Shown one piece after another: positions 1 through 64,000 of a stretch of DNA of 64,000 nt (its first letter is position 1; the number at the start of each line of letters is the position of its first letter). Made by a program: the position numbers and the translations under genes. The DNA is taken from contig JASHNZ010000105.1 in the NCBI GenBank assembly GCA_030041355.1, forward strand, positions 124,001 to 188,000, read 5' to 3'. The notes beneath the pieces were generated by a model. The model did not search any database. It was not told the origin of the DNA and was given only the letters and a program-made list of their open reading frames with translations. Source of the stretch: Nitrososphaerales archaeon. Lineage in GTDB: Archaea; Thermoproteota; Nitrososphaeria; Nitrososphaerales; CADDZS01.

Positions 1-423
1 AAGCCGTCCCTCAGTGTTGTGACCCTTGGAGTCAACGATTTCGCGCGATCTCTTGATTTTTACAAGCGTGGTTTGAAGTGGGCAACAAAAGCGAGCAAAA
101 AGGATTCAATTGCTTTCTTCAAACTGAATGGCGTAATACTTGCACTTTATGACAAGAAGAGCCTAGCTAAAGACGCGCAAGTTGAAGCGAAAGGAAACGG
201 TTTTCCCGGAATAACTCTAGCCCACAATGTGAAAAGCGAGAAGCAAGTCGACGAGATTCTTAAGCAAGTAACAAAATTAGGAGCAAAGCTTGTCAAAAAA
301 CCCCAAAAAGCATCATGGGGCGGATATAGCGGGTACTTTGCGGATTTGGACGGGTACTTATGGGAAGTCGTTTACAATCCTTTCTGGAAATTGGACCAGA
401 AAGGTAGCGTGATTTTGCCATAA
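1..423 (+). CDS. VOC (glyoxalase/bleomycin-resistance fold) protein, 5' partial
   Basis: Single-domain vicinal-oxygen-chelate protein cut by the window edge. The frame is open to base 1, and the residues before the GTG at 19 (KPSLSVV) fit the usual first beta strand of the fold, so the true start lies outside the window and the GTG is not it. Visible family features are the SLDFYKRGL helix near the N-terminus and the C-terminal DLDGYLWEVVYNPFW strand, where the second metal ligand (Glu) normally sits. Substrate unknown; VOC proteins include isomerases, dioxygenases and drug-binding proteins. Three other VOC-type genes or remnants occur in the window (2615, 38575). Confidence 0.85.
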   Translation, partial: KPSLSVVTLGVNDFARSLDFYKRGLKWATKASKKDSIAFFKLNGVILALYDKKSLAKDAQVEAKGNGFPGITLAHNVKSEKQVDEILKQVTKLGAKLVKKPQKASWGGYSGYFADLDGYLWEVVYNPFWKLDQKGSVILP

Positions 424-608
424 TTATTGAACTAGCTGTATTTTCAAAGTTTGACCAAACTCGATTGTCGAAATGTGACGAACGAAACCTGTTGTTCTTC
501 ACATGTGAGTCAAAAATGCCGAAACGGCCTATTGGCGACTATATTCTCTATTGTGAAAACATTTAATCAAATGCAGAGCAGCTCCTTTACCTAGAGTAAA
601 CGATCAAG

Positions 609-2546
609 TTGGCCCAAGAAAGAGTTGAAACAAGACTTCACCAAAAAGAGAGCGATGATTTAGCAGCAACTCAAGCAAATCTTAGTTCTTCGGAGCCTCT
701 ACAAAACAAACTTTACCGTTTGTATTCTGATGTTTTAAAAAGAGCGGAAATATCGAGAGCAAAATTCCCCCTTCAGAGGGAGGAAAACGAGATGAGCAGA
801 GACAACCTGCTTGCATATCTTGCCCTAAGGGAAAAGGATCTCTCCGAGCTTCAATTGGCTCTTGCAAACGAAGGTTTGTCTTCTCTGGGACGGCTCGAAG
901 GACAAGTCCTCTCGAATATTGAAAAAGTGATGATCCATCTAGGCTCAACTCCAAAACCTACCGTTCTTGCAAAACCCACGAGTCAAGTTGCGATCATGAC
1001 CTTGGAGGAAAGAAGCAAGGCTCTTCTTGGACGCCCGAGGGACGGTCGCAGGACTCGCATCATGGTTACACTTGATCCCGCAACTATGTATCGACCCGAG
1101 CTTCTCGAACAACTCTTACTTTCGGGAATGGACATTGCCAGAATTAACTGCGCTCACGATACACCCACTGAATGGCTCATGCTGATCACCGCGATAAGGA
1201 CGGCAGAGGATAGGCTAATTCAAAGAGGAAAAGGCATAGGTCGCACCTGCCGGATTTTGATGGATCTTTCAGGTCCCAAAATCAGAACCGGAAACGTTTC
1301 TCTCGAAGTTAAACCTCTAAAGCTTAGCGTTCCAAAAGATCGCGCGGGTAACCCATCAAAGCTGCTCGAGGGAACATTGGATCTAGAAGCTGAGCAGACA
1401 GAGGGATTGAGCCTTACAGGAATGATGGAGAGTTTCTCGATCTCAATAAAGGATCATAGTTCACTGTCCAGCCTAGTTGTAGGGGAAAGGCTACGCTTTA
1501 CTGATCCCCGCGGAAGAACTAGAGTTTTTGTCGTTCTTGAGAAGCTCACCCCGACCAAAGTGAGAGTGGGTCTATCTCGAACTGCCTATCTCGAAGAGGG
1601 AACTGAGATCAAGTCAGAAAGCGGAACTACACTAGTCGTTGGAAAGCTCAAGCCCCAACCATCAGAGATAGCGGTGAAAGCCAAGGACATCGTGAGATTG
1701 TACAGAGACCCAAAAAGACTGGGCAAGCCGGCGACGGAGAGTCAACCTGCGGAGATAAGCTGCACTCTGCCCGAGGCCCTCGAGTATGTGAGAGAAGGCC
1801 ACTCGGTATTCATTGACGATGGGAAGATCGGAGCGAAGGTAAAGTCTGTGAATCCGGACTATTTGGAACTTGAGATCACTTCTCCAACGGACACCGTCGA
1901 GACTATCAAGGCGGAAAAAGGATTAAACTTTCCTGACTCGAAGATAAAGCTTCCCGCCCTAACTCCAGAGGATGTGAAGGATCTCGAGTTCGTCGTTCAA
2001 CACGCGACTGCGGTCGGGTTATCTTTTATTCACAATGCCGATGACCTCCGAGATTTGAAACCTGTCCTTTCCAAACTAGGACATGAAGACATGGGCATAA
2101 TTGCCAAAATTGAGACTAAGGACGCGGTTCATAATTTAGCCGAAATTATACTCGCAGGTCTTGAGCTTCCAAAGTTTGGCGTATTGCTGGCCAGAGGAGA
2201 CCTCGCAGTCGAAGTTGGGTTTGAGAATCTAGCCTTTGTTCAGGAAGATATACTATGCATGTGCGAAGCGGCTCACGTGCCAGTAGTATTCGCCACTCAA
2301 GTTCTTGAAACCCTTGCCAAGAGTGGACTTCCGTCCAGAGCGGAAATAACAGACGCGGCAATGGGAATAAGAGCAGAGTGTGTGATGTTGAACAAAGGGC
2401 CTCACATTCTGGAAGCGACAAAGACCCTTGCAGGTCTCTTGAGTATAGAGGAAAGGCATCAGATGAAGAAAAGGCAGATCTTTCGAGACTTCACCAAACA
2501 ATACGGAATCTTTGAAGAAAGCATTCCCATGAAAGACGGCGGTTGA
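609..2546 (+). CDS. Long pyruvate-kinase-like protein
   Basis: 645 residues. The barrel signatures of pyruvate kinase are present: the TRIMVTLDP strand, MDIARINCAH, RILMDLSGPKIRTG, the active-site Lys in IIAKIE, and the metal/substrate motif ARGDLAVE. About 130 residues without clear family similarity precede the barrel, and the B-domain region is enlarged. The normal C-terminal regulatory domain is absent: the chain ends about 45 residues after MLNKGPH, which replaces the usual MLSGET. The start is TTG at 609. It may not be a glycolytic PEP-to-pyruvate enzyme; related long PK-like proteins are annotated only by homology. It stands alone between a VOC gene and another VOC gene. Confidence 0.85.
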   Translation: MAQERVETRLHQKESDDLAATQANLSSSEPLQNKLYRLYSDVLKRAEISRAKFPLQREENEMSRDNLLAYLALREKDLSELQLALANEGLSSLGRLEGQVLSNIEKVMIHLGSTPKPTVLAKPTSQVAIMTLEERSKALLGRPRDGRRTRIMVTLDPATMYRPELLEQLLLSGMDIARINCAHDTPTEWLMLITAIRTAEDRLIQRGKGIGRTCRILMDLSGPKIRTGNVSLEVKPLKLSVPKDRAGNPSKLLEGTLDLEAEQTEGLSLTGMMESFSISIKDHSSLSSLVVGERLRFTDPRGRTRVFVVLEKLTPTKVRVGLSRTAYLEEGTEIKSESGTTLVVGKLKPQPSEIAVKAKDIVRLYRDPKRLGKPATESQPAEISCTLPEALEYVREGHSVFIDDGKIGAKVKSVNPDYLELEITSPTDTVETIKAEKGLNFPDSKIKLPALTPEDVKDLEFVVQHATAVGLSFIHNADDLRDLKPVLSKLGHEDMGIIAKIETKDAVHNLAEIILAGLELPKFGVLLARGDLAVEVGFENLAFVQEDILCMCEAAHVPVVFATQVLETLAKSGLPSRAEITDAAMGIRAECVMLNKGPHILEATKTLAGLLSIEERHQMKKRQIFRDFTKQYGIFEESIPMKDGG

Positions 2547-2614
2547 CGGGCAAATCTGACATAAATGCTGTTGGCATCCGCCAATTCATATAACACGATA
2601 ATGCAATCCTGAAT

Positions 2615-3049
2615 ATGGCACTAAAAGCACAAATCGTCTATGACTGCAGCGACCCTGATAGCCTGGCAAAGTTCTACGCTGAAGCCTTGCACTACAAGCT
2701 TCAGGACCCGCCTGAAGGATTCAAATCTTGGGAGGAAGCTCTCAAAGCTTGGAATATTCCTGAAGAAGAATGGAACGCAGCCAGCGCGATTATCGATCCC
2801 GAAGGTGAAGGACCTCGGTTCTACTTCCAAAAGATGGACACACCGAAGCTTGGTAAAAATCGTTTGCATATCGACATAAAAGCTAGTAAAGGCTCGCAAG
2901 TTTCTTTAGAAGATCGAAAGGAAGCAGTGGGCACTGAGGTTGAGCGTCTCTTGAAGTTCGGAGCGAAAAAGCAGCGCGAGTGGGAAGAGCAAGGTCAGTA
3001 CTGGGTTGTGATGCTAGATCCCGATGGAAACGAGTTTTGCGTTCAATAG
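2615..3049 (+). CDS. Glyoxalase-like VOC domain protein
   Basis: 144 residues starting ATG. The pattern ALKAQIVYDCSDPDSLAKFY, the central RLHIDIKA strand and the closing VMLDPDGNEFCV strand are typical of the glyoxalase-like domain subgroup of the VOC superfamily. In this subgroup His (HIDI) and Glu (NEF) usually line the pocket. No neighbour hints at the substrate. It lies 68 nt after the pyruvate-kinase-like gene on the same strand and converges with hemD. Confidence 0.85.
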   Translation: MALKAQIVYDCSDPDSLAKFYAEALHYKLQDPPEGFKSWEEALKAWNIPEEEWNAASAIIDPEGEGPRFYFQKMDTPKLGKNRLHIDIKASKGSQVSLEDRKEAVGTEVERLLKFGAKKQREWEEQGQYWVVMLDPDGNEFCVQ

Positions 3050-3077
3050 CTTCGCATGTTTCGATCTAGCTTATCTC

Positions 3078-3824
3078 TTAGGTAATCGTCCGAAGCAATC
3101 CATCGATTGTATGTTCTTTTGCAATCGTTGTAACCTCTAAACCAGCCTTTTTTACACTCTCTGCGGTTACGGGACCAATAGAATGAATCTTTATGTTTCT
3201 GGACTTTATCTCCTCAGCAGTGAAGTTTGACATCAAGGCCTTCACTGTCGACGGACTTGTCAATGTAATATCGGTAATCTGATCCAAGATTCTCATGTCA
3301 ATATTTTCGATTTTTCTCGCTTGAGTACTATACACTGGAGCTTCTACAACTATCGCTCCAGCGTTTCGAAGCACATTCGCAATTTCTGGATTAGCCTCTT
3401 CCGCCCTAGCTAGAAGGACTCTTTTGCCATTCAATCCAAGCCTTGAAAGCTCGTGCCCCAGTTTCAGAGTAAGAAATTCGCTCGGAACAAGGGAGGTCTT
3501 GAAACCTTGGGCTTCGAGCTCTCTTTGAGTTTCAGAACCCACGCAGGCAAACCTTGCTTTGATTTCTTCGCTTTCCTTTTCCTTGAATTTTGAAAAGAAA
3601 GTCTTTACGCCATTTGCGCTGGTAAATACAATCCAGTCAAACTGTTGGATTTTCTTAACAGCTTCCTGTATTTTCACCGGGTTTGAAGGAGGCCTGATCT
3701 CAATAAACGGAAGCTCCACCACATTGGCCCCCAGATCTTCGAGTTTTTCTCTTTCGATCCTATTCCCTTCGACGGTTCTTGTAATGAGAAACCGCCTACC
3801 CTTTAACTTCGAGGACTTTGTCAC
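3078..3824 (-). CDS. hemD: Uroporphyrinogen-III synthase
   Basis: 248 residues. It cyclises and inverts ring D of hydroxymethylbilane to give uroporphyrinogen III, the last common precursor of haem, sirohaem and cobalamin. Sequence support: the N-terminal GRRFLITR strand, the WIVFTSANGVKTFF motif conserved in HemD proteins, and the C-terminal TSPSTVKAL helix near residue 190. It overlaps hemC by 4 nt (ATGA), so the two are translationally coupled. hemA lies 16 kb away on the same strand; hemB and hemL are not in the window. Confidence 0.93.
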   Translation of the reverse strand: MTKSSKLKGRRFLITRTVEGNRIEREKLEDLGANVVELPFIEIRPPSNPVKIQEAVKKIQQFDWIVFTSANGVKTFFSKFKEKESEEIKARFACVGSETQRELEAQGFKTSLVPSEFLTLKLGHELSRLGLNGKRVLLARAEEANPEIANVLRNAGAIVVEAPVYSTQARKIENIDMRILDQITDITLTSPSTVKALMSNFTAEEIKSRNIKIHSIGPVTAESVKKAGLEVTTIAKEHTIDGLLRTIT

Positions 3825-4771
3825 ATTGACATCGCTTTGAGGGTCCGAGCTAATTTTCTGCCCAAATTTTCCGCCTCTTCTGCTTTTCCATCGATTTCGT
3901 CTCGGATCACGAAATTGCTTTTCGCCGTTGTTGAGCTAGTTTCTCCTACTATGAGACCTCGTAGCTTTATTTTCGAACCTTTCATAGTAGCAAGAGCTGC
4001 TATAGGAGTGTTGCAGCCTCCTCCCAGTTCCTTTGAAAATGTGCGTTCAGCGCTTACGCAGAGACGTGTTCTCCTATCATCGATTGATTTTACAATCTTC
4101 TTGGTCCTATAATCATTTGATCTAACAGAGACTGCCAAGCAACCTTGCCCTATCGCAGGAAGAATAACGTCGCTCGGAATGACCTCGTTGGCCTCATCCG
4201 AGATATTCAAGCGTCGCAATCCAGCCTGCGCCAGAACAATAGCATCCAGATTAGATTCGCTTTCTCGCATCTTTTTGATTCTGCTCGGAACGTTTCCATG
4301 AATTGGCACAATTTCAATGTCGGGTCGGAACAATTTCAGCTGGATTCCGCGACGCAGGCTACTCGTTCCCACTCTTGCATTCTCAGGAAGTGTTTGTAAC
4401 GTGGCTTCTCTATTCCTTGAGATTAGTACATCATACGGAGATTCACGTTTTGGGTAAGCGGCAATTTCTAATTTCTGCTTTTTGGATCCAAGAGTATCCT
4501 CGACGGGCACATCTTTCAAACTATGAACTGCGAAATCAATTTCTTTTCTCATTAAAGCAAGATCAATTTCGCGTGTGAAAGAATCTTTTCCTGTTAGTGT
4601 TGAATTACGGTTGCGTTGAAGGTTATCACCAGAAGTCTTGATTATCTTGCTGTCAAAGGAGAAAAGTTTGTTCTTCCTTTGAATAAGCTCGATCACAAGA
4701 CCGGTTTGCGCGAGTGCAAGACTGCTACCTCTCGTCCCAGCAACGATCGTCTTTTCTTTTATTTTTGGCAA
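3821..4771 (-). CDS. hemC: Hydroxymethylbilane synthase (porphobilinogen deaminase)
   Basis: 316 residues, usual length. Polymerises four porphobilinogen units on a dipyrromethane cofactor. Visible motifs: VAGTRGSSLALAQT at the N-terminus, SLKDVP, VGTSSLRR, LPAIGQG, and the cofactor-attachment Cys253 in LGGGCNTP. The start is TTG (rc of 4769-4771). First gene of a hemC-hemD pair on the minus strand, feeding tetrapyrrole synthesis. Confidence 0.95.
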   Translation of the reverse strand: MPKIKEKTIVAGTRGSSLALAQTGLVIELIQRKNKLFSFDSKIIKTSGDNLQRNRNSTLTGKDSFTREIDLALMRKEIDFAVHSLKDVPVEDTLGSKKQKLEIAAYPKRESPYDVLISRNREATLQTLPENARVGTSSLRRGIQLKLFRPDIEIVPIHGNVPSRIKKMRESESNLDAIVLAQAGLRRLNISDEANEVIPSDVILPAIGQGCLAVSVRSNDYRTKKIVKSIDDRRTRLCVSAERTFSKELGGGCNTPIAALATMKGSKIKLRGLIVGETSSTTAKSNFVIRDEIDGKAEEAENLGRKLARTLKAMSM

Positions 4772-4837
4772 CTTTACAAAAACCTAGGATCGGTCAAGGG
4801 CGTTTGCAAGACCTCTGCGCTATCGAGAAGGTCATAA

Positions 4838-5590
4838 TTATAGCATAAAGATGCGTTTTCTCTCGCACTTTGAAACTTTACGTTCTCGTGATTTTCCCGT
4901 AGAGTCAATCAGACCTAATTTGTACGCCACTGTGGATGACATCACAGCTGTGTCCTCGTTCTCCCTGAGAGTATAAAGCGAATAGTAGAGCTCTTTGGTT
5001 TCATCCAGATATTCGCAATGATAGTAGATATTTTTCCTCCCACCACGAACGGTCGACATTACCATCAAGTTTAAAGCTCCTTTCATAGCTCTGATCTCGC
5101 GCACATAACTGATTGCGTTTTCTAGGCGTTCCTTCGTGGATTTTCCCTTTACTCTTTCCAAGAGAAACGTGAAAACCTCGCTGTCGTTAAGCTTTGAGAC
5201 ATCTTCCACTCTAGCCTTTTCCCCTAGTTTGTACTTGTCAATGTGGCCGTTGTGAGTAAGATACACAAGTTCGTCGCCAAAATGAGCTTCGAAAGGATGC
5301 GAATCGTACGGACCGCGAACCGGCTCTCCTTCTGCTCTGAGCCTCGCGTGAGAAATGCCTACGATTGGATCATCTTTCTCGAAAAATTGCGTGGCCTTCG
5401 GATCCTCAAAGATCGGGGTCGTAGTTCTGTAATACCTCTGGTCTTTTTCTGAATACCAAACTCCTCCCCACCCGCTGTCATGACTCCCTCTATTAGCTCT
5501 AAAATCATCGTCCTTTGCAGCTGATATCAGCGCGTCTTGAAGTTTCGATGCGAATTTTGCTGAACCTCGTACCGCAAACATTCTGCACAA
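4838..5590 (-). CDS. Class II glutamine amidotransferase (YafJ/Dug3-like)
   Basis: 250 residues. After Met removal the N-terminal Cys2 would be the nucleophile (MCRMFAVRG). HDSGWGGVWY and the SHARLRAEG strand are the glutamine-pocket motifs of Ntn-hydrolase type 2 amidotransferases. It is a stand-alone amidotransferase domain without a synthase domain, as in YafJ/Dug3 proteins, some of which act on gamma-glutamyl peptides. It lies 67 nt upstream of hemC on the same strand, but no link to haem synthesis is implied. Confidence 0.88.
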   Translation of the reverse strand: MCRMFAVRGSAKFASKLQDALISAAKDDDFRANRGSHDSGWGGVWYSEKDQRYYRTTTPIFEDPKATQFFEKDDPIVGISHARLRAEGEPVRGPYDSHPFEAHFGDELVYLTHNGHIDKYKLGEKARVEDVSKLNDSEVFTFLLERVKGKSTKERLENAISYVREIRAMKGALNLMVMSTVRGGRKNIYYHCEYLDETKELYYSLYTLRENEDTAVMSSTVAYKLGLIDSTGKSRERKVSKCERKRIFML

Positions 5591-5684
5591 TTGGACTTGC
5601 CTCTCTGATCTCCTAAAACTTCAGCCAATAATGCGTTCGCTCTGGCAGGATTGAACTCTGCCTTTCCTTGTTCTTTTTCAAATA

Positions 5685-6689
5685 TTAAACGCGTCGAAGG
5701 AAACTGTTTTGTAGAAATAATTGGTCCGGTTTGTACAGGTCAGTGCTGAGATATCTTAAACCAGCGTCCACCATGATCGTAACAACCGTTGCATTTGGTC
5801 CCAATTGCTTTGCGACGCGAAGAGCGGCAACAACATTTGCACCTGAGGATGTTCCTGCGAACAGACCTTCTTCTCTTGCAAGACGCCTTGCCATTGTCTT
5901 CGCCTCTTCAGTTGTTACCTTGATAATTTCACTCACTTCGCTTGGTTCCCATAACGGTGGAATGAAACCTATTCCTATCCCTTCTATCTTATGAGAGCCA
6001 GTAGGGCCCCCAGAAAGCACCGCGGATTCTGCAGGTTCGACCGCTGCCACGTGCACATCATGCTTGTGCTTTCGCAGAGCCCGTGTTGTTCCGTGTATTG
6101 AGTGCGCTGTTCCCACGGCTTGGACAAAGGCGTCGATGTTTCCGCCAGTCTGGTTCCAAATCTCTTCTCCCAACGGATAGTATCCGGTTATGGCGTCACG
6201 ATTGTTAAGCTGATCTGACCACCAATGATTAGGGCGTCCGCTGATAATTCTAGATCTCTCAATCATTTCCTTGATTAGTCTCTCCGTTATCATCTTATTG
6301 TCGCTCTTTACATCTTCAACGATTGCGCCAAATGCTTGCATGGTGAGACGCTTCTCATTGCTGAAGGCGTCAGAAAAGACGATGTGAAGGTTGTAACCTT
6401 TCGCGGCACAGACCAATGCAAGTGAAATTCCCGTAGTTCCCGCTGTGTATTCAACGACTGTGCTACCGGGCTTGATTTGGTGCTTCTTCTCTGCATTCTC
6501 TATGATAGCCTTCGCAACTCGATCTTTCATACTTCCTGTCGGGTTTACCCATTCGAGCTTCGCAAGAATTCTAGCTGAATCGGAAGGCACGACTTTTCTC
6601 AACTGAACCATAGGCGTGTTTCCGACCGATTCAATGACGTTTGCAGCTATTCCACGACCTGCCGCAGGTACAAATTGTGCTTCTTCCAC
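5685..6689 (-). CDS. Cysteine-synthase family PLP enzyme
   Basis: 334 residues, fold-type II PLP enzyme. The Schiff-base Lys is in NPTGSMKDRVA. The loop usually written TSGNTG is TAGTTG here, and GTSSGAN is the PLP-phosphate-binding C-terminal motif. VESVGNTPMVQL at the N-terminus is the typical O-acetylserine sulfhydrylase/cystathionine beta-synthase entry. Which acceptor it uses (O-acetylserine, O-phosphoserine or homocysteine) cannot be read from the sequence. A GGCAG-N9-CTGCC inverted repeat lies just 3' of the gene (5644-5662). Confidence 0.9.
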   Translation of the reverse strand: MEEAQFVPAAGRGIAANVIESVGNTPMVQLRKVVPSDSARILAKLEWVNPTGSMKDRVAKAIIENAEKKHQIKPGSTVVEYTAGTTGISLALVCAAKGYNLHIVFSDAFSNEKRLTMQAFGAIVEDVKSDNKMITERLIKEMIERSRIISGRPNHWWSDQLNNRDAITGYYPLGEEIWNQTGGNIDAFVQAVGTAHSIHGTTRALRKHKHDVHVAAVEPAESAVLSGGPTGSHKIEGIGIGFIPPLWEPSEVSEIIKVTTEEAKTMARRLAREEGLFAGTSSGANVVAALRVAKQLGPNATVVTIMVDAGLRYLSTDLYKPDQLFLQNSFLRRV

Positions 6690-6880
6690 TCAGTTTCCTC
6701 TCCACTAAGATTGGTTAGGATCGAAGAACCCTATTGTGTATTTCTCCAAGAACCTTTCTCAAAAGAAAGAATTTCGCCAGCTAATTTGTAATGAAACAAT
6801 TCCATGGAGCCAACAAAGCGCCAAGTCCCTCAATATTTTCTAATCAAATATGCTTATGAGCGAGATTTTGCTTTGCCCTG

Positions 6881-8248
6881 TTGAAAGCAAAGTTGTCAAT
6901 GAAAGAAGTTTTTGATTATATTGATTCTAACAAAAATAGAGCGATCGAGCTGCTTTCAAAGCTAGTGAGCCAGCCCAGCGTTGCGGCAACCGGTCAAGGA
7001 ATCAAAGAATGTTCAGAACTAGTCATGAAGCTTCTCGATGAACTTGGAGCCAACCCAAAACTGAATGATATCGGCGAGGGGAGCCCGGTAGTCTCAGGGG
7101 AAATAAAGAGCAAGAGAAATCCAGAGAAAACGATCCTCTTCTACAATCATTATGATGTTCAGCCTCCGGAACCTCTCGAACTCTGGGACAGCCCTCCTTT
7201 TACTCCCGCGATCAGAGATGGCAAAATGTATGGAAGAGGAGTGTCAGATGACAAGGGAGAACTAACCGGCAGAGTGAAACTCACTGAGGCTTTTCTTAAG
7301 ACTTGGAAAGATGTTCCTTGCAATTTCAAATTCCTCTTTGAAGGCGAGGAAGAAATAGGAAGCATACATTTGTCTCAATACCTGAAGAAGTATCCCGAAA
7401 TATTCAAGGCCGACGGAGTGGTCTGGGAGTTCGGCGGAGTCGATCCCAATGGTCGCCCGCAAGTAGTTTTAGGTGTTAAAGGAATTCTCTATGTTCAGCT
7501 GACTACAAATGTTGCCAAGAAGGATGTGCACTCCTCATTGGGTGCCATAGTTCAAAATCCAGCTTGGAGATTGGTGGGTGCTCTAAACACTTTGAAGAGT
7601 GGTGAGAAAATATTGATCCCGGGCTGGTACGATGACGTACGAAAATTCACGAAGCAAGAGCTCGAATTGATAAGACAAGCTCCTTATGACGCGAAAGCTA
7701 TCAAGGCGGATCTTGGGATCAGGAATTTTATCGCCAAGATGAGCATAGAGGAGGCAAAGAGAGCTCTTGTGGGTAAACCCACATGCACGATATGCGGTAT
7801 TTATTCCGGATATACAGGCCCAGGCTCAAAGACTGTATTGCCCAGTGAAGCATTTGCGAAAGTTGACTTTAGATTGGTGCCAGATCAAGATCCGGATGAT
7901 CTGGTCAGGAAGCTAAGAAAGTACTTAGTCACTCAAGGCTACTCTGACGTTAAGATCACGTACTCTGAAGGAGAGAGAGCAAAGAGAACCTCACCGAAAG
8001 AGCCCATCGCGATTGCAGCTAAGTTTGCAGCTGAACAGGTTTACAAAACAGCGTCTATTGTTCAAGTCTCCTCAGCAGGTACTGGTCCAATGTACCTCTT
8101 TAATGCCCCATGTGTAGCTATTGGCGGAGGGCATGCGTTTTCAAACGCGCATGCGCCCAATGAAAACAAACAGCTCGAATACTTGGTAAAGGGAATGAAA
8201 TGGGTCGCAAGTACCGTTAATAGATTCGCGGAGATGCGCATTTCTTGA
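6881..8248 (+). CDS. M20-family metallopeptidase (dipeptidase-like)
   Basis: 455 residues. Two-zinc exopeptidase with ligands in YNHYDVQPP (His, then Asp), GRGVSDDKGE (bridging Asp), FEGEEEIGS (catalytic Glu and ligand) and the C-terminal GGGHAFSNAHAPNE (His). The dimerisation domain sits between roughly residues 200 and 330. It likely trims peptides or acylated amino acids. The start may be TTG at 6881 or ATG at 6899. An AT-rich element near 6846-6858 lies about 26 nt before 6881, which would make the TTG a leaderless start. Confidence 0.92.
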   Translation: MKAKLSMKEVFDYIDSNKNRAIELLSKLVSQPSVAATGQGIKECSELVMKLLDELGANPKLNDIGEGSPVVSGEIKSKRNPEKTILFYNHYDVQPPEPLELWDSPPFTPAIRDGKMYGRGVSDDKGELTGRVKLTEAFLKTWKDVPCNFKFLFEGEEEIGSIHLSQYLKKYPEIFKADGVVWEFGGVDPNGRPQVVLGVKGILYVQLTTNVAKKDVHSSLGAIVQNPAWRLVGALNTLKSGEKILIPGWYDDVRKFTKQELELIRQAPYDAKAIKADLGIRNFIAKMSIEEAKRALVGKPTCTICGIYSGYTGPGSKTVLPSEAFAKVDFRLVPDQDPDDLVRKLRKYLVTQGYSDVKITYSEGERAKRTSPKEPIAIAAKFAAEQVYKTASIVQVSSAGTGPMYLFNAPCVAIGGGHAFSNAHAPNENKQLEYLVKGMKWVASTVNRFAEMRIS

Positions 8249-8300
8249 TAATAGGAAAAACCCTATAGGATGCCCCTTCTCATTTAACCGATAACGGTTC

Positions 8301-9311
8301 TCAAAATTCTGCCTTTCGGACCACCGCAGAATTTACACTGGAGATCTTAGCAACACCGCAGAGTATAGCTGCTCTCTCGAGCTCGGACTTCAATATAGTC
8401 ATCATTTGTGTGATGCCGTTCTCATGATCGCAGCTCAAAGCCCACAGAACTGGCCGACCTAGCAAACAAGCCCTTGCACCAAGAGCAAGCGCGATCAGAA
8501 TGTCTGTGCCGCGCCTGATTCCTCCGTCGAAGAACACCTCTGCGTGTCTCGTCTTTTTCTTTGCCTTCAGTCGCCCTACTATTTCGGGAAGCACCTCAAG
8601 AGTGGAAGACATATGGTCTAAGACCCTCGCCCCATGATTTGAAATTACGATCCCGTCTGCTCCGGATTCGATTGCGAGTTCTGCATCATCTGCGTTCATT
8701 ACTCCTTTGACAATCAAAGGAAGAGAGCTTAGTTGTCTTAGTTTCTTTATTTCTTTAGGAGTGACCTTCACAAACGAGTGGGAGGCGGTCTGAGCTGCGA
8801 TTTCGTTTCGTAGCTTTACGTTCAGTTCAGCGTCCACCGTGACGGCGAGTGCTTTGTACCCCCAGGACTCTGCCAGTTTTGCGTGTTTATAGCAGTCCAC
8901 TATGTTGTCGGTTTGCATGTAGATTTGCCAAATTAACGAACTTGACTTGTTTTTCACTAGTTGGGGAAGACGAGAAGGATCCAAGGGACGGATTACGGAG
9001 ACTTGCGAAACAAAGACAGGAACAGAAAAGGAATTTGTAACTTTGAGCAAATCTACGATGGCGTTGGGGTAAAGTGGCGAGCAATTGACCGGGGCGGGGA
9101 AAAAAGGTAACTCGCTTGAAAGGCGTTTATCAAAATAAGAAACATTCAGCTCAACACTTTCGATATTACGCAGCACTCTCCTCTGCACCAAGTAGCGAGA
9201 AAAGGCTGCAACATTTCTGTCAAGAGTCGATTGCGATTCGGTGCCGCTATAGATGTAGTTGATCTGCGACTGATCTAGGTGCTTTTTTGCTTCTTGAGCG
9301 AAATCTTCCAC
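8301..9311 (-). CDS. FMN-dependent alpha-hydroxy-acid oxidase family protein
   Basis: 336 residues, starts GTG. TIM-barrel flavoenzyme of the lactate/glycolate oxidase group. Motifs: NYIYSGTESQSTLDRN (N-terminal Tyr), LPLIVKGV (Lys contacting FMN N1), SNHGARVLD with the catalytic His, and DGGIRRGTD plus LLGRP for FMN phosphate. The canonical SNHGGRQLD is altered to SNHGARVLD, so the substrate may be atypical. It converges with the M20 gene and diverges from the zinc alcohol dehydrogenase. Confidence 0.88.
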   Translation of the reverse strand: MEDFAQEAKKHLDQSQINYIYSGTESQSTLDRNVAAFSRYLVQRRVLRNIESVELNVSYFDKRLSSELPFFPAPVNCSPLYPNAIVDLLKVTNSFSVPVFVSQVSVIRPLDPSRLPQLVKNKSSSLIWQIYMQTDNIVDCYKHAKLAESWGYKALAVTVDAELNVKLRNEIAAQTASHSFVKVTPKEIKKLRQLSSLPLIVKGVMNADDAELAIESGADGIVISNHGARVLDHMSSTLEVLPEIVGRLKAKKKTRHAEVFFDGGIRRGTDILIALALGARACLLGRPVLWALSCDHENGITQMMTILKSELERAAILCGVAKISSVNSAVVRKAEF

Positions 9312-9557
9312 TGACTCTGGAATGAAATTCGATATCAGCGCGGAACTCTTCTCATTACTTTCTGTCAGTATATTGATGTCGATCTCCTGCTAGTCCGATG
9401 CAGGTAATTTTTGGCTTTTCAGCCTTTTGAAAGGTAAATCTCAAACCAAATGCTTGAAAGTGCTCGAGACTACTTGCTTAGCATCCTAGAAATGTTCAAT
9501 TGCAGTGAACATTCCTAAAGGCAAAATGTTCCTTGAACACGCCCGGGTGCAAAGAAT

Positions 9558-10616
9558 TTGAAATCGATGAAACTCGTCGCCGAGGGGCAACCTCTCGAGC
9601 TTACGACTTCCTTGAAAACTCCTCTTATCGAAGACGGAGAAGCACTCGTCAAAGTGGATTATGCAGGAGTTTGTCACACCGATCTTCACTTCATTGAGGG
9701 CTCCTACAATCTAGGAAACGGTAGAAAGCTTGCCACTGGATTGCAACTTCCCGTAACGCTCGGGCACGAAATCGCCGGGAAAGTAGACGACATCTCTCCA
9801 TCTGCAAAAGTGAGAAAGGGCGACCGGGTAGTTGTCTATCCTTGGATCGGTTGCGGATCCTGTAGAAAGTGCCTAAATGGAATGGAGAACCTTTGCGAAG
9901 GCAGACCGAAATTTCTCGGCGTCTTTATGGATGGTGGATACTCTGATTATATTGTGGTTCCGAATGCGCGGTATCTCGTAAGCGCCGAGGGAATTGATCC
10001 TAAGCAAACTGCTCCGCTAGCTTGTTCGGGTTTGACAGCTTACAGTTCTGTCGTCAAGTGCGATCTGAAGCCCGAAGATTTGTTGCTGATAATAGGAGCT
10101 GGAGGTCTAGGAACCATGGCAACTCAGATAGCAAAGAAGGTAACGCGCGCACGGGTGGCTGTCATTGATGTTGACGAGGTCAAACTAGAGCTTGCGTTAG
10201 AGTTGGGCGCAGACAGTGTGTTCAACTCAACAAAACTTGAAGAAAGAGAGCTTGCCAAGGAGTTGCGAGCAATTGGCTCTGTTGGAAGAGGAGTTGATGG
10301 GGTTATTGACTTTGTTGGGACGCCATCGACAAGTTCGATTGGTTTCCGAGTGCTTGGAAAAGACTCTAGACTCGTTTTGGTCGGACTGGCGGGCGGACTA
10401 GCGGAGTTTCCTCTGCCGCTCTTTGCTCTTCGAGGCGTGCAGGTAATTGGAAATTTCACCGGTACTCTCAATGATCTAGTTGAATTGGTTGAGCTCGCAA
10501 AAAAGGGGCTCATCACTCCGGTTGTTTCAGGTGTTTATCCACTTGAAGACGCCAATTTGGCTTTGGATAAACTAAGACACGGAGAAGTAAAGGGACGAGT
10601 TATGCTAGAGCCATAG
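9558..10616 (+). CDS. Zinc-dependent alcohol dehydrogenase
   Basis: 352 residues. Catalytic-zinc ligands are in GVCHTDLH (Cys) and LGHEIAG (His-Glu); the structural zinc is bound by the four Cys of GCGSCRKCLNGMENLC. The Rossmann glycine loop is IIGAGGLGTMA, followed by VIDVDE with an acidic residue that favours NAD(H) over NADP(H). Same type as thermoacidophile ADHs. TTG at 9558 or ATG at 9567 could start it; the latter gives MKLVAEGQ, closer to homologues. Confidence 0.93.
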   Translation: MKSMKLVAEGQPLELTTSLKTPLIEDGEALVKVDYAGVCHTDLHFIEGSYNLGNGRKLATGLQLPVTLGHEIAGKVDDISPSAKVRKGDRVVVYPWIGCGSCRKCLNGMENLCEGRPKFLGVFMDGGYSDYIVVPNARYLVSAEGIDPKQTAPLACSGLTAYSSVVKCDLKPEDLLLIIGAGGLGTMATQIAKKVTRARVAVIDVDEVKLELALELGADSVFNSTKLEERELAKELRAIGSVGRGVDGVIDFVGTPSTSSIGFRVLGKDSRLVLVGLAGGLAEFPLPLFALRGVQVIGNFTGTLNDLVELVELAKKGLITPVVSGVYPLEDANLALDKLRHGEVKGRVMLEP

Positions 10617-10712
10617 AGGTATTAGTACATGAAAAATGCCATACAGGCCAATTTGTCTGGAACTATGCGTGTTTTGATACATGAAACTATACTAACACAC
10701 GCCGATGAGTAA

Positions 10713-10746
10713 AGTAATATATACTTCTCTTTCGAGAGAAAGTATA
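10713..10746 (+). promoter_or_regulatory. TATA box and dyad operator of the HTH gene
   Basis: An AT-rich TATA-like element at 10713-10722 runs into a near-perfect stem: TATACTT, CTCT, loop TTCG, AGAG, AA(A)GTATA (10720-10746). The dyad covers the space between the TATA box and the expected transcription start near 10743. It is well placed for a dimeric winged-helix repressor to block initiation, possibly autoregulation by the protein encoded at 10758. The same dyad could also form an RNA hairpin. Confidence 0.5.
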
Positions 10747-10757
10747 GGCGCATTTAC

Positions 10758-11288
10758 TTGCCTGATGATTTAGACCTCGACGATCTGCGTGAGGAAATCA
10801 AGTCACTTAAGTTTGAAATCCGAAAGCAGGTCGAACAAGCGATCCAAGACAAGAATTCGATCCGCGTGGATATCGACCGAGACGAGATTTCTCAAAGCGA
10901 GCCTTCATCCGTAGTGGTAAAGGATCTCGTAAAAATGATTCGCGACGGCGTCAAAACTAGTCTAGCGGAAAAAGGCGAACAAGCTGTTGACACCCTCGTG
11001 GAGGAAATGCCTGCTGATTCTGCTGCGGAGCTTCTGAAATCACTCGCGAATTCCGAACGATTGAAGATTGTAAAACTACTTTATTCTTCCAGCAGGACTT
11101 TCTCCGATCTCAAAACTCAGACGAGTCTTGAAGCTCCTTCTGTAAGTCATCATCTGAAGAGCCTGCTGAGAATGGGTTTGATTGTTCACGGAGACGAGGG
11201 CGGTTACCTTCTCACCAAAAGAGGGAGAATGCTTGTGCGTACGCTTGCGCTCATGAACGAAGCTTTGGGAGGCGAGGCGGTTGATTGA
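10758..11288 (+). CDS. Winged-helix (ArsR-like) transcription regulator
   Basis: 176 residues, starts TTG. The N-terminal ~80 residues are charged and helical (LREEIKSLKFEIRKQVEQAIQ) and likely form a dimerising coiled coil. Residues ~95-170 form a winged helix: LLKSLANSERLKIVKLLY, then recognition helix SVSHHLKSLLRMGLI and the wing GDEGGYLLTKRG. No metal-binding Cys set of classical ArsR sensors is seen. Overlaps the next gene by 8 nt, so it probably regulates the operon that includes the membrane protein. Confidence 0.85.
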   Translation: MPDDLDLDDLREEIKSLKFEIRKQVEQAIQDKNSIRVDIDRDEISQSEPSSVVVKDLVKMIRDGVKTSLAEKGEQAVDTLVEEMPADSAAELLKSLANSERLKIVKLLYSSSRTFSDLKTQTSLEAPSVSHHLKSLLRMGLIVHGDEGGYLLTKRGRMLVRTLALMNEALGGEAVD

Positions 11289-12651
11289 GTTAGGCACTAC
11301 TAGGGCCACGACGGTCGCGACCCGTCGGATAACTTCCGCACTCACGGGGTTGGTAGTCATTATCGTGTTCATTTGGTTGCTTGGGGCGGTGTTGCATATT
11401 TCGCCATATTCGATTTACCTCTTGCTAACCGCAATAGGAATGCTGTTTTTGGCAAGAATGCTAAAAATAAAACTCAGCAATGGAGCAGTTAGGGCTGTAT
11501 CCAGTCTATTTTGGAATTTGTTCGTTTTCAATGTGGAAACGATCATTCTGATCTATTTTCTCGGCTGGATTGCTTCATTGGAGAAAATGAGTTTCCCAGG
11601 TCAGTTTTATACACTGATACCTGATTTTGTTCTCGCAGCTTTCGTTGCGGGAGCTATTGCGTTTGTCACCCACCAAGCAGCTCCGCCGCTGGAACCAGTA
11701 CGCTCGATTGGAAAACCCCTGCTTGTAAGTTCAGGGACTAACCTTCGATTAGACAGTGCGCAACTTTCGACAAATACCGATGGCATTGCGTTGCCCATGA
11801 GCCTCTCAAAGAGGACATCAGGATACGTGCTTTATTCAGATGTTGAGGCAATGCTCGATACACCAATGGGCACAAAGGAGCTAAAGCTCAGAGCACCAGT
11901 CGTCATTTCAGGCACTCCTTTCAAAGCGAAGAAGGCGTCCGACGATGATGTCAAAAAACTAACTGGAAAAACCTCCAAAGATCTCATTGAGGATGCGAAA
12001 ACCAATATCGGTTCTGTTTCAGCAAATTTTGGACAGGAAACCAGCGTAGACCTTCCGTTAATTCATGTAAAGGAAGACATGGCTGGGTCTGACGTGGAGG
12101 TAGGTCCGATAAGTGTGCGAAGCGACAACACGGGAGATCACGTCAATATTGGGCCTTTCCACATCGACCACGAAGAGCACCGTCATGGGCATTCTAAACC
12201 TGGGGAACAACAAAATCGCTGGGGTTGGTTCACTTATGCAAAGACTGGTTCGTTCATTACTTCCAAGAATGGAGTGATCAATGCAAAGTGGAATGGCAGT
12301 TCCCTAAGTCTCAAGGGCGCTTATATGCATCTTGCAGTAGGAGGCGACAGTTTTGAATACGATCCACACGAAATCAAAACAACCTCGCCGCTCCACACCC
12401 TTCGGGTAACACAAAGCGGAATCTCGCTTGAAACTTCGAGGTTTGCCGTGAATGTGTATTCGAGTAGAGTGCTAGTCAGGACTGCAGATGGCAAGACCAA
12501 GAGTACAGAATCCGAGCAACTTGCGAGCGATTTGAAAGAGGCTCTGACCACACTGGCGATGAAACAAGTGAAAGATTTGATCTCTGGCGAGCCTATTGAC
12601 ATAGAGGAGATGCTCCGCACGACCGAAGGAGTCCTGACACAGTATGCCTGA
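11281..12651 (+). CDS. Membrane protein with C-terminal beta-rich domain, unknown function
   Basis: 456 residues, starts TTG inside the end of the regulator gene. Four hydrophobic segments fall in the first ~130 residues (ITSALTGLVVIIVFIWLLG, IYLLLTAIGMLFLARML, ETIILIYFLGWIASL, FVLAAFVAGAIAFVTH). The remaining ~320 residues are soluble and strand-rich, with alternating short hydrophobic strands and a His-rich patch (HIDHEEHRHGHS). The regulator-plus-membrane-protein pair resembles envelope-stress sensors that use a beta-helix domain, but I do not recognise the family. Its last codons (EGVLTQYA) are echoed at the end of the following fragment. Confidence 0.75.
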   Translation: MIELGTTRATTVATRRITSALTGLVVIIVFIWLLGAVLHISPYSIYLLLTAIGMLFLARMLKIKLSNGAVRAVSSLFWNLFVFNVETIILIYFLGWIASLEKMSFPGQFYTLIPDFVLAAFVAGAIAFVTHQAAPPLEPVRSIGKPLLVSSGTNLRLDSAQLSTNTDGIALPMSLSKRTSGYVLYSDVEAMLDTPMGTKELKLRAPVVISGTPFKAKKASDDDVKKLTGKTSKDLIEDAKTNIGSVSANFGQETSVDLPLIHVKEDMAGSDVEVGPISVRSDNTGDHVNIGPFHIDHEEHRHGHSKPGEQQNRWGWFTYAKTGSFITSKNGVINAKWNGSSLSLKGAYMHLAVGGDSFEYDPHEIKTTSPLHTLRVTQSGISLETSRFAVNVYSSRVLVRTADGKTKSTESEQLASDLKEALTTLAMKQVKDLISGEPIDIEEMLRTTEGVLTQYA

Positions 12652-12690
12652 TCAAACAAACACACAAGAAATGGAACCGAAAGCAAGAAA

Positions 12691-12903
12691 ATGAAGTTCT
12701 TTATTGCGAAACTGAACAATTCAGACCTCGTCTTTCTGAAGGAGCTTCTTGTAGCCGGGAAGTTGAAGCCGCTCATAGATAGACGTTACACAATCAACGA
12801 AGTTCCTGAGGCGGTATGGTATCTAGAGGAAAAACATGCCCGCGGAAAAGTCGTCATCGCCCTGTGGCCAAAGAATGAGGGAGTCTTGACTCGATATGCA
12901 TGA
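12691..12903 (+). pseudogene. C-terminal fragment of an MDR/quinone oxidoreductase
   Basis: 70 codons matching only the last ~60 residues of zinc-type/quinone-oxidoreductase MDR proteins: FLKELLVAGKLKPLIDRRY, then INEVPEAVWYLEEKHARGKVVIAL. The catalytic and Rossmann domains are missing upstream, so this is a remnant, not an enzyme. The final residues NEGVLTRYA are foreign to the family and mirror the end of the preceding gene. The 27-bp DNA at the two ends (12625-12651 and 12877-12903) is similar, so the fragment sits between imperfect direct repeats. Confidence 0.7.
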
Positions 12904-13174
12904 GGAGGAAATGGATCGACCAGATCTCATCAGCGTCTACGATCACGATATTCGACCAACTGAGGGCGTTGAGCTCTCGCCAGGAAAGGAGGAACTGCTT
13001 ACTTTAGTGGGGCGCGATGGAGTGGGCAACACGACTTTTGTCATGCTGTTGAAGACTCAACTTGCGCCCAATTCCAACGGCGTCAAAATCGCAAGCATTG
13101 AAGTGGTGAAGGAACCAAAGCATTCAAAATCTGAGGCAGTTGTTGCAATCGTGTCTGACAACAAAGAGGTGTAA
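12896..13174 (+). pseudogene. Degenerate ABCE1/RLI-like nucleotide-binding-domain fragment
   Basis: 92 codons. The middle resembles the start of the second ATPase domain of archaeal ABCE1 (ribosome-recycling factor): a GKEELLTLVGRDGVGNTTF segment where functional homologues have GPNGIGKTTF. The Walker A Lys is Asn here and the following Q-loop, signature and Walker B are missing. It therefore cannot hydrolyse ATP as it stands. Overlaps the MDR remnant by 8 nt. Likely a decaying duplicate of a chromosomal RLI gene; the assignment rests on a ~50-residue match by eye. Confidence 0.5.
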
Positions 13175-13229
13175 TGAGTGAGTTGCGAAACTCCAATCTA
13201 ATACCACATAAAACGGGAAGAATTTCGGA

Positions 13230-13547
13230 TCAAGCGACGTGTTCTTTCTCGGTAGTTGAAATTACTTCATGGATCGTCAGAAAGCTTTTTCCGGCGAAGA
13301 TCTCATCCGAAGAACGGGCATTCGCGTGAGCCTTCGTGAATTCCTTGCTTTTGGTCCATTTCTCGAAACTTTCATTTGAATCCCAGTACGTCCGTACAAT
13401 ATAATATCCTCCCTTGATCGGTCTCAGAACCTCGTTTCTTACAAACCCGGGGGAATTCTGCACATACTTAGTGCCTTCAGAAAACATTTTTTCAAATCGA
13501 TCCTTAAATTCCTCTTTGACTGGTATGTGATTTTCAACCACGATCAT
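13230..13547 (-). CDS. ABM-fold monooxygenase, IsdG/HmoA-like haem-degrading candidate
   Basis: 105 residues, the usual size of a ferredoxin-like ABM domain. Asn6, Trp64 and His74 line up with the IsdG-family catalytic triad Asn7-Trp67-His77, including the 10-residue Trp-to-His spacing. Family members open haem without haem oxygenase, to staphylobilin or similar products. That role is an inference; other ABM proteins oxidise quinoid compounds. Starts ATG; upstream is the SRPBCC gene on the same strand 44 nt away. Confidence 0.75.
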   Translation of the reverse strand: MIVVENHIPVKEEFKDRFEKMFSEGTKYVQNSPGFVRNEVLRPIKGGYYIVRTYWDSNESFEKWTKSKEFTKAHANARSSDEIFAGKSFLTIHEVISTTEKEHVA

Positions 13548-13591
13548 GGGCCACTTTGCTGTTCTCGAGCTTAAAGGCCTTTAATGATCTA

Positions 13592-14086
13592 TTAAGGGGC
13601 TCCTTGGATTGCTTTGCTTCTGAGCTCTTCCAGCCAGAGTTGATGATATCTGCTCATGTTGTTGGGTCTCACTGCATTGCTCAGCCTTGCCACTGCCCCT
13701 TTTTGATTTTCTTCAGTGATTACATGAGACCCCGTAGGAGTCTTTTGGATTAGAAAGGCGTGGTACGCTCGGACTCCGGTTCCACTTGCGCTCCAGGCGA
13801 TTCTCTCTGGAGGTTCGTATTCTTGGACTTTGGAGCTCAGGTTAACACCAAAGGTCCTCCACGTGAATTTCGAGTTTGCTTTTAGGTCAGTGCTCCCGCC
13901 CTCTATCTTAACATTAGAAGAATTACTGTACCAGGTTGGCCATAGACTCGCCTTCACAAGCCAAGCCCAAATGGTCTCTTGAGGGGCCTCGATATCCAAC
14001 TCATTGTGAACATGAACTTGTGTCTTGCTAGGTGCAAAATCTTCAGGCCACTTGATAGAATCCGCGTTCTGATTGGAGAAAGACAT
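13592..14086 (-). CDS. SRPBCC (START/polyketide-cyclase fold) protein
   Basis: 164 residues. The opening HVHNELDIEAPQETIWAWLVKASLWPTWY is the classic start of a SRPBCC ligand-binding domain, with FTWRTFGVNLSSKVQEYEPPERIAW as its central strands and HQLWLEELRSKA as the long C-terminal helix. It binds a hydrophobic ligand or lipid of unknown identity. The TATA region directly upstream is a perfect dyad, and the ATG lies about 25 nt from its centre, so the mRNA is probably leaderless. Confidence 0.85.
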   Translation of the reverse strand: MSFSNQNADSIKWPEDFAPSKTQVHVHNELDIEAPQETIWAWLVKASLWPTWYSNSSNVKIEGGSTDLKANSKFTWRTFGVNLSSKVQEYEPPERIAWSASGTGVRAYHAFLIQKTPTGSHVITEENQKGAVARLSNAVRPNNMSRYHQLWLEELRSKAIQGAP

Positions 14087-14103
14087 GAACTTGGAAAGTC
14101 ACT

Positions 14104-14118
14104 AGTCTATTATAGACT
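14104..14118 (-). promoter_or_regulatory. Palindromic TATA region of the SRPBCC gene
   Basis: AGTCTAT-T-ATAGACT is a perfect 7-bp inverted repeat around one base. On the minus strand it contains a TATA-like core whose centre is ~25 nt from the ATG at 14086. A dimeric regulator bound here would compete with TBP. The remaining intergenic DNA up to the TATA box at 14454 shows no coding frame that I trust. Confidence 0.4.
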
Positions 14119-14451
14119 TTGCTAATTCTTCTATGATTCCGAGTGCATCTCCAGTTGAAGGCAAATTAGGGCGGTTGAGTCGGGAAAGATCCGAAAGAAG
14201 CTGGAAAAAGAAATTTTGTAAACAATTCATCTTCATTATTTCAATCGACTTGTTCAGAAGCGGTGTGTGCTTGTGCGCTTTTTCCTAGGCACCCATCGCT
14301 GACCGGCTAGCGCGGTACACAGTATCGAATCCCGATGCACTTCTAAGCTATTGTTGCTTACTAGCACATGCTGATAAGCCTGGACAATATAATTTACCTG
14401 CTGAATTGTGTAGCGCGAATTTCGATATTTCGAGCTGGTCTTAATCTAGAC

Positions 14452-14463
14452 CACCTTAAATAG
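14452..14463 (+). promoter_or_regulatory. TATA box of the Pls-like operon
   Basis: CTTAAATA within an AT-rich patch (14454-14461). The expected transcription start is near 14484, only a few bases before the TTG start codon at 14493, giving a very short leader. I see no Shine-Dalgarno sequence. The preceding 14119-14451 stretch holds no recognisable gene. Confidence 0.45.
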
Positions 14464-14492
14464 AATAGAAGAAGCAGTTTACGTCCTCAGTT

Positions 14493-17400
14493 TTGGCTCT
14501 ACAATTCCTTCTCCCTACAAAACCACATCACTTCTTTGAGCTTTCTTGTGAACGCAATCCTACCAATATTGCAATTGTTTACGATAACCAGCTTATTACT
14601 TATGCTGAATTGAATGAACGAGCAAACAAGCTCGCCCAATTTCTAGCATGTCTCGGGATCGGTCGGGGCTCGCGAGTCGGGATTCTGCTGGATAGGTCAG
14701 TCAATATCTACGTTGTGATACTTGCGATCCCTAAAGTTGGCGCGACCTGGGTTCCACTTGATCCTTCTTGGCCTCGCGAACGTCTTTCCTTCATTTCAAA
14801 GGACGCCGAATTGTCAGCTATAGTGACAACATCTTCTTTAGTCGATCTTCTCTCTCCACCTTCAACTTCCGGCTATCTGGTTATTCCTATTGACAAACTG
14901 GCTGACGACATAGCTAGGCAACAAAACCTTAGTCCGAGCCCAGAAAATGAAGGCGTCCGGGACGTTGGCGCTTCCATTTCTCACATCGTATACACGTCTG
15001 GAACTTCCGGCCGCCCAAAAGGCGTGGCCATCAGTAACCAAAACATCTGCAATTTTCTTTCCGTGGTTGCAGGGATTTATGATTACAAATGTACTGATAG
15101 AGTCTATCAGGGAATGACTATTGCTTTTGACTTTTCGATCGAAGAGATTTGGGTGACTTTTGCGGCGGGAGCGACTTTGGTTCCAGGTTCGAGTGGCGCT
15201 AAGTACGGTCCCGACCTCGCGAGGTTTCTCGTTGAAAACAAAGTTACAATCCTCGCGTGCGTTCCCACTTTGCTCGCGACCATCGATACTGATGTGCCCT
15301 CTCTCAGGCTACTCCTTGTAGGAGGTGAACCCTGCCCACAAGAATTGGTCGATCGCTGGGCGCGCGATGGTCGTAGGCGTATGCTCAATACGTATGGCCC
15401 CACTGAGACGACTGTCACAGCATTAGTTGCAGAACTCAAATCAGGTCATCCAGTCACCATCGGCAAGCCTTTGCCAAGCTACAAGGTCTATCTCTTAGAT
15501 CCTGAAATGAGACTCGTCCAATCCGGAGACATTGGAGAGATTTGTATCGGCGGACCCAGCGTTGCCCTAGGGTACCTGAATAATCCCGAGCTCACTTCAG
15601 AAAAGTTCGTTTTCGATCCTTTTACTAATCTAGTCGATGAGTCTCGTCTCTATAAAACAGGGGACTTAGGGCGACTCAGTTCCAATGGGGAAATTGAGTA
15701 TCTCGGGCGGATTGATTCTCAATTAAAAGTTCGGGGCTATCGAGTCGAGCCCGCCGAGATTGAGTCCATTATTCTTCGAGAGCCCTCAGTAAAGAGTGCA
15801 GCCGTTACAACTTGGAGACCTTCGGAAAATGACGCCGCAGAGCTTGTTGCCTACATCGTCCTCAAACAAAAGAAAGACGAGGCCACTTTCGATATATCTG
15901 TCCTACTGGAAAAGTTACGCGCGCAGCTCCCACAATACATGGTTCCGAGTTTTGTGGAATTAATCGATAGCTTGCCCGTTCAAGCAAGCGGCAAAGTGGA
16001 TCGCTCTAGGCTGGATCCTCCAAGGGGACCAAGAAGGAGCACCCGCGGTTTGCCCTCGAGTTTCTCTCCACCAGAGACTGAGCTCGAGAGGATCATATCA
16101 AAGACTTGGGAACATTTCCTACGCATGGAGAATGTTTCGGTCGAAGACGACTTCTTCCTCGACCTGGGCGGACACTCTCTTCTGGCTGCGAGAGTAGTTT
16201 CTGAACTTCGTAAGCAAAACGGACTGGAAAATCTCAGTATCAGCGATCTGTACGAGCATCCAACTATTAGAGCACTTGCGTCTTCTGTTGATAATTATCC
16301 GGTTTCAAAGCCGTCTATATCCAAGTTCAATAAAGATAGTCCTTCCCCGCAACTGAATGAAGAAAAAGATCAGGGGATTCGCGACGAAAAAGCTCAGCAA
16401 TCAGATAGGAAATTCCGGGGATGCGGCGTGGCCCAAATGGTTTCTATTTACCTATACCTAATGTTGTTCGCTATCCCGTTTCTTCCTCTTCAATGGACTG
16501 GAATTGGGTTTATTTCGAGTCTCTCACTCGTCAACGACTTCACTAACCCGCCTTTGCTCGCAGTCGGGCTAATTTCTTACGTCATTTTCGTCACTCTGGT
16601 AGCGTTAGCACTTCCGATTGCATTAAAGTGGATCCTCCTTGGCAGAACAAAACCCGGCCGACATCCTCTTTGGGGTTCATATTTCCTTAGATGGTGGATT
16701 GTAAACAAAACGCAATCTCTTGCAGACTTTCCTCTAAGACTGATCTCAGGAACTCCGATGATGCCAATCTACTTCAAATTGATGGGAGCAAAAATAGGGC
16801 AAAATTGCGAAATCCAGAACACAGACATTTTTAATGCAGACCTTTTGGAAATAGGCGAGAATACATGCATTGGAGTGGGGACCCAGATCTACTGCTATAA
16901 AATCCAAGATAAGACACTGAAGCTGGATAGAGTTAAAATCGGATCGAGATGCTATGTAGGCACAAATTCAGTGATACTTCCCGGTGGCATAATGGGAGAT
17001 AATTCAAGACTCGGTGACCAGTCGCTTCTTTGCACCGAGGAGAAAATCCCGGAAGGAGAAAGCTGGAGCGGCTCTCCATCTCGACGCGATCTGTCACCAG
17101 ACACTCTTATCGACACACTTGCGTCACAAGAACCAGAATCCTCTTCGAATGCCCGGAAGCTGGCTCTGATTTCACTTCACGTGATCGGAATATTCGCAAT
17201 CTTGGTCGCTGAAGCGGTTGCTTTCCTGCCGGGAATCCTAATCATGCAGTATCTGTATTCGAGATTCGGTGGCTTTTGGTTTCTTCTCTCTGCACCGCTA
17301 GGCGGGGCTCTATTCGTCCTAACTTGTTGCACATTGATCTCTGGAATGAAGTACCTTTTGATGCCGTCGGTAAAGCCTGGCGTGTATTCAGTTCATTCCC

Positions 17401-18566
17401 TATTTGGTTTTCGCAAGTGGATGATGGATGCTCTAATGGATCTTAGCTTGTTTATGAATCAGGCAATGTATGCGACCTTGTATATTGTCCCATGGCTCAG
17501 ATCATTGGGGGCAAAGATCGAAAAACGCTCGGAAGTCTCTACCATTTCACACATAACGCCTAATCTCCTAACAGTCGGACCTGAAAGTTTCTTTGCCGAT
17601 GGGGCTTGTATTGGCGCGACACCAGTTTATAATGGATATTTGCTTGTGGCTCCGACGCAAGTTGGGCGTAGGTCTTTCATTGGAAACTCTTCCTGCCTTA
17701 CATCGAACACCTCTGTGGCCGATAACTGTCTCGTCGGAGTTTTATCAATCAACCCGAGGACTCAAATGAAAGAAGGGACATCTTGGCTTGGTTCACCACC
17801 AATCAATCTTCCTCGGCGCGAGGCTAGTCCTCAATTTCCAGAAACACTCACTTTCATGCCTTCAAAGAAACTTGTGAGACTGAGGCTGTTAAGTGAATTC
17901 TTCAGAACGATTGTACCCGCTACAATATGGTTGGCTGCAACTGCTTTCCTTATCGTTTCAATGATCCGTCTTTATCAGCTCTCATCTTATTGGACAGCGC
18001 TCCTCGCTTTCCCTGCGCTCTACCTATTTTCAGCAATCCTTGCTACTCTCTTTGTTATCGCGATCAAGAAAATTCTCGTGCAGAAGTACAAACCGCTGGT
18101 TCGTCCACTTTGGAGCCCTTGGGTACGCAAGACCGAGCTTGTCACCGGCCTCTACGAAAATGTGTCAGGACCGATGCTTCTTGATTTCCTTCTTGGAACT
18201 CCGTTTGCCGCTCTTGTTCTCCGTTTGTTTGGTACCAAGATCGGAAAGCGCGTCTACATTGACACTGATGACATAACAGAGTTTGACTTGGTTTCTGTGG
18301 GTGATGAAGCTGAAATCGGTCCGGATGTTTCGCTTCAGACTCATTTGTTCGAGGACAGGGTCATGAAAACGTCCAATGTCAACATAGGAAGTCGCTGTTC
18401 TATTGGTCCGAGATCTATTGTCCTTTATGATTCCAAGATGGAAGATAACTCTGAGCTTGACGGCCTTTCACTCTTGATGAAAGGCGAGACCCTGAGGGCA
18501 GGATTGCGGTGGCAGGGCTCTCCCGCAAGAAGTAAACCTATAGAGAACGTGGTTACGGTTCCATGA
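14493..18566 (+). CDS. Pls-type membrane NRPS: A-T plus six TM segments and three acyltransferase-like domains
   Basis: 1357 residues. Order: adenylation domain ~1-515 (A3 YTSGTSGRPKG at 167, NTYGPTET at 299, YKTGDLGR, KVRGYRVEPAEIE, A10 Lys501 in QASGKVDR), then a carrier domain with phosphopantetheine Ser562 in LGGHSLLAA. Two TM helices follow (~650-708), a hexapeptide-like domain (~765-850), two TM (~889-960), a second (~1005-1090), two TM (~1135-1190) and a third (~1244-1345). There is no condensation or thioesterase domain. This is the layout of bacterial epsilon-poly-lysine synthetase (Pls), which polymerises one amino acid. By-eye specificity residues are D213 F214 E217 A255 L275 G277 T300 V308 T309 K501; Glu217 suits a basic substrate such as Lys or Orn. 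Overlaps the PPTase gene by 4 nt. Confidence 0.88.
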   Translation: MALQFLLPTKPHHFFELSCERNPTNIAIVYDNQLITYAELNERANKLAQFLACLGIGRGSRVGILLDRSVNIYVVILAIPKVGATWVPLDPSWPRERLSFISKDAELSAIVTTSSLVDLLSPPSTSGYLVIPIDKLADDIARQQNLSPSPENEGVRDVGASISHIVYTSGTSGRPKGVAISNQNICNFLSVVAGIYDYKCTDRVYQGMTIAFDFSIEEIWVTFAAGATLVPGSSGAKYGPDLARFLVENKVTILACVPTLLATIDTDVPSLRLLLVGGEPCPQELVDRWARDGRRRMLNTYGPTETTVTALVAELKSGHPVTIGKPLPSYKVYLLDPEMRLVQSGDIGEICIGGPSVALGYLNNPELTSEKFVFDPFTNLVDESRLYKTGDLGRLSSNGEIEYLGRIDSQLKVRGYRVEPAEIESIILREPSVKSAAVTTWRPSENDAAELVAYIVLKQKKDEATFDISVLLEKLRAQLPQYMVPSFVELIDSLPVQASGKVDRSRLDPPRGPRRSTRGLPSSFSPPETELERIISKTWEHFLRMENVSVEDDFFLDLGGHSLLAARVVSELRKQNGLENLSISDLYEHPTIRALASSVDNYPVSKPSISKFNKDSPSPQLNEEKDQGIRDEKAQQSDRKFRGCGVAQMVSIYLYLMLFAIPFLPLQWTGIGFISSLSLVNDFTNPPLLAVGLISYVIFVTLVALALPIALKWILLGRTKPGRHPLWGSYFLRWWIVNKTQSLADFPLRLISGTPMMPIYFKLMGAKIGQNCEIQNTDIFNADLLEIGENTCIGVGTQIYCYKIQDKTLKLDRVKIGSRCYVGTNSVILPGGIMGDNSRLGDQSLLCTEEKIPEGESWSGSPSRRDLSPDTLIDTLASQEPESSSNARKLALISLHVIGIFAILVAEAVAFLPGILIMQYLYSRFGGFWFLLSAPLGGALFVLTCCTLISGMKYLLMPSVKPGVYSVHSLFGFRKWMMDALMDLSLFMNQAMYATLYIVPWLRSLGAKIEKRSEVSTISHITPNLLTVGPESFFADGACIGATPVYNGYLLVAPTQVGRRSFIGNSSCLTSNTSVADNCLVGVLSINPRTQMKEGTSWLGSPPINLPRREASPQFPETLTFMPSKKLVRLRLLSEFFRTIVPATIWLAATAFLIVSMIRLYQLSSYWTALLAFPALYLFSAILATLFVIAIKKILVQKYKPLVRPLWSPWVRKTELVTGLYENVSGPMLLDFLLGTPFAALVLRLFGTKIGKRVYIDTDDITEFDLVSVGDEAEIGPDVSLQTHLFEDRVMKTSNVNIGSRCSIGPRSIVLYDSKMEDNSELDGLSLLMKGETLRAGLRWQGSPARSKPIENVVTVP

Positions 18567-19369
18567 GCTACAAAGCTGTCTCGGATGCAGCGATTGACAT
18601 CTGGATCGTAAGAGAACGCGAGGAACAGCTATCAGGAAAGGCAATGCACACTTATCACTCCGACTCTATTGCCCTGAAGGATAATTCCCTTTTTGATTTG
18701 TGGACGACTCATGCAGAGAGAGAGGAGAGTTTGAAGTACGGGCTTAACGAAGAAGGACGAAAGTCCTTTCTTTATCGAAGAGCAATCCGACGCTTGATCC
18801 TGCGGAAGTATACGAAGCGGCAACCAAGAGAACTCGTAATCGAAAGCGACTCGTTTTCCGGCAAGCCCATGTTGGGCGGGCAGATGTCCGACGTGTGCTT
18901 TAGCTCTTCAAGCTCGGGGGGCTTGATGGCTGTCGCTGTAGGGCATGAGATGCGCCTGGGCGTTGATATCGAAAAGGAAACTGATGATCTTTCTGGGAAG
19001 GAAAGTCTGCAGCTGGCGCGCAATTTCTTCAGCACGCGGGAGTATAACCAGATTTTGAGAACAGGTCCTCCTGATTCGCGACGAGAGCTATTTTTCAAAC
19101 TCTGGGTTTTGAAAGAAGCTTGGGCGAAAGCAAGGGGTCAGGGGCTCGGCCAACCCCTCGATTCGTTTTCGATCTTGCTCCAAGACTCGCCGAAATTGCT
19201 TATGGATGAAAGAGAAAAAGATACTCAGTCGGAAAGTGGCTGGCAGCTAGCAACGTTCAATCCATCCGCCGGATACGTTGGTGCTATTGCCTATGAGTCA
19301 CGCATTCCCGTAAATCAATTAAATATTAATCATGTTACAAGAGAGGACTTCCTAAATAACATGGCCTAG
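18563..19369 (+). CDS. Sfp-type 4'-phosphopantetheinyl transferase
   Basis: 268 residues. It transfers phosphopantetheine from CoA to a carrier-domain Ser. The Mg-binding LGVDIE motif (Asp135, Glu137) and WVLKEAWAKARG (Trp181, Lys184, Glu185) are the P-type signatures, and the RRAIRRLILRKY helix in the N-half is also typical of Sfp proteins. Its ATG overlaps the stop of the Pls-like gene (ATGA), so the two are translationally coupled, and Ser562 of that protein is the obvious target. Phosphopantetheinyl carrier proteins are rare in archaea, so a dedicated partner makes sense. Confidence 0.93.
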   Translation: MSYKAVSDAAIDIWIVREREEQLSGKAMHTYHSDSIALKDNSLFDLWTTHAEREESLKYGLNEEGRKSFLYRRAIRRLILRKYTKRQPRELVIESDSFSGKPMLGGQMSDVCFSSSSSGGLMAVAVGHEMRLGVDIEKETDDLSGKESLQLARNFFSTREYNQILRTGPPDSRRELFFKLWVLKEAWAKARGQGLGQPLDSFSILLQDSPKLLMDEREKDTQSESGWQLATFNPSAGYVGAIAYESRIPVNQLNINHVTREDFLNNMA

Positions 19370-19447
19370 AATTCAAGGTACAAAATTCCATGAAAATTGT
19401 TTAGACCTGAGTCCAGCAGGATGCAAAAAAATAGAAAATGTATCTTT

Positions 19448-20008
19448 TCATGATTTGAATCCAATCCTCTTTAGTAAGTCATGATACCTCTGATCCGATC
19501 TCAGTCTCGCAAACCATGGGTGGATCTGCAAATAGGTGAGAAATGGCGAGTGCTTCTCGAACGCTCTTTCCAGCCACTCGCATTCTTCTCTTTTTATGTC
19601 CATGGAGGAGTAGATACCAGCGAGGATTGTTGGATCTACGTATTCTTCTTTCGATAGCGGCGCACTCTCGCATTCAAATGTGTTGGTGTAGCTGTCAACT
19701 ATGTGAGAAGCCCTTCATTCTCGAGTTTCCTTGCGTCTAGGCCTAGTCTTGAGAGTGCATCGAGAGCCTCGGCGGGGAAGTGCTGAAAAACATGATACTC
19801 CGTCTTAATTTTTTGTTTTTGGGGCAAGCGCAGTTATCGTCAGTGAAGTCTCGTACCAAAGCGAGTCCGGTTTGAATTCGATGATATAGTGGCCTCCGCA
19901 GAAAAAGCCGTGAGGGGCTAATTCATCTAGCAACGGGACAAACGCAATATCTGGCAACGGCTCTCCTATGCGGATGGAAGGTAAGTAATCAAGGTTTACG
20001 TTGATGAA
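19448..20008 (-). pseudogene. Decayed chimeric gene: KaiC/MEDS-like segment joined to a TPR-protein tail
   Basis: Three adjoining minus-strand frames read as one protein: 20008-19805, 19806-19699 and 19699-19448. The first two (DELAPHGFFCGGHYIIEF, then EYHVFQHFPAEALDALSRLG) resemble a RecA/KaiC- or MEDS-type domain. The third (VDPTILAGIYSS, WLERAFEKHSPFLTYLQ, RLRSDQRYHDLLKRIGF) is the characteristic C-terminus of TPR signalling proteins. Both junctions are one-base frameshifts, the first in an A run. The start is also missing: a stop lies just before the first frame. The TPR-tail assignment is firm; the KaiC/MEDS one is tentative. Confidence 0.6.
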
Positions 20009-20102
20009 CTAGCCTAAGAGCGCCTGGACATTGGAAGATCTGACTGAAATAGATTATTGTAATTTAATCGCCTAAGGCTCGATTGGCTAGGCGTGAATGT
20101 GT

Positions 20103-21473
20103 TTATTCTTCAAGCGAAAAGAGACTCTTCAATAAAGAGGCGTACTCGCGTGACTTTCTGCTCTCTCCATTCCTTGCGACTTTTTTCAAATTGGTCGTGG
20201 GCTCGTGCAAGAAGCGCCTGATTATCCTCTCGGACATTCTCTGCACGACTAATTTCTCTTCCGGTGTAGGGTCTTCTAACCTGGAAATTGCGTTCTGGAG
20301 CTCCTCGGCCCTTATGGAATCAGCTTTTTTTCGCAGCTGAGCCATGATTGGGGTAACCTCGGAGCTTTCTTTGAGCCAGAACATGAATTCGTTGGTCCTT
20401 GCCTCTATGGACCTGTGAATGGAATTTAGCTCTTTCCTCCTCTCTGGAGATTTCTCCGCTTCAAGCTCGGGATTTGTCACGATTTCTTTTAGGTCATCTA
20501 GATTGATCAGCTTTACGTTAGGATATATTCTTGCGATTTTGGGATCCACATTTCTTGGGACCGAAATATCCAAAATGAGCAATTGTCTGTTTTCCTTCGA
20601 GAAGGGCTCTATCTCGCGAGGCGTGATCACGTAATCACTGGCAGTCGTTCCTGTCATGATTACGTCGATGTTTTCTTCGAGGATCGTTTTTCCAATATCC
20701 GAGACGGGAATTATTTTGTCAGCATGGATCGCTTCGGAAGAATTGCGTCTTGAGGCCACGATCACTTTGCCGGGGGAGAGATTGTCCAAGGACGCCACGG
20801 CTAACTTGATCATTTTTCCGGATCCCACAAGCAAAATGTTAGGCCCTGGTCGATCTCGAAAGTGATCTGAGATTAATTCTATTACGGATAAACTCACAGA
20901 GTTTTTGAAACCATTCGTGAATATGGGATAGGCTTCTCTGATCTCTTTTCCTGTGGTATAAGCCTTGGAGAATAATTTAGCCAGTATGGGACCGGATAAT
21001 TTTTTCTCGCGTGCAATCGCTGATGCTAGCTTTACCTGCAGCAGGATCTGCGCTTCTCCCACGATTAATGAATCTAGACCGGACGCCACGTCAAAAATGT
21101 GCTTAATGGCGCGCTCGTCAGCGTACTCGTAGGTGTGATAGTCCACTTTTTGATTTTGATCTATTGATTCTTCGAGGAATAAATTCGTGAATAAACTGCG
21201 AGTCGCTGCCAAATCTTCTGAAGCGAAATAGACTTCGACCCTGTTGCACGTGGATAATAGTACAGATTCAATCTCGCCTGAAGATCTGTTTTCCTTTTGC
21301 AGTTTCTCCAGGGCCTCAACTGTGACGAGTTTTCCTAATTTCTCTCTAGCTTCAATCGGAGCTGTCTTGAAATTGACTCCGATCACCCCGACTCGTGTTG
21401 CTGGAACCGACACTAGCTCTTCGTAGAGCTCTGCGTCCGAAATTTCAAGGTGATCTACAAGAGATCTGCTCAA
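20103..21473 (-). CDS. hemA: Glutamyl-tRNA reductase
   Basis: 456 residues, TTG start. Reduces glutamyl-tRNA(Glu) to glutamate-1-semialdehyde, the first committed step of C5 tetrapyrrole synthesis. Catalytic Cys76 lies in LLSTCNRVEVYF. The substrate-domain SLIVGEAQILLQVK motif, the NADPH-domain ILLVGSGKMIKLA loop and the dimerisation-helix end (EEKLVVQRMSERIIRRFLHEP) are all present, so the protein is complete. Separated from hemCD by 16 kb, but on the same strand. Confidence 0.95.
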   Translation of the reverse strand: MSRSLVDHLEISDAELYEELVSVPATRVGVIGVNFKTAPIEAREKLGKLVTVEALEKLQKENRSSGEIESVLLSTCNRVEVYFASEDLAATRSLFTNLFLEESIDQNQKVDYHTYEYADERAIKHIFDVASGLDSLIVGEAQILLQVKLASAIAREKKLSGPILAKLFSKAYTTGKEIREAYPIFTNGFKNSVSLSVIELISDHFRDRPGPNILLVGSGKMIKLAVASLDNLSPGKVIVASRRNSSEAIHADKIIPVSDIGKTILEENIDVIMTGTTASDYVITPREIEPFSKENRQLLILDISVPRNVDPKIARIYPNVKLINLDDLKEIVTNPELEAEKSPERRKELNSIHRSIEARTNEFMFWLKESSEVTPIMAQLRKKADSIRAEELQNAISRLEDPTPEEKLVVQRMSERIIRRFLHEPTTNLKKVARNGESRKSREYASLLKSLFSLEE

Positions 21474-21739
21474 GTTATCGAGCCTTCCTGATTTTGAGTA
21501 GGGTATAACGTTTTGCTTTGAGTCTTCCAGGATTTTGAGTTGAGGGTTGCGCTACATGCCCAAGTGTACAGGGAAAAGATGGGCCGTTTTAGGATGTTTA
21601 TGAGAGCAAAGCTTTACCTATAGTTGACTTGACTGATGAAGATGGCGACTTCTTATGTGGAAGTGTTGCTCCGCGCAAAACATATCTTTGCGAATCCTTG
21701 CCACTAAAATTAGAGCGTTTTTTCCATAATCAATTCGTC

Positions 21740-22197
21740 CTAGAATTCTTCTCCTACCCTGATTTCGTTCTTCATCTGACCAACTACTTCAAAGCCCAAT
21801 CTCTTGTACAGCCGGACAGCGGCTACTTGCTTCGGATTCACCATGAGTTGTACCTTGATGATGTCTTTATTTTCTTGAATTAGCTCAAGGCTTTTTCAAG
21901 CAATTTCTTTCCAATGCCAATTCCTCGATAATTAGTGTCAACATAAACGGCGAAGATTCGAGCGATGTGTTTTGTCTTTACTCTGTCATTGAAAAAATAT
22001 GTTGTCGTTCCGACTAGTTTGTCATCTGACAGTGCGAATAGTGTGTTCTTCATTCGCCTTTGCCAGTCTGCTTCGGGGAGCTTTTCCTCCTCTTCGTACG
22101 AACTCCCGAAAGCGATCGGATCACTTTTGAGAGCTTGTAATCGCAGTTCCCTTGCTTCTCTCCATCTCTCAGAGGAGAGAGTTTTTACTTCGATCAT
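21740..22197 (-). pseudogene. GNAT acetyltransferase with one-base frameshift
   Basis: From ATG 22197 the protein reads MIEVKTLSSERWREARELR, through the acetyl-CoA loop VDTNYRGIGIGKKLLEKAL, then hits a stop at 21880-21882. The adjacent frame continues the fold exactly (ELIQENKDIIKVQLMVN, then AVRLYKRLGFEVVG) to a stop at 21740-21742. Inserting one base near 21884 restores a normal ~150-residue GNAT. The frame stays open upstream to 22290, but the extension is not family-like. It is either a recent pseudogene or a sequencing indel. Confidence 0.8.
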
Positions 22198-22314
22198 CGA
22201 CTGTTTCAGAGTGTCTTCGTAGGAGCATATTTCTATTTCCTTTTTTATTTTTGAGATAGAGCGAAAGGATTTTAGGAGTTCGTATGACACTGGAATTAAG
22301 ACGCAGTCCTTAAG

Positions 22315-22623
22315 GTGAAATTGAGAGAAATGACTTTTGGGAATGGAGGAGGCTGGTCAGGGCACAGGTATGGCCCACCACTCGGAGCAATTGTGGGCAC
22401 AATTGTAACCTTGATTGCGTGGCTTGTCTTCATTATTTTCTACGCGCTTTTTTGGTCCAAGAGTTTTGATCTGTTTCAGAACCTCGTCTTGACTGTTGCG
22501 TCGCTTATGATTGTAGGCTTGCTGATAGGGCTTGTTTGGGTTGTCTGGCTAAGGAGAGGGCCCATGCGAAAATGGCGCGATGCTCATGATCAACCCCCAA
22601 GTGAAAATCCTCAGCAGAAATGA
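22315..22623 (+). CDS. Small two-TM membrane protein
   Basis: 102 residues, GTG start (alternative ATG at 22330). A Gly-rich N-terminus is followed by two helices (AIVGTIVTLIAWLVFIIFYA and LVLTVASLMIVGLLIGLVWV) and a charged, Pro-rich tail. Family not recognised. It overlaps the threonine dehydratase gene by 4 nt and is probably co-transcribed. Confidence 0.65.
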   Translation: MKLREMTFGNGGGWSGHRYGPPLGAIVGTIVTLIAWLVFIIFYALFWSKSFDLFQNLVLTVASLMIVGLLIGLVWVVWLRRGPMRKWRDAHDQPPSENPQQK

Positions 22624-23603
22624 GCGGCGATGGAGGCGCTACCAAACGCGTGTCTTTCTCAATTGAAGACATCGAACAAGCTAAGAATAGAATCGCTGGT
22701 ACGGTACTGCGCACACCTTTGGTCAGGCTGAATTTCGAAGAGGCTCCGTGCGAAATTTATCTTAAGCTGGAATGCCTTCAGCCCACTGGATCTTTCAAAG
22801 TACGCGGTGCAGGAAACGCAATAGAACGTGTACCGCCTGAATTGCGTTCTCAAGGAGTTTACACATGCAGCGCGGGAAATATGGCCCAAGCTCTCGCCTG
22901 GCACGCAAAGCGTTTGAGAATCCCTTGCACAGTGATCGTTCCCGACAATGCTCCCGAGACCAAGCTTAGTGCGATCCAACGATTTGGTGCGAAGATTATC
23001 AAATTGCCTTTTGACGAGGTATGGAAAGTCGCTACAACGCATTCTTACTCTCCACTTGCTCAAAGTACATTCATCCATCCATTTGCAGATCCTCTGATGA
23101 TCGCAGGAAACGGGACAATCGGTCTGGAGATTCTCGAGGACTTGCCGGATGCCAACGCCGCCGTGGTGCCGTTTGGCGGGGGCGGGTTATTCACAGGAAT
23201 TGCGACTGCGCTCAAAGCCCGCAACAGCAGTGTGAAGAGATTTGTGTCCGAAGTTGAAACAGCCGCGCCCGTCAGCACCGCACTAAAGGCCGGCAAACCG
23301 CAAGAAGTCGAAAGACTCCCGAGTTTCGTGGACGGAATCGGTTCCAAGATTGTGCTTGAAGAAATGTGGGCTTTTGCAAAGCCCCTGGTGGACGACTCAA
23401 TAGTGGTATCACTTCAAGAGGTAGTCTCAGCCATAAAACTTCTCGCCGAGCGCAATAGAGTGATTGCAGAAGGCGCCGCAGGTTCATCTATCGCTGCTGC
23501 ACTTTCAGGTAAAGCCGGAACCGGGAAGGTCGTTTGCATGGTGTCAGGAGGAAACATCGATTTCTCCAAGCTGATTGCAATTCTCGAAGGAAGAATTCCT
23601 TAG
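22620..23603 (+). CDS. Threonine/serine dehydratase (PLP, fold type II)
   Basis: 327 residues, catalytic domain only, without the ACT-like regulatory domain of biosynthetic IlvA. The Schiff-base Lys is in PTGSFKVRGA, CSAGNMAQA is the substrate loop (usually SSGNHAQ; here Met replaces His), and VPFGGGGLFTG binds the PLP phosphate. It would deaminate Thr to 2-oxobutanoate or Ser to pyruvate through reactive enamines. The next gene encodes RidA, which clears exactly those intermediates, supporting the assignment. Confidence 0.9.
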   Translation: MSGDGGATKRVSFSIEDIEQAKNRIAGTVLRTPLVRLNFEEAPCEIYLKLECLQPTGSFKVRGAGNAIERVPPELRSQGVYTCSAGNMAQALAWHAKRLRIPCTVIVPDNAPETKLSAIQRFGAKIIKLPFDEVWKVATTHSYSPLAQSTFIHPFADPLMIAGNGTIGLEILEDLPDANAAVVPFGGGGLFTGIATALKARNSSVKRFVSEVETAAPVSTALKAGKPQEVERLPSFVDGIGSKIVLEEMWAFAKPLVDDSIVVSLQEVVSAIKLLAERNRVIAEGAAGSSIAAALSGKAGTGKVVCMVSGGNIDFSKLIAILEGRIP

Positions 23604-23672
23604 ATGAATCAGCGCCGGTGTACTGAGTAGTCTTGCTGGTAAGCGTTAAGAGTGAGATAAAATTCCTGAAGT

Positions 23673-24074
23673 ATGATATCAACTTTGAGCTCAGATGATC
23701 GGAAAGTAGTTTTCAGCCCGAAAGCCCCCAAACCGATCGGTCCTTATTCCCAAGCAATCATAGCTAACGGATTTGTGTTTGCTGCGGGACAGGGAGCGAT
23801 AGATCCTGAAACTAACCAATGGATCGGCGGAGACATGAAACAGCAGACCGAACGAGTACTCGAAAATATCAAGGCCGTCTTGGAAGCATCAGGAAGTTCG
23901 TTAAACAAGGTGGTTAAGACGAATGTGTTCTTGCGCAGAAAAGAATTATTTCAAGAGATGAATCAAGTTTATTCCAAATATTTTCCTGTCGAACCACCAG
24001 CGCGATCCACAGTCGTAACAGACCTGCTTCGTGACGATATGCTTGTCGAAATTGAAGCTACTGCGACTTTGTGA
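23673..24074 (+). CDS. RidA-family enamine/imine deaminase
   Basis: 133 residues, the normal RidA length. Motifs: PIGPYSQAI, FAAGQGAIDP and the catalytic Arg in PARSTVVTDLLRDDMLVEIEA. It hydrolyses 2-aminoacrylate and 2-aminocrotonate released by PLP dehydratases. It lies 69 nt after the threonine/serine dehydratase, a pairing with clear metabolic sense. Confidence 0.93.
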   Translation: MISTLSSDDRKVVFSPKAPKPIGPYSQAIIANGFVFAAGQGAIDPETNQWIGGDMKQQTERVLENIKAVLEASGSSLNKVVKTNVFLRRKELFQEMNQVYSKYFPVEPPARSTVVTDLLRDDMLVEIEATATL

Positions 24075-24159
24075 TGGCGAATTATGGTACCATCGCCTGA
24101 TGGCCAAGAAAATTAACTAACACAATTAAAGGCAAAGGAACACACCAAAAGGCGAAAAA

Positions 24160-24909
24160 ATGCCATACATCAAGCAGTTCCAGAACGATAGGATGAGTTG
24201 CCTTTCTTACTACATATGTTGCCCTGGAAAAGCTGTTTGCACAATAATAGATCCTTCTGAAGACATAGAAAAGTATCTCTCGCAAGCCTGGAATGATTTT
24301 TCAGATATTACTGTCATAATTGACACGCACATCCACGGAGACCATATTTCCGGCGCGAGAAAACTATCTCAGAAGACTGGCGCTCCAATTTTCATGCATC
24401 CGTCGGCAAAAGTAAATTTTGATTTCAGTCCAATAAAGGACGGACAGGAGATCGCAATTGGAAACGTAAGCTTGAAAGCAATTTACACTCCTGGCCACAC
24501 AGTAGAAAGCCTTTGCCTTCTGTATATTGACCACAAGAGGTCGGAGGTGCCCTGGTCAGTTTTCACTGGCGACACTCTGTTTGTGGGCGACATTGGAAGA
24601 CTGGACTTTACTGGCGCGGGTACGAGAGAACAGATGTACGATTCTCTTTTTGGAAGGCTTTTGGCTCTTGACGACGGCGTGGAGCTCTATCCCGCGCATT
24701 TTGTGGGCTCTGTTTGCGGAAGAGGAATGAGCCTCAAAACTACTTCAACCATTGGTTATGAGAGAAAATTCAATCCAGCCCTTAGATCTCGATCCTTTGC
24801 AGAATTTGAAAAGTATCTCTTGGATAACCCTCTCGAGCCCTTTCCTGAGCATATCAAAATCAAGGAAGAAAATTGCGGCGTCAAGGTAACTCCCGACTTG
24901 GTTGCTTGA
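24160..24909 (+). CDS. Metallo-beta-lactamase-fold hydrolase, persulfide-dioxygenase-like
   Basis: 249 residues. Metal-site motifs are THIHGDHISG, TPGHT, GDTLFVGDIGRLD and YPAHFVGSVCGRGMS. The last two are characteristic of the ETHE1/persulfide dioxygenase and glyoxalase-II-like group. ETHE1-type enzymes use mono-iron to oxidise glutathione persulfide; a low-molecular-weight thiol other than glutathione is likely in archaea. It sits 15 nt before a MOSC-domain gene, hinting at sulfane-sulfur handling. Confidence 0.85.
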   Translation: MPYIKQFQNDRMSCLSYYICCPGKAVCTIIDPSEDIEKYLSQAWNDFSDITVIIDTHIHGDHISGARKLSQKTGAPIFMHPSAKVNFDFSPIKDGQEIAIGNVSLKAIYTPGHTVESLCLLYIDHKRSEVPWSVFTGDTLFVGDIGRLDFTGAGTREQMYDSLFGRLLALDDGVELYPAHFVGSVCGRGMSLKTTSTIGYERKFNPALRSRSFAEFEKYLLDNPLEPFPEHIKIKEENCGVKVTPDLVA

Positions 24910-24924
24910 GCCTGAAGAATTTCC

Positions 24925-25482
24925 GTGGCAAAGCTGGTTTGCGTGAATGTGGGGACTCCGCACGAACTGGTCGGTCTCCATGGGAAAAAAGTTCTTTCGG
25001 CAATTGTCAAGCGTTCTGTAGAGGGCCCTGTTATTGTTGGAAGACTCAATTTGGAAGGAGATAGACAAGCTGATCTTAGCGTTCATGAAGGAGAAAATAA
25101 GGCGGTCTATGCCTATCCATCGGAGCACTACGAATTCTGGAAGAGGAGATTTCCCCTGATGGACTTGTCGTGGGGTTCGTTCGGCGAGAACCTCACGACG
25201 CAGGGTTTGCTCGAGAAGACTGTGCGCGTCGGAGATCAGTTCGCCATTGGCACTGCAGAGTTCGAAGTGTCCCAGCCTCGCTTCCCTTGCTTCAAGCTCG
25301 GTACAAGGTTTAGTACCCAAGACATGATCAAATGGTTCCTTGATTCTGAGCGTAGTGGTTTCTATCTCCGCGTACTGAGAGAAGGCAATGTGGAGTCAGG
25401 CAATCCGATCAAGCGTACTGTAGCGAAGCGGAATTCACAAACAATAACGTCTATCGTCCGCGCTGAAAAGAAAACCAAGTAG
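24925..25482 (+). CDS. MOSC-domain protein (YiiM-like)
   Basis: 185 residues, GTG start. The MOSC sulfur-carrier fold is recognised by LEGDRQADLSVHEGENKAVYAYP, SWGSFGENLTTQG and the conserved Cys in PRFPCFKLG. In YiiM/YuaD and mARC-type proteins this Cys and a bound molybdenum cofactor reduce N-hydroxylated compounds. The gene fits a genome rich in molybdenum enzymes, and it may alternatively move sulfur with the upstream persulfide-dioxygenase-like protein. Confidence 0.88.
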   Translation: MAKLVCVNVGTPHELVGLHGKKVLSAIVKRSVEGPVIVGRLNLEGDRQADLSVHEGENKAVYAYPSEHYEFWKRRFPLMDLSWGSFGENLTTQGLLEKTVRVGDQFAIGTAEFEVSQPRFPCFKLGTRFSTQDMIKWFLDSERSGFYLRVLREGNVESGNPIKRTVAKRNSQTITSIVRAEKKTK

Positions 25483-25493
25483 ATTGCAATTCG

Positions 25494-26057
25494 ATGCGTA
25501 GAGTTCATCCTTACATTGGAATGGCGGGATCTGTCATTGGATATGCCATGATCGCAATTGCAATCTCAGCTTCTCCTTGGTTCAGCTGGTTCAACAATGC
25601 GCTGAGCGATCTGGGTAATACTTCCCTGCATTACTCCACAGCTTGGATCTTCGATCTAGGCTTGGCTCTTGCCGGAACGCTCTCGACCATATTCGCTGTT
25701 TTACTTTCGCGTGAGAATCCTTCTTGGAAGTGCCTCCTTTGGAGTGTTCCCCTGACCGTTTCTGCAGTGGATCTTACTTTCATAGGAATTTTCAATGAAA
25801 GCTTTGGGAGTATTCACGGAGTTGTTTCTGTGATATTTTTCTTCATGATCGCCCTGACATTGTTTTTGTTCAGTTACGTTTCTTTTCCGCTGGGGATGCC
25901 TCGTTTAGGCGCTGTTTCGCTTACATTCGGAGTCATTTCCTGCGCCATATGGATTGCTCATTTTCCTTGGAAGGGAGTTGCGATTCAGGAAACGACCACC
26001 TCTGCCCTTGCTGCGATATTCATTTTTCTTATAGCTTGGAAAATGCTACGAAAGTGA
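25494..26057 (+). CDS. DUF998-family membrane protein
   Basis: 187 residues, six hydrophobic segments. The loop after TM1, WFSWFNNALSDLGNT, is the hallmark of archaeal DUF998 proteins. Function unknown; the family is common in TACK archaea and Thermoplasmata. It follows the MOSC gene by 11 nt on the same strand. Confidence 0.8.
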   Translation: MRRVHPYIGMAGSVIGYAMIAIAISASPWFSWFNNALSDLGNTSLHYSTAWIFDLGLALAGTLSTIFAVLLSRENPSWKCLLWSVPLTVSAVDLTFIGIFNESFGSIHGVVSVIFFFMIALTLFLFSYVSFPLGMPRLGAVSLTFGVISCAIWIAHFPWKGVAIQETTTSALAAIFIFLIAWKMLRK

Positions 26058-26101
26058 GGATTCGGAATAATCCGAAAGTAAAAAACGAATTTTGAATTTT
26101 T

Positions 26102-27928
26102 TTAGCTCTCTAGTGCATAAGCTATGAATCCAGCCCAATCAGATAATTCTTCAATCCTCGTTTTCACGCTAGAGCCCGCATGCCCACCTTTTGCCTGAAC
26201 TCGCAACCAGGCTTCAGAACCCATCTTTTCCAATTTCGCGGCGAATTTGAAAGCGTGCGCGGGATGAACTCGATCATCGTGCAAGCTCGTGTATAGCATG
26301 GTCTTTGGATAGTGCATGTTTTCTTTCAAATTGTGATAGGGTGAATACGTCAACAGATATTGGCGGTCCTTTTCGTTGTCCGGATCTCCATATTCATCAA
26401 TCCAGAGCTTTCCTACGAGCAGTTTGTGAAAGCGCATCATGTCCAGAACGGGATAGCCGATCAAGGCAGCGTCGATTAGCTCTGGATGCTGTGTCATGGT
26501 TGCACCGACGAGCAAGCCACCGTTGCTGCGTCCGAAGGCCACGACTTTGGCCCCTCGATCCTTGAATTTCTTGATCACCGCGGCATAGTCATCAAAGACA
26601 TTTTGTTTCTTGTACAGCTTGCCATCGTTGTGCCAGCTCTCCCCGTACTCGTTTCCTCCCCGGAGATTTGTGACTATGCAAGTGATTCCTCTTTCTACCA
26701 AGGCGCAGTACACAGGATCATAAATCGGCGTCCGAGGAATAGAGTAGCCGCCGTATCCCCAGACCAGAACCTTCTTTGCGTTCTTGTCTCCAAGCTGAAA
26801 ATAATGTATCCTTGTCCCATCTTTGGATTTCGCAAAATCCTCGGTGACCTCCATCTTGATCATTTGCTTGCTCTCTAGTTCTCCAAAGCTCCCTTTGGAA
26901 TATTCGAAAGCAGCATAGGGCGTGCCAAAGGAACTAGCCACGAGAACAGCCTTGTCTTCGTTCGATGACATGAAGTCAAATGAGCATCGAAAGCTAGGCT
27001 CAAACTCTCTTCTTTGCTTGCCCTCAAGGCTGAATACCTTCATGTGCGAAGCACAGTCCTTCAGATAATGGCAGAGAATTTCTTTGCCAACCAAAGTCGC
27101 GTCAATTAACGGTTCTTTACTTTCCTTTACAACGACTTTCTTTCCAAGAAAGATCCTCCCGTTTCCCCCGCCGTCGTAAGCTAGAATTAGAGGGCCCTTC
27201 TTCGGAAGATAGGCAACGGGGCCAGAAAGGTAATTTCCTCCAAAAACCTTCTTCCAGTTTTTTGGCTGGTCTATCTTACCTGCATGGATCTCGGTCCTGC
27301 TCCAAGTTCCAATCGAAATTAGGGCGTATCCATGGGATTCCTTCAAAGAAACAAATACTCCTGAGGGAACGCCTTTTCCAAAGACCATGTCCTTGCCTTT
27401 CATGATCCTGCTCGTGGGAGCTTTTACACCGTCGGGAGTCATCTCTTCCTTGAACATCTTCACATAGTAGTAACCGTCTTTGAGAAAGGTAACGTCTCCA
27501 ATGGCTCCCTTGAGTTCCCCGATCAGCTTGCCAGTCTTGACATAAATTATTCTTGCAACACCAGTATCTTCGCCCTTAGAGACAAAGTAAGCTAAGCGCT
27601 CTCCTTCTTCGTCAGTCCAAAAACCATAGATCAAATAGTCCTTTCCAAAATCGCGCGAATTCGCAATTGTCCTTTTGCCGAGTCTTATGATATAGCCACC
27701 AGGCCTGCGTTCAAGGAAGAAAGTACCTCTTTTCGTAACTTTGACTTGAAGTATGGCTCTAGCATTGTAATATTTTGCAATCTGTTTCGACAAGTTCGGC
27801 AGACGAGGCTTTAGCTTTTTTCGAAAGATCGCATCTCTTTCCAGAGCCCAGGAAACAACTTTGTTGTTCGAGAGATCTTCAAGCCAGAGGTAGGGATCCT
27901 TTTCTACTGTTAGCGCTAGTTGACTCAT
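26102..27928 (-). CDS. Prolyl-oligopeptidase family (S9) serine peptidase
   Basis: 608 residues. An N-terminal beta-propeller (~1-350) is followed by an alpha/beta hydrolase domain. The catalytic triad is visible as Ser in AFGRSNGGLLVG, Asp in SLHDDRVHPAHAF and His in KGGHAGSSVKT. PYLWLEDLSNNKVVSWA at the N-terminus is typical of POP enzymes. There is no signal peptide, so it probably degrades oligopeptides in the cytosol. The DNA encoding its N-terminus and upstream region is duplicated, in degraded form, at 30449-30619. Confidence 0.93.
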   Translation of the reverse strand: MSQLALTVEKDPYLWLEDLSNNKVVSWALERDAIFRKKLKPRLPNLSKQIAKYYNARAILQVKVTKRGTFFLERRPGGYIIRLGKRTIANSRDFGKDYLIYGFWTDEEGERLAYFVSKGEDTGVARIIYVKTGKLIGELKGAIGDVTFLKDGYYYVKMFKEEMTPDGVKAPTSRIMKGKDMVFGKGVPSGVFVSLKESHGYALISIGTWSRTEIHAGKIDQPKNWKKVFGGNYLSGPVAYLPKKGPLILAYDGGGNGRIFLGKKVVVKESKEPLIDATLVGKEILCHYLKDCASHMKVFSLEGKQRREFEPSFRCSFDFMSSNEDKAVLVASSFGTPYAAFEYSKGSFGELESKQMIKMEVTEDFAKSKDGTRIHYFQLGDKNAKKVLVWGYGGYSIPRTPIYDPVYCALVERGITCIVTNLRGGNEYGESWHNDGKLYKKQNVFDDYAAVIKKFKDRGAKVVAFGRSNGGLLVGATMTQHPELIDAALIGYPVLDMMRFHKLLVGKLWIDEYGDPDNEKDRQYLLTYSPYHNLKENMHYPKTMLYTSLHDDRVHPAHAFKFAAKLEKMGSEAWLRVQAKGGHAGSSVKTRIEELSDWAGFIAYALES

Positions 27929-27984
27929 TGCGAACTATTTCGGAAAAATCTTTGCTTTTCAGCATTGCCGCACAGCTTTGCATC

Positions 27985-28528
27985 CTTATACGACTGGAAA
28001 ACGGCAAAAACCGAAAACAAAGAATAGCTCATCCTGCGCCTGCTTGGATATGAAACTATGTCCTTTCAAATTTGATCAATTTCCTCCTTTTTGAAGTATC
28101 ACGACGTTGCAGGGTTTGAGCGTCTTTAACATTGTGCGAATGTAATCGTCGCTGATCTCGCTCATGCCTTTTCCAACCGCTTCGAACTGGCCTAACTGGC
28201 ATTTCTTTTGACCCTGCTTTTGGAGTCTAAAGTCAGATTCGTTTTAAAAATCAAAGTGTCTGAGAGCGGGACCCAAGGTTGGATTCCTATAAGGTACGAA
28301 AGCATCCGCCATAGCTGTGAATTAATTCCATACCCACTTTTGGAGATGGCAAGAAGATTGTTGCAAAATTCCGCTTGAGTTTACTGAGAATCTTTGGCAC
28401 TTGAAATCTGCAGATCCTGGAATCGGATCCTGGATCTACATTGTCCTTATCCAAAGCTAATTTTCGTATTTTCCTAAAAAACGGAAACAAAGGCTATTAC
28501 AGTTCGGGCTAGCTGTATATCTGAAACT
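27985..28528. other. Gene-poor spacer with a short remnant
   Basis: Between the prolyl-oligopeptidase-family gene and the exported-protein gene I find no full gene. On the minus strand 28165-28076 encodes a 29-codon frame (MSEISDDYIRTMLKTLK) ending in VVILQKGG, and the frame stays open upstream of it. This looks like the N-terminal scrap of a small conserved archaeal protein, but the family assignment is not secure. Confidence 0.3.
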
Positions 28529-29203
28529 ATGGAACAATCACGACACCGCAAACGTCTAGCTTGTTCAATTTTTCTGCTAGCCGGTTTATTGATCATGACC
28601 ATAGTCGGGCTCGCTTCTGCGCCGGCTCTCTTTGTTACTAGCTCGCAGGCACAGACTGGATGGCAAATTAGTTGGGACATAATCACCGGACCTGCCAATG
28701 TCTCTGCTGCGCTCTCGCCGTACGTTGGACCCATAGTACTCGCTGAACAAGTTTCTTCGGGTTCATGCTCCTTAACAGGAATGTTCACAGGAATAAATGA
28801 CAGCGGGACCTCCGGTCAATGTCAGATCAACGCGACTGTGCTCGCAATGGGGTATACCCCTTCTCTTTGCTATGCAAATTTCACTCTCGGAGCGACACCG
28901 CCCGGACACTCGTCCAGTCTTCCTGTCGCATGGGAAGCGATGCCAACAAGTAAGAGTGAACTAGATTTATTCTACGGTGTTACAACAATTGATAATCAAA
29001 CAGTCCAAGATTTCCGAGTAGCTTCACCTTCGCATATTTCTCCCACGGGATATAACACCGGGCTATGTACTGAATTTCTGTTTCATGGCTATTCGGCGGA
29101 TACCTATGTGCCAGCCATAGCCGGACAACTGAACCTGACTGGAACTCCTGGAGGCTATGGAGCCTTTGTATTTTACAATGCAACTGTGGAACCAATCTAC
29201 TGA
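28529..29203 (+). CDS. Exported or membrane-anchored protein of unknown function
   Basis: 224 residues. Basic N-terminus (RHRKRLA) plus a hydrophobic helix (~14-36) ending in an Ala-rich stretch gives a signal peptide or anchor. The mature part has several Asn-X-Ser/Thr sites (NVSA, NDSG, NATV, NFTL, NLTG), as expected for a glycosylated surface protein, and four or five Cys. No domain recognised. Followed 58 nt later by the poly-Ser surface protein. Confidence 0.6.
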   Translation: MEQSRHRKRLACSIFLLAGLLIMTIVGLASAPALFVTSSQAQTGWQISWDIITGPANVSAALSPYVGPIVLAEQVSSGSCSLTGMFTGINDSGTSGQCQINATVLAMGYTPSLCYANFTLGATPPGHSSSLPVAWEAMPTSKSELDLFYGVTTIDNQTVQDFRVASPSHISPTGYNTGLCTEFLFHGYSADTYVPAIAGQLNLTGTPGGYGAFVFYNATVEPIY

Positions 29204-29261
29204 TAGGGGCTCTGGCATTCAAAAAGAAACCAAACAGAGTGGGATTTGGGCGAATTAAATA

Positions 29262-30446
29262 TTGAATAGAGATTTCAAATTGTCGAAATACCTTAGCGGC
29301 GAAACAAGGACCATTACTGTGTTTATCGCTCTCGCGATCATTATCGCTTCATCCATGTTGGGGGCATCCTACTATTATTCTTCTATTAGCTCAACATTGA
29401 ACACCCAAAGCTCAAGCTTGAGCTCTTCGTCCAAATCTTCAACTACTACGATGGAGAGTTTTCAGGGATCAAGCTCAACCAGCTCGTCACATACTTCCTC
29501 CTCCTCGGATTCAAACTCATCCAACACGTCAAGCTCCTCTAGCTCAACCAGCTCAAGTCCGCCAAGCTCGTCAAGCTCGAGCTCAACCAGCTCAAGCTCG
29601 TCTAGCTCCTCAAGCTCGTCTAGCTCGTCAAGCTCGAGCTCAACCAGCTCAAGCTCGTCTAGCTCCTCAAGCTCGTCTAGCTCCTCAAGCTCGAGCTCCT
29701 CTTCTTCTTCGTCCTCTTCCTCTTCCTCCTCGTCATCCTCTAGCTCAACAAGCTCAAGCTCGTCCAGCTCGAGCTCCTCGAGCTCCTCTAGCTCAAGCTC
29801 CTCTTCTTCGTCTTCTTCCTCATCTTCTGGTCCAACGCAATATTACTCAGATTTAGGCGATTTGTATGGAAATTTCAGCCAGATAGAATTCGCATTCAAT
29901 TCCAACTACGCTGGTTACACCGATAATGGGACACTTTGCTATAATGTATTGAACTACGATCTTGTGAACCAAAGTAACGGATTGCCACTCTCGATTGTCA
30001 ACATCACCTTTACCAGCGAATCATCAAGTGGAGCCACGAGCATTGAACATTACTTGGTCTACTACAACTCAACCTGGGGAGCAACCGATGTGACGGTTTC
30101 TGGAGCCAATGTTACAGGCACATATGGCGAGGCCATTGTACAAGCGCTTACCGCGTACTTCCAATATCTCTTCATCTATCAGAATCCTTTTGTGAATGCG
30201 AATCTACTTTCCGAACTTTCGCAAGGCAGCACTAATCTTCAAACCCTTGGGGGTGCTCAGCTGAATGTGACGACCTATACTGGCAGTGATCTATCAGACT
30301 ATGGAAACACAATAACAAACATGCAAGTTAATGTGGGGCAAGTCATTAATCTCGAGATGTTTTTGGTCACGTATCTCACCGAATCTTACAGTGGTTCGGC
30401 GGGAAGCGGAAGTTATTGCTTCAGTCTGGTCTCTGCTACTCCGTAA
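29262..30446 (+). CDS. Surface protein with a ~140-residue poly-serine stalk
   Basis: 394 residues, TTG start. A single TM anchor near the N-terminus (~18-40) is followed by an almost pure Ser tract with occasional Thr (~49-190), then a ~200-residue extracellular domain with many Asn-X-Ser/Thr sites and two widely spaced Cys. The layout suggests a glycosylated stalk presenting a globular domain above the membrane. Codons in the tract alternate between AGC and TCN, and part of it is a recent 57-bp tandem duplication. The C-terminal domain is not recognised. Confidence 0.7.
   Translation: MNRDFKLSKYLSGETRTITVFIALAIIIASSMLGASYYYSSISSTLNTQSSSLSSSSKSSTTTMESFQGSSSTSSSHTSSSSDSNSSNTSSSSSSTSSSPPSSSSSSSTSSSSSSSSSSSSSSSSSSTSSSSSSSSSSSSSSSSSSSSSSSSSSSSSSSSSSTSSSSSSSSSSSSSSSSSSSSSSSSSSGPTQYYSDLGDLYGNFSQIEFAFNSNYAGYTDNGTLCYNVLNYDLVNQSNGLPLSIVNITFTSESSSGATSIEHYLVYYNSTWGATDVTVSGANVTGTYGEAIVQALTAYFQYLFIYQNPFVNANLLSELSQGSTNLQTLGGAQLNVTTYTGSDLSDYGNTITNMQVNVGQVINLEMFLVTYLTESYSGSAGSGSYCFSLVSATP
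29579..29692 (+). repeat. 57-bp tandem duplication in the serine tract
   Basis: Two consecutive 57-bp units (29579-29635 and 29636-29692), each starting GAGCTCAACCAGC, are nearly identical. Unit length is 19 codons, so the frame is kept. This shows how the stalk can lengthen or shorten by slippage or unequal recombination. Confidence 0.7.
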
Positions 30447-30448
30447 TG

Positions 30449-30619
30449 AGCTTTTTCGAAAGATCGCATCCCTTTCCTAAAGCCCAAGAAAAACCTTCTT
30501 GTTCGAGAGATCTTCAAGGGAGAGGTAGAATCCTTCTCTAGTGTTACTGCGAGCTCGCTCACAACGAATTAATTTGGAAAGAAACTTTGCTTTTCAGCAT
30601 TATCATACACCGCTGCATG
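30449..30619 (-). pseudogene. Degraded copy of the prolyl-oligopeptidase gene head
   Basis: This stretch aligns with 27813-27984 at roughly 80% identity by eye, with small gaps. It covers the first ~50 codons of the peptidase gene and some upstream DNA. Shared blocks include TCGAAAGATCGCATC, GTTCGAGAGATCTTCAAG and CTTTGCTTTTCAGCATT. The start codon has changed to GTG and a deletion shifts the frame after ~10 codons, so it is not functional. The two exported-protein genes lie between this remnant and the intact gene. Confidence 0.8.
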
Positions 30620-30864
30620 CTCAGGAGAGGCGAAACAGAGAAACTTGAATTTATTCGAGATACAAAGATTCCATTCGAGAGAGATTTCCTGCAGTTAGCA
30701 TTTGAAAACTTAAACTTAGTATGAAATAATGCATTAGAATATTGCTTTTCTTTCTCTTGTGGCAGTTGTTTCAACACTTTCGCAGAAAAGAGGCGGGGAT
30801 CTGTAATTCCTTGCGATAAAGATGGTTCTTTTTCCACACGCCCTTTACGCGTGGCTTCTGCCAT
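30559..30864 (-). CDS. Doubtful small hypothetical protein
   Basis: 101 codons from ATG. The first ~50 residues (MAEATRKGRVEKEP onward) look protein-like, and AT-rich DNA lies 10-30 nt upstream of the ATG. The last ~20 codons run into the degraded peptidase head (30559-30619), so the C-terminus is not original. No family recognised. It could be a small real gene with a lost end or a chance frame. Confidence 0.25.
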   Translation of the reverse strand: MAEATRKGRVEKEPSLSQGITDPRLFSAKVLKQLPQEKEKQYSNALFHTKFKFSNANCRKSLSNGIFVSRINSSFSVSPLLSMQRCMIMLKSKVSFQINSL

Positions 30865-30913
30865 AATTTTTGAAATTTAATTTTACACTTTTGATGGTCG
30901 GTTGGCTTTGAAT

Positions 30914-32926
30914 TTATTCTATTCTTGCTTTTGGGACTATCTCACTCCATCTCGGATCACTAACAATATTTCTCAAAATAGCATCGGATTTCCAAGTTAG
31001 GATCCAATCTCCGATTACAGGATGGAAGTTTGCAATGGGAAAGTCTTCAAGTGCCATTTTGATATAGTAGAAACACTTGTCCATGTTTCCCAAAGCAGCA
31101 TAGCCGTAAGCAAGCACGCCGGAACGCTCGAGGAGATTGCCAGGAGCCGTTTCGAACTTGGACACTGCCTCTGTGAGCTTTTCCTTTTCCCCAGTTGCTA
31201 CGTAGTACAATAACAAATATTCCAAGCTTTCCGTCTTTCCAAAGATTGCCTCAATCTTGGCAAGGTACCCAAGTGCTTTTTTGAAATCCGCCGTGCTAAG
31301 GCAATCTTGAAACGCGAAGTTCAGATATAGTGATCCGTCCGGTTGAATCTTGCCTAACTTGTCAAGCCTTTGCTTCGCTTCGTCAGTTTTTCCTAGTGCC
31401 TCGAGACATTTTTGCATGGTGGTACATATCCTTGCGTTCAACGGGTCAGCCTCTTCAGCAAGGCGAAGCTGTTGATAGGCTTCATCGAATCTTTGCAATC
31501 CATACATCAGGAAATTTCCGTACCAGTGACGAGCCGCAACATAGCCCGGATTCACTCTGATTGAATGCTTGTACTCGTCTTGTGCCTTCGCAAACTCTCC
31601 TTGAAATGAATGCTGCAATGCCAGAGAAGCGTGAGCATCAGCTAAACCTGGATCAAGATCAAGAGCTTTTTCAACAAACGACTTTGCTTTTTTTGCACAG
31701 TCTTTGAATGGTTCGTATTGATAGTTTCCCAGGATCAAAAAGGCATCAGCCAGTCCTGAGTATGCTCTCGCGAATTTGTCATCTAATGAAAGCGAATGCT
31801 CGAATTCTTGCTTTGCGGCTCTTACGCTTGCTTCATCCCGGCTGTGAAGGTATGTTCTTCCTCTGAGATAGGCTAGATAGGCCTCTGTGTTATCCGTATC
31901 CCTTTTCCCTAGCTGTGCTTCTTGATTCTTGTTGATTCCTACCTTGAGTTTTTCTGCAACCTGCGCTGCGATATCGCTCTGAATCTCGAAAATATCATCA
32001 AGACTTCGATCGTAGTTTTGGGACCATTCGTGTTCTTGACTCTTGGCATCGATTAGTTGCAAAGTGGCCCGGATCTTATTTCCAGCTTTACGAATGCTGC
32101 CTTCTAGGATTGTACCAACGCCAAGTTCATCAGCAATCTGAGATATCGGCTTGGCTGTGTTCTTGTACTGGTTTACCGATGTTCGCGCGATGATTCGAAG
32201 ACCATTAATTTGCGAGAGAACGTTAATCATTTCCTCAGTTAGCCCGTCCGCAAAGTATTCGTCGCTCGGCTCCGGACTCATGTTTGCGAAGGGAAGCACG
32301 GCAATCCTATCTTTTGGCAAAGTGGGCTTTGCTAGTTGCTTATCCGTAGACGCTTTTCCAAGCCCCGAGACTTTGAACACCTCTATAGGCGTCGTCACGT
32401 TCTTCAGGTGCGGGTTACCTAGTGATTCGAAGCCGCACTCAACTTTGTTAAGAACGCTATAGTAGACTTGGGCGGTGAGACATATCCCACCGGGTAAAGC
32501 GAGTGGCTCTATTCTCGAGGCGACATTAACTGCGTCTCCGCTCACATTCTTTCCTTTGTGAATTACGTCGCCGAGATGGATTCCAATTCTCAAAAGAATC
32601 TTTCTTTCGTCATCTCGTTGCTCATTTTGCTTTTTCAAAAGCGATTGGATGTCAATCGAACACAACACAGCGTCCAATGAACTTGCGAACTCTACTAGGA
32701 ATGCATCTCCTATCGTGTCGATCTCTCGACCGCTATGTTTTCTAAAGATAGGACGTAGAAGGCTCCTCTGTTCTTCCAAAAGTTCGACCGCTTGCGCTTC
32801 ATTTCTTTGAGCCATTGCAGTGTAACCCACCATGTCCGTGAACATGATGGCTGCGAGTTTTCGATGCACGGTAGCCTTCTTTTCAGATTGTGCAGTCTTT
32901 TTGTAATTCGTTGACACAGATGGCAC
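30914..32926 (-). CDS. Class III nucleotide cyclase with TolB-like and TPR domains
   Basis: 670 residues, no TM segment. Residues ~20-190 are a class III cyclase homology domain with metal Asp residues in IMFTDMVGYT and GDAFLVEF, and the NVASR (Asn, Arg) transition-state motif. The position that is usually Lys for adenine selection (K-T-x-GD) is Asp here (IDTIGD). Residues ~205-330 match the FlgO/TolB-like domain (RIAVLPFANMSPEPSDEYFADG). TPR repeats follow to the end, with the last segment FHPVIGDWIL. Such fusions are widespread in bacteria, so transfer is possible. Product (cAMP, cGMP or none) is uncertain. Confidence 0.9.
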   Translation of the reverse strand: MPSVSTNYKKTAQSEKKATVHRKLAAIMFTDMVGYTAMAQRNEAQAVELLEEQRSLLRPIFRKHSGREIDTIGDAFLVEFASSLDAVLCSIDIQSLLKKQNEQRDDERKILLRIGIHLGDVIHKGKNVSGDAVNVASRIEPLALPGGICLTAQVYYSVLNKVECGFESLGNPHLKNVTTPIEVFKVSGLGKASTDKQLAKPTLPKDRIAVLPFANMSPEPSDEYFADGLTEEMINVLSQINGLRIIARTSVNQYKNTAKPISQIADELGVGTILEGSIRKAGNKIRATLQLIDAKSQEHEWSQNYDRSLDDIFEIQSDIAAQVAEKLKVGINKNQEAQLGKRDTDNTEAYLAYLRGRTYLHSRDEASVRAAKQEFEHSLSLDDKFARAYSGLADAFLILGNYQYEPFKDCAKKAKSFVEKALDLDPGLADAHASLALQHSFQGEFAKAQDEYKHSIRVNPGYVAARHWYGNFLMYGLQRFDEAYQQLRLAEEADPLNARICTTMQKCLEALGKTDEAKQRLDKLGKIQPDGSLYLNFAFQDCLSTADFKKALGYLAKIEAIFGKTESLEYLLLYYVATGEKEKLTEAVSKFETAPGNLLERSGVLAYGYAALGNMDKCFYYIKMALEDFPIANFHPVIGDWILTWKSDAILRNIVSDPRWSEIVPKARIE

Positions 32927-33046
32927 GTGACTCGATGCGAGCTGCCTCTACTATCTCGAATGAAGTTAAACTTTTGCAATTATCGAAAATGAAAACGTGA
33001 AGCCCGTTTATTCAGAACCTGACTGATTTCCAAGCCAAGTCAAGAA

Positions 33047-33250
33047 CTAAACCTTCGTCGCGCCGTGAATTTCAAGTTCGCCCTTTTCAGTCATCGTAAC
33101 GCTGATTCCGAACTTGCAGGCAGGGCATCTCGTATTCGAATAGGATTCCTTGCTATTCTTTCCGCCGAGAGAAACGAATCGTAGTTTTGTATTCCATTCA
33201 AAGTGGCAGTTTGCGCAGCTTAATCTCAGTCTTTCAACATCATCTTGCAA
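33047..33250 (-). CDS. Small zinc-ribbon protein
   Basis: 67 residues, TTG start. Two Cys pairs (SCANC and RCPAC), about 25 residues apart, form a plausible zinc ribbon. The rest is basic and short. Possibly a nucleic-acid- or protein-binding accessory. The gene lies alone between the cyclase and the DUF72 gene. Confidence 0.55.
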   Translation of the reverse strand: MQDDVERLRLSCANCHFEWNTKLRFVSLGGKNSKESYSNTRCPACKFGISVTMTEKGELEIHGATKV

Positions 33251-33332
33251 TGGAATACTAGGACTTCAAGCATATGATCAAAAGCGCTTCCAATGTAAAG
33301 CTTTGTGCCATTGATCTATTCGCGTATTCGCT

Positions 33333-34193
33333 TCAAAAATCAGCCAAGCTCGCCTGCTTAGAGTCTGACACTTCTACGCTTGGACTTGTCGTGCTAAGCT
33401 TTGAATAATCCATTTCCATCAATCCCGATAATCTTCGAAATTCATTCACAGACTCTGGGCCAAAGCCGGCAAAATGGTTGTTGAAGAAGATAAAGGCGTC
33501 ATCGATCGATCCAGAAACGCCTTTGATCGAATTGGCCATCTCTTTGGATTCTTTGGTGCGATCTTTTTGCTTTTGGTTGAAAGTTGTGATATCTCGCTCC
33601 CCCACCATCCTAGCATAGACGAAATCAGAGGTAAGCTTCGTAAGAACCTCCTTCAGGTATTGGTTTAAAGACCAGCAGAGCGCCACGTTATGACTTTCCA
33701 AGAGTTTGTAAACATCATCACGAAACCAGGAAGCGTGGCGGAACTCGATCACGTGGCCAAAGCCGCTTTTCATGTCCTTTGACATAAAGTTCGTAAGATC
33801 CTTCATCCCTTTGTCGTACTTGAACGAGGGAGGCATCTGAAGAACGAGAGGCCCAAGTTTATCCCCGAGGCCCGCGACGGTCTTGTAAAAATAGTCCAGG
33901 GTGCTCGAAACGTTTTGCAATTTCAATTCATGCGTGATCTTCTTCGGGAACTTCGGGCAGAACAGGAAACCCTCGGGCGTATTTTTCTTCCATTGCGAGA
34001 TCATGAACGAGTTGGGGATTCTATAGAAAGAAGAATCGATCTCGACAGAGTCAAAGACTGAAGAATATAATCGAAGGAAATCCTTGGGCTTTGCATCCTT
34101 CGGGTAAAAGGGGCCCACCCAGTCCTCGTACGACCAGCCGCTGCATCCCGCGTGGATTTTTTTTCCTAGCTCATCGTCACTCTTGTTGGGCAA
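33333..34193 (-). CDS. DUF72 (YecE-like) TIM-barrel protein
   Basis: 286 residues. The opening IHAGCSGWSYEDWVGPFYP, VEIDSSFYRIPN, FCPKFPKKITHE and the VIEFRHASW motif are the DUF72 signatures. Function is unknown; the fold resembles sugar-phosphate isomerase/endonuclease IV barrels. A decayed copy of its N-terminal coding sequence is found at 34604-34650, beyond the YdeI-like gene. Confidence 0.88.
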   Translation of the reverse strand: MPNKSDDELGKKIHAGCSGWSYEDWVGPFYPKDAKPKDFLRLYSSVFDSVEIDSSFYRIPNSFMISQWKKNTPEGFLFCPKFPKKITHELKLQNVSSTLDYFYKTVAGLGDKLGPLVLQMPPSFKYDKGMKDLTNFMSKDMKSGFGHVIEFRHASWFRDDVYKLLESHNVALCWSLNQYLKEVLTKLTSDFVYARMVGERDITTFNQKQKDRTKESKEMANSIKGVSGSIDDAFIFFNNHFAGFGPESVNEFRRLSGLMEMDYSKLSTTSPSVEVSDSKQASLADF

Positions 34194-34207
34194 AGAATTG
34201 CTCTCCC

Positions 34208-34579
34208 CTATTTTTCGGCCCGCAAAATTATATCTTTGGGCAATACCTTCAAACCTGCTTTGGTCATCCTACCGTTTCTAATTGATTTCAGAGCTTTCTC
34301 GACGTTGTAAGGAGACCAATTCAAGCTCTTTCTAGGTGTGAAGCGAACGAGGCTTCTGGTTGCGTCCAAGGGCTTAATTCTACTATCAATCCACCCGAAG
34401 CAGAGCGCTTCTTCCAAGGCTTGGTTGTAAAATACCCTGTAAGATTCGCTTCCTGCGCTCTTTTTAGGCAACACCAACCAAACCTCCTTTTGTCGATTAT
34501 AGTTAATTCTGAGCCATCGTCGCCAGTCCTTCCTGTCCTCAAAGACGAAGTGCTCGGCTTTGCTCATCACAGGAGTCAA
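34208..34579 (-). CDS. YdeI/OmdA-family protein
   Basis: 123 residues. The pattern FEDRKDWRRWLRINY, VWLVLPKKSAG, EEALCFGWIDS and RFTPRKSLNWSPYN identifies the YdeI/OmdA family (bacteriocin-protection-like). The biochemical role is not known. The start may be the internal Met of MSKAEH. It lies between the intact DUF72 gene and a remnant of the DUF72 N-terminus, as if inserted there. Confidence 0.85.
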   Translation of the reverse strand: MTPVMSKAEHFVFEDRKDWRRWLRINYNRQKEVWLVLPKKSAGSESYRVFYNQALEEALCFGWIDSRIKPLDATRSLVRFTPRKSLNWSPYNVEKALKSIRNGRMTKAGLKVLPKDIILRAEK

Positions 34580-34603
34580 CTAAATTCCTCATAAGGCAAC
34601 CCA

Positions 34604-34650
34604 TACATGCCGCGTGGATCTTTTTGCCAAGTCCTCGTTCTTTTTCGACA
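34604..34650 (-). pseudogene. Remnant of a DUF72 N-terminus
   Basis: On the minus strand this reads GLGKKIHAACMGC, matching ELGKKIHAGCSGW of the intact DUF72 protein, and the DNA is about three-quarters identical over ~40 bp. Nothing downstream in the family sequence is preserved. It marks the scar of a duplication or replacement around the YdeI-like gene. The following 34651-34926 holds only a chance-looking Leu-rich frame. Confidence 0.5.
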
Positions 34651-34926
34651 TATGAAGGTATCGTGAAGGACACCATTCGAGATCTCGATAGGTCTTGGCT
34701 CGCTGTTAGTCTCGTTCTTCCTCGAAGGGCATTATTTCTCGCTATTTTTCTCTCTCTTCTCTTATTGCTTCAACAGAGGACACTTTCTTCGGCCATTTCT
34801 CACCTACTTTTTCACAGAGATGTTTCCAGTCCTCCAGCAGCGGCCAAAATTTGTAACACATTTGGAAGAGACTTGGAATACAACTCGAAATCGGGCTAAA
34901 TATGAAATTTATTTTTTAATCCAAAT

Positions 34927-35082
34927 ATGACTGTTCGAAGACATTCGGGAACAAACCCTGTGACGACCTTCAAAAGTCTCGAGTTAGCATACCTTCCCGG
35001 AATGTCCATGCAAAATGCGGCTGTCGTTGCAACCGCAAACCTTACTTCAACGACTACAACAACTACGAGCGAATCAATGACT
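34927..35082 (+). CDS. Possible 51-residue peptide upstream of the molybdoenzyme gene
   Basis: ATG frame reading MTVRRHSGTNPVTTF and ending in a Thr-rich tail. An AT-rich box near 34896-34903 lies ~26 nt before the ATG, which fits a leaderless transcript. No family recognised. Its stop overlaps the point where the reading frame of the sulfite-oxidase-like protein opens, so it may instead be a leader or a misread N-terminus. Confidence 0.3.
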
Positions 35083-35185
35083 TAGGTCGAGTGCTACGGT
35101 CTCCAAAACTTCACGCCCCCGCGGACTCTCGGTTTTCTTCGTATCGTTCGTAGCGGGAGCTGTCGCGATAGTCTTCAATTTTCTA

Positions 35186-36781
35186 TTGAGGCTCGCGAAC
35201 CTAGCTCCCTACCCTCCTGAATCAGCGCTCGAGGCAGTGCTGAAGATAATTCCAGAGTCAATCCAAGAACCCTCGGTCCAGAACCTGGGTGACTTTGCTG
35301 GGCAATTGGGACTCTTGGTCGCGACAATTATCTCAATGATTGTTTACGCGCTTCTAGGTTTTGTATTCCAAAGATTTGCCCTTACAAAGATGTCCCGTTT
35401 CAAGGGAATCTCGGGCTTTGAACTTTTTCTTTTGTATTCTCTTGCGCCTTTGGTGTTGTTCGGAGTAATCTTGCTCCCGATTTTCGGCAATTCAGTGTTT
35501 GGAATTTCCTCGCCAGTTGCCTCAACTGACTCCATTTACTTTTTCCCAATTTCGCTTTTGTTTGTTCAGCTTCTCTTCTCGCTCTTCTTGTATTACGGTT
35601 TCAAAAGCGCGAATATTCTACCTGCGTCAATCACTGGACCTGTAGTAAGAGTTGCATCGCGAAATAGAAACAGTGTCACCTCTGGAGATGCTCTGGCTAG
35701 GAGAAGGTTTCTGCAAACGGGGATTGTGATCGCTGGAGTTCTCGTCCTATCTGCTTACAGTATCGACAAAATAATTTCAGCAATCGCGGCTCAGAGTCCT
35801 TCGAACAGCACTTCGCAGAGCGGCACTGCAATCAATCTCCAGGATGCGCCTGTTATTTTCCAGAATCCACAACTTGCTTCGCTTGTGGATTCCGAAGTAA
35901 CTGCAAATGGCTCATTCTACAGAGTCGCAATCGACATCATTGACCCCTCCGTTAACGCATCAAACTGGTCGTTACAAGTTACCGGTTCTGTGAACTATCC
36001 AAAGAGCTACACACTTTCTGACCTTCAGAATTCATTTCAGCCAGTTGAACAGTACAACACTTTCGAGTGTGTTAGTAATCTCATAAACGGAAATTTGATC
36101 GGGAACGCGAAATGGACTGGAGTAACAATTTCGGATCTGCTCAATGATGTCGGTGGAGTAACTTCGAATGCAACGTACGTGATATTTTACTCCGTGGATG
36201 GATACTCTGTTGCGATTCCTTTGTCAAAGGCCATGATGTCAGATAGCATTCTCGCCTACATGATGAATGACGCAGCTCTTCCTCGGGCTCATGGTTATCC
36301 GCTGCGCGCCGTAATCCCCGGCTTGTATGGCATGATGAGCGCCAAGTTCCTCAACAAAATTGAAGTCGTTGGTTCTCCGTACCAAGGATACTGGCAATCC
36401 CGAGGATGGTCAAATGTCGGAACAGTTCAAACAGTTTCTTTCATCAGAGTACCTAGCAACAACGCAACTGTTAGTCTATCTCAAAACAACGGCTCGATAA
36501 TTTTAGGCGGCATGGCCTACGCCGGGGATCGGGGAATCTCAACAGTTGAAGTGAGCCTTGACGGCGGGAAGACTTGGCAGATGGCTCAAACTAAGAATGC
36601 TCTTTCGAATCTGTCTTGGGAGCTATGGGCGTACGAGTGGAAGCCCACACAGACAGGATTCTACAACATTTACGCAAGGGCGACGGACGGGACGGGGGCG
36701 ACCCAGACTTCAAACCAGACTAACACTTTTCCTAACGGCGCCACCGGATATGCAATGACTAGTGTAAATGTGACCAGCTAG
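35186..36781 (+). CDS. Membrane-anchored sulfite-oxidase-like molybdoenzyme
   Basis: 531 residues from the TTG. Three or four TM helices (~20-150), then an RRRFLQTG anchor helix (~170-195), then a molybdopterin domain with the Mo-ligand Cys295 in TFECVSN, and a C-terminal Ig-like Mo-co dimerisation domain (EVSLDGGKTWQMA). The catalytic part is outside the membrane and rich in Asn-X-Ser/Thr. Sulfite or another oxyanion is a likely substrate; no haem domain is present. The frame stays open upstream to 35081 and encodes another TM helix, so the TTG falls inside TM1. No start codon exists there, pointing to a lost base at ~35079 or a different start. Confidence 0.85.
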   Translation: MRLANLAPYPPESALEAVLKIIPESIQEPSVQNLGDFAGQLGLLVATIISMIVYALLGFVFQRFALTKMSRFKGISGFELFLLYSLAPLVLFGVILLPIFGNSVFGISSPVASTDSIYFFPISLLFVQLLFSLFLYYGFKSANILPASITGPVVRVASRNRNSVTSGDALARRRFLQTGIVIAGVLVLSAYSIDKIISAIAAQSPSNSTSQSGTAINLQDAPVIFQNPQLASLVDSEVTANGSFYRVAIDIIDPSVNASNWSLQVTGSVNYPKSYTLSDLQNSFQPVEQYNTFECVSNLINGNLIGNAKWTGVTISDLLNDVGGVTSNATYVIFYSVDGYSVAIPLSKAMMSDSILAYMMNDAALPRAHGYPLRAVIPGLYGMMSAKFLNKIEVVGSPYQGYWQSRGWSNVGTVQTVSFIRVPSNNATVSLSQNNGSIILGGMAYAGDRGISTVEVSLDGGKTWQMAQTKNALSNLSWELWAYEWKPTQTGFYNIYARATDGTGATQTSNQTNTFPNGATGYAMTSVNVTS

Positions 36782-36947
36782 ATTTAGGTTAGCTTGGAAC
36801 GAATGCGCAAAAGTTCCCCTGCAAACCGAATATTCCTTGAGAGTTCTCATCTGCACAAAAACCGTAACAATGTTGTAAAGATTTAGGAGCCATCTTGGAA
36901 AGAGGATATATCCAATTTTTAGCCGGAGTCAGTGTTGAAGATGGAAA

Positions 36948-37151
36948 ATGATGAAGGTTGTATCAGTTATCGAGATGGACCAAGTACGTTTGAAAGAAAA
37001 ATACGTGCAAAAAGAGGAGACCGAAAACTCTGCATACAAGCCATGCTTTAACTGCGAAAGACATCCAAGCTATCCCAATATTCCCCCAATCACATTGCAC
37101 CGAGACAACAAGTGCCTGATTTGCGATGAAATTTCTAAGGATGCAAGTTAG
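36948..37151 (+). CDS. Small Cys-rich (zinc-binding) protein
   Basis: 67 residues from ATG. Two CxxC knuckles (PCFNCERH and KCLICDE) separated by ~25 residues make a zinc site plausible. The N-terminal ~30 residues are charged. Family not recognised; length and composition are credible for a small archaeal zinc protein. Confidence 0.45.
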   Translation: MMKVVSVIEMDQVRLKEKYVQKEETENSAYKPCFNCERHPSYPNIPPITLHRDNKCLICDEISKDAS

Positions 37152-37270
37152 CTAAACCTGTGAGTATGGAGAGAAGTAGAAGCTGGAATACTCTCACTTT
37201 AAAAGAAGGGCTTGCAGAGTATTTGCGATTCCAGTTCTGCTGATCGAAAGGAGGTTGTTGACGCGAGAAA

Positions 37271-38203
37271 ATGATGAGTATCGACAAGGAAAATGCGAAC
37301 AGAGAACCGTGGGCCGTTACTCTACAGAATCTGCTCGCCAGAACAGTGAGCGGTATTTGGGTGAAGATAGCGATTGCTGCCTTTGTGGTAGAGCTAGTCT
37401 TTCTATTCGTTGGATCAATGATTCCGATACCCCAGTACCTGATAACTCAGATCAGCAATTCGAATAATCAGCTTGGCCAGACTTCGAGCTCCCTAGGCCT
37501 AATACCTCTAGTGGGATACATTTTTGCCAACAATTTCAAAATAGCGCTATTGGAGTTCGTGCCATTGCTTGGGTGGTTTTTCTATGGTCTTTCGATGTTT
37601 GATACCGCGCTCGCGATCGAAGTCATCGGAATAATGCATGGAGGCATACCAGGCCCTCTGATCACCCTCAGTCTTCTTTTTGAACCTCATACGTGGCTCG
37701 AACTGCCCGCTTACGCGATCGCCACAACTCAGAGTTTCTTTCTGTTTTCTACTGTGGTGAGAAGAAGCTGGTTCAAGTTTGAAGTGGCGAGAACTGTCTT
37801 GGTAGTGGGAATTGTTACGGTGGAACTTCTCATAGCGGCTACTTTCGAATCCTCCGAAATATACCTCGAATCATACGGAGCCGTAGCAGTGCTTGTAATA
37901 CCGTGGATCTTCTTCGCGGGCTTAGCAATTTTGTTGTACTTGAGTCGGAGGAAGTTGCTGAGAGAGTACAGGTATAGTACGTTTGCACAAGCGCCTGCAA
38001 TGCCCGGAGTTTACCAAATGCAGGCATCCACTTTCCAAACTTCTCATGCGCAGTTCTGTGGCAAGTGCGGCGCAAAAGTTGAGGACCCAGATGGTGCTGT
38101 TTTCTGCCACAAATGTGGACAAAGATTGATCCAGCCTCTTGCGGGAACTAATTCATCCAGCGCTGTAGGGTCAACTAGCCTGCCTCCGCCTGCAAATCCG
38201 TAA
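37271..38203 (+). CDS. SpoIIM-like membrane protein with C-terminal zinc ribbon
   Basis: 310 residues. Five or six TM segments with FANNFKIALLEFVPLLGW and PHTWLELPAYAIA, the two sequence blocks typical of stage II sporulation protein M homologues, which are common in archaea with unrelated roles. Residues ~262-285 form a zinc ribbon (FCGKCGAKVEDPDGAVFCHKCGQ). The role may be membrane remodelling; unproven. Confidence 0.8.
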   Translation: MMSIDKENANREPWAVTLQNLLARTVSGIWVKIAIAAFVVELVFLFVGSMIPIPQYLITQISNSNNQLGQTSSSLGLIPLVGYIFANNFKIALLEFVPLLGWFFYGLSMFDTALAIEVIGIMHGGIPGPLITLSLLFEPHTWLELPAYAIATTQSFFLFSTVVRRSWFKFEVARTVLVVGIVTVELLIAATFESSEIYLESYGAVAVLVIPWIFFAGLAILLYLSRRKLLREYRYSTFAQAPAMPGVYQMQASTFQTSHAQFCGKCGAKVEDPDGAVFCHKCGQRLIQPLAGTNSSSAVGSTSLPPPANP

Positions 38204-38323
38204 TTAGAAGTGAATATATTTCCCGCCGCGGAGCCTTAGTTGTTATCAAACGTGATAATCGTCTGAACTTGTAAATAGTTTGAGTGGGAGATAATACCGC
38301 TCTTGGAGGCAGGAAGAATTCGT

Positions 38324-38547
38324 ATGGTGAGATCCGCTATATCCCAGAAGCTTCAGCTTCCTAGGAGAACCTACGACCCGCAATTATGCAAAACCTGCCA
38401 CAGGAGCTTGGCCTTGATCATCCAAAAGCTGCAAGAGTAGAATACGGCGATTGCGAGGAGCACTATCTAAAGAGGCTCAACAAAATGGGTCTCAGTATCG
38501 AAATCAAGCCCATGAGAAAGTCAAGGGTAAGATTCTTGCAGCATTAA
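38324..38547 (+). CDS. Two overlapping short frames, possibly one frameshifted small protein
   Basis: Frame one (38324-38440, 38 codons) holds a CKTCH motif. Frame two (38386-38547, 53 codons) ends EHYLKRLNKMG onward and contains GDCEEH. Together they could form one ~75-residue Cys/His protein interrupted by a frameshift. A TATA-like CTTGTAAATAG lies near 38270. No family recognised. Confidence 0.25.
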
Positions 38548-38574
38548 GCAGCTCTTCGAAATATTGAAACTTAT

Positions 38575-38969
38575 TCAGACTCTCGTCTTCTCGAATCGTT
38601 TGTTTTCAGCCCAGTACAAACTAAGCTCGTGGCCATCTGGATCTTTGAGGTAAACATGTTTCCACCCCCATGGCATTAATTTGGGCATCTGCGAGAACCC
38701 TACCCCTTTACGAGCCAGCCTTTCGCACAAGTTGTCTAGGTCTCGGGTTTCAAAATAAGGCACAATGGACTTTTTGTTGTTAGAATCTCTTGGATTGGCT
38801 TTGTGCAAGGCAATGGTGGTTTTTCCTTTAGGGCTCTGCAACCTCGCATAATCATTATCAGATCTTTCAATTAGCTTGGATTGCAGAAGTTTCTGGTAGA
38901 ACGGAGCGACTTGTTGACATTCTTCACATAGATTATGATATGATTAAACTCAATATTGCTCTTTGACAT
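38575..38969 (-). pseudogene. VOC protein with one-base frameshift
   Basis: From ATG 38969 the frame reads MSKSNIEFNHIIIYVKNVNK then loses register at SLR. The next frame resumes FYQKLLQSKLIERSDNDYA and runs on through the VOC C-half (VPYFETRDLDNLCERL, LKDPDGHELSLYW). One base missing near 38900 (CGTTC for CGTTTC on the coding strand) explains it. Restored, the protein is ~131 residues and normal for the family. Confidence 0.8.
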
Positions 38970-39119
38970 TCTCCCAGGTCTAGGTTCAAACTCTATTTAG
39001 CTTTGGGTTTCAAACGAAGGTAAGCTGAACAATGCGGGTTTTCATGACGAGTATTTTCTTGAACCCAGCTACCCCAAAATTCCCAATTCATAAATAAGAA
39101 ATTAGCCCCACAAACGCGC

Positions 39120-39554
39120 ATGACCGACACGTATGTCGAGCTCCAAGAACTGCCGGTGATGCGAGTCAAAGCTGACATGAAAGGGAAAGGCCCAGCTGAG
39201 GCTATGCAGATTCTCGAATCTAAGCTACCGAGTCTTAAAGGGCGAAAGTTCTACGGGACTTTTCGCGAATTGCCTGACGACGAGGAGTACTACGCGTGTG
39301 TGGCACAAATTGAAACAGATGATCCCAGGAAGATGCAGCTAGAGTCGGGTGTGATTCCCGGAGGAATGTATGCTCGACGCAAGGTTCTGGATTGGGAGAA
39401 GATAATCCGTGAAGGTAAGCTGCCAGCTCTGTTTAGCGAATTCGCCAGAGCTCATGACATTGATCCCAATCGGCCTTCGATCGAATTTTACCGGAGTCAA
39501 GTCGAACTGCAACTCCTCGTGCCCGTACGTAGTACTTCGGCGAGTCCTAGCTGA
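39120..39554 (+). CDS. GyrI-like small-molecule-binding domain protein
   Basis: 144 residues, ATG at 39120. VELQELPVMRVKADMKGKGPAEAM, the FYGTFRE strand, YYACVAQIETDDP and the C-terminal EFYRSQVELQLLVPV fit the effector-binding domain seen alone (GyrI) or in BmrR-type regulators. It probably binds amphipathic or cationic compounds. No DNA-binding domain is attached. Confidence 0.75.
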   Translation: MTDTYVELQELPVMRVKADMKGKGPAEAMQILESKLPSLKGRKFYGTFRELPDDEEYYACVAQIETDDPRKMQLESGVIPGGMYARRKVLDWEKIIREGKLPALFSEFARAHDIDPNRPSIEFYRSQVELQLLVPVRSTSASPS

Positions 39555-39583
39555 TTCATTAGGCCCGCATAAGATCTCAAGTC

Positions 39584-39866
39584 CTAAGCTTTTACCGAAT
39601 CAATTTGTTCTAAGAAGTACATATCGGGCTGATCAATTAATCCTGCTTTGCTTCGTATTTCTGCAGGGTTCCGCCACCGCGTGAACTCGCGGGCTCTAGA
39701 GAGATCTTGCCATTCTGTCAGGCTAAGTATCTCAATTGGTTTCTCAGAATTGCGAAAGATATAGCCACCTTTCGAACCTAGTTCTTGCCGCTTCTTGGAA
39801 TGCTCGTCAAAGACCTTTTTCCACTGCGTAGTCCTTTACTCTGTGTCTAGCTAGTAAATAGGGCAT
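39584..39866 (-). pseudogene. ABM-type monooxygenase fragment with frameshift
   Basis: ATG 39866 begins MPYLLARHRVKDYA, which breaks near 39826. The neighbouring frame continues QWKKVFDEHSKKRQELGSKG and YIFRNSEKPIEILSLTEW, ending PDMYFLEQIDSVKA at the stop 39584-39586. Restored length is ~94 residues, a standard small ABM-like domain. It fills most of the otherwise empty space between the GyrI-like gene and the GGPP synthase; 39867-40007 contains nothing I can name. Confidence 0.7.
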
Positions 39867-40007
39867 AGGCCACGGAAAATATGTCTGTGTCATAAAGTCG
39901 TTCATAAAGCAAAAACAGTGAACAGAATCTTAATCTAAGGGTTCGGGTTTAAAAATAGTTTCTAAAACTTAGGTGCTATGTCTACCAAGCGCGTAAAATA
40001 TGATCGC

Positions 40008-41027
40008 CTAATAGTATCGCTGAGAGAGGTAATCTGAAAGTGTGAGTAAGGAACGCATAGTTCTGGAATCTGTCGAGAGCCTCCCAGCTACTTTCTTTGC
40101 TTCGCCCAAATATTTTGCAGAGCTGGCCTTGGCATACTGAACGGATCCGTATCTTTCAAGTATAACTCGGGCCCTTGATACGTCCTCCTTGTCGTACTCC
40201 CCGACCTTGCCTGTTAGAGAGTCCAGAAATCTTCTTTCATTTTCCGTACAGTGATTTAGGCAATGAATCAAGATCAAGTTCTTCTTCCCTGCCCTTAGGT
40301 CTGTGAAAATGGGCTTGCCTAGAACTTGCTCATCACCGAAGAGATCTAGGGCGTCATCATGCACCTGATACGCCATCCCGAGCCACTCGCCAAAATCGTA
40401 CGCCAGCGTAGTTTCTTCTTCTGTGGCTCCACCAATTATCGCACCGCTAGCGGAAGGTGCGGCGAGAAGACTCGCCGTCTTGGATCGAATCATATTCTCG
40501 TATTCTGACTCTGAGACAAGAAGATCACGTCTCTGAGACATTTCAAGATCAAGAAACTCGCCCCAAGTTGCAGCGCGGCATGCTTCTCCGACCAGGTCAA
40601 AGAGTTTTGCAAGTTTGGAACTCTCCAAGGTGTCGCCGTATTTTGAAATAATCTTGGGAACGTTGAAGAGCAGAAAGTCTGAGGTCAGGATTGCGTTTGA
40701 TAGACCATATTTGGAAACAACGGAAATCGTTCCTCTCCTCATTTTGGAAGAGTCAATGATGTCGTCCTGAACCAAGGCGGAGGCGTGGGCGAGTTCGTAC
40801 GCAACAGCGATCGGAACTGCCGGTTTATAATCTCCGGAAAACTGCTCGCACATGAGTAAGGCAAGTACCGCTCTGACTCGTTTCCCGCCGTTTGAGAGAG
40901 CCTCGGCTGCCGCTTTCTCCAAAGTCGTTGATGGATTAGCCGGAAATAGCTTCGCAACTTCCGTGTCTATACAATCAATATACTCAGTCAGCCAGTTTAG
41001 GTGTTCCGTCTTAAGCAAGGTTGTCAT
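40008..41027 (-). CDS. Isoprenyl (geranylgeranyl) diphosphate synthase
   Basis: 339 residues. Trans-prenyltransferase with the first Asp-rich motif DDIIDSSKMRRG and the second DDALDLFGDE, plus NGGKRVRAVLALL near the N-terminus for IPP binding. It makes the C20 (possibly C15/C25) diphosphate used for archaeal ether lipids. The residues before the first motif (YELAHASALVQ) lack a bulky aromatic at the -5 position, consistent with C20 or longer. An archaeal housekeeping gene. Confidence 0.92.
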   Translation of the reverse strand: MTTLLKTEHLNWLTEYIDCIDTEVAKLFPANPSTTLEKAAAEALSNGGKRVRAVLALLMCEQFSGDYKPAVPIAVAYELAHASALVQDDIIDSSKMRRGTISVVSKYGLSNAILTSDFLLFNVPKIISKYGDTLESSKLAKLFDLVGEACRAATWGEFLDLEMSQRRDLLVSESEYENMIRSKTASLLAAPSASGAIIGGATEEETTLAYDFGEWLGMAYQVHDDALDLFGDEQVLGKPIFTDLRAGKKNLILIHCLNHCTENERRFLDSLTGKVGEYDKEDVSRARVILERYGSVQYAKASSAKYLGEAKKVAGRLSTDSRTMRSLLTLSDYLSQRYY

Positions 41028-41146
41028 AGCTTAGTTCAGCGCAATAATACGCTTTGTTTTGATTGATCGCTCCGGCTCTGCTCGAGTAAAAAGAAGTTAG
41101 CAGACACTTCGCCTTCGAGGAGACTAAAAAAGAGTACCCGCCAAGA

Positions 41147-41656
41147 CTATTTTGAAACGAGAACTAGCGAGTCTCCAAATTCCATTACACTTTCATCAAC
41201 GATCATCATCCTTTGAGGAATAAATCTATAGAAGCGCATTGGGAATTCGCTTCCCTTTTCCTTTGCGAATTCTTTCGCCCACCTCAGATATTTCTTGAAT
41301 CGATTGCCATATACAGCTTCGGCTCTACTGTGTAGAGATCCTTTGACTTCGCGACAAGTGCCTATCAGCTGAATTCCTCTGTCGTGTCCTCCCCATTCTT
41401 GCTTCGAGTCATAGATTGTTATTCCCATAGAAGAATTTGAAAGAAGGTTCTTTGAATGCAAAGAGTCAGGATACGAAAGATAGAAAATCTGCAGCTCGCC
41501 TTTCTTCGTATATGCAAAATAACCTATGCTGATGTGAGATTTGTTTTCTCTAGTTACAGTAGACATTGAACACAAGGTATTACTTTCAAGGATGTGGTAG
41601 ACACTTCTCCGCACCTTCTTATCAGAGAAATTTCGTTTGAGAGTTCTCATTCCCAA
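41147..41656 (-). CDS. Pyridoxamine-phosphate-oxidase-fold FMN protein
   Basis: 169 residues. Split-barrel flavin-binding pattern: TLCSMSTVTRENKSHISIGYFAY, LQIFYLSYPDSLHSKNL, MGITIYD and IQLIGTCREV. The C-terminal part resembles the wider FMN/F420-binding group, not true PdxH. Substrate unknown. It is one of three PNPOx-fold genes in the window (also 44156 and 49481). Confidence 0.75.
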   Translation of the reverse strand: MGMRTLKRNFSDKKVRRSVYHILESNTLCSMSTVTRENKSHISIGYFAYTKKGELQIFYLSYPDSLHSKNLLSNSSMGITIYDSKQEWGGHDRGIQLIGTCREVKGSLHSRAEAVYGNRFKKYLRWAKEFAKEKGSEFPMRFYRFIPQRMMIVDESVMEFGDSLVLVSK

Positions 41657-41703
41657 CTTTGGACAACCGATCTAGATTATCTTAGATTTGGGTAGGGCTT
41701 ATT

Positions 41704-42102
41704 TCACGAATTCGATTTCCTCATTTTTTCGCGAATTGGTTCGTTGTCGCAATATATCCGCCATTCTGAAATTTTTCCCCTGCGAATCTCAGCTATCCAA
41801 GCCGCGGAGGTTTCCCATTTGTTGTCTGGCCTCATCTCTCCTCCGTTTGGAACAAAAGTTCCGCCTGCTCTTCCCAAGAGAATCAAAGTTCCCTTGTCAG
41901 ACAACGTTCTATCTATCCTGATCCAATAGTCCGGCACCATTTCGAAGTACTGCTTCCAGCCAGTCTCAATCGAGGGTCGAGATACTTTATTCCCAAGGGA
42001 ATCAACAAATACATGACCGGTAGTCATCAATGCAACCAATCCCTCGACATCGTGTGCATTGATCCTTTTTACAAACCTGAGTGCGACCTTTGAGTTTTTC
42101 AT
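41704..42102 (-). CDS. SnoaL/NTF2-like protein
   Basis: 132 residues. ALRFVKRINAHDVEGLVALMT, the strand-turn HVFVDSLGN, and the YFEMVPDYWIRIDRTL, AAWIAEIRRGKISEWRIYCDN segments define the NTF2-like cone fold of SnoaL-type proteins. These are isomerases, cyclases or binding proteins; no catalytic residues can be assigned. Confidence 0.8.
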   Translation of the reverse strand: MKNSKVALRFVKRINAHDVEGLVALMTTGHVFVDSLGNKVSRPSIETGWKQYFEMVPDYWIRIDRTLSDKGTLILLGRAGGTFVPNGGEMRPDNKWETSAAWIAEIRRGKISEWRIYCDNEPIREKMRKSNS

Positions 42103-42129
42103 CGCCTCCCGAATTGACCCGGCTATATT

Positions 42130-42339
42130 CTAAAGGGTTTCTAGGTTGAGAAAGGAAGTTTTTCGCGCCATCGAAAGATCCCGGCACTTGGAAATATATT
42201 GATCGAGTTTCACCAGATTTGAGATGGAGTTCAATCCTGACCTTAAGAAAATGTGTCTGGTAATTTCGGTCGAGATAATCTGATCTCGTTGTATATGATT
42301 GTGCATGCTCTGTGATACCTGCGACCTGTTTACGCCCAT
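42130..42339 (-). CDS. Doubtful small hypothetical protein
   Basis: 69 codons. The helical, charged composition (SNLVKLDQYISKCRDLSMAR) looks protein-like, but I recognise no family. It lies in an otherwise empty 370-nt gap between two minus-strand genes; 42340-42472 has nothing clear. Confidence 0.3.
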   Translation of the reverse strand: MGVNRSQVSQSMHNHIQRDQIISTEITRHIFLRSGLNSISNLVKLDQYISKCRDLSMARKTSFLNLETL

Positions 42340-42472
42340 CTTCGCTTAACGGCGGATTTTCATGATCTTCTCAAAAATCTGCTAGTGCATGAGGGTAAAC
42401 ATAGATTTCCATTGCAAGTCACAACTGCGCAGCGTGTTTCAATATTTCAAAATTCTACCACCGTATGAAGGG

Positions 42473-43189
42473 TCAAGTCACGCCGAACCCTCTTAGGCCA
42501 GAACCTTTTCTTCGATGAATTCGTGTCTTTCTTCGTTTAGCCCACCAAGTTATGGGTACTAGACAATTGTCAGCTAGGGCGATGCTGCCTTTTCTCAGTT
42601 TCTGATCTACAGTTCTGAAATCATCAATTGCTTCGTCAATTTCGTAAGGAACGTCGTAAAGGAAAAGATCAACTCTAGAGAGCTGTTTGATTAAGGAGGG
42701 CAAGACATCGCCACTCTTGCCGAGCCTTAGATCCCAGTCTCTTCTCAAATAACTGGGAACAGCCCAACCCGACTCTTTGCCAGTAGGTAGAGCCCAAGAT
42801 GCCCCACGCAACGGCCTTGAAGATTTTCTTCCCGCTTCTCTATCTGGGAGATCTATGGAATGCAGTAGACCACGACCATTTTCATTCAACGCCTGCAAAA
42901 AATAAGCAGATGAGACGCCTGACGAGACTCCCACTTCGACAATATGCTTGGGGACACAGAGCCTCGTGAGTGCATAGAGTTCAAAGGGAGCGCAGATCTG
43001 AATGTAGTTAGTACGGCCACCGCTGACTAGAGTCTGCTCGATCAGTGATCTAAACTCTGTATTCTCCCTTACAGTTTCAATTTCCTTCTCCACCTCCGAA
43101 ACACTTTCTTTTGTTAACTTTGAAACAAACAGACTGTCTGGGGCTCCTCTCTCTAACCTTACTTTGCTTCTTGATATTAAGGCAGTCAT
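42473..43189 (-). CDS. SAM-dependent methyltransferase (class I, MT24-like)
   Basis: 238 residues. SAM-binding motif I is HIVEVGVSSGVSSAYFL, motif II is LLHSIDLP, and DLFLYDVPYEIDEAIDDFRTV with GSIALADNCL correspond to the metal-dependent O-methyltransferase/CmcI-like region. The C-terminus is strongly basic. Substrate unknown. It is 13 nt from the dienelactone hydrolase gene and shares its strand. Confidence 0.75.
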   Translation of the reverse strand: MTALISRSKVRLERGAPDSLFVSKLTKESVSEVEKEIETVRENTEFRSLIEQTLVSGGRTNYIQICAPFELYALTRLCVPKHIVEVGVSSGVSSAYFLQALNENGRGLLHSIDLPDREAGRKSSRPLRGASWALPTGKESGWAVPSYLRRDWDLRLGKSGDVLPSLIKQLSRVDLFLYDVPYEIDEAIDDFRTVDQKLRKGSIALADNCLVPITWWAKRRKTRIHRRKGSGLRGFGVT

Positions 43190-43201
43190 GAAACAAGGCC
43201 A

Positions 43202-44026
43202 TCACGAAAGTGTCCGGGAGTAAAATCTCAGTACCCTGTCCCAGGCATCCTTGGCAGCTTCTTCCCTGTAGGTTTGTTTGTTCGTATCATTGAAAAATGC
43301 ATGAGGAGCTCCGGGATAAATTCTCATCTCGAAATCCTTCTTGTATGTCGTCATTGCCTTAACAAGTTTGTCCAAGTTTGCATTTATCCTCTCGTCATCT
43401 CCTCCGTACAGTCCTAGAATGGGACCTGCTATGTTGCGAACCTGTTCTATAGGCTCGGGATTTTCGCCGTAGAAAATTACACATGCCGCAGTTTTTCCTT
43501 TGCAAGCTAAAGCTACTGACATTCCTCCACCGAAACAGAATCCCACGCTTGCAACCTTCCCTTTCGTCACATAGTCCTGCCGGTCTAGAAAATCCACGCC
43601 GCAAAGTAGATCCTCTACCAAGCTTTCCTTTGGCAATCCTCCAAAGAGGAGTCCCATGGTCCTTCCAATGTTGCTTCTCTTATTCTCGTCGGGAATCTTT
43701 TGCAATTCCTCTTGGACAAACTTCATGTCTCTCATTTTGCCAGTGGGCAACGACCTCATGAACCCCATCGCCGCACCTATATTCTCTGGAGTAAGAATAG
43801 GTTTGAGATCCTGTCTTGAGAAAAGTTGCGGGGCCAGCGCAACGTAGCCCTGCGATGCAAAGCGGTTTGCGACATCCTTGATGTGATCACTAAGACCAAA
43901 GATCTCGTGAATTACGACGACGGCTGGGTGCTTTCCTGAATTTCTCGGTCGACTCAGGTATGCCTCGATTTTTCCCGTAGAGCCATCATATATCATCATC
44001 TCGTCTTGAATTTCGCTAGTTGGCAT
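43202..44026 (-). CDS. Dienelactone hydrolase family protein
   Basis: 274 residues, alpha/beta hydrolase. The nucleophile Cys lies in SVGFCFGGGM, Asp in LYGGDDERI and His in PGAPHAFFND, the DLH triad. An insertion around residues 75-125 (PILTPENIGAAMGFMRSLP) distinguishes it from the small bacterial DLHs. It hydrolyses lactones or related esters; the natural substrate is unknown. Confidence 0.88.
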   Translation of the reverse strand: MPTSEIQDEMMIYDGSTGKIEAYLSRPRNSGKHPAVVVIHEIFGLSDHIKDVANRFASQGYVALAPQLFSRQDLKPILTPENIGAAMGFMRSLPTGKMRDMKFVQEELQKIPDENKRSNIGRTMGLLFGGLPKESLVEDLLCGVDFLDRQDYVTKGKVASVGFCFGGGMSVALACKGKTAACVIFYGENPEPIEQVRNIAGPILGLYGGDDERINANLDKLVKAMTTYKKDFEMRIYPGAPHAFFNDTNKQTYREEAAKDAWDRVLRFYSRTLS

Positions 44027-44155
44027 GGATGTATTAGCCGATCTGCAAAGACCATTTCGTGTTCTAAAGAATTTCGAACTTTAGTGTTTTGGAAAATAGT
44101 TCCGTCATAAATTAGATATAGCTTTTGAGCTAAATCCGAAAAGAGAGGCTAAGCA

Positions 44156-44593
44156 TTGCTGGACTGGGAAGAGTTCGCTAAATTACAGCCCGAAATGGCT
44201 AGCTTTCGCGAAAAGACACTGCAATACAAGGTGATGTACCTTGCAACGATCAGAAAAGATGGGTATCCTCGGGTTCACCCATTTACACCGTTCATCGGCT
44301 CAGGTCGTCTTTTCGCTTTCATGGAATCCACTTCCCCAAAGGCGAAAGACCTTCAGAGGAATGGCAAGTATTCTATGCACTCTCTGGTTGCAGATCAAAA
44401 TGGAACCAACGGCGAATTTCAAATCGGAGGAGATGCCTTCCTCCTTTCAGATTCTGCGAGTAGAGAAGCAGCCATTGCCTCTTGCCCATACAAGCCATCG
44501 GAGCGATACGTTCTCTTTGAATTCAAGATCAACAGATGTTTCACGAATTACTACACCGATGGAACACCAAACGCGAAACACTGGAAGGAGTGA
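44156..44593 (+). CDS. PNPOx-like FMN-binding protein
   Basis: 145 residues, TTG start. Split barrel: YKVMYLATIRKDGYPRVHPFTPFI, LFAFMESTSPKAKDLQ and GDAFLL strands. A TATA-like AGATATAG near 44115 lies ~40 nt before the start. Probably a flavin or F420-dependent reductase or oxidase of unknown substrate. Confidence 0.78.
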   Translation: MLDWEEFAKLQPEMASFREKTLQYKVMYLATIRKDGYPRVHPFTPFIGSGRLFAFMESTSPKAKDLQRNGKYSMHSLVADQNGTNGEFQIGGDAFLLSDSASREAAIASCPYKPSERYVLFEFKINRCFTNYYTDGTPNAKHWKE

Positions 44594-44644
44594 GGAACAG
44601 GGTTAGTCTATCTGAATCATCGCGATCCGATTTAGAAGCAACCG

Positions 44645-45286
44645 TTAGAACATTCTAGTCGAGCGTCCTGCTTCCATCTGGTAAAGGTGATCCGCCCCTT
44701 TTGAATCTTCGCCGTGCTGTGTGGAGAAAATCACGTCAATCATTGACTTTCGAGCGTATTCACGGTATGAGTTGATGAATTCCGTTCTGTTGTCAATGTT
44801 TCCAAAGGCCTCGTCCACAAGAATTACTTTTGGGGAAGCAATCAAAGCCGTTGCGAGCGAAACTCGCTCTCTCATGCCCAGACTTAGTTTTGAAACTTTG
44901 CCATGAAAATTGATGCCTAAGCTCTTTTTTACTTCAGAAACCATGTCAGGTTGCACCTGTATCTTTCGGAGTTTCGCTCCCCACAAAAGGTGTCTGTCAA
45001 CACCGAAGTTTGGAATACAAGAATCCGGCGTAACCAAGACAACCTGCTTCTTTTCCGCGGCGAAGTCAGTTATTACTTGTGAGTTAATTTTGACATAACC
45101 TTCATCTGGTTTGTAAACGCCTGCAATCACATTCAAAAGGGAACTCTTTCCTGATCCATTCTTTCCAACCAAGCAAATGAAATTCTCGTCTTTTAATTCA
45201 GAGTCTAGCAAAAAGTCTCCTAACTTTTTCTTTGCTTTGACTTCAATCATGCGAAACGCCGGAAGAATTCCATTTAATTTCTTCAT
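44645..45286 (-). CDS. ABC transporter ATPase of the molybdate/tungstate system
   Basis: ATPase domain with Walker A VGKNGSGKSS, signature LSLGMRERVSL, Walker B VILVDEAF and a terminal His switch in STQHGE. No TOBE domain follows, unlike ModC; the separate Mop-like gene may fill that role. The longest frame starts at 45334, but the family-like sequence begins at MIEV (45250), and ATG 45286 is also possible, so the start is uncertain. Divergent from the permease; the spacer holds a 22-bp dyad. Substrate inferred from the neighbouring genes. Confidence 0.8.
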   Translation of the reverse strand: MKKLNGILPAFRMIEVKAKKKLGDFLLDSELKDENFICLVGKNGSGKSSLLNVIAGVYKPDEGYVKINSQVITDFAAEKKQVVLVTPDSCIPNFGVDRHLLWGAKLRKIQVQPDMVSEVKKSLGINFHGKVSKLSLGMRERVSLATALIASPKVILVDEAFGNIDNRTEFINSYREYARKSMIDVIFSTQHGEDSKGADHLYQMEAGRSTRMF

Positions 45287-45336
45287 ACTGCATAAAGGTT
45301 TATTTTTTTCCCTCTCCAATATTAACAGCTTCATCT

Positions 45337-45358
45337 ATGCAACCTATTTGCGTTGCAT
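45337..45358. promoter_or_regulatory. 22-bp dyad, site 1, permease promoter
   Basis: ATGCAAC-N8-GTTGCAT, perfect 7-bp arms. It is followed after 4 nt by a TATA-like TTTATTTA (45363-45370) reading toward the permease gene. The same arms and spacing recur at 48367 and 48777, and more weakly at 63612. Its place at the edge of the TATA/BRE region suits an activator or repressor of transport genes; a metal-responsive Tfx-like protein is the candidate ligand. Confidence 0.65.
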
Positions 45359-45412
45359 CCCCTTTATTTATCGTAAATTAAATCACGCGTTCGGTATTCT
45401 AGGTTAAGGAAG

Positions 45413-46189
45413 ATGAACTGGCTGAGGGTTATATCCTACATTGTATTGACTCTGTTGGTCATTCCGGTCTTAGTACTACTCTACGAGGGCCTCGGCCCGA
45501 TGAGCACTCCCTCAGGATATAGCTACGGACTATTAAGATCAATCGAGCTCACGCTCACCGGTTCTGCAATAGCGGTCTTGATCTGTATAGTACTTTACAC
45601 GCCACTAGCATATTACTTTGCGAGAAACAGCAGCAAGGTCACCCAGGCCATTTCGGATATTCCCGCCTCAATTCCTCATCCGATTATTGGAATTGCACTT
45701 CTGGTCTTGGTAAGCCCCATCAATCCCTTAGGTCAGTTCTTGATCTCCCATGGTGTCGACTTGTTCAACACTCTTTTGGGCTATGTCTCGTGCCTTGTGA
45801 TAGTTAGTGCTCCAATATACATCAAGGCAATGCAACCATTTTTTGAATCGATGAGCAGGACTCATGAGAACTATGCCGCGGGCCTAGGGGCCACGCAGCT
45901 GCGGACTTTTGTTTCCGTCGTTCTTCCAAACTCGGGAAGAGGAATCCTTTCGGCTTCTTTGATTGCCCTAAGTCGGAGCATGAGTGAATATGGCTCTATC
46001 GCCATAATCGCCTATATAATCCTGCAGAAACCATTCTATGGAGTGAGCCCTTCAGCAGTTTACATTGTCAGCGAGTATATTGCCGGAAATCTTAAAGCTG
46101 CGGTTACATCGTCGGCAGTATTGATCCTAGTTTCCATACCGATCATGATCGCTTTCAGATATGTCCAGAGGCCTCTAATCAGAACCTAG
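45413..46189 (+). CDS. ABC transporter permease, molybdate/tungstate type
   Basis: 258 residues, six TM helices. Near residue 150 the EAA-type coupling loop ENYAAGLGATQLRTFVSVVLP is present, as in ModB/WtpB/TupB permeases; ISRSMSEYGSIAIIAY in the following part is typical of the sulfate/molybdate/tungstate group. Partners are the ATPase (44645) and the binding protein (47162). Molybdate cannot be told from tungstate by sequence. Confidence 0.88.
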   Translation: MNWLRVISYIVLTLLVIPVLVLLYEGLGPMSTPSGYSYGLLRSIELTLTGSAIAVLICIVLYTPLAYYFARNSSKVTQAISDIPASIPHPIIGIALLVLVSPINPLGQFLISHGVDLFNTLLGYVSCLVIVSAPIYIKAMQPFFESMSRTHENYAAGLGATQLRTFVSVVLPNSGRGILSASLIALSRSMSEYGSIAIIAYIILQKPFYGVSPSAVYIVSEYIAGNLKAAVTSSAVLILVSIPIMIAFRYVQRPLIRT

Positions 46190-46246
46190 TAAATGACTAG
46201 CTTTCATTTTTGAGAAGCAACTACATATGTTGAGGACCAGTTTAGG

Positions 46247-46558
46247 ATGAAAAGAAGACCATTCAACGAAAAACAGTTGAAGATCTTGAAACTTCGGGCA
46301 CGAGGTTTCACCCAGCGAGAAACTGCAAAGAAGCTAGGAACAAGCAGGGCAAATGTCTCGATGGTCGAGTGGAGGTTGAGAAAGAAATTGGAAAAAGCTA
46401 GAGAAACCATCAATGCCTTCGAATCTTTGCTCCTCTCTCAGAAAATCTCGGTTCGCAAAAGCAAGACTGGGGAAGGAACCCGCGAGAAAGGACTGTCCGC
46501 TAAGGGCTCGAATAACCTTCAACTAAATGATGAAAGAAGAACAGGAGCTTCGAAATGA
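46247..46558 (+). CDS. Tfx-like HTH regulator lacking the C-terminal domain
   Basis: 103 residues. FNEKQLKILKLRARGFTQRETAKKLGTSRANVSMVEWR is the N-terminal HTH of Tfx, the archaeal regulator described for molybdenum formylmethanofuran dehydrogenase genes. A short basic tail replaces the ~90-residue metal-sensing C-domain. It could therefore bind DNA without sensing, or act with the longer paralogue at 48924. It follows the permease by 57 nt. Confidence 0.8.
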   Translation: MKRRPFNEKQLKILKLRARGFTQRETAKKLGTSRANVSMVEWRLRKKLEKARETINAFESLLLSQKISVRKSKTGEGTREKGLSAKGSNNLQLNDERRTGASK

Positions 46559-46649
46559 ACGACCTAACTGCGAAATGTCTCCGGCAGGATTTTGCAATTT
46601 AGTCCGATTGGTTTAAAGTATTGAATCACTCATTGGGACTCTGAAATTA

Positions 46650-46868
46650 TTGCCGGCAAAACTGAGTGCAAGGAATCGTTTGAAGGGAAAAATAACGAGT
46701 ATAAAGAAAGGCGGTGTCGTGGCTGGAATACAGATGAAGCTTGACGGCTCTGGCGACACGATCACCTCTGTTATAACCCTAGACGCAGTTGATGATTTGA
46801 ATCTCAAAGTTGGGGATCAAGTTTATGCGATCATAAAATCTACCGAAGTCATGATCAGCAAAGAGTAA
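46650..46868 (+). CDS. Mop-like (TOBE) molybdopterin/oxyanion-binding protein
   Basis: 72 residues, TTG start. LSARNRLKGKITSIKKGGVVAGIQ, then VITLDAVDDLNLKVGDQVYAIIKSTEVMI, is the single Mop/TOBE domain that binds molybdate or tungstate in clostridial Mop and in ModE. It may store oxyanion or serve as the missing regulatory domain of the ATPase. A TATA-like GGTTTAAAG lies ~35 nt upstream with a TTGCAA half-site before it. Confidence 0.88.
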   Translation: MPAKLSARNRLKGKITSIKKGGVVAGIQMKLDGSGDTITSVITLDAVDDLNLKVGDQVYAIIKSTEVMISKE

Positions 46869-46873
46869 TCATT

Positions 46874-47092
46874 CTATACGGCAATTAGGCAGGGAAATAC
46901 CTGACCGAAGTTTTTGAAGTCGGGCCTGCCTTTCCCTAGAACTTTAACTTCTTGATCCAGGCAACCGCTAGAACAATAGTGCATCTTACAACGGGTATCT
47001 TCCAGCAAAACTGCTTCCACGCTCAATAACTCGGAGTTACAGAATCCACAAATGAAATAGTTCTCTCCACATCTGGGACAGCGAGCGGACAA
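46874..47092 (-). CDS. Small Cys-rich zinc-binding protein
   Basis: 72 residues, TTG start. It has CPRCGENYFICGFC at the N-terminus and HYCSSGCLDQEV in the second half, with eight Cys likely to hold two zinc ions. Function not recognised. It is convergent with the Mop-like gene, 5 nt apart, and upstream of the binding-protein gene in the opposite sense. Confidence 0.55.
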   Translation of the reverse strand: MSARCPRCGENYFICGFCNSELLSVEAVLLEDTRCKMHYCSSGCLDQEVKVLGKGRPDFKNFGQVFPCLIAV

Positions 47093-47161
47093 AATCGCAA
47101 CACTTTGCTTTATTGGGAAACAAAGAGAGGATGGAGAGAGCCGGAAACTCTCCCCCAGGTA

Positions 47162-48310
47162 CTACGAGAGTGCGCCGTCATCTACCAATGTTCCGCTACT
47201 GAGCAGTGCCGCGATCGGCGTTGGCACTGTATAGCCTGTATCGTTGTAGAGCTGTGCTGGAGTGAAATCCAGCAGCTGGAAGGGTTTCAGAAGTGTCGCA
47301 TAGTTTTCGACGACGAAGACAACGAAATTCACTGAGGCAGTTGGGTCTGTGCTATCTTTCGGCACTGTGATCCAGATCCTTATAGCCGAAGCGGTTTCTA
47401 TATCCGTTGGTGTGACGGTGTATGAAGCTTGGCCGTACCATGTATTGTCAGCGACTAATCCCAGATTAACCGGGTTGGCGAGTTGTATGAGATCCAGTCC
47501 CCCTGATGTAATAGCAGATTTGTAGTAAAAGAGAAAATTGATTGCTCCTGTCTCAAGTGCGGGGACAAGTGCTGCGGCGCTCGCACCTGTAACATTGGCG
47601 TCGTTTGTGAGCATCCTGTTCGCGAAGTACTGTTCATTCGCCACGCCGCTGTCGTAAGCGATACCTGCTAACTCCAACGTCAGCCAACCTCGGTAGCCAG
47701 CAGGGTCTGTAACTGGGTCTGCGATTCCGACTTTGACGGCGCCTGAAGTTAGGTTGTTGAAGAAGTCATACCAAGCCGAAGTCGAGTTTGAGGCACTTGC
47801 CGTGTTATACGCTGTCAAAACTGCTTTCGCCGCAGTCGTTGTTGTCGATGTCGAAGTGTACGCAATGCCGAACTGGTCACCGGCGAGGGCTATTGCCCAG
47901 CCGGGGTACTCGGATCCCAAGCTCGAATTCTCGACCGAGGAGTGAGAAATCGAAAGGAATATGCTAACAGGATCCCCTGCTGCAATGAGCGCAGCATCAG
48001 CTCCCGATCCCGCTTCCTCGGCCGTGACGACAGAAATATTCGTCGAAGCGTGGAAGGCTGATTCGAGGACCGAAGACTCGTTCACCTGTGAATCTGCGGA
48101 GTATAGCAAAAGTGGATACGCGGATGGGACAGAGGTCGTTGTTGTAGTCGTGGCGGAGGTAGCAGTGCTGGTCTTTATGAGAGCAACATAACCCAGGCTC
48201 GCGGCTAGGATTATTACCACTACTACAAGAGCTACGACGATAGTTGCTATACCGCTCGACTTGCCAAATGAACTGCGGGATCCTCCAAGAAGTTTAACCA
48301 TGTGATTCAT
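47162..48310 (-). CDS. Molybdate/tungstate-binding protein (WtpA/ModA-like)
   Basis: 382 residues. N-terminal TM anchor (~22-45) and a Thr-rich linker (~48-62) are followed by a type II periplasmic-binding fold. The VGIADPVTDPAGYRGW block is the strongest signature, matching the anion-pocket loop of WtpA/ModA proteins. It captures oxyanion outside the membrane for the permease at 45413. The TATA box is at ~48355-48362 with the second dyad just upstream. Confidence 0.85.
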   Translation of the reverse strand: MNHMVKLLGGSRSSFGKSSGIATIVVALVVVVIILAASLGYVALIKTSTATSATTTTTTSVPSAYPLLLYSADSQVNESSVLESAFHASTNISVVTAEEAGSGADAALIAAGDPVSIFLSISHSSVENSSLGSEYPGWAIALAGDQFGIAYTSTSTTTTAAKAVLTAYNTASASNSTSAWYDFFNNLTSGAVKVGIADPVTDPAGYRGWLTLELAGIAYDSGVANEQYFANRMLTNDANVTGASAAALVPALETGAINFLFYYKSAITSGGLDLIQLANPVNLGLVADNTWYGQASYTVTPTDIETASAIRIWITVPKDSTDPTASVNFVVFVVENYATLLKPFQLLDFTPAQLYNDTGYTVPTPIAALLSSGTLVDDGALS

Positions 48311-48366
48311 GTTTCTAAAAGAACCTCTGAGTTATGTGTGCCGACGAAGCGCCTGATTTAAAGAAG

Positions 48367-48388
48367 ATGCAATGCGAATATATTGCAC
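48367..48388. promoter_or_regulatory. 22-bp dyad, site 2, binding-protein promoter
   Basis: ATGCAA-N10-TTGCAC, only the last base differing from site 1. On the minus strand it is separated by ~4 nt from the TATA-like GATTTAAA (48355-48362) of the binding-protein gene. Same spacing and placement as site 1. Confidence 0.6.
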
Positions 48389-48434
48389 TCAGGAGAATAA
48401 ACAGGCTAATGGCCGAAACATTACAAGTACAAAA

Positions 48435-48698
48435 CTATTCTTGAACTCCTGAGTCAATACCGATTTCCTCAATCGATGTAACTTTCTCAATCCAGTCACA
48501 CTCTATTCCCTGCCGCAGATGAAATTGTTCCACTGAAGCTCTGTCGGGAGCGTCAAGAAGACAGTAGCACTTGTTCTCGTCTTCGGCGTTGACTATCTTA
48601 AGTAAAATTACCTCGCAGGCTTTCTCCGAATTGGCACCTATCTTCAAAAGAGATCCGCTGTTTAACGGGTGCTTATGCGTGTCTAAGTAAAATGGCAT
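48435..48698 (-). CDS. DUF4242-family small protein (nickel-binding-like)
   Basis: 87 residues. MPFYLDTHKHP, then KCYCLLDAPDRASVEQFH and a closing CDWIEKV, is the DUF4242 ferredoxin-like pattern. The family is sometimes called nickel-binding but is functionally undefined. Its promoter carries a third copy of the dyad, which places the gene in the putative metal regulon. A paralogue at 54727 lacks the dyad. Confidence 0.8.
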   Translation of the reverse strand: MPFYLDTHKHPLNSGSLLKIGANSEKACEVILLKIVNAEDENKCYCLLDAPDRASVEQFHLRQGIECDWIEKVTSIEEIGIDSGVQE

Positions 48699-48776
48699 AG
48701 GATGATCAGACTAATTATTGGATTGCCGATTTTTTAGAATCATGATCGAACAAAATGGGAGAATCATATAAGAGAG

Positions 48777-48798
48777 ATGCAATACTTCCTCGTTGCCA
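48777..48798. promoter_or_regulatory. 22-bp dyad, site 3, DUF4242 promoter
   Basis: ATGCAA-N10-TTGCCA. The left arm is identical to sites 1 and 2, and four of six bases match on the right. A TATA-like TCATATAA (48764-48771, minus-strand gene) lies 5 nt away, as at the other two sites. The interval 48799-48923 contains no gene. Confidence 0.5.
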
Positions 48799-48923
48799 TT
48801 GTAGTGTTGTCAGGCCAAAGGCAACCTCTCAGCGAGCCATTTCAAAAGCCCGCATCAGATGAGCTGTGTCTTTAATTTATGGCAAGCTATCGCGGAGTGG
48901 AAAATTATCTAATGAAGTAGGAC

Positions 48924-49424
48924 TTACAGAAGCGAGAGTTTGCCTCTTTCGTTGAATGAAAAAACGATCTTCGCTTTAGTCCTCCCATCAGCGAACCGGC
49001 GTCTTCTCAGCTTCTTGACCATCCTCAGAATATCCACCATATTAGACTGCAAGTGTATGTGAAATCGATCCGCTTCCCCTAAAACTATCATCGGAATCTT
49101 TTGCAGACGAGTTCCTTTTTCGATCGTAACTATATGCTGAGTTTGTGCTCTGGCAAGTTCGAACACTTTCAAGGTTTGCGTAGCTTTGTTGAGCTGCCTT
49201 CTTGCTCTTGCCTCAATCATGGAAACGCTACTTCGCGACATGTGCGTTTGCGCGGCTATTTCGCGCTGGAGATATCCCCTATCGCGCAAGCAGAGTATCA
49301 GAAACTGTTTCTTTGTCAGGAAGCCCAGACTTGACTGCGGATACTTGAATTCGGCGAGTTCTCCAAACTTGCGGCCGGTACTATCGCTGCTCAGTTCGCT
49401 TCTGATAACGCTTTTCGAAACCAT
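48924..49424 (-). CDS. Tfx-like regulator with full C-terminal domain
   Basis: 166 residues. HTH: FLTKKQFLILCLRDRGYLQ, then REIAAQTHMSRSSVSMIEA, at ~33-70. The second half (IVTIEKGTRLQKIPMIVLG onward) corresponds to the proposed metal- or cofactor-sensing domain of Tfx proteins. Being longer than the paralogue at 46247, it is the better candidate for a molybdate/tungstate sensor that binds the 22-bp dyads. The C-terminus is highly basic. Confidence 0.8.
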   Translation of the reverse strand: MVSKSVIRSELSSDSTGRKFGELAEFKYPQSSLGFLTKKQFLILCLRDRGYLQREIAAQTHMSRSSVSMIEARARRQLNKATQTLKVFELARAQTQHIVTIEKGTRLQKIPMIVLGEADRFHIHLQSNMVDILRMVKKLRRRRFADGRTKAKIVFSFNERGKLSLL

Positions 49425-49480
49425 GGCCGGAAGCAGTTTGAGAATATAGTTGATTTTAGACTTTCTGAGGTCATCACTTA

Positions 49481-49957
49481 CTAGGAACGCTTACCGTACT
49501 CCCACACTGTATAGAAGTCGGGCACAATTTCGATGACCGTCTCCGATCCTGGTTTTGCGACGGATAGCAATTTGCCATAGGCATTGTCGAGATTTCCAAG
49601 ATATTTAATGACGATCTTCTTAGCGATCTCGAGGGTACGAAAAGGGTCATTCAGTATACTCGCGGTTGCCTTTCCTTTGACCCCCTTGTAGGGCTGACTG
49701 TCTGTATCTATTGAGAAATAAACTCTGTTCTTTGAAATCATGTTGCGCGCTTTGCGGCTGGTCTTGCTAGTCCAAATGTAGATCACATTGTCCTGAAAGT
49801 AGTACCAAACCGGGTGGATCGCAGGTTCTCCCTTTTGATCTACTGTTGCCAGACGAAGTAGTGTCTGGCTACCGGTGAGAAATTCCTCTATCTCGGTTTG
49901 ATTCATGCCGGGCACCCCTTGCATCGCATCGTAAATTTTCACAGGTTGAGCTCTCAT
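49481..49957 (-). CDS. PNPOx/F420-fold flavin protein
   Basis: 158 residues. MNQTEIEEFLTGSQTLLRLATVDQ, then PAIHPVWYYFQDNVIYIWTSKTSRKARNM, is the Rv1155-type split barrel, which can bind F420 or FMN. ATG at 49957 or the internal Met of MNQTE (49906) could start it. Role unknown. Confidence 0.8.
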   Translation of the reverse strand: MRAQPVKIYDAMQGVPGMNQTEIEEFLTGSQTLLRLATVDQKGEPAIHPVWYYFQDNVIYIWTSKTSRKARNMISKNRVYFSIDTDSQPYKGVKGKATASILNDPFRTLEIAKKIVIKYLGNLDNAYGKLLSVAKPGSETVIEIVPDFYTVWEYGKRS

Positions 49958-50132
49958 AGCGTGTTCGCCTAATTGAATTTGCGAATGTCCTTGGAATCTA
50001 ATCAGGCTATCTGCTTTGGCAAGTTCTTCACTGATCTACAGTGGATCATTTAGATAGAAATTAATTAGAGCGGAGTTAATGCGAGGAAGAAAGCGCAAGT
50101 CATTCGTATCTCGGAGATGAATTTATCGTACT

Positions 50133-50819
50133 TTGCAAATTAGCGAAGATCTCAAGAGCGCATATCAAGGTTTGCAAGTCCTTGAGCTAGAAATCAACAA
50201 TCTCAGAATAAAGAAGAACAACACTGATCTAGAAGAATTCAAAAAGAGAAAACAGGAAGAAATCCGGCAGAAAATCAAATCACTGGAGGAAGTCAAGAAT
50301 CTGTCCATTTTTCGAGCCTACAGGAATTTTTATTGGAAGGTTGGCGTCGATCCCACCAAGACTCGACCGGCGGGCGAGGCTCTTACAAGAAGAATACTCG
50401 GTGGCAAGGATCTTCCTACGATCAATACACTTGTCGACTCATACAATATCGCATCAGCAGAAAGCTTCGTTGCCATAGCTGCGTTCGATCTTGCCTCTAT
50501 CTCCAAAGACTCCCTTCTGATGCGAAGAGCGAAAGTAGAAGAATTGTTTCTAGGGATAGGGATGAACGTACCCATCAAGCTTTCAGGTGTTGAAGTTGTC
50601 ATCGAAGATCAGGACAATTCTAATCTAATCGCCGTGTATCCTTATCGCGACTCCGACGCAAGCAAGGTCACCGAGAAGACAAGAGATGTCTTGATGATGA
50701 TGTGCGGGGTTCCAGGAATTTCTATCGAAGATCTGAAAGCTGCGGAGCGATTGACCAGAAACTACGTGGAAAAATACTGCATACGGGTGGATGACGCGGT
50801 ATCTAGTTTATCAAGTTAG
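50133..50819 (+). CDS. B3/B4 (tRNA-synthetase editing) domain protein
   Basis: 228 residues, TTG start. A helical, charged N-half (~1-60) is followed by FRAYRNFYWKVGVDPTKTRPAGEAL and NTLVDSYNIASAESFVAIAAFDL, matching the B3/B4 domain of phenylalanyl-tRNA synthetase beta and stand-alone relatives. It could clear mischarged tRNA or related aminoacyl compounds. Its 3' end overlaps the convergent gene by 17 nt. Confidence 0.8.
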   Translation: MQISEDLKSAYQGLQVLELEINNLRIKKNNTDLEEFKKRKQEEIRQKIKSLEEVKNLSIFRAYRNFYWKVGVDPTKTRPAGEALTRRILGGKDLPTINTLVDSYNIASAESFVAIAAFDLASISKDSLLMRRAKVEELFLGIGMNVPIKLSGVEVVIEDQDNSNLIAVYPYRDSDASKVTEKTRDVLMMMCGVPGISIEDLKAAERLTRNYVEKYCIRVDDAVSSLSS

Positions 50820-51843
50820 GGCAAGAACGCTCAGACGCTATACTGCTCTCAGGGCTAACACAATAGAGACTGTTACTGATCAACACGACAGTCCAGTTCG
50901 TGCAACCTGTAGGTCCGCAAACGTCTATTGTTTCAACATAGGCCACTCTGCCGTCACTATTCAAAAGTTCTTCTGCTTGGTTCTGTGGATTAGTTGAACA
51001 GGGGAGCCTGAGGATCTCGCAGGCCGATTCACTCCCACTCAAGGTCACATTTCCCACGTAGCGCCATAATGAGCTAAAGTTTGCAGAGCCGATCCTCACG
51101 ACGTATTGGTTGTAAAGTGCAGGAGACTCAACTACAAAATGTAGCATTACGAGATCACCCCATTCGTCCCCTCCGACCGCCGTGTAAATGCCCTGGCTTA
51201 GGGTGCTGAAACCTTCAGCACCAGTTTTATTGTTGTAAGCCCATGATCCTTTGAAATCTAGAGAACCGGTGTCCGGAACGGTCGGAGTATAGCAGCTGGG
51301 GCTGCACTCGTAGATTATTGAAACATTGTCGCTCTCCGGCGCAAACGAGAAAGAATGTGCGACCTCTACGAGGGGACACGCATAAAGGCCAGGTTCGTAA
51401 ATCTGCAAAGAATCAGTCGATGCCTGCGAAATGTTATTCGATGCGAAGTAACCTCTGAATACTTCCATGCCAATCGGGAGAGAGCTCCCACATGGCCCCA
51501 GCGAGAGACCCGGGATTGACCAGTTATAGGCCGAAGAAAGATTGTTTGTCTCCGGAAGCGTATTGAATTCTGAAATGTTGAGAGAAATCTCTTGACCAGG
51601 AGTGTAATATATCGAATTTATTGAAAGGCTAAGTTCCAATGCCATTGCCGAGTTAGACGTTTGATTAGATGGGTTATAGCTAGAATAATTCATGACAGAA
51701 GTACTTGTGTTAACCGAGGCGCTTAGATAGAGTCCGAACACAAGTCCTATGACGATTATCGGCACGAACCCGAAAACCATCACTTTATTCCGCGTGACTT
51801 GCAAATTGTAACGACCCCCTTCTAGACTATAGGAACAAGGCAA
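50803..51843 (-). CDS. Membrane-anchored extracellular protein of unknown function
   Basis: 346 residues. One N-terminal TM helix (~21-42) then an extracellular domain with about a dozen Asn-X-Ser/Thr sequons and ~9 Cys, which is high for this genome. No family recognised. Similar in style to the secreted proteins at 28529 and 29262, but without their Ser stalk. Confidence 0.65.
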   Translation of the reverse strand: MPCSYSLEGGRYNLQVTRNKVMVFGFVPIIVIGLVFGLYLSASVNTSTSVMNYSSYNPSNQTSNSAMALELSLSINSIYYTPGQEISLNISEFNTLPETNNLSSAYNWSIPGLSLGPCGSSLPIGMEVFRGYFASNNISQASTDSLQIYEPGLYACPLVEVAHSFSFAPESDNVSIIYECSPSCYTPTVPDTGSLDFKGSWAYNNKTGAEGFSTLSQGIYTAVGGDEWGDLVMLHFVVESPALYNQYVVRIGSANFSSLWRYVGNVTLSGSESACEILRLPCSTNPQNQAEELLNSDGRVAYVETIDVCGPTGCTNWTVVLISNSLYCVSPESSIASERSCPNLIN

Positions 51844-51994
51844 TATATGGCTCTACTCAATCGTTCAACTGTTCTCAATTGCAGAACAGATGACTCAGAG
51901 AGAGAGACCCAAGCACATATTTTTGTTCAAAGAATTCTACTTTCTCGCTACTAGACCTACAAGATTCCCAAAAGAAAACTCTTACAATAGATAG

Positions 51995-52921
51995 ATGCTT
52001 TCTGAACTTCTAATGTCAAAAGAGCGGCAATTCAATTTCGTACACTTAGATGTATTCGCCAGACGACCTCTTGAAGGAAACCAGCTTGCGGTATTTCCAG
52101 ATGCAACGGGCCTTGCTGACAATGAAATGCAGGCGATAGCTCGTGAAATGCGACTAGCAGAAACTACCTTCGTTATACCAAGAGAAAAGAAGATCGAACA
52201 AACGAAGGGAATTCGGACTCGCATTTTCACAGTACAAGAAGAGCTTCCCTTCGCCGGGCATCCCACTCTTGGTACGGCATGGGTACTGAAAGGTGATCGC
52301 GAAGAGGCAGAAATTGTTCTCGACTTGAATGTGGGCGCCGTCCCAGTGCGATTCTCGGCGTATCAAGGGAACTCCTTTGGCGAAATGACTCAGCCGGATC
52401 CGAAATGGGGGGTGACGCACAAACCTGATCAAGTCGCAACTGCACTGGGAATAGAGCTTTCTGATTTGGATACCAGCGCGCCTATTGAGACAGTTTCGAC
52501 CGGAAATCCCTTTGCAATCGTAGCCTTTCGCTCGCTCGATAAACTGCGAAAGCTACGTCCGAATGCGGCTGATATGGAAAAATATCTCAGCTCCTCCGAT
52601 GCCAAGTTCTTTTACCTAATCTGCAAGGAGACCGAAAACGCAGAAGCCAGGCTACATGCTCGCATGATTTTTTATGGGGGAGAGGACCCGGCGACAGGAT
52701 CAGCCGCTGGCCCGGCCGCAGCTTGGATGCTCCGCCATAATTGGATCCGACCCGAAGAGTTGATCTGGATCGAGCAAGGTCTCGAGATCTCAAGACCAAG
52801 CCAGATCTTTGTCAGAGCGGGCGGAAGCAGAGAAAGACCTAGCCAAATTCGAGTCGGCGGACTGTGCTTTGGGGCTATTGAAGGAAAACTCACCTTACGT
52901 GGCCCCAATCAAAGCTTTTGA
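51995..52921 (+). CDS. PhzF-family isomerase/epimerase-like protein
   Basis: 308 residues. FNFVHLDVFARRPLEGNQLAVF, LAETTFVIP (catalytic Glu) and GHPTLGTAWVL are PhzF hallmarks; DPATGSAAGPAAAW is the C-half counterpart. PhzF folds catalyse proton shifts on small dicarboxylates. The start may be ATG at 52013 (MSKERQ) instead of 51995. Nothing links it to phenazine production. It precedes the ABC-2 exporter by 62 nt. Confidence 0.9.
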   Translation: MLSELLMSKERQFNFVHLDVFARRPLEGNQLAVFPDATGLADNEMQAIAREMRLAETTFVIPREKKIEQTKGIRTRIFTVQEELPFAGHPTLGTAWVLKGDREEAEIVLDLNVGAVPVRFSAYQGNSFGEMTQPDPKWGVTHKPDQVATALGIELSDLDTSAPIETVSTGNPFAIVAFRSLDKLRKLRPNAADMEKYLSSSDAKFFYLICKETENAEARLHARMIFYGGEDPATGSAAGPAAAWMLRHNWIRPEELIWIEQGLEISRPSQIFVRAGGSRERPSQIRVGGLCFGAIEGKLTLRGPNQSF

Positions 52922-52983
52922 GGAGTCAACTCTCTTTCAACAAAATATCGTCGCGTACAGGTCTCTAGAGCAAGCGTATCGAA

Positions 52984-53931
52984 GTGGAGTCGTGGTTGGC
53001 GGTCAGTAGCGAAGCAATTCTTGAATCAAGAGAGCTAGAAAAGACGTATCGTGGTGGGACGAAAGCTCTCAATGGCATTTCTCTTTCTGTTAATGGCGGA
53101 ACAATATTCGGACTCTTAGGCCCCAACGGCGCTGGAAAGACTACTTTTGTCAAGATTGCCGCAACGCAGCTTCTTCCTACTTCTGGTTCTATTAGGATCC
53201 TGGGTCATGACGTCGTACGAGAACCCAAGGCAGTTAGGAACGCTATTGCGGTAGTACCCCAAGAAGCTAGGCCACTTAGCCTTCAAACTCCGTACGAACA
53301 TATCCTAACCTATCTAATTGCTAGAGGAGTGAGCATCAGCGAAGCGAAGAAACGCGCCAACGTAGCGATAGAGAACCTGAAGCTCCAAGACCACCGAAAC
53401 GTAATCTGCGCAAACCTCTCGGGCGGGTTAAGGCAGAGAGTTTTAATCGCGATGGCGATGAGCTCTGAAACAGACCTTTTGATTTTGGATGAGCCTACTT
53501 TGGGTTTGGACCCTCTGGCTCGGCTCGAAGTCTGGAATCTAGTGAGAGATTACGTTTCAAAGAACAGTCGAACTATACTTCTTACAACTCATTATATGGA
53601 TGAAGCCGAGACCCTGTCAGACAATCTCGCAATCGTGAACAAAGGCAAAATAATAGCTCAAGGCACTCCTAAAGAGATCAAGAAGAGACTCAATGCAGAA
53701 AATGTAGTCATAGTCAAGTCTTCGGATAGTTCAATGAGCTTTGAAACTTACGGCAGGACCCTAAGAGCCGGCTCTAGCGTCCGTGTATTCACAGATCGCC
53801 AAAGAGCAGATGAGCTAGTCTCCGTGTGTTTGCGGAAGAACCTAGAGGTTTCGGTAAGAGAGGTAAACCTGGAAGATGTTTTCATCAGTGAAGTGGGGAC
53901 AAACATAGATGACGCTACAGAGTCAGATTAA
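52984..53931 (+). CDS. ABC-2 type exporter ATPase
   Basis: 315 residues. Walker A GPNGAGKTTFVK, signature LSGGLRQRVLIAMAM, Walker B LLILDEPTLGLDP and the switch TTHYMDEAE. A ~90-residue C-terminal extension resembles DrrA/NatA-type ATPases. The family exports drugs, lipids or polysaccharides. Overlaps the permease gene by 23 nt; could serve the poly-amino-acid product or PhzF pathway, but no evidence ties them. Confidence 0.9.
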   Translation: MESWLAVSSEAILESRELEKTYRGGTKALNGISLSVNGGTIFGLLGPNGAGKTTFVKIAATQLLPTSGSIRILGHDVVREPKAVRNAIAVVPQEARPLSLQTPYEHILTYLIARGVSISEAKKRANVAIENLKLQDHRNVICANLSGGLRQRVLIAMAMSSETDLLILDEPTLGLDPLARLEVWNLVRDYVSKNSRTILLTTHYMDEAETLSDNLAIVNKGKIIAQGTPKEIKKRLNAENVVIVKSSDSSMSFETYGRTLRAGSSVRVFTDRQRADELVSVCLRKNLEVSVREVNLEDVFISEVGTNIDDATESD

Positions 53932-54655
53932 GGCAGTTCTCGCGCTCATCTGGTTCGACGGGGTACTTCCAATCAGGCGCTCTCCTTTCAACGTCGTAAA
54001 TTTCGTGGTCAGCCCGCTCACAATACTCTTTTTCATTTATCTCTTTGCAGGGCCTGATAAAGCGAGGTTCGCGATCTCTGGGGGCTTGACGGCGGTAATC
54101 GTCGGAAGCTGCATAATCTTGGAAACTGAAGCTGCGTTCATACGCTTAGTCGTAAGGCTTCAGGACATGTTCGTGTCCTCACCGCTTTCTCCTATTTCTT
54201 ACGTTCTCGGTCTTTCTATAGCACTACTTCTCAACGGTCTCGCTGGAATCGTTCTGTTTTCTGTCCTGCTAGCGGTAAGTGGAGGTGTGTCTCCGATTGG
54301 AGCTCTTGATATCGCCCTTGCTTGTATTATGACTTGGGCCTCGGTTTCTTCCCTTGGCTTTGTGCTGAGCAGTTTTGCGCGAGACATGAGAGACCTATGG
54401 GTTTATGCCCCATTATTCACCGTCCTTCTTTCGTTCCTTCCCCCTATTTTTTATCCAATCACGCTGATTCCGGAACAGTTCAGATTTGTAGCTTACTTAG
54501 CACCAACAACGTATCCAGCTCAAATAATCCAGATGGCCGCAAAACTGATTCCATTTTCTGCTTCAAGCTTTCTATTCGATTTTGCAGGTGGGGCGATCTA
54601 TGTTTTGATTTTGGTGCTTTTTGCGGCTAAACAAGCTCGCTGGAGGCAGAGATAG
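53909..54655 (+). CDS. ABC-2 type permease
   Basis: 248 residues, six TM segments, ABC-2 membrane family (PLSPISYVLGLSIALLLNGLAG, FLPPIFYPITLIPEQFRF in the last loops). The gene starts inside the ATPase gene, so stoichiometry is probably translationally coupled. It forms the transport half of the exporter. The next 70 nt contain a TATA box for the DUF4242 gene. Confidence 0.88.
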   Translation: MTLQSQIKAVLALIWFDGVLPIRRSPFNVVNFVVSPLTILFFIYLFAGPDKARFAISGGLTAVIVGSCIILETEAAFIRLVVRLQDMFVSSPLSPISYVLGLSIALLLNGLAGIVLFSVLLAVSGGVSPIGALDIALACIMTWASVSSLGFVLSSFARDMRDLWVYAPLFTVLLSFLPPIFYPITLIPEQFRFVAYLAPTTYPAQIIQMAAKLIPFSASSFLFDFAGGAIYVLILVLFAAKQARWRQR

Positions 54656-54726
54656 AAAATTTGGAGCATTCGCCTGATCATGAGGGGATTCAAATCTTAT
54701 AAGTTACTCTCGAAACGCCTAGACGT

Positions 54727-54966
54727 ATGCCTAAGTATATTGATACCCATGATATGGGTTCGCTAAGTCCAGAGATGTTGAAGAAACTTCAGAATGCCCC
54801 AAAAGACAAGTTTGGAGTTACTCATCACGACATTCTTTTCAACAAAGAAAAGAACAAGGTATTCTGTGTGCTCAATGCCCCAAATAAGGAGGCGGTCGAT
54901 CAACATCATAAACAAGCCGGAATCAAATGCGAATGGATTCAAGAAGTGGAATCCACTAGAACTTGA
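54727..54966 (+). CDS. DUF4242-family small protein, paralogue
   Basis: 79 residues. MPKYIDTHDMGSLSPEML, then VFCVLNAPNKEAVDQHH and CEWIQEV, match the DUF4242 pattern and the protein at 48435. A TATA-like TCTTATAAG at ~54694-54703 lies ~28 nt from the ATG, and the promoter has no copy of the 22-bp dyad. The 254 nt downstream hold no clear gene. Confidence 0.82.
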   Translation: MPKYIDTHDMGSLSPEMLKKLQNAPKDKFGVTHHDILFNKEKNKVFCVLNAPNKEAVDQHHKQAGIKCEWIQEVESTRT

Positions 54967-55220
54967 GTGTCCTGTGTAGTGTAGTCTCATACACTAGAGC
55001 CACCAGTTCTTTTCCTTCCGTAGCCAACTTTCCGCTATCAAGAGCAAAACGCTTGACATTCTAATAATCAACCTTATCACACACTCCATTCGTGACATCT
55101 AGGTGCACTCAAATACGCGAGCCTCCGAATAGTCTTTTGGGAACAACTTTTTTGGGAATAGGCCCCTAGCGTAGTAAGGCGTGCTCCAGGCACCGCCATC
55201 CGGGGCTGAAACCAGAGAAT

Positions 55221-56351
55221 TTGTCGGATACATTCTCAGAACCTGAAGAGAAAAAGACGGTTTCCAACCGAATAATTTTCCATGTCGACATTGATTCTTT
55301 CTACCCTTCCGTGGAAATCAGAGAAAATCCGCAGCTTAGAGGCAAGCCCGTCATCGTTGGCGCGGACCCGAAAGGGGGGCGAGGAAGGGGCGTTGTCGTT
55401 TCGTGTTCTTATGAAGCGAGGAAGCTAGGGATCAGGTCTGGCATGCCCATCTCACGGGCATATAGAGTTGCTAAAGACAATGCCGTCTATCTCCGACCAA
55501 ATTTCCCGCTCTACCTGGATGCGTCCAAGAAAATTATGAACCTGCTTCGCGGTTTTGCAGACAAGTTCGAACAAGTGAGCATTGACGAGGCTTTCCTTGA
55601 AGTAACAGAGAAAGTTGACGCGCGTTATGACAAAGCACGCAGCTATGCGATCGAGGTTAAAACGAAACTCGAATCAGAGCAGAAACTTACCTGTTCAATT
55701 GGAGTTGCCCCAAATAAATCGTCAGCAAAAATAGCGTCAGATTTTCAAAAACCCGACGGCTTGACTGTGGTTCCGCCCGACAATCTCAAGAGTTTCCTCG
55801 CACCTCTACCGACGAGAGCGATAAGCGGCATCGGCGCCAAGACAGAGGCCTTTCTTGAATCCACCGGAGTGAAAACAATTGGCGACCTCCAGCGAGTTCA
55901 GGGGAAGGAGCTTGTGAAATACTTTGGGAAGACAGGGGTATGGCTCTGGGGCGTCGCGAACGGTCTTGAGCAGATTGAAGTTAAGGAGAAGTCCATGAGG
56001 TCGCTCGGCGCGGAGCATACTTTCGAAAAAGACACAGCAGATAGGGCAGAAGTACTTTCAAAGCTTCAGGAGCTTGTCGACAGGTTACACGCGAGAGTCC
56101 ACTCAGCGGGCGTAATGTTTCGCGTGGTGGGAATCAGGATACGCTTCGCGCATTTTCAGACATTTTCTCGGGAGAACACGCTGCCCACCTTCACTTCTGA
56201 AAAACAGATCATTTTCTCAGAGGCCAATAACCTCCTGAGAGAGTTTGAGAAAAAGAAGGATAAAGTAAGATTGATCGGCGTGTATGTAGCTGATTTCAAA
56301 ACTGAGAATGGGGCAGAAGGCACAAGCGAAAACTTAGAGAGCTGGGTTTAG
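55221..56351 (+). CDS. Y-family DNA polymerase (Dpo4/DinB-like)
   Basis: 376 residues, TTG start. Translesion polymerase with palm-domain Asp in HVDIDSFYPSVE, SIDEAFLEV as the second catalytic motif, helix-hairpin-helix ISGIGAKTEAFL and a complete little-finger domain. The C-terminus ends ENLESWV; I see no PCNA-binding box of the Qxx(L/I)xxFF kind. It would bypass lesions with low fidelity. It lies just upstream of an inserted IS. Confidence 0.93.
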   Translation: MSDTFSEPEEKKTVSNRIIFHVDIDSFYPSVEIRENPQLRGKPVIVGADPKGGRGRGVVVSCSYEARKLGIRSGMPISRAYRVAKDNAVYLRPNFPLYLDASKKIMNLLRGFADKFEQVSIDEAFLEVTEKVDARYDKARSYAIEVKTKLESEQKLTCSIGVAPNKSSAKIASDFQKPDGLTVVPPDNLKSFLAPLPTRAISGIGAKTEAFLESTGVKTIGDLQRVQGKELVKYFGKTGVWLWGVANGLEQIEVKEKSMRSLGAEHTFEKDTADRAEVLSKLQELVDRLHARVHSAGVMFRVVGIRIRFAHFQTFSRENTLPTFTSEKQIIFSEANNLLREFEKKKDKVRLIGVYVADFKTENGAEGTSENLESWV

Positions 56352-56402
56352 TGAAAATCAGTTTTGATGTCTGTGAAAGCCTCGTTTTCCGCGGATTTAT
56401 CC

Positions 56403-56410
56403 GGGAAAAC
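56403..56410. repeat. Target-site duplication, left copy (GGGAAAAC)
   Basis: Eight bases immediately left of the IS; the same GGGAAAAC follows its right end at 57150-57157. Exact duplication shows a single recent transposition with 8-bp staggered cuts. Confidence 0.8.
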
Positions 56411-57149
56411 TGCGCCGTTTAGTTAAGCATGTTCTTGACCGTTTTGATGAATGATTGATACTCGGGCTGATGGTGTAGCCAGAAGACATCAATCCAGTTC
56501 CAAATGTGTTTGAAATGACATTTCTGACCAATACTCTTGCAGGAGAAGAGATCATCAAATGACTCTGTCCTGTCCTTCAGCATCTGTACGCTCCTTTCCA
56601 TGACCTTCCAAAGCCAAGAACCGTGCATGTAGATATGATGCCTTAGATGGAGAGATTCGCATGCCGCAGAGTACCACTGCGCACCATCACTCCACACCTG
56701 ATGGCGACCGTACTTCTTTACAAGATCCTTGAGGAATATCTCCACCGATAGCTGACTCGGAGTCCATGCAAGATGGAGTCCAAGGATTCTCTTCTCAAAC
56801 GGCTCGAATGCTATCAAGAGAAAAGCTTGGTTGCCTGCAACGATTATTCCGGTCTCATCCACTGCGAATATGTTCACCCTCTCTCTTCCCAAGCGAAATA
56901 GCTTGTGGAAGCTTTTGTCCTCTCCAATCTCCTGATACCAATCCCACACTGCCTTGTGAGTCCTCTTGATGAGAGGCTGAATTGCTCTTGAACATGCCCT
57001 GAAAGACAGTCCCTCGAAGACCAGATATACGGCGTAGTACATGATTTCAAACGGTGTTCGTTCTCTTTCCACTGGTTACCACAAGGGAAGGGGAACGGGC
57101 ACTCGGCCTTAGGCCGATCGGCCACAGTAGTGCTTAACTAAACGGCTCA
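56411..57149 (-). mobile_element. Complete 739-bp insertion sequence (IS6/IS240-like)
   Basis: Terminal inverted repeats of 19 bp, TGCGCCGTTTAGTTAAGCA (left) and the complement of TGCTTAACTAAACGGCTCA (right, 57131-57149), match at 18 of 19 positions. The single transposase gene nearly fills the element. Together with the 8-bp target duplication this is a full element. It inserted 51 nt after the Dpo4-like gene and just upstream of a small membrane-protein gene without breaking either. Confidence 0.85.
56419..57072 (-). CDS. IS240-type DDE transposase
   Basis: 217 residues, GTG start (an upstream stop rules out a longer frame). The DDE triad is plausible as Asp72 (FAVDETG), Asp129 (WSDGAQ) and Glu159 (MERSVQMLKDRTESF). 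The stop TAA falls inside the left inverted repeat. The first ~60 residues form the HTH region. Small size is usual for this archaeal branch. It appears intact and may be active. Confidence 0.85.
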   Translation of the reverse strand: MERERTPFEIMYYAVYLVFEGLSFRACSRAIQPLIKRTHKAVWDWYQEIGEDKSFHKLFRLGRERVNIFAVDETGIIVAGNQAFLLIAFEPFEKRILGLHLAWTPSQLSVEIFLKDLVKKYGRHQVWSDGAQWYSAACESLHLRHHIYMHGSWLWKVMERSVQMLKDRTESFDDLFSCKSIGQKCHFKHIWNWIDVFWLHHQPEYQSFIKTVKNMLN

Positions 57150-57248
57150 GGGAAAACCTAGAATACCTTTAAAACTGCATTTTAGAAATTGCAACACGGT
57201 TCGCAGGTACTATCACAGTCCAAAGATCGTAATATTGGTGAATGGGAT

Positions 57249-57431
57249 ATGGTAACTTATCTCCAAATTTTAGCTTTGGCTTCGGGAGTCCTTTTTGTCG
57301 TAGCAGGTCTCGCTGGAATAGCTGTGGGTCAAATCTACTTCGCTTTGCTGTTCCTGTTTGGACTTTTCCTCCTGATTGCAGGGCTGTACAGCGTCAGAAA
57401 ATATCCGAGCCAGCCTAAGAAATCACCCTAG
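57249..57431 (+). CDS. Small two-TM membrane protein
   Basis: 60 residues from ATG 57249 (the frame can be extended to TTG 57189, but the added residues are polar and unlike a start). Two helices, ILALASGVLFVVAGLAGIAV and FALLFLFGLFLLIAGLYSV, then a basic tail. Not recognised. It lies 100 nt beyond the IS end. Confidence 0.55.
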   Translation: MVTYLQILALASGVLFVVAGLAGIAVGQIYFALLFLFGLFLLIAGLYSVRKYPSQPKKSP

Positions 57432-57508
57432 CTACCACGCACAAGAGATTTGTCTTGAGACATGGGAGTGGCACGATAATATAACACGAGAATAGAATTC
57501 CTCTGACT

Positions 57509-58186
57509 ATGCCTCATACGATAAAGGACCATAATCCGACCTTGCTTCGGGTCCTAATCGTTTTTTCGATCTTTGTAATCATGATTTTCTCGTACCTTAT
57601 TTTGATGCGCAAACTGGTCTCGGAGTTTCCGTTTTTGAATTCTGTTGCCCGACTTTCCCTACCCCTGTACGGCAACATTCCAGGTATGGATATCCTGGGC
57701 TTCCTCGCGCCATTATTCGCCACTCTGCTAATCGGGCTAGCTCAACTAAAAAATGCAGACCCTAGTTTCCAAAAGACTCGTGCCTTTATTTTTCATTACA
57801 AGTGGTGGGTTGTCGCATCCTTGGTTGCAATCTCGATTTCATTTCTTGTACCGGCTCTATCAGCCAGCGGTCATACGGATTATCCTCTTGCAGTGGTTGT
57901 TGTAACTTTTGTCGCTGTTAACATTGGACGAGGAAATATGCGGAATCGGATGCTCTCCTCTTTCGTTCTTGGGTATCTCGTCGGCTTCATTAGCGACTTG
58001 CAGTCACAAGTATTCTTCACAGGATATTTCGGAGGGGGCGGGTGGGTCGACGGAGACTTTATGCTTCCCATCTTCCTATGTCTGGCAACCGGCGCTTCCA
58101 GTGCTCTAATTAAACTCCTAGAACCTTATACTCGAAATAACCTGAATAAGCAGATCAGTATTCTAAGTAAGAAAAAGATTTCCTGA
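57509..58186 (+). CDS. Multi-pass membrane protein, unknown
   Basis: 225 residues with six or seven hydrophobic helices. The FISDLQSQVFF segment followed by a Gly-rich loop (GYFGGGGWVDGDFMLP) may form a conserved site with acidic residues in or near the membrane. Family not recognised. Its 3' end overlaps the convergent retropepsin-like gene by 24 nt. Confidence 0.65.
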   Translation: MPHTIKDHNPTLLRVLIVFSIFVIMIFSYLILMRKLVSEFPFLNSVARLSLPLYGNIPGMDILGFLAPLFATLLIGLAQLKNADPSFQKTRAFIFHYKWWVVASLVAISISFLVPALSASGHTDYPLAVVVVTFVAVNIGRGNMRNRMLSSFVLGYLVGFISDLQSQVFFTGYFGGGGWVDGDFMLPIFLCLATGASSALIKLLEPYTRNNLNKQISILSKKKIS

Positions 58187-58588
58187 CGCGCTATCTATTG
58201 TTACTTTGAATTTTTTAAGAAAATTTTGCCCCAGTATCACATCAACTGGTAGAATTGTCGGAGTTTCGATGTGGTAAACTATCGCCTCCACATCAGTTGC
58301 TTTCACATCACCTATGCTGACTTCATTGAGTTTTATGAGAGTACATAGTTCAATGCCTCGCATACCCATAACGGTGCTAACCTCGTGAGGCTTTACAGAA
58401 GTATACTCTTGGGGGCGATAAGAAGCACTAGAATATCCGAGCTCGAGGGCGTCCATCTTCATCAAATAGGAATAGTGCCAGTTAAAGTCGAGTATCGTGT
58501 TCAGTTCCCTTATCCTGCCGTTGAGTCCTTTGATTCTTGAACTGACTATCATTGGATCTTTTAACTTGAATTCGACCATGTTAACCAA
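58163..58588 (-). CDS. Retropepsin-fold protein without catalytic Asp motif (copy 2)
   Basis: 141 residues from TTG 58588; ATG 58579 is an alternative. The end VDVILGQNFLKKFKVTID matches the C-terminal half of retroviral-type aspartic proteases (usually DGLLGMDFL...). At the position of the Asp-Thr-Gly active site it reads LDFNWHYSYLMKM, so no DTG exists. The fold would be a binding module or pseudo-protease. Third gene of a three-gene operon, 3 nt after copy 1. Confidence 0.7.
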   Translation of the reverse strand: MVNMVEFKLKDPMIVSSRIKGLNGRIRELNTILDFNWHYSYLMKMDALELGYSSASYRPQEYTSVKPHEVSTVMGMRGIELCTLIKLNEVSIGDVKATDVEAIVYHIETPTILPVDVILGQNFLKKFKVTIDSASGNLFLT

Positions 58589-58591
58589 AAC

Positions 58592-59002
58592 CTAAGCTCC
58601 TGACTGACTAAGACGGAATCGGCCTTCGTGAAAATCTACCTCGAACTTCAGCGATTGCAAGAAACTTTTACCTAGAACGACGTCGAAACAGGCTGCCTGA
58701 CTTATCTCAAATGCGATGAACTCGACATTCGGTACTAGTATGAGTCCGACCGCGACCTCTTCGATTTTTATCATAATGCCTTCATTCATGCCATTGGTGG
58801 TTGAGAAATAAGTCAGATTCGGAGGCGTCGTGACTAATTCTGTGTATCCAACTTCTGGATAACCTAGTCTAAAGGCATCAACCTTCGGGAAGAAAGAATA
58901 ATCTGAAAAAAAATTAAAGGCCGCTTTATACTCTCTAACACAGCCATTTCTCCCCCTAATCCTAGCAAAAGTCCAGGGGAATCGTTCGAAAGTGCCCTCC
59001 AC
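58592..59002 (-). CDS. Retropepsin-fold protein without catalytic Asp motif (copy 1)
   Basis: 136 residues, GTG start. FDVVLGKSFLQSLKFEVDF gives the same retropepsin C-half signature as the neighbour, while the active-site position reads FNFFSDYSFFPKVDA with no DTG. The motif spacing to the C-half (~75 residues) is normal for the fold. It is divergent from copy 2, so the duplication is old. Two nt separate it from the gene upstream. Confidence 0.7.
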   Translation of the reverse strand: MEGTFERFPWTFARIRGRNGCVREYKAAFNFFSDYSFFPKVDAFRLGYPEVGYTELVTTPPNLTYFSTTNGMNEGIMIKIEEVAVGLILVPNVEFIAFEISQAACFDVVLGKSFLQSLKFEVDFHEGRFRLSQSGA

Positions 59003-59004
59003 CG

Positions 59005-59238
59005 TTATAGGAACAGAGGATATTTTGGCTCACCAGCAAATGTGATGCAAATGTCATTGTATTTCGCGATTTTTTGGCGCAAGCGATATCTGTCGTTTTC
59101 TGCCGAGACGATCTTTCCTGCCAAGGGTTGCAAGTTTCGATCCCTTTGAGTCACAATTAAGGCGACCCACTTTCCGTTGTATTTCTTGAAAATCTCTGTC
59201 AAGGGAAGTTCTTCGAGTTGATCATTATCCGAACTCAA
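59005..59238 (-). CDS. DUF5678-like small protein
   Basis: 77 residues, TTG start. FKKYNGKWVALIV and GKIVSAENDRYRLR resemble DUF5678, a small archaeal/bacterial family often encoded next to clan AA aspartic-protease-like genes. A TATA-like TTTTATCGG centred at ~59265 is ~26 nt before the TTG, so this is probably a leaderless first gene of the operon. Function unknown. Confidence 0.6.
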   Translation of the reverse strand: MSSDNDQLEELPLTEIFKKYNGKWVALIVTQRDRNLQPLAGKIVSAENDRYRLRQKIAKYNDICITFAGEPKYPLFL

Positions 59239-59286
59239 GGCATGTGACCGTATCCTAGCCGATAAAACCCGAAGTTCTTGTTTTGC

Positions 59287-60330
59287 TTAAGACGAAAGTG
59301 GAGCGTATACTGTGGGTTGATTGGGCGTATATATCGAGCGCAAAGCTTTGCTCACAGCGCCGCTAGCAATCGTGACTCGGTAACTGTTTCCGGTCCCGGT
59401 CGTTAAGGGTTGTGCGCCATCTACCGCCGCTGCGGCTGCACCCGCAATGTCGGCTTCGCTGAGAGGAACTGATTTCCCGGCAAGATAACTTTGAGCACTG
59501 GTTGCGATATGGGGTTTAACATCTACGCCACCCAACACAACACGAGCGCTCGAGATTGTACTTCCACTTACATTCAGAACGACCGATGCGCTAGCTAACG
59601 CAAAGTCCCACGTGCCTCGGTCTCTCACTTTATAGAAGGCGCTCACACTTCCTGAAGCAGGTGCCGGAATTTGGAACTCTGTTAGGATTTCATTCCAAGC
59701 AACAATATTCTCCTTGACTCTACCGCTAATCACGTTGATTCCAGGAATGAGATCCTCCATTGAAACAGTGCTTGTTCCGGTCTGACTTTGAATGGTGGCA
59801 GTCGCGTTCAACGCGGTAAGCGCAGGCGCGAGGTCCCCTGCATGGTTCGCGTAGCATAGTCTCCCCCCGAAGATGCTGTGATAGTACCTGTTGTCGCCGA
59901 TGGCTCCGTAGCAAACATTTCCACCATTTCTCCAGCAGGGAAAGTCATTTCTAACGTATTCGCACCAAACCTCCTGCAACACATCTCCCGCAACAGTGCC
60001 CATGCTTTGAATTTGAGGTGTGGCTACAGCATTCGCTGCTTGAGAAAGGACTGCTGGCACGCTAGTGTTATTCGCTACGTCGATTACGGGGGTTGTGGCG
60101 CCGATTTTAAAACCTCCAGAGGATGGAGTGATGTAATTTAGAGGAAGACCCGAGATGTCTATGAGATATTGCGGCATCATAGTCGCGATTCTTTCTTTGT
60201 TTCTCGAAATGACATCTGTTCCTCCAGAGATCACTGCTGAGTTATCCACGCCATAGCTTGACAGCTTCGCAATGGCATCGCCAACGGATGTCGCTTGTAT
60301 GAGTGCAAATTTAGATACTTCTGTTCTCAT
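59287..60330 (-). CDS. FAD-binding subunit of a Mo hydroxylase, PaoB-like with 4Fe-4S loop
   Basis: ATG 60330 (MRTEVSKFALIQ) is chosen over the longer frame because earlier residues run into the large-subunit gene. SGGTDVISRNK is the FAD-pyrophosphate loop. The segment WCEYVRNDFPCWRNGGNVC, then a Cys in GGRLCYA, matches the Cys-rich insert that holds a 4Fe-4S cluster in E. coli PaoB and related subunits. It passes electrons from the Fe-S subunit to an external acceptor via FAD. Middle position in a small-large-FAD order read on the minus strand, last of three. Confidence 0.85.
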   Translation of the reverse strand: MRTEVSKFALIQATSVGDAIAKLSSYGVDNSAVISGGTDVISRNKERIATMMPQYLIDISGLPLNYITPSSGGFKIGATTPVIDVANNTSVPAVLSQAANAVATPQIQSMGTVAGDVLQEVWCEYVRNDFPCWRNGGNVCYGAIGDNRYYHSIFGGRLCYANHAGDLAPALTALNATATIQSQTGTSTVSMEDLIPGINVISGRVKENIVAWNEILTEFQIPAPASGSVSAFYKVRDRGTWDFALASASVVLNVSGSTISSARVVLGGVDVKPHIATSAQSYLAGKSVPLSEADIAGAAAAAVDGAQPLTTGTGNSYRVTIASGAVSKALRSIYTPNQPTVYAPLSS

Positions 60331-60359
60331 TTTTCTTCTACCTACTATATTTTTTTCTC

Positions 60360-62855
60360 CTACGGTTGGGCCGGCAGCATGCCCTTGTCCTTCATCCATT
60401 GTATGGCCGTGACAATGTCCGCCTTAGTAATGGGCGTAGTCGTGAATGGATAGTTCCCAAGCGCGTTGCTCACTGCGTTAGCGATAGCAGCGCTCACACA
60501 CATCGAACAATTCTCGCCGATCCCTTTTGCCCCGAAAGGACCGACTGGGTCAACATACTCAACCCACACCGGCGTTATTGAGTCCGGAGCATCCATTTGA
60601 GTTGCCATTCTGAAATCGTGGAAGTTATAATTGGTGTTTCTTCCTGTCGTGGGGTCGTTCCAAAATTCTTCGAATAAACCTTCTCCAATTCCCTGCGTGA
60701 AGCCGCCCTGGACTTGGGATTCAGCACCTTTAGCGAATATCACACGCCCAATATCCATTCCCACAACCGCTGATATTACTCTTACCTCTGCTGTCTCTAC
60801 GTCGACGGCTACCATGACGAATTTCCCGCCGCCTACGCGATACGTTGTGTTTGCCGGCGTGTTGAATAGGAGTGATCCACTTCCAGTTACTGAACCTAGT
60901 TCAAATCCATTTGCCGGAGTAAGCAATGCTGCGGCTTCAGTAAAAGTTTTGAAATTGCTTGGATTGCCCTCAGGGTAGATCGTGTTGTTTGCGAAAATCA
61001 GAGTGGTATTTGCAGGCACGCCTAAGGCCGCAGCGATGGCAGGTGCCCATTGCTCCTTGAGCGCTTCGCAAGCAAGCACTATGGATATTCCCGAGGATCT
61101 CGTAGATGTACTTCCTCCCTGAATACTGTCATTTGTAGTTAAAGCAGTGTCTGCATGAAGATAGCCAGCCCCTGGGTACATAGCAGGATTAAAATTATCC
61201 AGTGACGTAAGACCGAGACTCTCCGCACCCATGATCGGGATAGCAGTGTCACTTCCCGCACCGTTTTCTGTTCTTCCAGAGTTGATGAATACACCGCCGT
61301 TGGACAAAACGGTTATCTTGACGTTACTCCCCGGAATTGGCAAACCTTTTTGGCCGTTATGCGCAGAGAAACCGACTCCATAATAGACTGATCCGTTGGT
61401 GGAGCTCGGTTTTCCCCATCCTTTCCACAGACTGCTCCATCCAAATTGATTCATTGCAGCCTGGAATGCCTGATAACCCTCATATCCAGAATACCGATAC
61501 CCGCTTTGCGGGTCAAACTGCGTATCCACCGTAGCTCCATGAAGATTCATCAACCTGAATTGAGCGGGATCCATGTTTAGCTTTTGAGCAGTCATATCAG
61601 CCATCCTTTCTAGGAAGAAGTGACCCTGGCTCTCGCCAACATTTCGAAATGCTCCAGAGTAGTGGTGAGTGTTCGTATTGACCGGAATGAGGCTGATGTC
61701 CATGTTCGCAACATTATACATATTCAAAATGTCGCTAATCGTATCGGAGCCATTCGCGCCAGCCCATGCACCGGAATTTTCGTAAACGACCCCTTTGATT
61801 GCAGTCAACATTCCGCTGCTAGTTGCAGCAAAGGTAAGATATGCCCTTTCCGAGAATCTTTGTGAAGTAATGGCCAGATGATCATTGCGGGTCGGCCCGT
61901 ATTTCACGGCTGCACCCGACTTTAGAGCCATCATCGCTGTAATAATAACATGTTCTGCGTTCCCGAGCTTATTGCCCATGGTCATCCCCGCAAAGCCGCT
62001 GGCCCCCACTCCTTGTATTCCACTTCCAATAACTCGAACAGAGTTTAGAGGAATATTGAAGTAGCCAGCCAAAGTGGCCTGGCCCAAGAACGGGGCTTCG
62101 GTGGTATCGTATACTGTCAGACCAGTACCCATAGGTGCGCTAGGCGTAGTAGACTCAGGCGAAGTAGGCGTAGTAGGGCCAGGCACGGTCGGCAGAGAAC
62201 CACTCCACATAGCAACATCGCACCATGGTTCCATTTCCGCTTGTTGAATTACGGCGGTATTGAGCTCAATGGGACTATTGAGTCCTCCGACTACCACATC
62301 TGCACTTGCAATAGCAGAATCAGCATCTCCCCAGGCGATCCTTAATGTCGCGGCGGTAAACATCCCGTTTTCAGGATTGACCGCACCAGGAGGAAGATTT
62401 CCCGCAGGGAAAAGCTGAGGTGCGTTAGGTGCCAGCGCGTCCTGCACATCGAGGACGAATGGCTGCACATCATATTCCACCGTAATTAGACTGATAGCGT
62501 CTTCAACTTCATCAGTTGTGGGTGCCGCAACAGCGGCGACTACTTGGCCCGGATAGAGAACAGTGTTTGAAATCGGTGCGTGAGGCTGGCCGCTTCCCAC
62601 GTACATCAAGTTATATTCTGCAAAATCTGCTTCTGTCAGCACAACGTATCCGGCAGCTTCAGCAGCGCTGGTGTCAATTTTTTTCACAATCGCGTTAGGA
62701 TAGGGACAACGCACCATTCCCATATACAACATCTGATCATTGGCAAGACCAAGAGTCGCAGGATTGATATCGTACGTGAAGACTAGCTGTCCGGTTACTT
62801 TACTTGGGATGTCTCTCCTAGTGATATTCGGATTTCCAACAACTGCTAGACTCAT
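60360..62855 (-). CDS. Molybdenum-cofactor large subunit of an aldehyde-oxidase-like complex
   Basis: 831 residues. Xanthine-dehydrogenase family, with the catalytic Glu in PFGAKGIGENC near the C-terminus, Mo-cofactor contacts in GSGIQGVGASG and AFRNVGESQGHFF, and both conserved domains complete. A Pro/Thr-rich insertion (PTTPTSPESTTPSAP at ~225-245) is unusual. The substrate is probably an aldehyde; the CO-dehydrogenase active loop is not seen. It carries no Tat signal, so it is expected to be exported with the small subunit. Confidence 0.88.
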   Translation of the reverse strand: MSLAVVGNPNITRRDIPSKVTGQLVFTYDINPATLGLANDQMLYMGMVRCPYPNAIVKKIDTSAAEAAGYVVLTEADFAEYNLMYVGSGQPHAPISNTVLYPGQVVAAVAAPTTDEVEDAISLITVEYDVQPFVLDVQDALAPNAPQLFPAGNLPPGAVNPENGMFTAATLRIAWGDADSAIASADVVVGGLNSPIELNTAVIQQAEMEPWCDVAMWSGSLPTVPGPTTPTSPESTTPSAPMGTGLTVYDTTEAPFLGQATLAGYFNIPLNSVRVIGSGIQGVGASGFAGMTMGNKLGNAEHVIITAMMALKSGAAVKYGPTRNDHLAITSQRFSERAYLTFAATSSGMLTAIKGVVYENSGAWAGANGSDTISDILNMYNVANMDISLIPVNTNTHHYSGAFRNVGESQGHFFLERMADMTAQKLNMDPAQFRLMNLHGATVDTQFDPQSGYRYSGYEGYQAFQAAMNQFGWSSLWKGWGKPSSTNGSVYYGVGFSAHNGQKGLPIPGSNVKITVLSNGGVFINSGRTENGAGSDTAIPIMGAESLGLTSLDNFNPAMYPGAGYLHADTALTTNDSIQGGSTSTRSSGISIVLACEALKEQWAPAIAAALGVPANTTLIFANNTIYPEGNPSNFKTFTEAAALLTPANGFELGSVTGSGSLLFNTPANTTYRVGGGKFVMVAVDVETAEVRVISAVVGMDIGRVIFAKGAESQVQGGFTQGIGEGLFEEFWNDPTTGRNTNYNFHDFRMATQMDAPDSITPVWVEYVDPVGPFGAKGIGENCSMCVSAAIANAVSNALGNYPFTTTPITKADIVTAIQWMKDKGMLPAQP

Positions 62856-62870
62856 TTTCTCTCAACCACC

Positions 62871-63554
62871 TCAAAGACTCGCCGCCGCAGCTTGTATGGC
62901 CGCGATAACATGATTATAAGTACCGCACCTGCACAGATTTCCGGCGACTGCAGCTTTAATTTGATCAACGGTTGGGCTTGTATTATTCTTCAACAAAGCA
63001 GTCGCCGCCATCAGACGACCCGGCTGACAATAGCCACATTGACTGGCATCATACGTTACCCAAGCCGCTTGCAGTGCCGCAAGCGTTGAATCAGTTACTG
63101 TTATATTATTAGCTTCAATTGTCTCGATAGAATGCCCCGGCATACGCATCGCTAGAGTAGTACAGGAATAGACAGCTTTGCCATCTATAAGAACCGTGCA
63201 TCCACCGCACTCCATTCTATCACAAGGTCTCTTGGTCCCCGTGAGACTGAGATTCTCTCGAAGAACATTTACAAGCATATCTCGGGGTTCGATTGTTGTA
63301 GTGTATGGTATGCCATTCACTGTCAAAGTGATCGGAACGGCTGCAAACAAATCGGTAGTGGTTTGAGCTGTACTTTGCGCATTACTAGCTCCTCTGGATT
63401 TTAGAGCAATTCCTCCAACAGTAGTAACGGCAGCCGTAGCTGCAGCGGTAGCAGCACTTAGCTTAAGAAAAGTCCTTCTGCTCATTTTGGTTTGAAGAAT
63501 ATTTCCTTCTTGTTCAGAACCGGCACTGCTACCTTCGGCTTTTTCGGACTCCAA
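62871..63554 (-). CDS. 2Fe-2S small subunit with Tat signal
   Basis: 227 residues. A Tat motif SRRTFLK (residues 25-31) and hydrophobic Ala-rich segment end near an AQS site. The plant-type cluster Cys are in RPCDRMECGGC and ...YSC; the second cluster is in CGYCQPG and CRCGTYN. Such a Tat-bearing Fe-S subunit with FAD and Mo subunits is the PaoABC layout of periplasmic aldehyde oxidase. First gene of the operon, 15 nt before the large subunit. Confidence 0.9.
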   Translation of the reverse strand: MESEKAEGSSAGSEQEGNILQTKMSRRTFLKLSAATAAATAAVTTVGGIALKSRGASNAQSTAQTTTDLFAAVPITLTVNGIPYTTTIEPRDMLVNVLRENLSLTGTKRPCDRMECGGCTVLIDGKAVYSCTTLAMRMPGHSIETIEANNITVTDSTLAALQAAWVTYDASQCGYCQPGRLMAATALLKNNTSPTVDQIKAAVAGNLCRCGTYNHVIAAIQAAAASL

Positions 63555-63611
63555 ATCGGTGACCTAATGCTCCCATGCTATAGAACGATATTAACGTTGT
63601 GGTGCCTTTAA

Positions 63612-63633
63612 ATGCCTTGCAGGAGCGTTGCAA
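63612..63633. promoter_or_regulatory. Weak 22-bp dyad, site 4, Mo hydroxylase promoter
   Basis: ATGC(CT)-N10-TTGCAA, with the same 22-bp frame as the sites in the transport locus; GTTGCA(A) agrees in six of seven bases on the right, ATGC in four on the left. It overlaps a TATA-like TTTAAAT (63607-63613), and a second TATA candidate lies at ~63587-63595. It is 58-79 nt before the small-subunit ATG. Confidence 0.35.
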
Positions 63634-63916
63634 ATTTTTAAGAAAAGCTTCGAGGATCTTGAAAAACGTAGAAGAGTCGAATTTCGTCGTTTTCAGCGGC
63701 CTTGCAATTCAAATCAGTTGCCCCAAGTTAAGGCGTTAGAATTCTCAGTGCGGATTTTGGTTACTTTTTTCTCAATGGAGCTTTCAGGCTCACACAAACT
63801 GAGCCACACAAGTTCTTCGCATAAGCTGCAATGCTTTCTGGTTCGTAAGATAATGTGACTCGCTTAGGATCCAAAAACTCAAGCTTTATATTAATGAATA
63901 TTATCAGCCCGTGATA
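63634..63916. other. Spacer between divergent genes
   Basis: No coding frame convincing enough to call. Near its end, CTTTATATTAATG (63881-63893) is a TATA-like element about 26 nt before the ATG at 63917. Confidence 0.4.
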
Positions 63917-64000
63917 ATGCAAACTCAATCGCAGGCTGCTTTTGCACCTACTACGAATAGAAGAACGTACTGGGCTAGAACTATCCTCGCAGGGCTCGTC
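63917..64000 (+). CDS. Unknown protein, 3' partial (start of a membrane/exported protein?)
   Basis: Only 28 codons are inside the window: MQTQSQAAFAPTTNRRTYW followed by ARTILAGLV, a possible TM start. The ATG is at about the leaderless distance from a TATA box. Family cannot be assigned. Confidence 0.5.
   Translation, partial: MQTQSQAAFAPTTNRRTYWARTILAGLV

Follow-up and report, generated by a model that had tools for sequence, protein, structure and literature searches.

A candidate Pls/PosA-family synthetase for a short diamino acid polymer, with an overlapping phosphopantetheinyl transferase gene, in a Nitrososphaerales archaeon

Single-module synthetases of homo-poly(amino acids) are an established enzyme family in bacteria and fungi (PMC10522769). 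Among the described members, the Streptomyces epsilon-poly-lysine synthetase Pls (A domain, PDB 7WEW) consists of an adenylation (A) domain, a peptidyl carrier domain (PCP) and six transmembrane (TM) segments with three tandem lobes, and has neither a condensation (C) nor a thioesterase (TE) domain; the Acinetobacter enzyme PosA, which makes delta-poly-L-ornithine (PDB 8G95-8G98), has the same architecture, and actinobacterial synthetases (PDAPs, PldA, PddA) make beta-poly-L-Dap or gamma-poly-Dab, i.e., polymers of 2,3-diaminopropionate (Dap) or 2,4-diaminobutyrate (Dab). In PosA, the Asp at position 1 and the Glu at position 3 of the pocket code are the two essential pocket residues, the latter reportedly being conserved throughout these synthetases, while position 2 has been tied to the chain length of the substrate, Ala going with Lys, Met with Orn, and Phe with Dap or Dab; the M218A exchange made the enzyme almost ten times as efficient with Lys (PMC10522769). 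Archaeal homologues with other codes and no assigned substrate were listed in 2023 (PMC10522769).

Here we describe a locus on the forward strand of a window of 64,000 nucleotides (positions 124,001 to 188,000 of contig JASHNZ010000105.1) from a Nitrososphaerales archaeon. The best explanation of its large open reading frame (ORF), to which we assign a probability of about 0.7 on the basis of its sequence, is an archaeal Pls/PosA-family cationic synthetase for a short diamino acid polymer. The initial annotation knew of no characterised archaeal example, which stands in the literature searched, since no experimentally tested archaeal member was found there (most subscription journals lay outside the scope of the search), although bioinformatic work had already pointed out archaeal homologues. 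Those homologues (CHPA) share the family and the domain of life with the window synthetase, but their reported code, DLEDIGTV(T/V/I)K, differs from it (PMC10522769); the present enzyme adds a new lineage and a further code to the list.

Domain organisation of the synthetase and its partner gene

The synthetase ORF (14493..18566) starts with TTG, encodes 1357 amino acids and has no internal stop. Its adenylation core occupies residues 15-362 (14535..15578; PF00501 AMP-binding, 271 bits) and the adenylation C-terminal subdomain, with the A10 lysine K501, residues 422-501 (15756..15995; PF13193 AMP-binding_C, 42 bits), and the following A-domain core motifs are present: YTSGT (167), NTYGPTE (299), YKTGD (387) and SGKVDR. 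The carrier domain follows at residues 536-597 (16098..16283; PF00550 PP-binding, 41.8 bits), with the phosphopantetheine site Ser562 (16176-16178) in the motif FLDLGGHSL; this serine is invariant. Scans with Pfam and NCBIfam found no condensation or thioesterase domain, leaving a single A-PCP module, as expected for the family. Finally, the profile of the Pls/PosA terminal domain, TIGR02353, matched residues 661-1345 with 605.5 bits, i.e., 182 bits above the curated cut-off of 423.1. Domain matches of this strength exclude chance, and they bear out the Pls-like layout, the adenylation domain, the carrier serine and the absence of a condensation domain that had been read from the sequence at the outset; a broken A-domain core or a C-terminus unlike Pls, which the initial annotation had named as speaking against its proposal, was not observed. 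The gene is also under purifying selection, since its identities with the homologue of the related genome JOPF051 at the three codon positions are 0.73/0.81/0.42.

The terminal domain was found to be built of three repeated units, each a pair of membrane segments followed by a left-handed beta-helix (hexapeptide-like) lobe. The membrane pairs, recognised by hydropathy and as helices in the structural model, lie at residues 646-664 and 688-706 (16428..16610), 900-918 and 931-949 (17190..17339), and 1140-1158 and 1173-1191 (17910..18065), and the same six segments in three pairs were recovered on the family-average hydropathy. Lobe 1 spans approximately residues 766-870 (16788..17102) and is indicated by PF00132 and LbH matches, AlphaFold2 and Foldseek, while lobes 2 (approximately residues 1007-1107; 17511..17813) and 3 (approximately residues 1248-1348; 18234..18536) were placed by AlphaFold2. 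The AlphaFold2 model of the C-terminus, calculated from a 46-row alignment, had a pLDDT of 91.7 and a pTM of 0.92, confirming the alternation of TM pairs and three hexapeptide-like domains first proposed from the sequence, and it agrees with the published model of the PosA terminal domain, which likewise shows three beta-helices (PMC10522769). Individual lobes matched hexapeptide acyltransferases in Foldseek; no solved structure spanning the whole terminal domain was found by sequence or fold search. Lobe 3 contains the motif LQTHLFEDR (18333..18359), of which QTHLFEDR is invariant in the 46-row alignment and is a putative active-site segment.

The membrane-embedded nature of this domain and its resemblance to acyltransferases acting on sugars or sugar nucleotides would also be compatible with a different product of the activated diamino acid, namely a lipid- or glycan-attached oligomer or a short peptide instead of a free homopolymer. 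This is unlikely, however, since the characterised members make free isopeptide homopolymers (PMC10522769, PMC8117764) and the terminal domain of the window enzyme is of full length and conserved, including QTHLFEDR.

The second gene (18563..19369) overlaps the stop codon of the synthetase by 4 bp and encodes a 4'-phosphopantetheinyl transferase (PPTase) of 268 amino acids, which matched the ACPS profile PF01648 with 59 bits and Sfp (1QR0) with an E value of 3e-17. The motifs GVDIE and KEAWAKA, the ACPS fold, and a length inside the group II range (about 230-270 amino acids) identify it as Sfp-type, as had been noted from the sequence. Its description as 'dedicated' to the synthetase was upheld insofar as the gene pair is common to two genera and Sfp-size genes are few among the relatives: PF01648 matched in 11 of 101 relatives, and Sfp-size open frames were present in the window genome and JOPF051, all remaining matches being AcpS-sized except for a 268-amino-acid frame of ambiguous type beside an acyl carrier protein (ACP) gene in the genome G001. 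About 18 distinct homologous loci also have a PPTase gene next to the synthetase or close by; it is upstream in Myxococcota and Desulfobulbaceae, and it overlaps downstream in several bacteria, in JOPF051 and in Ca. Nitrosotalea t3.48. The association is further favoured by a Holophagaceae bin (L081, 6640-11688), in which a Pls/PosA synthetase is naturally fused to a C-terminal PPTase domain.

The PPTase is not, however, part of the only carrier system of the genome, nor its only carrier activator, since a second pair of carrier and PPTase, an ACP with an AcpS, is encoded on contig C4. There (C4:20654-23653), a stand-alone ACP, an AcpS-type PPTase and a hexapeptide acyltransferase are clustered; the same trio was seen in the genome G003, and PPTase and hexapeptide genes lie a few kb apart in six order-level relatives. 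The trio may represent an archaeal ACP-dependent acylation system.

Pocket code, domain trees and precursor supply

The pocket code was read from a 73-row alignment as D213, F214, E217, A255, L275, G277, T300, V308, T309 and K501, i.e., DFEALGTVTK, with a steady offset of 4-5 from the PosA pocket residues D217, M218, E221, H260, N280, T304, V312 and S313; this reproduced the code that had been read by hand in the initial annotation. The family Asp and Glu are present at positions 1 (D213) and 3 (E217), in keeping with the earlier suggestion of a basic amino acid, and PosA and the window enzyme both have a hydroxyl residue (Ser or Thr) at position 9. At position 2, the Phe of the poly-Dap/poly-Dab subgroup (F214) replaces Met218 of PosA, and is predicted to shorten the substrate; the same position is Ala in Streptomyces Pls, from which the window enzyme also differs in its archaeal host and overlapping PPTase. 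The exact ten-letter code was found in no other homologue of the 73-row sample. The JOPF051 enzyme, whose flanking genes are different, has DFDGIGTVTK, with Asp for Glu at position 3, so the two archaeal enzymes may not use the same substrate. Neither of these two codes occurs in any bacterial homologue in the sample. The exchange of Glu for Asp at position 3 was also seen in two other homologues (L060 and L039) besides JOPF051 (L056).

The A domain and the C-terminal domain of 73 full-length homologues, chosen by similarity to the archaeal C-terminus, were used to build independent trees. A class of 35 of the 73 rows with Phe or Tyr in the code, the window enzyme included, formed an exact bipartition in the A-domain tree with a support of 100, and the same 35 rows formed an exact bipartition in the C-terminal-domain tree with a support of 99; the phylogeny of the A domain had been proposed as a check at the outset. 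The window enzyme shares this Phe-code class in both trees with the actinobacterial synthetases of beta-poly-L-Dap and gamma-poly-Dab. Within the class, the placement of the archaeal pair (window and JOPF051) is supported by only 52 and 14. The bacterial enzymes closest to that of the window (45-47% identity) come from Myxococcota, Chloroflexota, Nitrospirota, Desulfobulbaceae and Nostocales, and their codes begin with DFEC, DFDC or DFEY.

Because of the Phe at position 2 and the position in the Phe class of both domain trees, the substrate is likely to be a short diamino acid rather than lysine, which refines the earlier suggestion, and the product, as judged from the code and the trees, is most likely an isopeptide polymer of Dap or Dab, in either the L or the D form. 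Between Dap and Dab, we lean slightly to Dap, without claiming it. A synthetase of epsilon-poly-lysine, or of an ornithine polymer, would share the Pls architecture and the acidic Glu217 in the pocket, and two other Nitrososphaerales copies, those of Ca. Nitrosotalea t3.48 and the genome G329, do carry the code DLESIGTVIK and are placed by the C-terminal tree in its Lys-type part. Such a long-chain substrate is nonetheless very unlikely for the window enzyme, as its position 2 is neither Ala (Lys) nor Met (Orn), M218A in PosA shows the influence of this residue on chain length (PMC10522769), and both trees place it outside the DAESIGTVIK and DMEHNGTVTK groups. Lysine, in particular, was rejected because of the code and because neither tree puts the enzyme among the Lys-code rows; the Orn-code rows are likewise outside the class of the window enzyme.

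Genes for precursor supply, either dat and ask or a cysteine synthase together with an OCD protein, were also sought. No dat gene scored over the cut-off in 12 genomes (the best match in the window genome had 298 against 401.6 bits), which gives no sign of Dab being supplied by this route. No SbnA over the cut-off was found in the window genome, which has one OCD-family gene, on contig C62. The stretch between hemC and hemA that holds the synthetase pair contains, on the reverse strand, a gene for a cysteine-synthase-type PLP enzyme (5685..6689; 305 bits to TIGR01136 and 218 bits to the SbnA profile TIGR03945, both below the cut-off), which is a possible, unproven source of Dap. A copy of 83% identity is present in JOPF051, and copies of 37-39% were found in the regions checked of three synthetase-less genomes; however, a survey of 101 genomes also retrieved copies of 74% and 68% identity from two that have no synthetase, and for this reason it was rejected as a specific Dap supply and is retained only as a lead. 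No precursor gene adjoins the window synthetase, neither dat nor ask being found among its neighbours, and the Dap genes of S. albulus are likewise unlinked to pdaps (PMC4668381).

A different arrangement was seen in homologues with the code DFE[CA]LS[AV]V[TS]K, all from Actinomycetota, as eight of the nine have a class-III aminotransferase (Dab-transaminase fold) near or beside the synthetase, the ninth, from Catenulispora, having little downstream sequence. The eight include the locus of S. celluloflavus, a species that produces poly-L-Dab (PMC8117764), and the aminotransferase fits Dab. The window synthetase is about 43% identical to the S. celluloflavus locus and differs from this aminotransferase-linked Streptomyces group in having Ala at position 4 and a GTVT instead of an LSAVT ending; homologues of its own, GTVTK type have no class-III aminotransferase near or beside the synthetase.

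Genomic setting and other archaeal copies

The 105 contigs of the genome add up to 2.74 Mb, and the one that contains the window is 201 kb long. The synthetase pair is flanked by hemC (3821-4771, reverse strand; TIGR00212, 306 bits), which is 69% and 63% identical to its counterparts in the same-genus genomes G003 and G002, respectively, and by hemA (20103-21473, reverse strand), for which the values are 85% and 71%; the contig is archaeal because of the adjoining HemA of such identity. No GC step was seen within the window. The two hem genes are nearly adjacent in G001, G002 and G006, are 8.7 kb apart in G003, and 15.3 kb apart in the window (4838-19369), and none of the genes of the window's block had a match in the G003 stretch. 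Since the spacing is variable among relatives, the synthetase pair resides in a variable region flanked by genes of the lineage. We do not regard the 15.3-kb gap as a single transferred island, however, as some of its genes, those for the ArsR-like regulator and the 456-amino-acid membrane protein, co-occur in G004, which has no synthetase.

The archaeal origin assumed from the start was confirmed by these flanking genes and by the same gene pair in JOPF051. Bacterial contamination or a chimeric assembly, which would accord with the bacterial identity of the nearest non-archaeal relatives, the lack of the synthetase in most relatives and the GC-shifted stretches that carry some other Nitrososphaeria-bin copies, is hardly credible for a gene located well inside a contig between the hemC and hemA of the lineage, without a GC step, and shared as a pair with a second member of the family. 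A bacterium was probably the source of the gene pair, which two genera of a single Nitrososphaerales family then retained.

A full terminal domain was found among the 101 relatives only in the window genome and in JOPF051 (G008; JASHPO010000166). JOPF051 is the sole further relative at family level to carry the synthetase, and it has the same overlapping pair (synthetase 64% and PPTase 44% identical). A class-level sample of 400 genomes added four copies, in Ca. Nitrosotalea t3.48 (G188), G329, G234 and G359, and a phylum-level sample of 398 genomes added none. The first two of these (L084/L040 and L041), the Lys-type ones, each have an overlapping PPTase-like ORF. The copies of the order-level relatives G234 (L039) and G359 (L042) are very divergent, with 26% identity in the terminal domain, and that of G234 (10160-14349 of its locus) is split across two frames at a sharp GC step from 0.31 to 0.55; milder GC steps occur at other Nitrososphaeria copies. 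In view of the Lys-type position of the first two and the divergence of the other two, either Nitrososphaeria took up such genes on several occasions or some of these bins are contaminated; the GC steps are compatible with both. A further homologue, in the Methanothrix sp. fen_7 bin (L087), has the Phe code DFEGEGTITK and an overlapping PPTase and groups with Sulfuriferula; it could be a contaminant.

Proposed mechanism and significance

For the preferred reading, a short diamino acid polymer, the following mechanism is proposed. The PPTase would load Ser562, and the A domain would activate a short alpha,omega-diamino acid (Dap or Dab) as the adenylate. The membrane domain would then receive the aminoacyl-thioester and repeatedly join the carboxyl group to the side-chain amine, forming isopeptide bonds with neither a C nor a TE domain taking part. 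The resulting short polycation would reside at the membrane or outside it and probably serve as an antimicrobial or surface polymer; by analogy, modification or export at the membrane, as envisaged in the initial annotation, may be involved. It is also conceivable, as a tentative extension with the odds against it, that the two archaeal enzymes make up a separate branch of the short-diamino-acid class and produce a polymer of a diamino acid new to these enzymes, serving as an antimicrobial or a cationic surface layer; if so, archaea would have a non-ribosomal polymer served by an activating enzyme of its own.

For the family, the pocket code and the polymerising membrane domain segregate together, which supports a usable rule for predicting the products of the many uncharacterised members. 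For the archaea, the locus provides, from uncultivated soil archaea, a complete and well-placed example of a carrier-based homopolymer synthetase that comes with a PPTase of its own, and this two-gene set offers a direct way to find out if cationic poly(diamino acids) are made by archaea.

Follow-up and report, generated by a model that had tools for sequence, protein, structure and literature searches.

The question raised by this locus is whether three 22-bp dyads beside the promoters of a putative tungstate/molybdate importer are operators and, if so, which protein would bind them and to what effect. The locus lies in a 64,000-nucleotide stretch of DNA (the window) from a 2.74 Mb Nitrososphaerales genome, designated G000 and assigned to family f1 of the analysis. 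It encodes a WtpB-like ABC permease (45413..46189, plus strand; NF040839, 4.4e-35), a WtpA-like substrate-binding protein (47162..48310, minus strand; PF13531, and NF003196 at 3.1e-24) and a WtpC/ModC-like ABC ATPase (44645..45334, minus strand; NF040840, 1.4e-27), the gene of which is divergent from the permease gene and may actually start further in than annotated. WtpA, WtpB and WtpC were the top profiles for the transporter subunits, with every score under the equivalog cut-off, and the transporter is therefore named Wtp/Mod-like only. Also encoded are a stand-alone Mop (molbindin-type) oxyanion-binding protein of 72 aa (46650..46868, plus strand; TIGR00638, 78.1 bits, cut-off 55) and a DUF4242/SCO4226-like protein of 87 aa (48435..48698, minus strand; PF14026, 29.3 bits, cut-off 28.5). 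Since the genes are WtpA/WtpB/ModC-like and include one for a Mop protein, it seems reasonable to regard the dyad as a metal operator. The two Tfx-like regulators that the initial annotation had placed in the locus were recovered, and a search for further Tfx genes in the genome gave none. Tfx1 (46247..46558, plus strand; TIGR00721, 63.0 bits) is a 103-aa Tfx-family protein with a helix-turn-helix (HTH) and stem helix, and Tfx2 (48924..49424, minus strand; TIGR00721, 72.1 bits; PF14601, 5.8e-12) is a full-length member with the TFX_C domain, both exceeding the curated cut-off of 60.25 bits. The relatives named below are Nitrososphaerales metagenome-assembled genomes; all f1 genomes are draft assemblies, and absences are therefore provisional.

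The initial annotation had described three sites sharing the arms ATGCAA-N10-TTGCAT, 4-5 nt from a TATA box. Its coordinates were correct, but the quoted arms proved exact at the first site only, and the distance was found to be exactly 4 nt at all three, counted from the 22-mer to the start of the TATA 7-mer on the promoter side. Putative Tfx box 1, at the permease promoter (45337..45358, plus strand), is the exact dyad ATGCAACCTATTTGCGTTGCAT, followed by the TATA box TTTATTT (45363..45369, plus strand). Putative box 2, at the binding-protein promoter (48367..48388, minus strand), reads ATGCAATGCGAATATATTGCAC, with one mismatch to the quoted motif, or GTGCAATATATTCGCATTGCAT in promoter orientation, and its TATA box is TTTAAAT (48356..48362, minus strand). 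Putative box 3, at the promoter of the DUF4242/SCO4226-like gene (48777..48798, minus strand), reads ATGCAATACTTCCTCGTTGCCA, with two mismatches, or TGGCAACGAGGAAGTATTGCAT in promoter orientation, and is followed by CTTATAT (48766..48772, minus strand). All TATA boxes were assigned by consensus. The three sites have in common the element GCAA-N10-TTGC and, six bases further on, a YTTAWW TATA box. When the literal motif was counted in the window with up to two mismatches, five occurrences were found, as compared with 4.05 +/- 2.11 in shuffled DNA, so that the motif alone is unenriched; it was abandoned as the defining pattern in favor of GCAA-N10-TTGC with a phased TATA box. An RNA element was also considered and ruled out: located upstream of TATA, the dyad should escape transcription.

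A pattern search of the 2.74 Mb genome with the composite GCAA-N10-TTGC-N6-YTTAWW gave four matches: the three sites described above and one within a GTPase ORF, antisense to it. The genome contains 91 bare dyads, from which about 0.23 composites per genome would be expected by chance, an expectation that is post hoc because the composite pattern was derived from these very sites. When one mismatch was allowed, 19 matches were obtained, with no additional convincing promoter. The enrichment at Mo/W genes for which the initial annotation had proposed a genome-wide scan did not emerge, the perfect composite of the source genome being restricted to the transport locus. Across nine f1 genomes we found 17 composite matches and none with a reversed-pattern control, and 22 genomes belonging to other families of this order gave no match. 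Among 20,000 dinucleotide shuffles of ten promoters the composite never occurred, and the bare dyad occurred in 0.3%. When loci were retrieved through protein homology only, 10 of the 30 oriented dyads had a TATA box at offset 6, and no other offset was seen more than twice; when they were retrieved through the dyad alone, the TATA box stood at offset 6 in six and elsewhere in two.

Orthologous promoters provide an independent test of the composite, unlike the within-genome count. Of 300 genomes of the order, 25 had an orthologous permease gene, and we compared permease promoters from five genomes (G000, G003, G004, G052 and G065) and binding-protein promoters from seven (these five plus G012 and G027). 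The dyad was found at every promoter examined in f1, and in the five genomes with both genes, the source genome included, the complete composite stood at 5/5 permease and 5/5 binding-protein promoters. In a motif-anchored alignment, the arms GCAAC/GTTGC were 100% identical among the permease promoters and showed 94% pairwise identity among the binding-protein promoters, as compared with 24-41% in the flanks, 39-45% in the centre and 71-83% in the TATA box, and the gap from box to TATA was 4 nt in all orthologues. Because this first alignment had been anchored on the motif, we also ran MAFFT on the permease upstream regions without an anchor, and GCAAC, CGTTGC and TTATT again appeared as invariant blocks. 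The claim of the initial annotation that the sites are an operator is thus strongly supported by the phylogenetic footprint and the fixed TATA spacing, and the dyad is almost certainly a real operator, with a predicted 18-bp core of GCAAC(G)-N6/8-(C)GTTGC. Chance inverted repeats in promoters, for which the lack of enrichment of the motif (up to two mismatches) in the window might speak, are extremely improbable, being already refuted by the orthologous promoters and opposed by the composite counts and controls. Box 3 is an exact composite in the correct phase with support from one genome, and is weaker than boxes 1 and 2.

As to the protein that binds the box, ModE was rejected as a candidate for the f1 dyad, since its HTH was detected in none of nine f1 genomes at an E-value of 0.001. 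In the sister family f10, a gene that combines a ModE HTH with Mop diverges from the same transporter genes, and the ModE HTH was present in all seven f10 genomes tested; ModE would thus control the same type of transporter there, as judged from the gene and its box. The f10 promoter box, GTTATGCA-N6-TGCATAAC, differs from the f1 dyads in both sequence and position, lying a few bases downstream of the TATA box, with a GAAA-type sequence ahead of the TATA box in several cases. Family f10 has ModE and another box downstream of TATA, so that the regulator, as well as the box and its position, appears to differ between the two families.

The gene order points to a Tfx protein instead. The tfx1 gene lies directly downstream of the permease gene, and this order is found in G000, G003, G004, G052 and G065. 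In G012, a dyad has a Tfx gene on one side and the binding-protein gene on the other, and in G002 and G001, which have a Tfx gene and no permease match, dyads (imperfect in G001) were found about 39 and 50 nt, respectively, upstream of the Tfx HTH match. A further indication comes from EnfR (TON_1525) of Thermococcus onnurineus, a Tfx-family repressor with a mapped codh operator. It covers the TATA-like region and has a minimal site of 18 bp, AATCTTTTTGTTTACATT, with symmetric 5-N8-5 arms (PMC10570040). The authors of that work stated that Tfx target sequences had not been described before, and the EnfR operator is the only mapped Tfx-family operator that we found in the literature. The core GCAAC-N8-GTTGC has the same 18-bp length and arm spacing as the EnfR site. 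Tfx1 matched EnfR (8hno) over the HTH with a phmmer E-value of 1.8e-14, and 8hno was also the best PDB match of the predicted Tfx1 structure (1.1 A over 57 columns), in which block-mean pLDDT was at least 90 for residues of about 11-60. The model thus shows an EnfR-like HTH plus stem helix in Tfx1. The DNA-contacting residues Arg35 and Arg44 of EnfR are kept in Tfx1, whereas Arg43 is replaced by Trp, a change consistent with a different base preference. The operator arms differ (AATnT for EnfR, GCAAC here). Tfx1 also lacks the C-terminal note-head domain of EnfR, and the box here ends 4 nt short of the TATA box, on its upstream side, rather than covering a TATA-like region.

These comparisons suggest that some Tfx protein quite probably binds the box. 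The association is built on linkage and similarity, and another regulator could explain the co-occurrence. A real operator bound by a non-Tfx regulator encoded elsewhere would fit the observations that neither Tfx gene of the source genome has a private dyad and that G027, a genome 70% complete, has a boxed binding-protein gene and no Tfx match. We nevertheless regard it as unlikely in view of the recurrence of the permease-tfx1 linkage across relatives, the dyads that accompany Tfx genes in relatives lacking a permease, the 18-bp geometry common to the box and the EnfR site, and the absence of a ModE HTH from f1.

The initial annotation had named both Tfx-like proteins as regulators, and here the evidence favors one of them, Tfx1 (46247-46558). 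Binding by Tfx2, or by a Tfx1/Tfx2 pair, would accord with the complete TFX_C domain of Tfx2, the location of its gene next to box 3, and the in-phase box upstream of a Tfx2-type gene in G065. On the other hand, G052 retains both boxes with the tfx1 type only, and the recognition-helix residues differ by type (SRAN as compared with SRSS/SRAS), and we consider Tfx2 as the physiological binder, alone or in a pair, a rather doubtful prospect. Tfx1 would thus be the likelier binder of the two, with reasonable confidence. The Tfx1 proteins of G000, G004 and G052 end before TFX_C (PF14601), and those of G065 and G003 run through it. A correlation between the presence of Mop and the loss of TFX_C was considered and dropped, because G065 combines Mop with a full-length Tfx.

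We propose that the operator, which keeps a constant 4-nt distance to the TATA boxes downstream of it at the WtpABC/Mod-type tungstate/molybdate importer genes, is bound by a Tfx1 dimer, with the HTH and stem helix presumably contacting each GCAAC half-site. From this upstream position, Tfx1 may aid the assembly of TFB and TBP on promoters without a purine-rich BRE, so that expression of the importer would be raised when W/Mo is short. Since tfx1 follows the permease gene, the permease operator probably also governs tfx1, which would create a feedback loop. This whole model, in which a Tfx1-bound operator activates a W/Mo importer, appears fairly likely to us on the genomic evidence. Activation rather than repression is moderately favored, because of the position of the box, its fixed spacing and the missing purine-rich BRE. 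In archaea, binding upstream of BRE/TATA with recruitment of TBP or TFB is usual for activators, whereas repressors usually cover or follow the TATA box (PMC5937170). A comparable arrangement is known for TFB-RF1 of Pyrococcus furiosus (PMC5937170). This regulator, conserved across a lineage, controls an ABC transporter besides its own operon, and it acts from a palindrome that keeps a constant distance to the weak BRE downstream of it. The two systems are alike in the constant-distance palindrome, here with a constant 4-nt gap, upstream of a weak BRE and a good TATA box, and differ in that the palindrome of TFB-RF1 is 13 nt long (TCTGAANTTCAGA).

Alternatively, a metal-bound Tfx beside the TATA box may hinder TFB when tungstate or molybdate is plentiful, and thus act as a repressor. 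EnfR, the only Tfx-family protein for which we found a mapped site, is a repressor that covers the TATA region, and the ModE-type box of f10, just downstream of TATA, is in a repressor position; moreover, the end of the 22-mer abuts the BRE position, so that TFB could be blocked. However, the box ends 4 nt before the TATA box in every promoter, a spacing that a steric blocker does not need. The BRE position is also pyrimidine-rich, as in activator-dependent promoters, with purines at 3 of 44 positions of the 4-nt gap; the window's clean promoters, five in number, were too few for a BRE consensus of the lineage itself. Repression therefore seems possible and the less probable of the two modes of action, and we retain activation by Tfx1 as the working model.

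A literature search for a published Tfx/tungstate operator returned a review on Methanothermobacter alone (PMC3087415). According to that review, the binding site of Tfx in this organism reportedly lies downstream of the fmdECB promoter (citing Hochheimer 1999), and tfx transcription is reported to be repressed by tungstate. The two cases, as described there, are alike in that a Tfx protein is linked to Mo/W-related genes, and differ in that the Methanothermobacter protein adjoins a molybdoenzyme operon and the one here a transporter, the comparison being one of location. Because of the type of transporter and this reported repression by tungstate, W/Mo availability is rather likely to be the signal. 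More speculatively, a Tfx without the C-terminal domain may have become a promoter-phased activator that recruits TFB at importer promoters poor in BRE and replaces ModE in f1, with metal sensing left to a separate molecule such as Mop, an idea that we put forward as a doubtful one.

If the proposal is correct, this would be a second, independent Tfx-family operator, defined by cross-genome comparison and differing from that of EnfR in sequence, promoter position and plausibly sign. It would also represent an apparent exchange of regulators on one importer, with ModE and a box downstream of TATA on one side and a Tfx-type box upstream on the other. The fixed geometry between box and TATA lends itself to a simple and direct biochemical test.

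The dyad thus appears to be a local operator in the source genome, with a somewhat broader set of sites in relatives. In G004, boxes in the same phase precede a second wtpC-like gene and a methyltransferase gene. One contig of G065 carries such boxes at a gene for a different, SBP_bac_6-type binding protein and at a Tfx fusion gene, and a further one precedes an orphan copy of the N-terminal domain of that fusion. Weaker boxes in the same phase were found in G065 and G004 at AbrB/PhoU-like genes, and in G002 at an MFS transporter gene. Taken together, these sites point to a small regulon in certain relatives.

A Tfx-like box was found at the same phase before AbrB/PhoU-domain genes in two relatives from the window genome's own family, G065 (L103:1249, contig C127) and G004 (L037:14410, contig C157), hinting that tungsten/molybdenum control is linked with a phosphate-type control. 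In G065, a Tfx2-type protein is fused at its N-terminus to a domain that matches no Pfam family (L118:681-1669, contig C20), this domain also occurs unfused at another place in the genome (L102:1260-1754, contig C97), and an in-phase box lies 5' of both genes. The TFX_C domain has been lost from Tfx1 (window 46247-46558) in the window genome, G004 and G052; it is retained in G065 and apparently also in G003.

In the tungstate/molybdate operons of the sister family f10, a ModE-type box with the sequence GTTATGCA-N6-TGCATAAC follows the TATA box by a few bases (L046:10053, L048:7071, L051:10209, L053:10291 and L035:2201, among others), and these operons face a divergent gene encoding a ModE-HTH plus Mop protein.

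Within the window, a second short conserved block, TTAGGT-like, lies immediately 5' of the permease ATG (about 45398-45412) and is kept in most relatives. Two PPOX-class (F420-type) oxidoreductase genes (44156-44593 and 49481-49957) border the transport locus. We also noted a Cys-rich ORF of 72 aa without a family match (46874-47092, minus strand), and a similar ORF adjoins the locus in G052 (L031:585-722).
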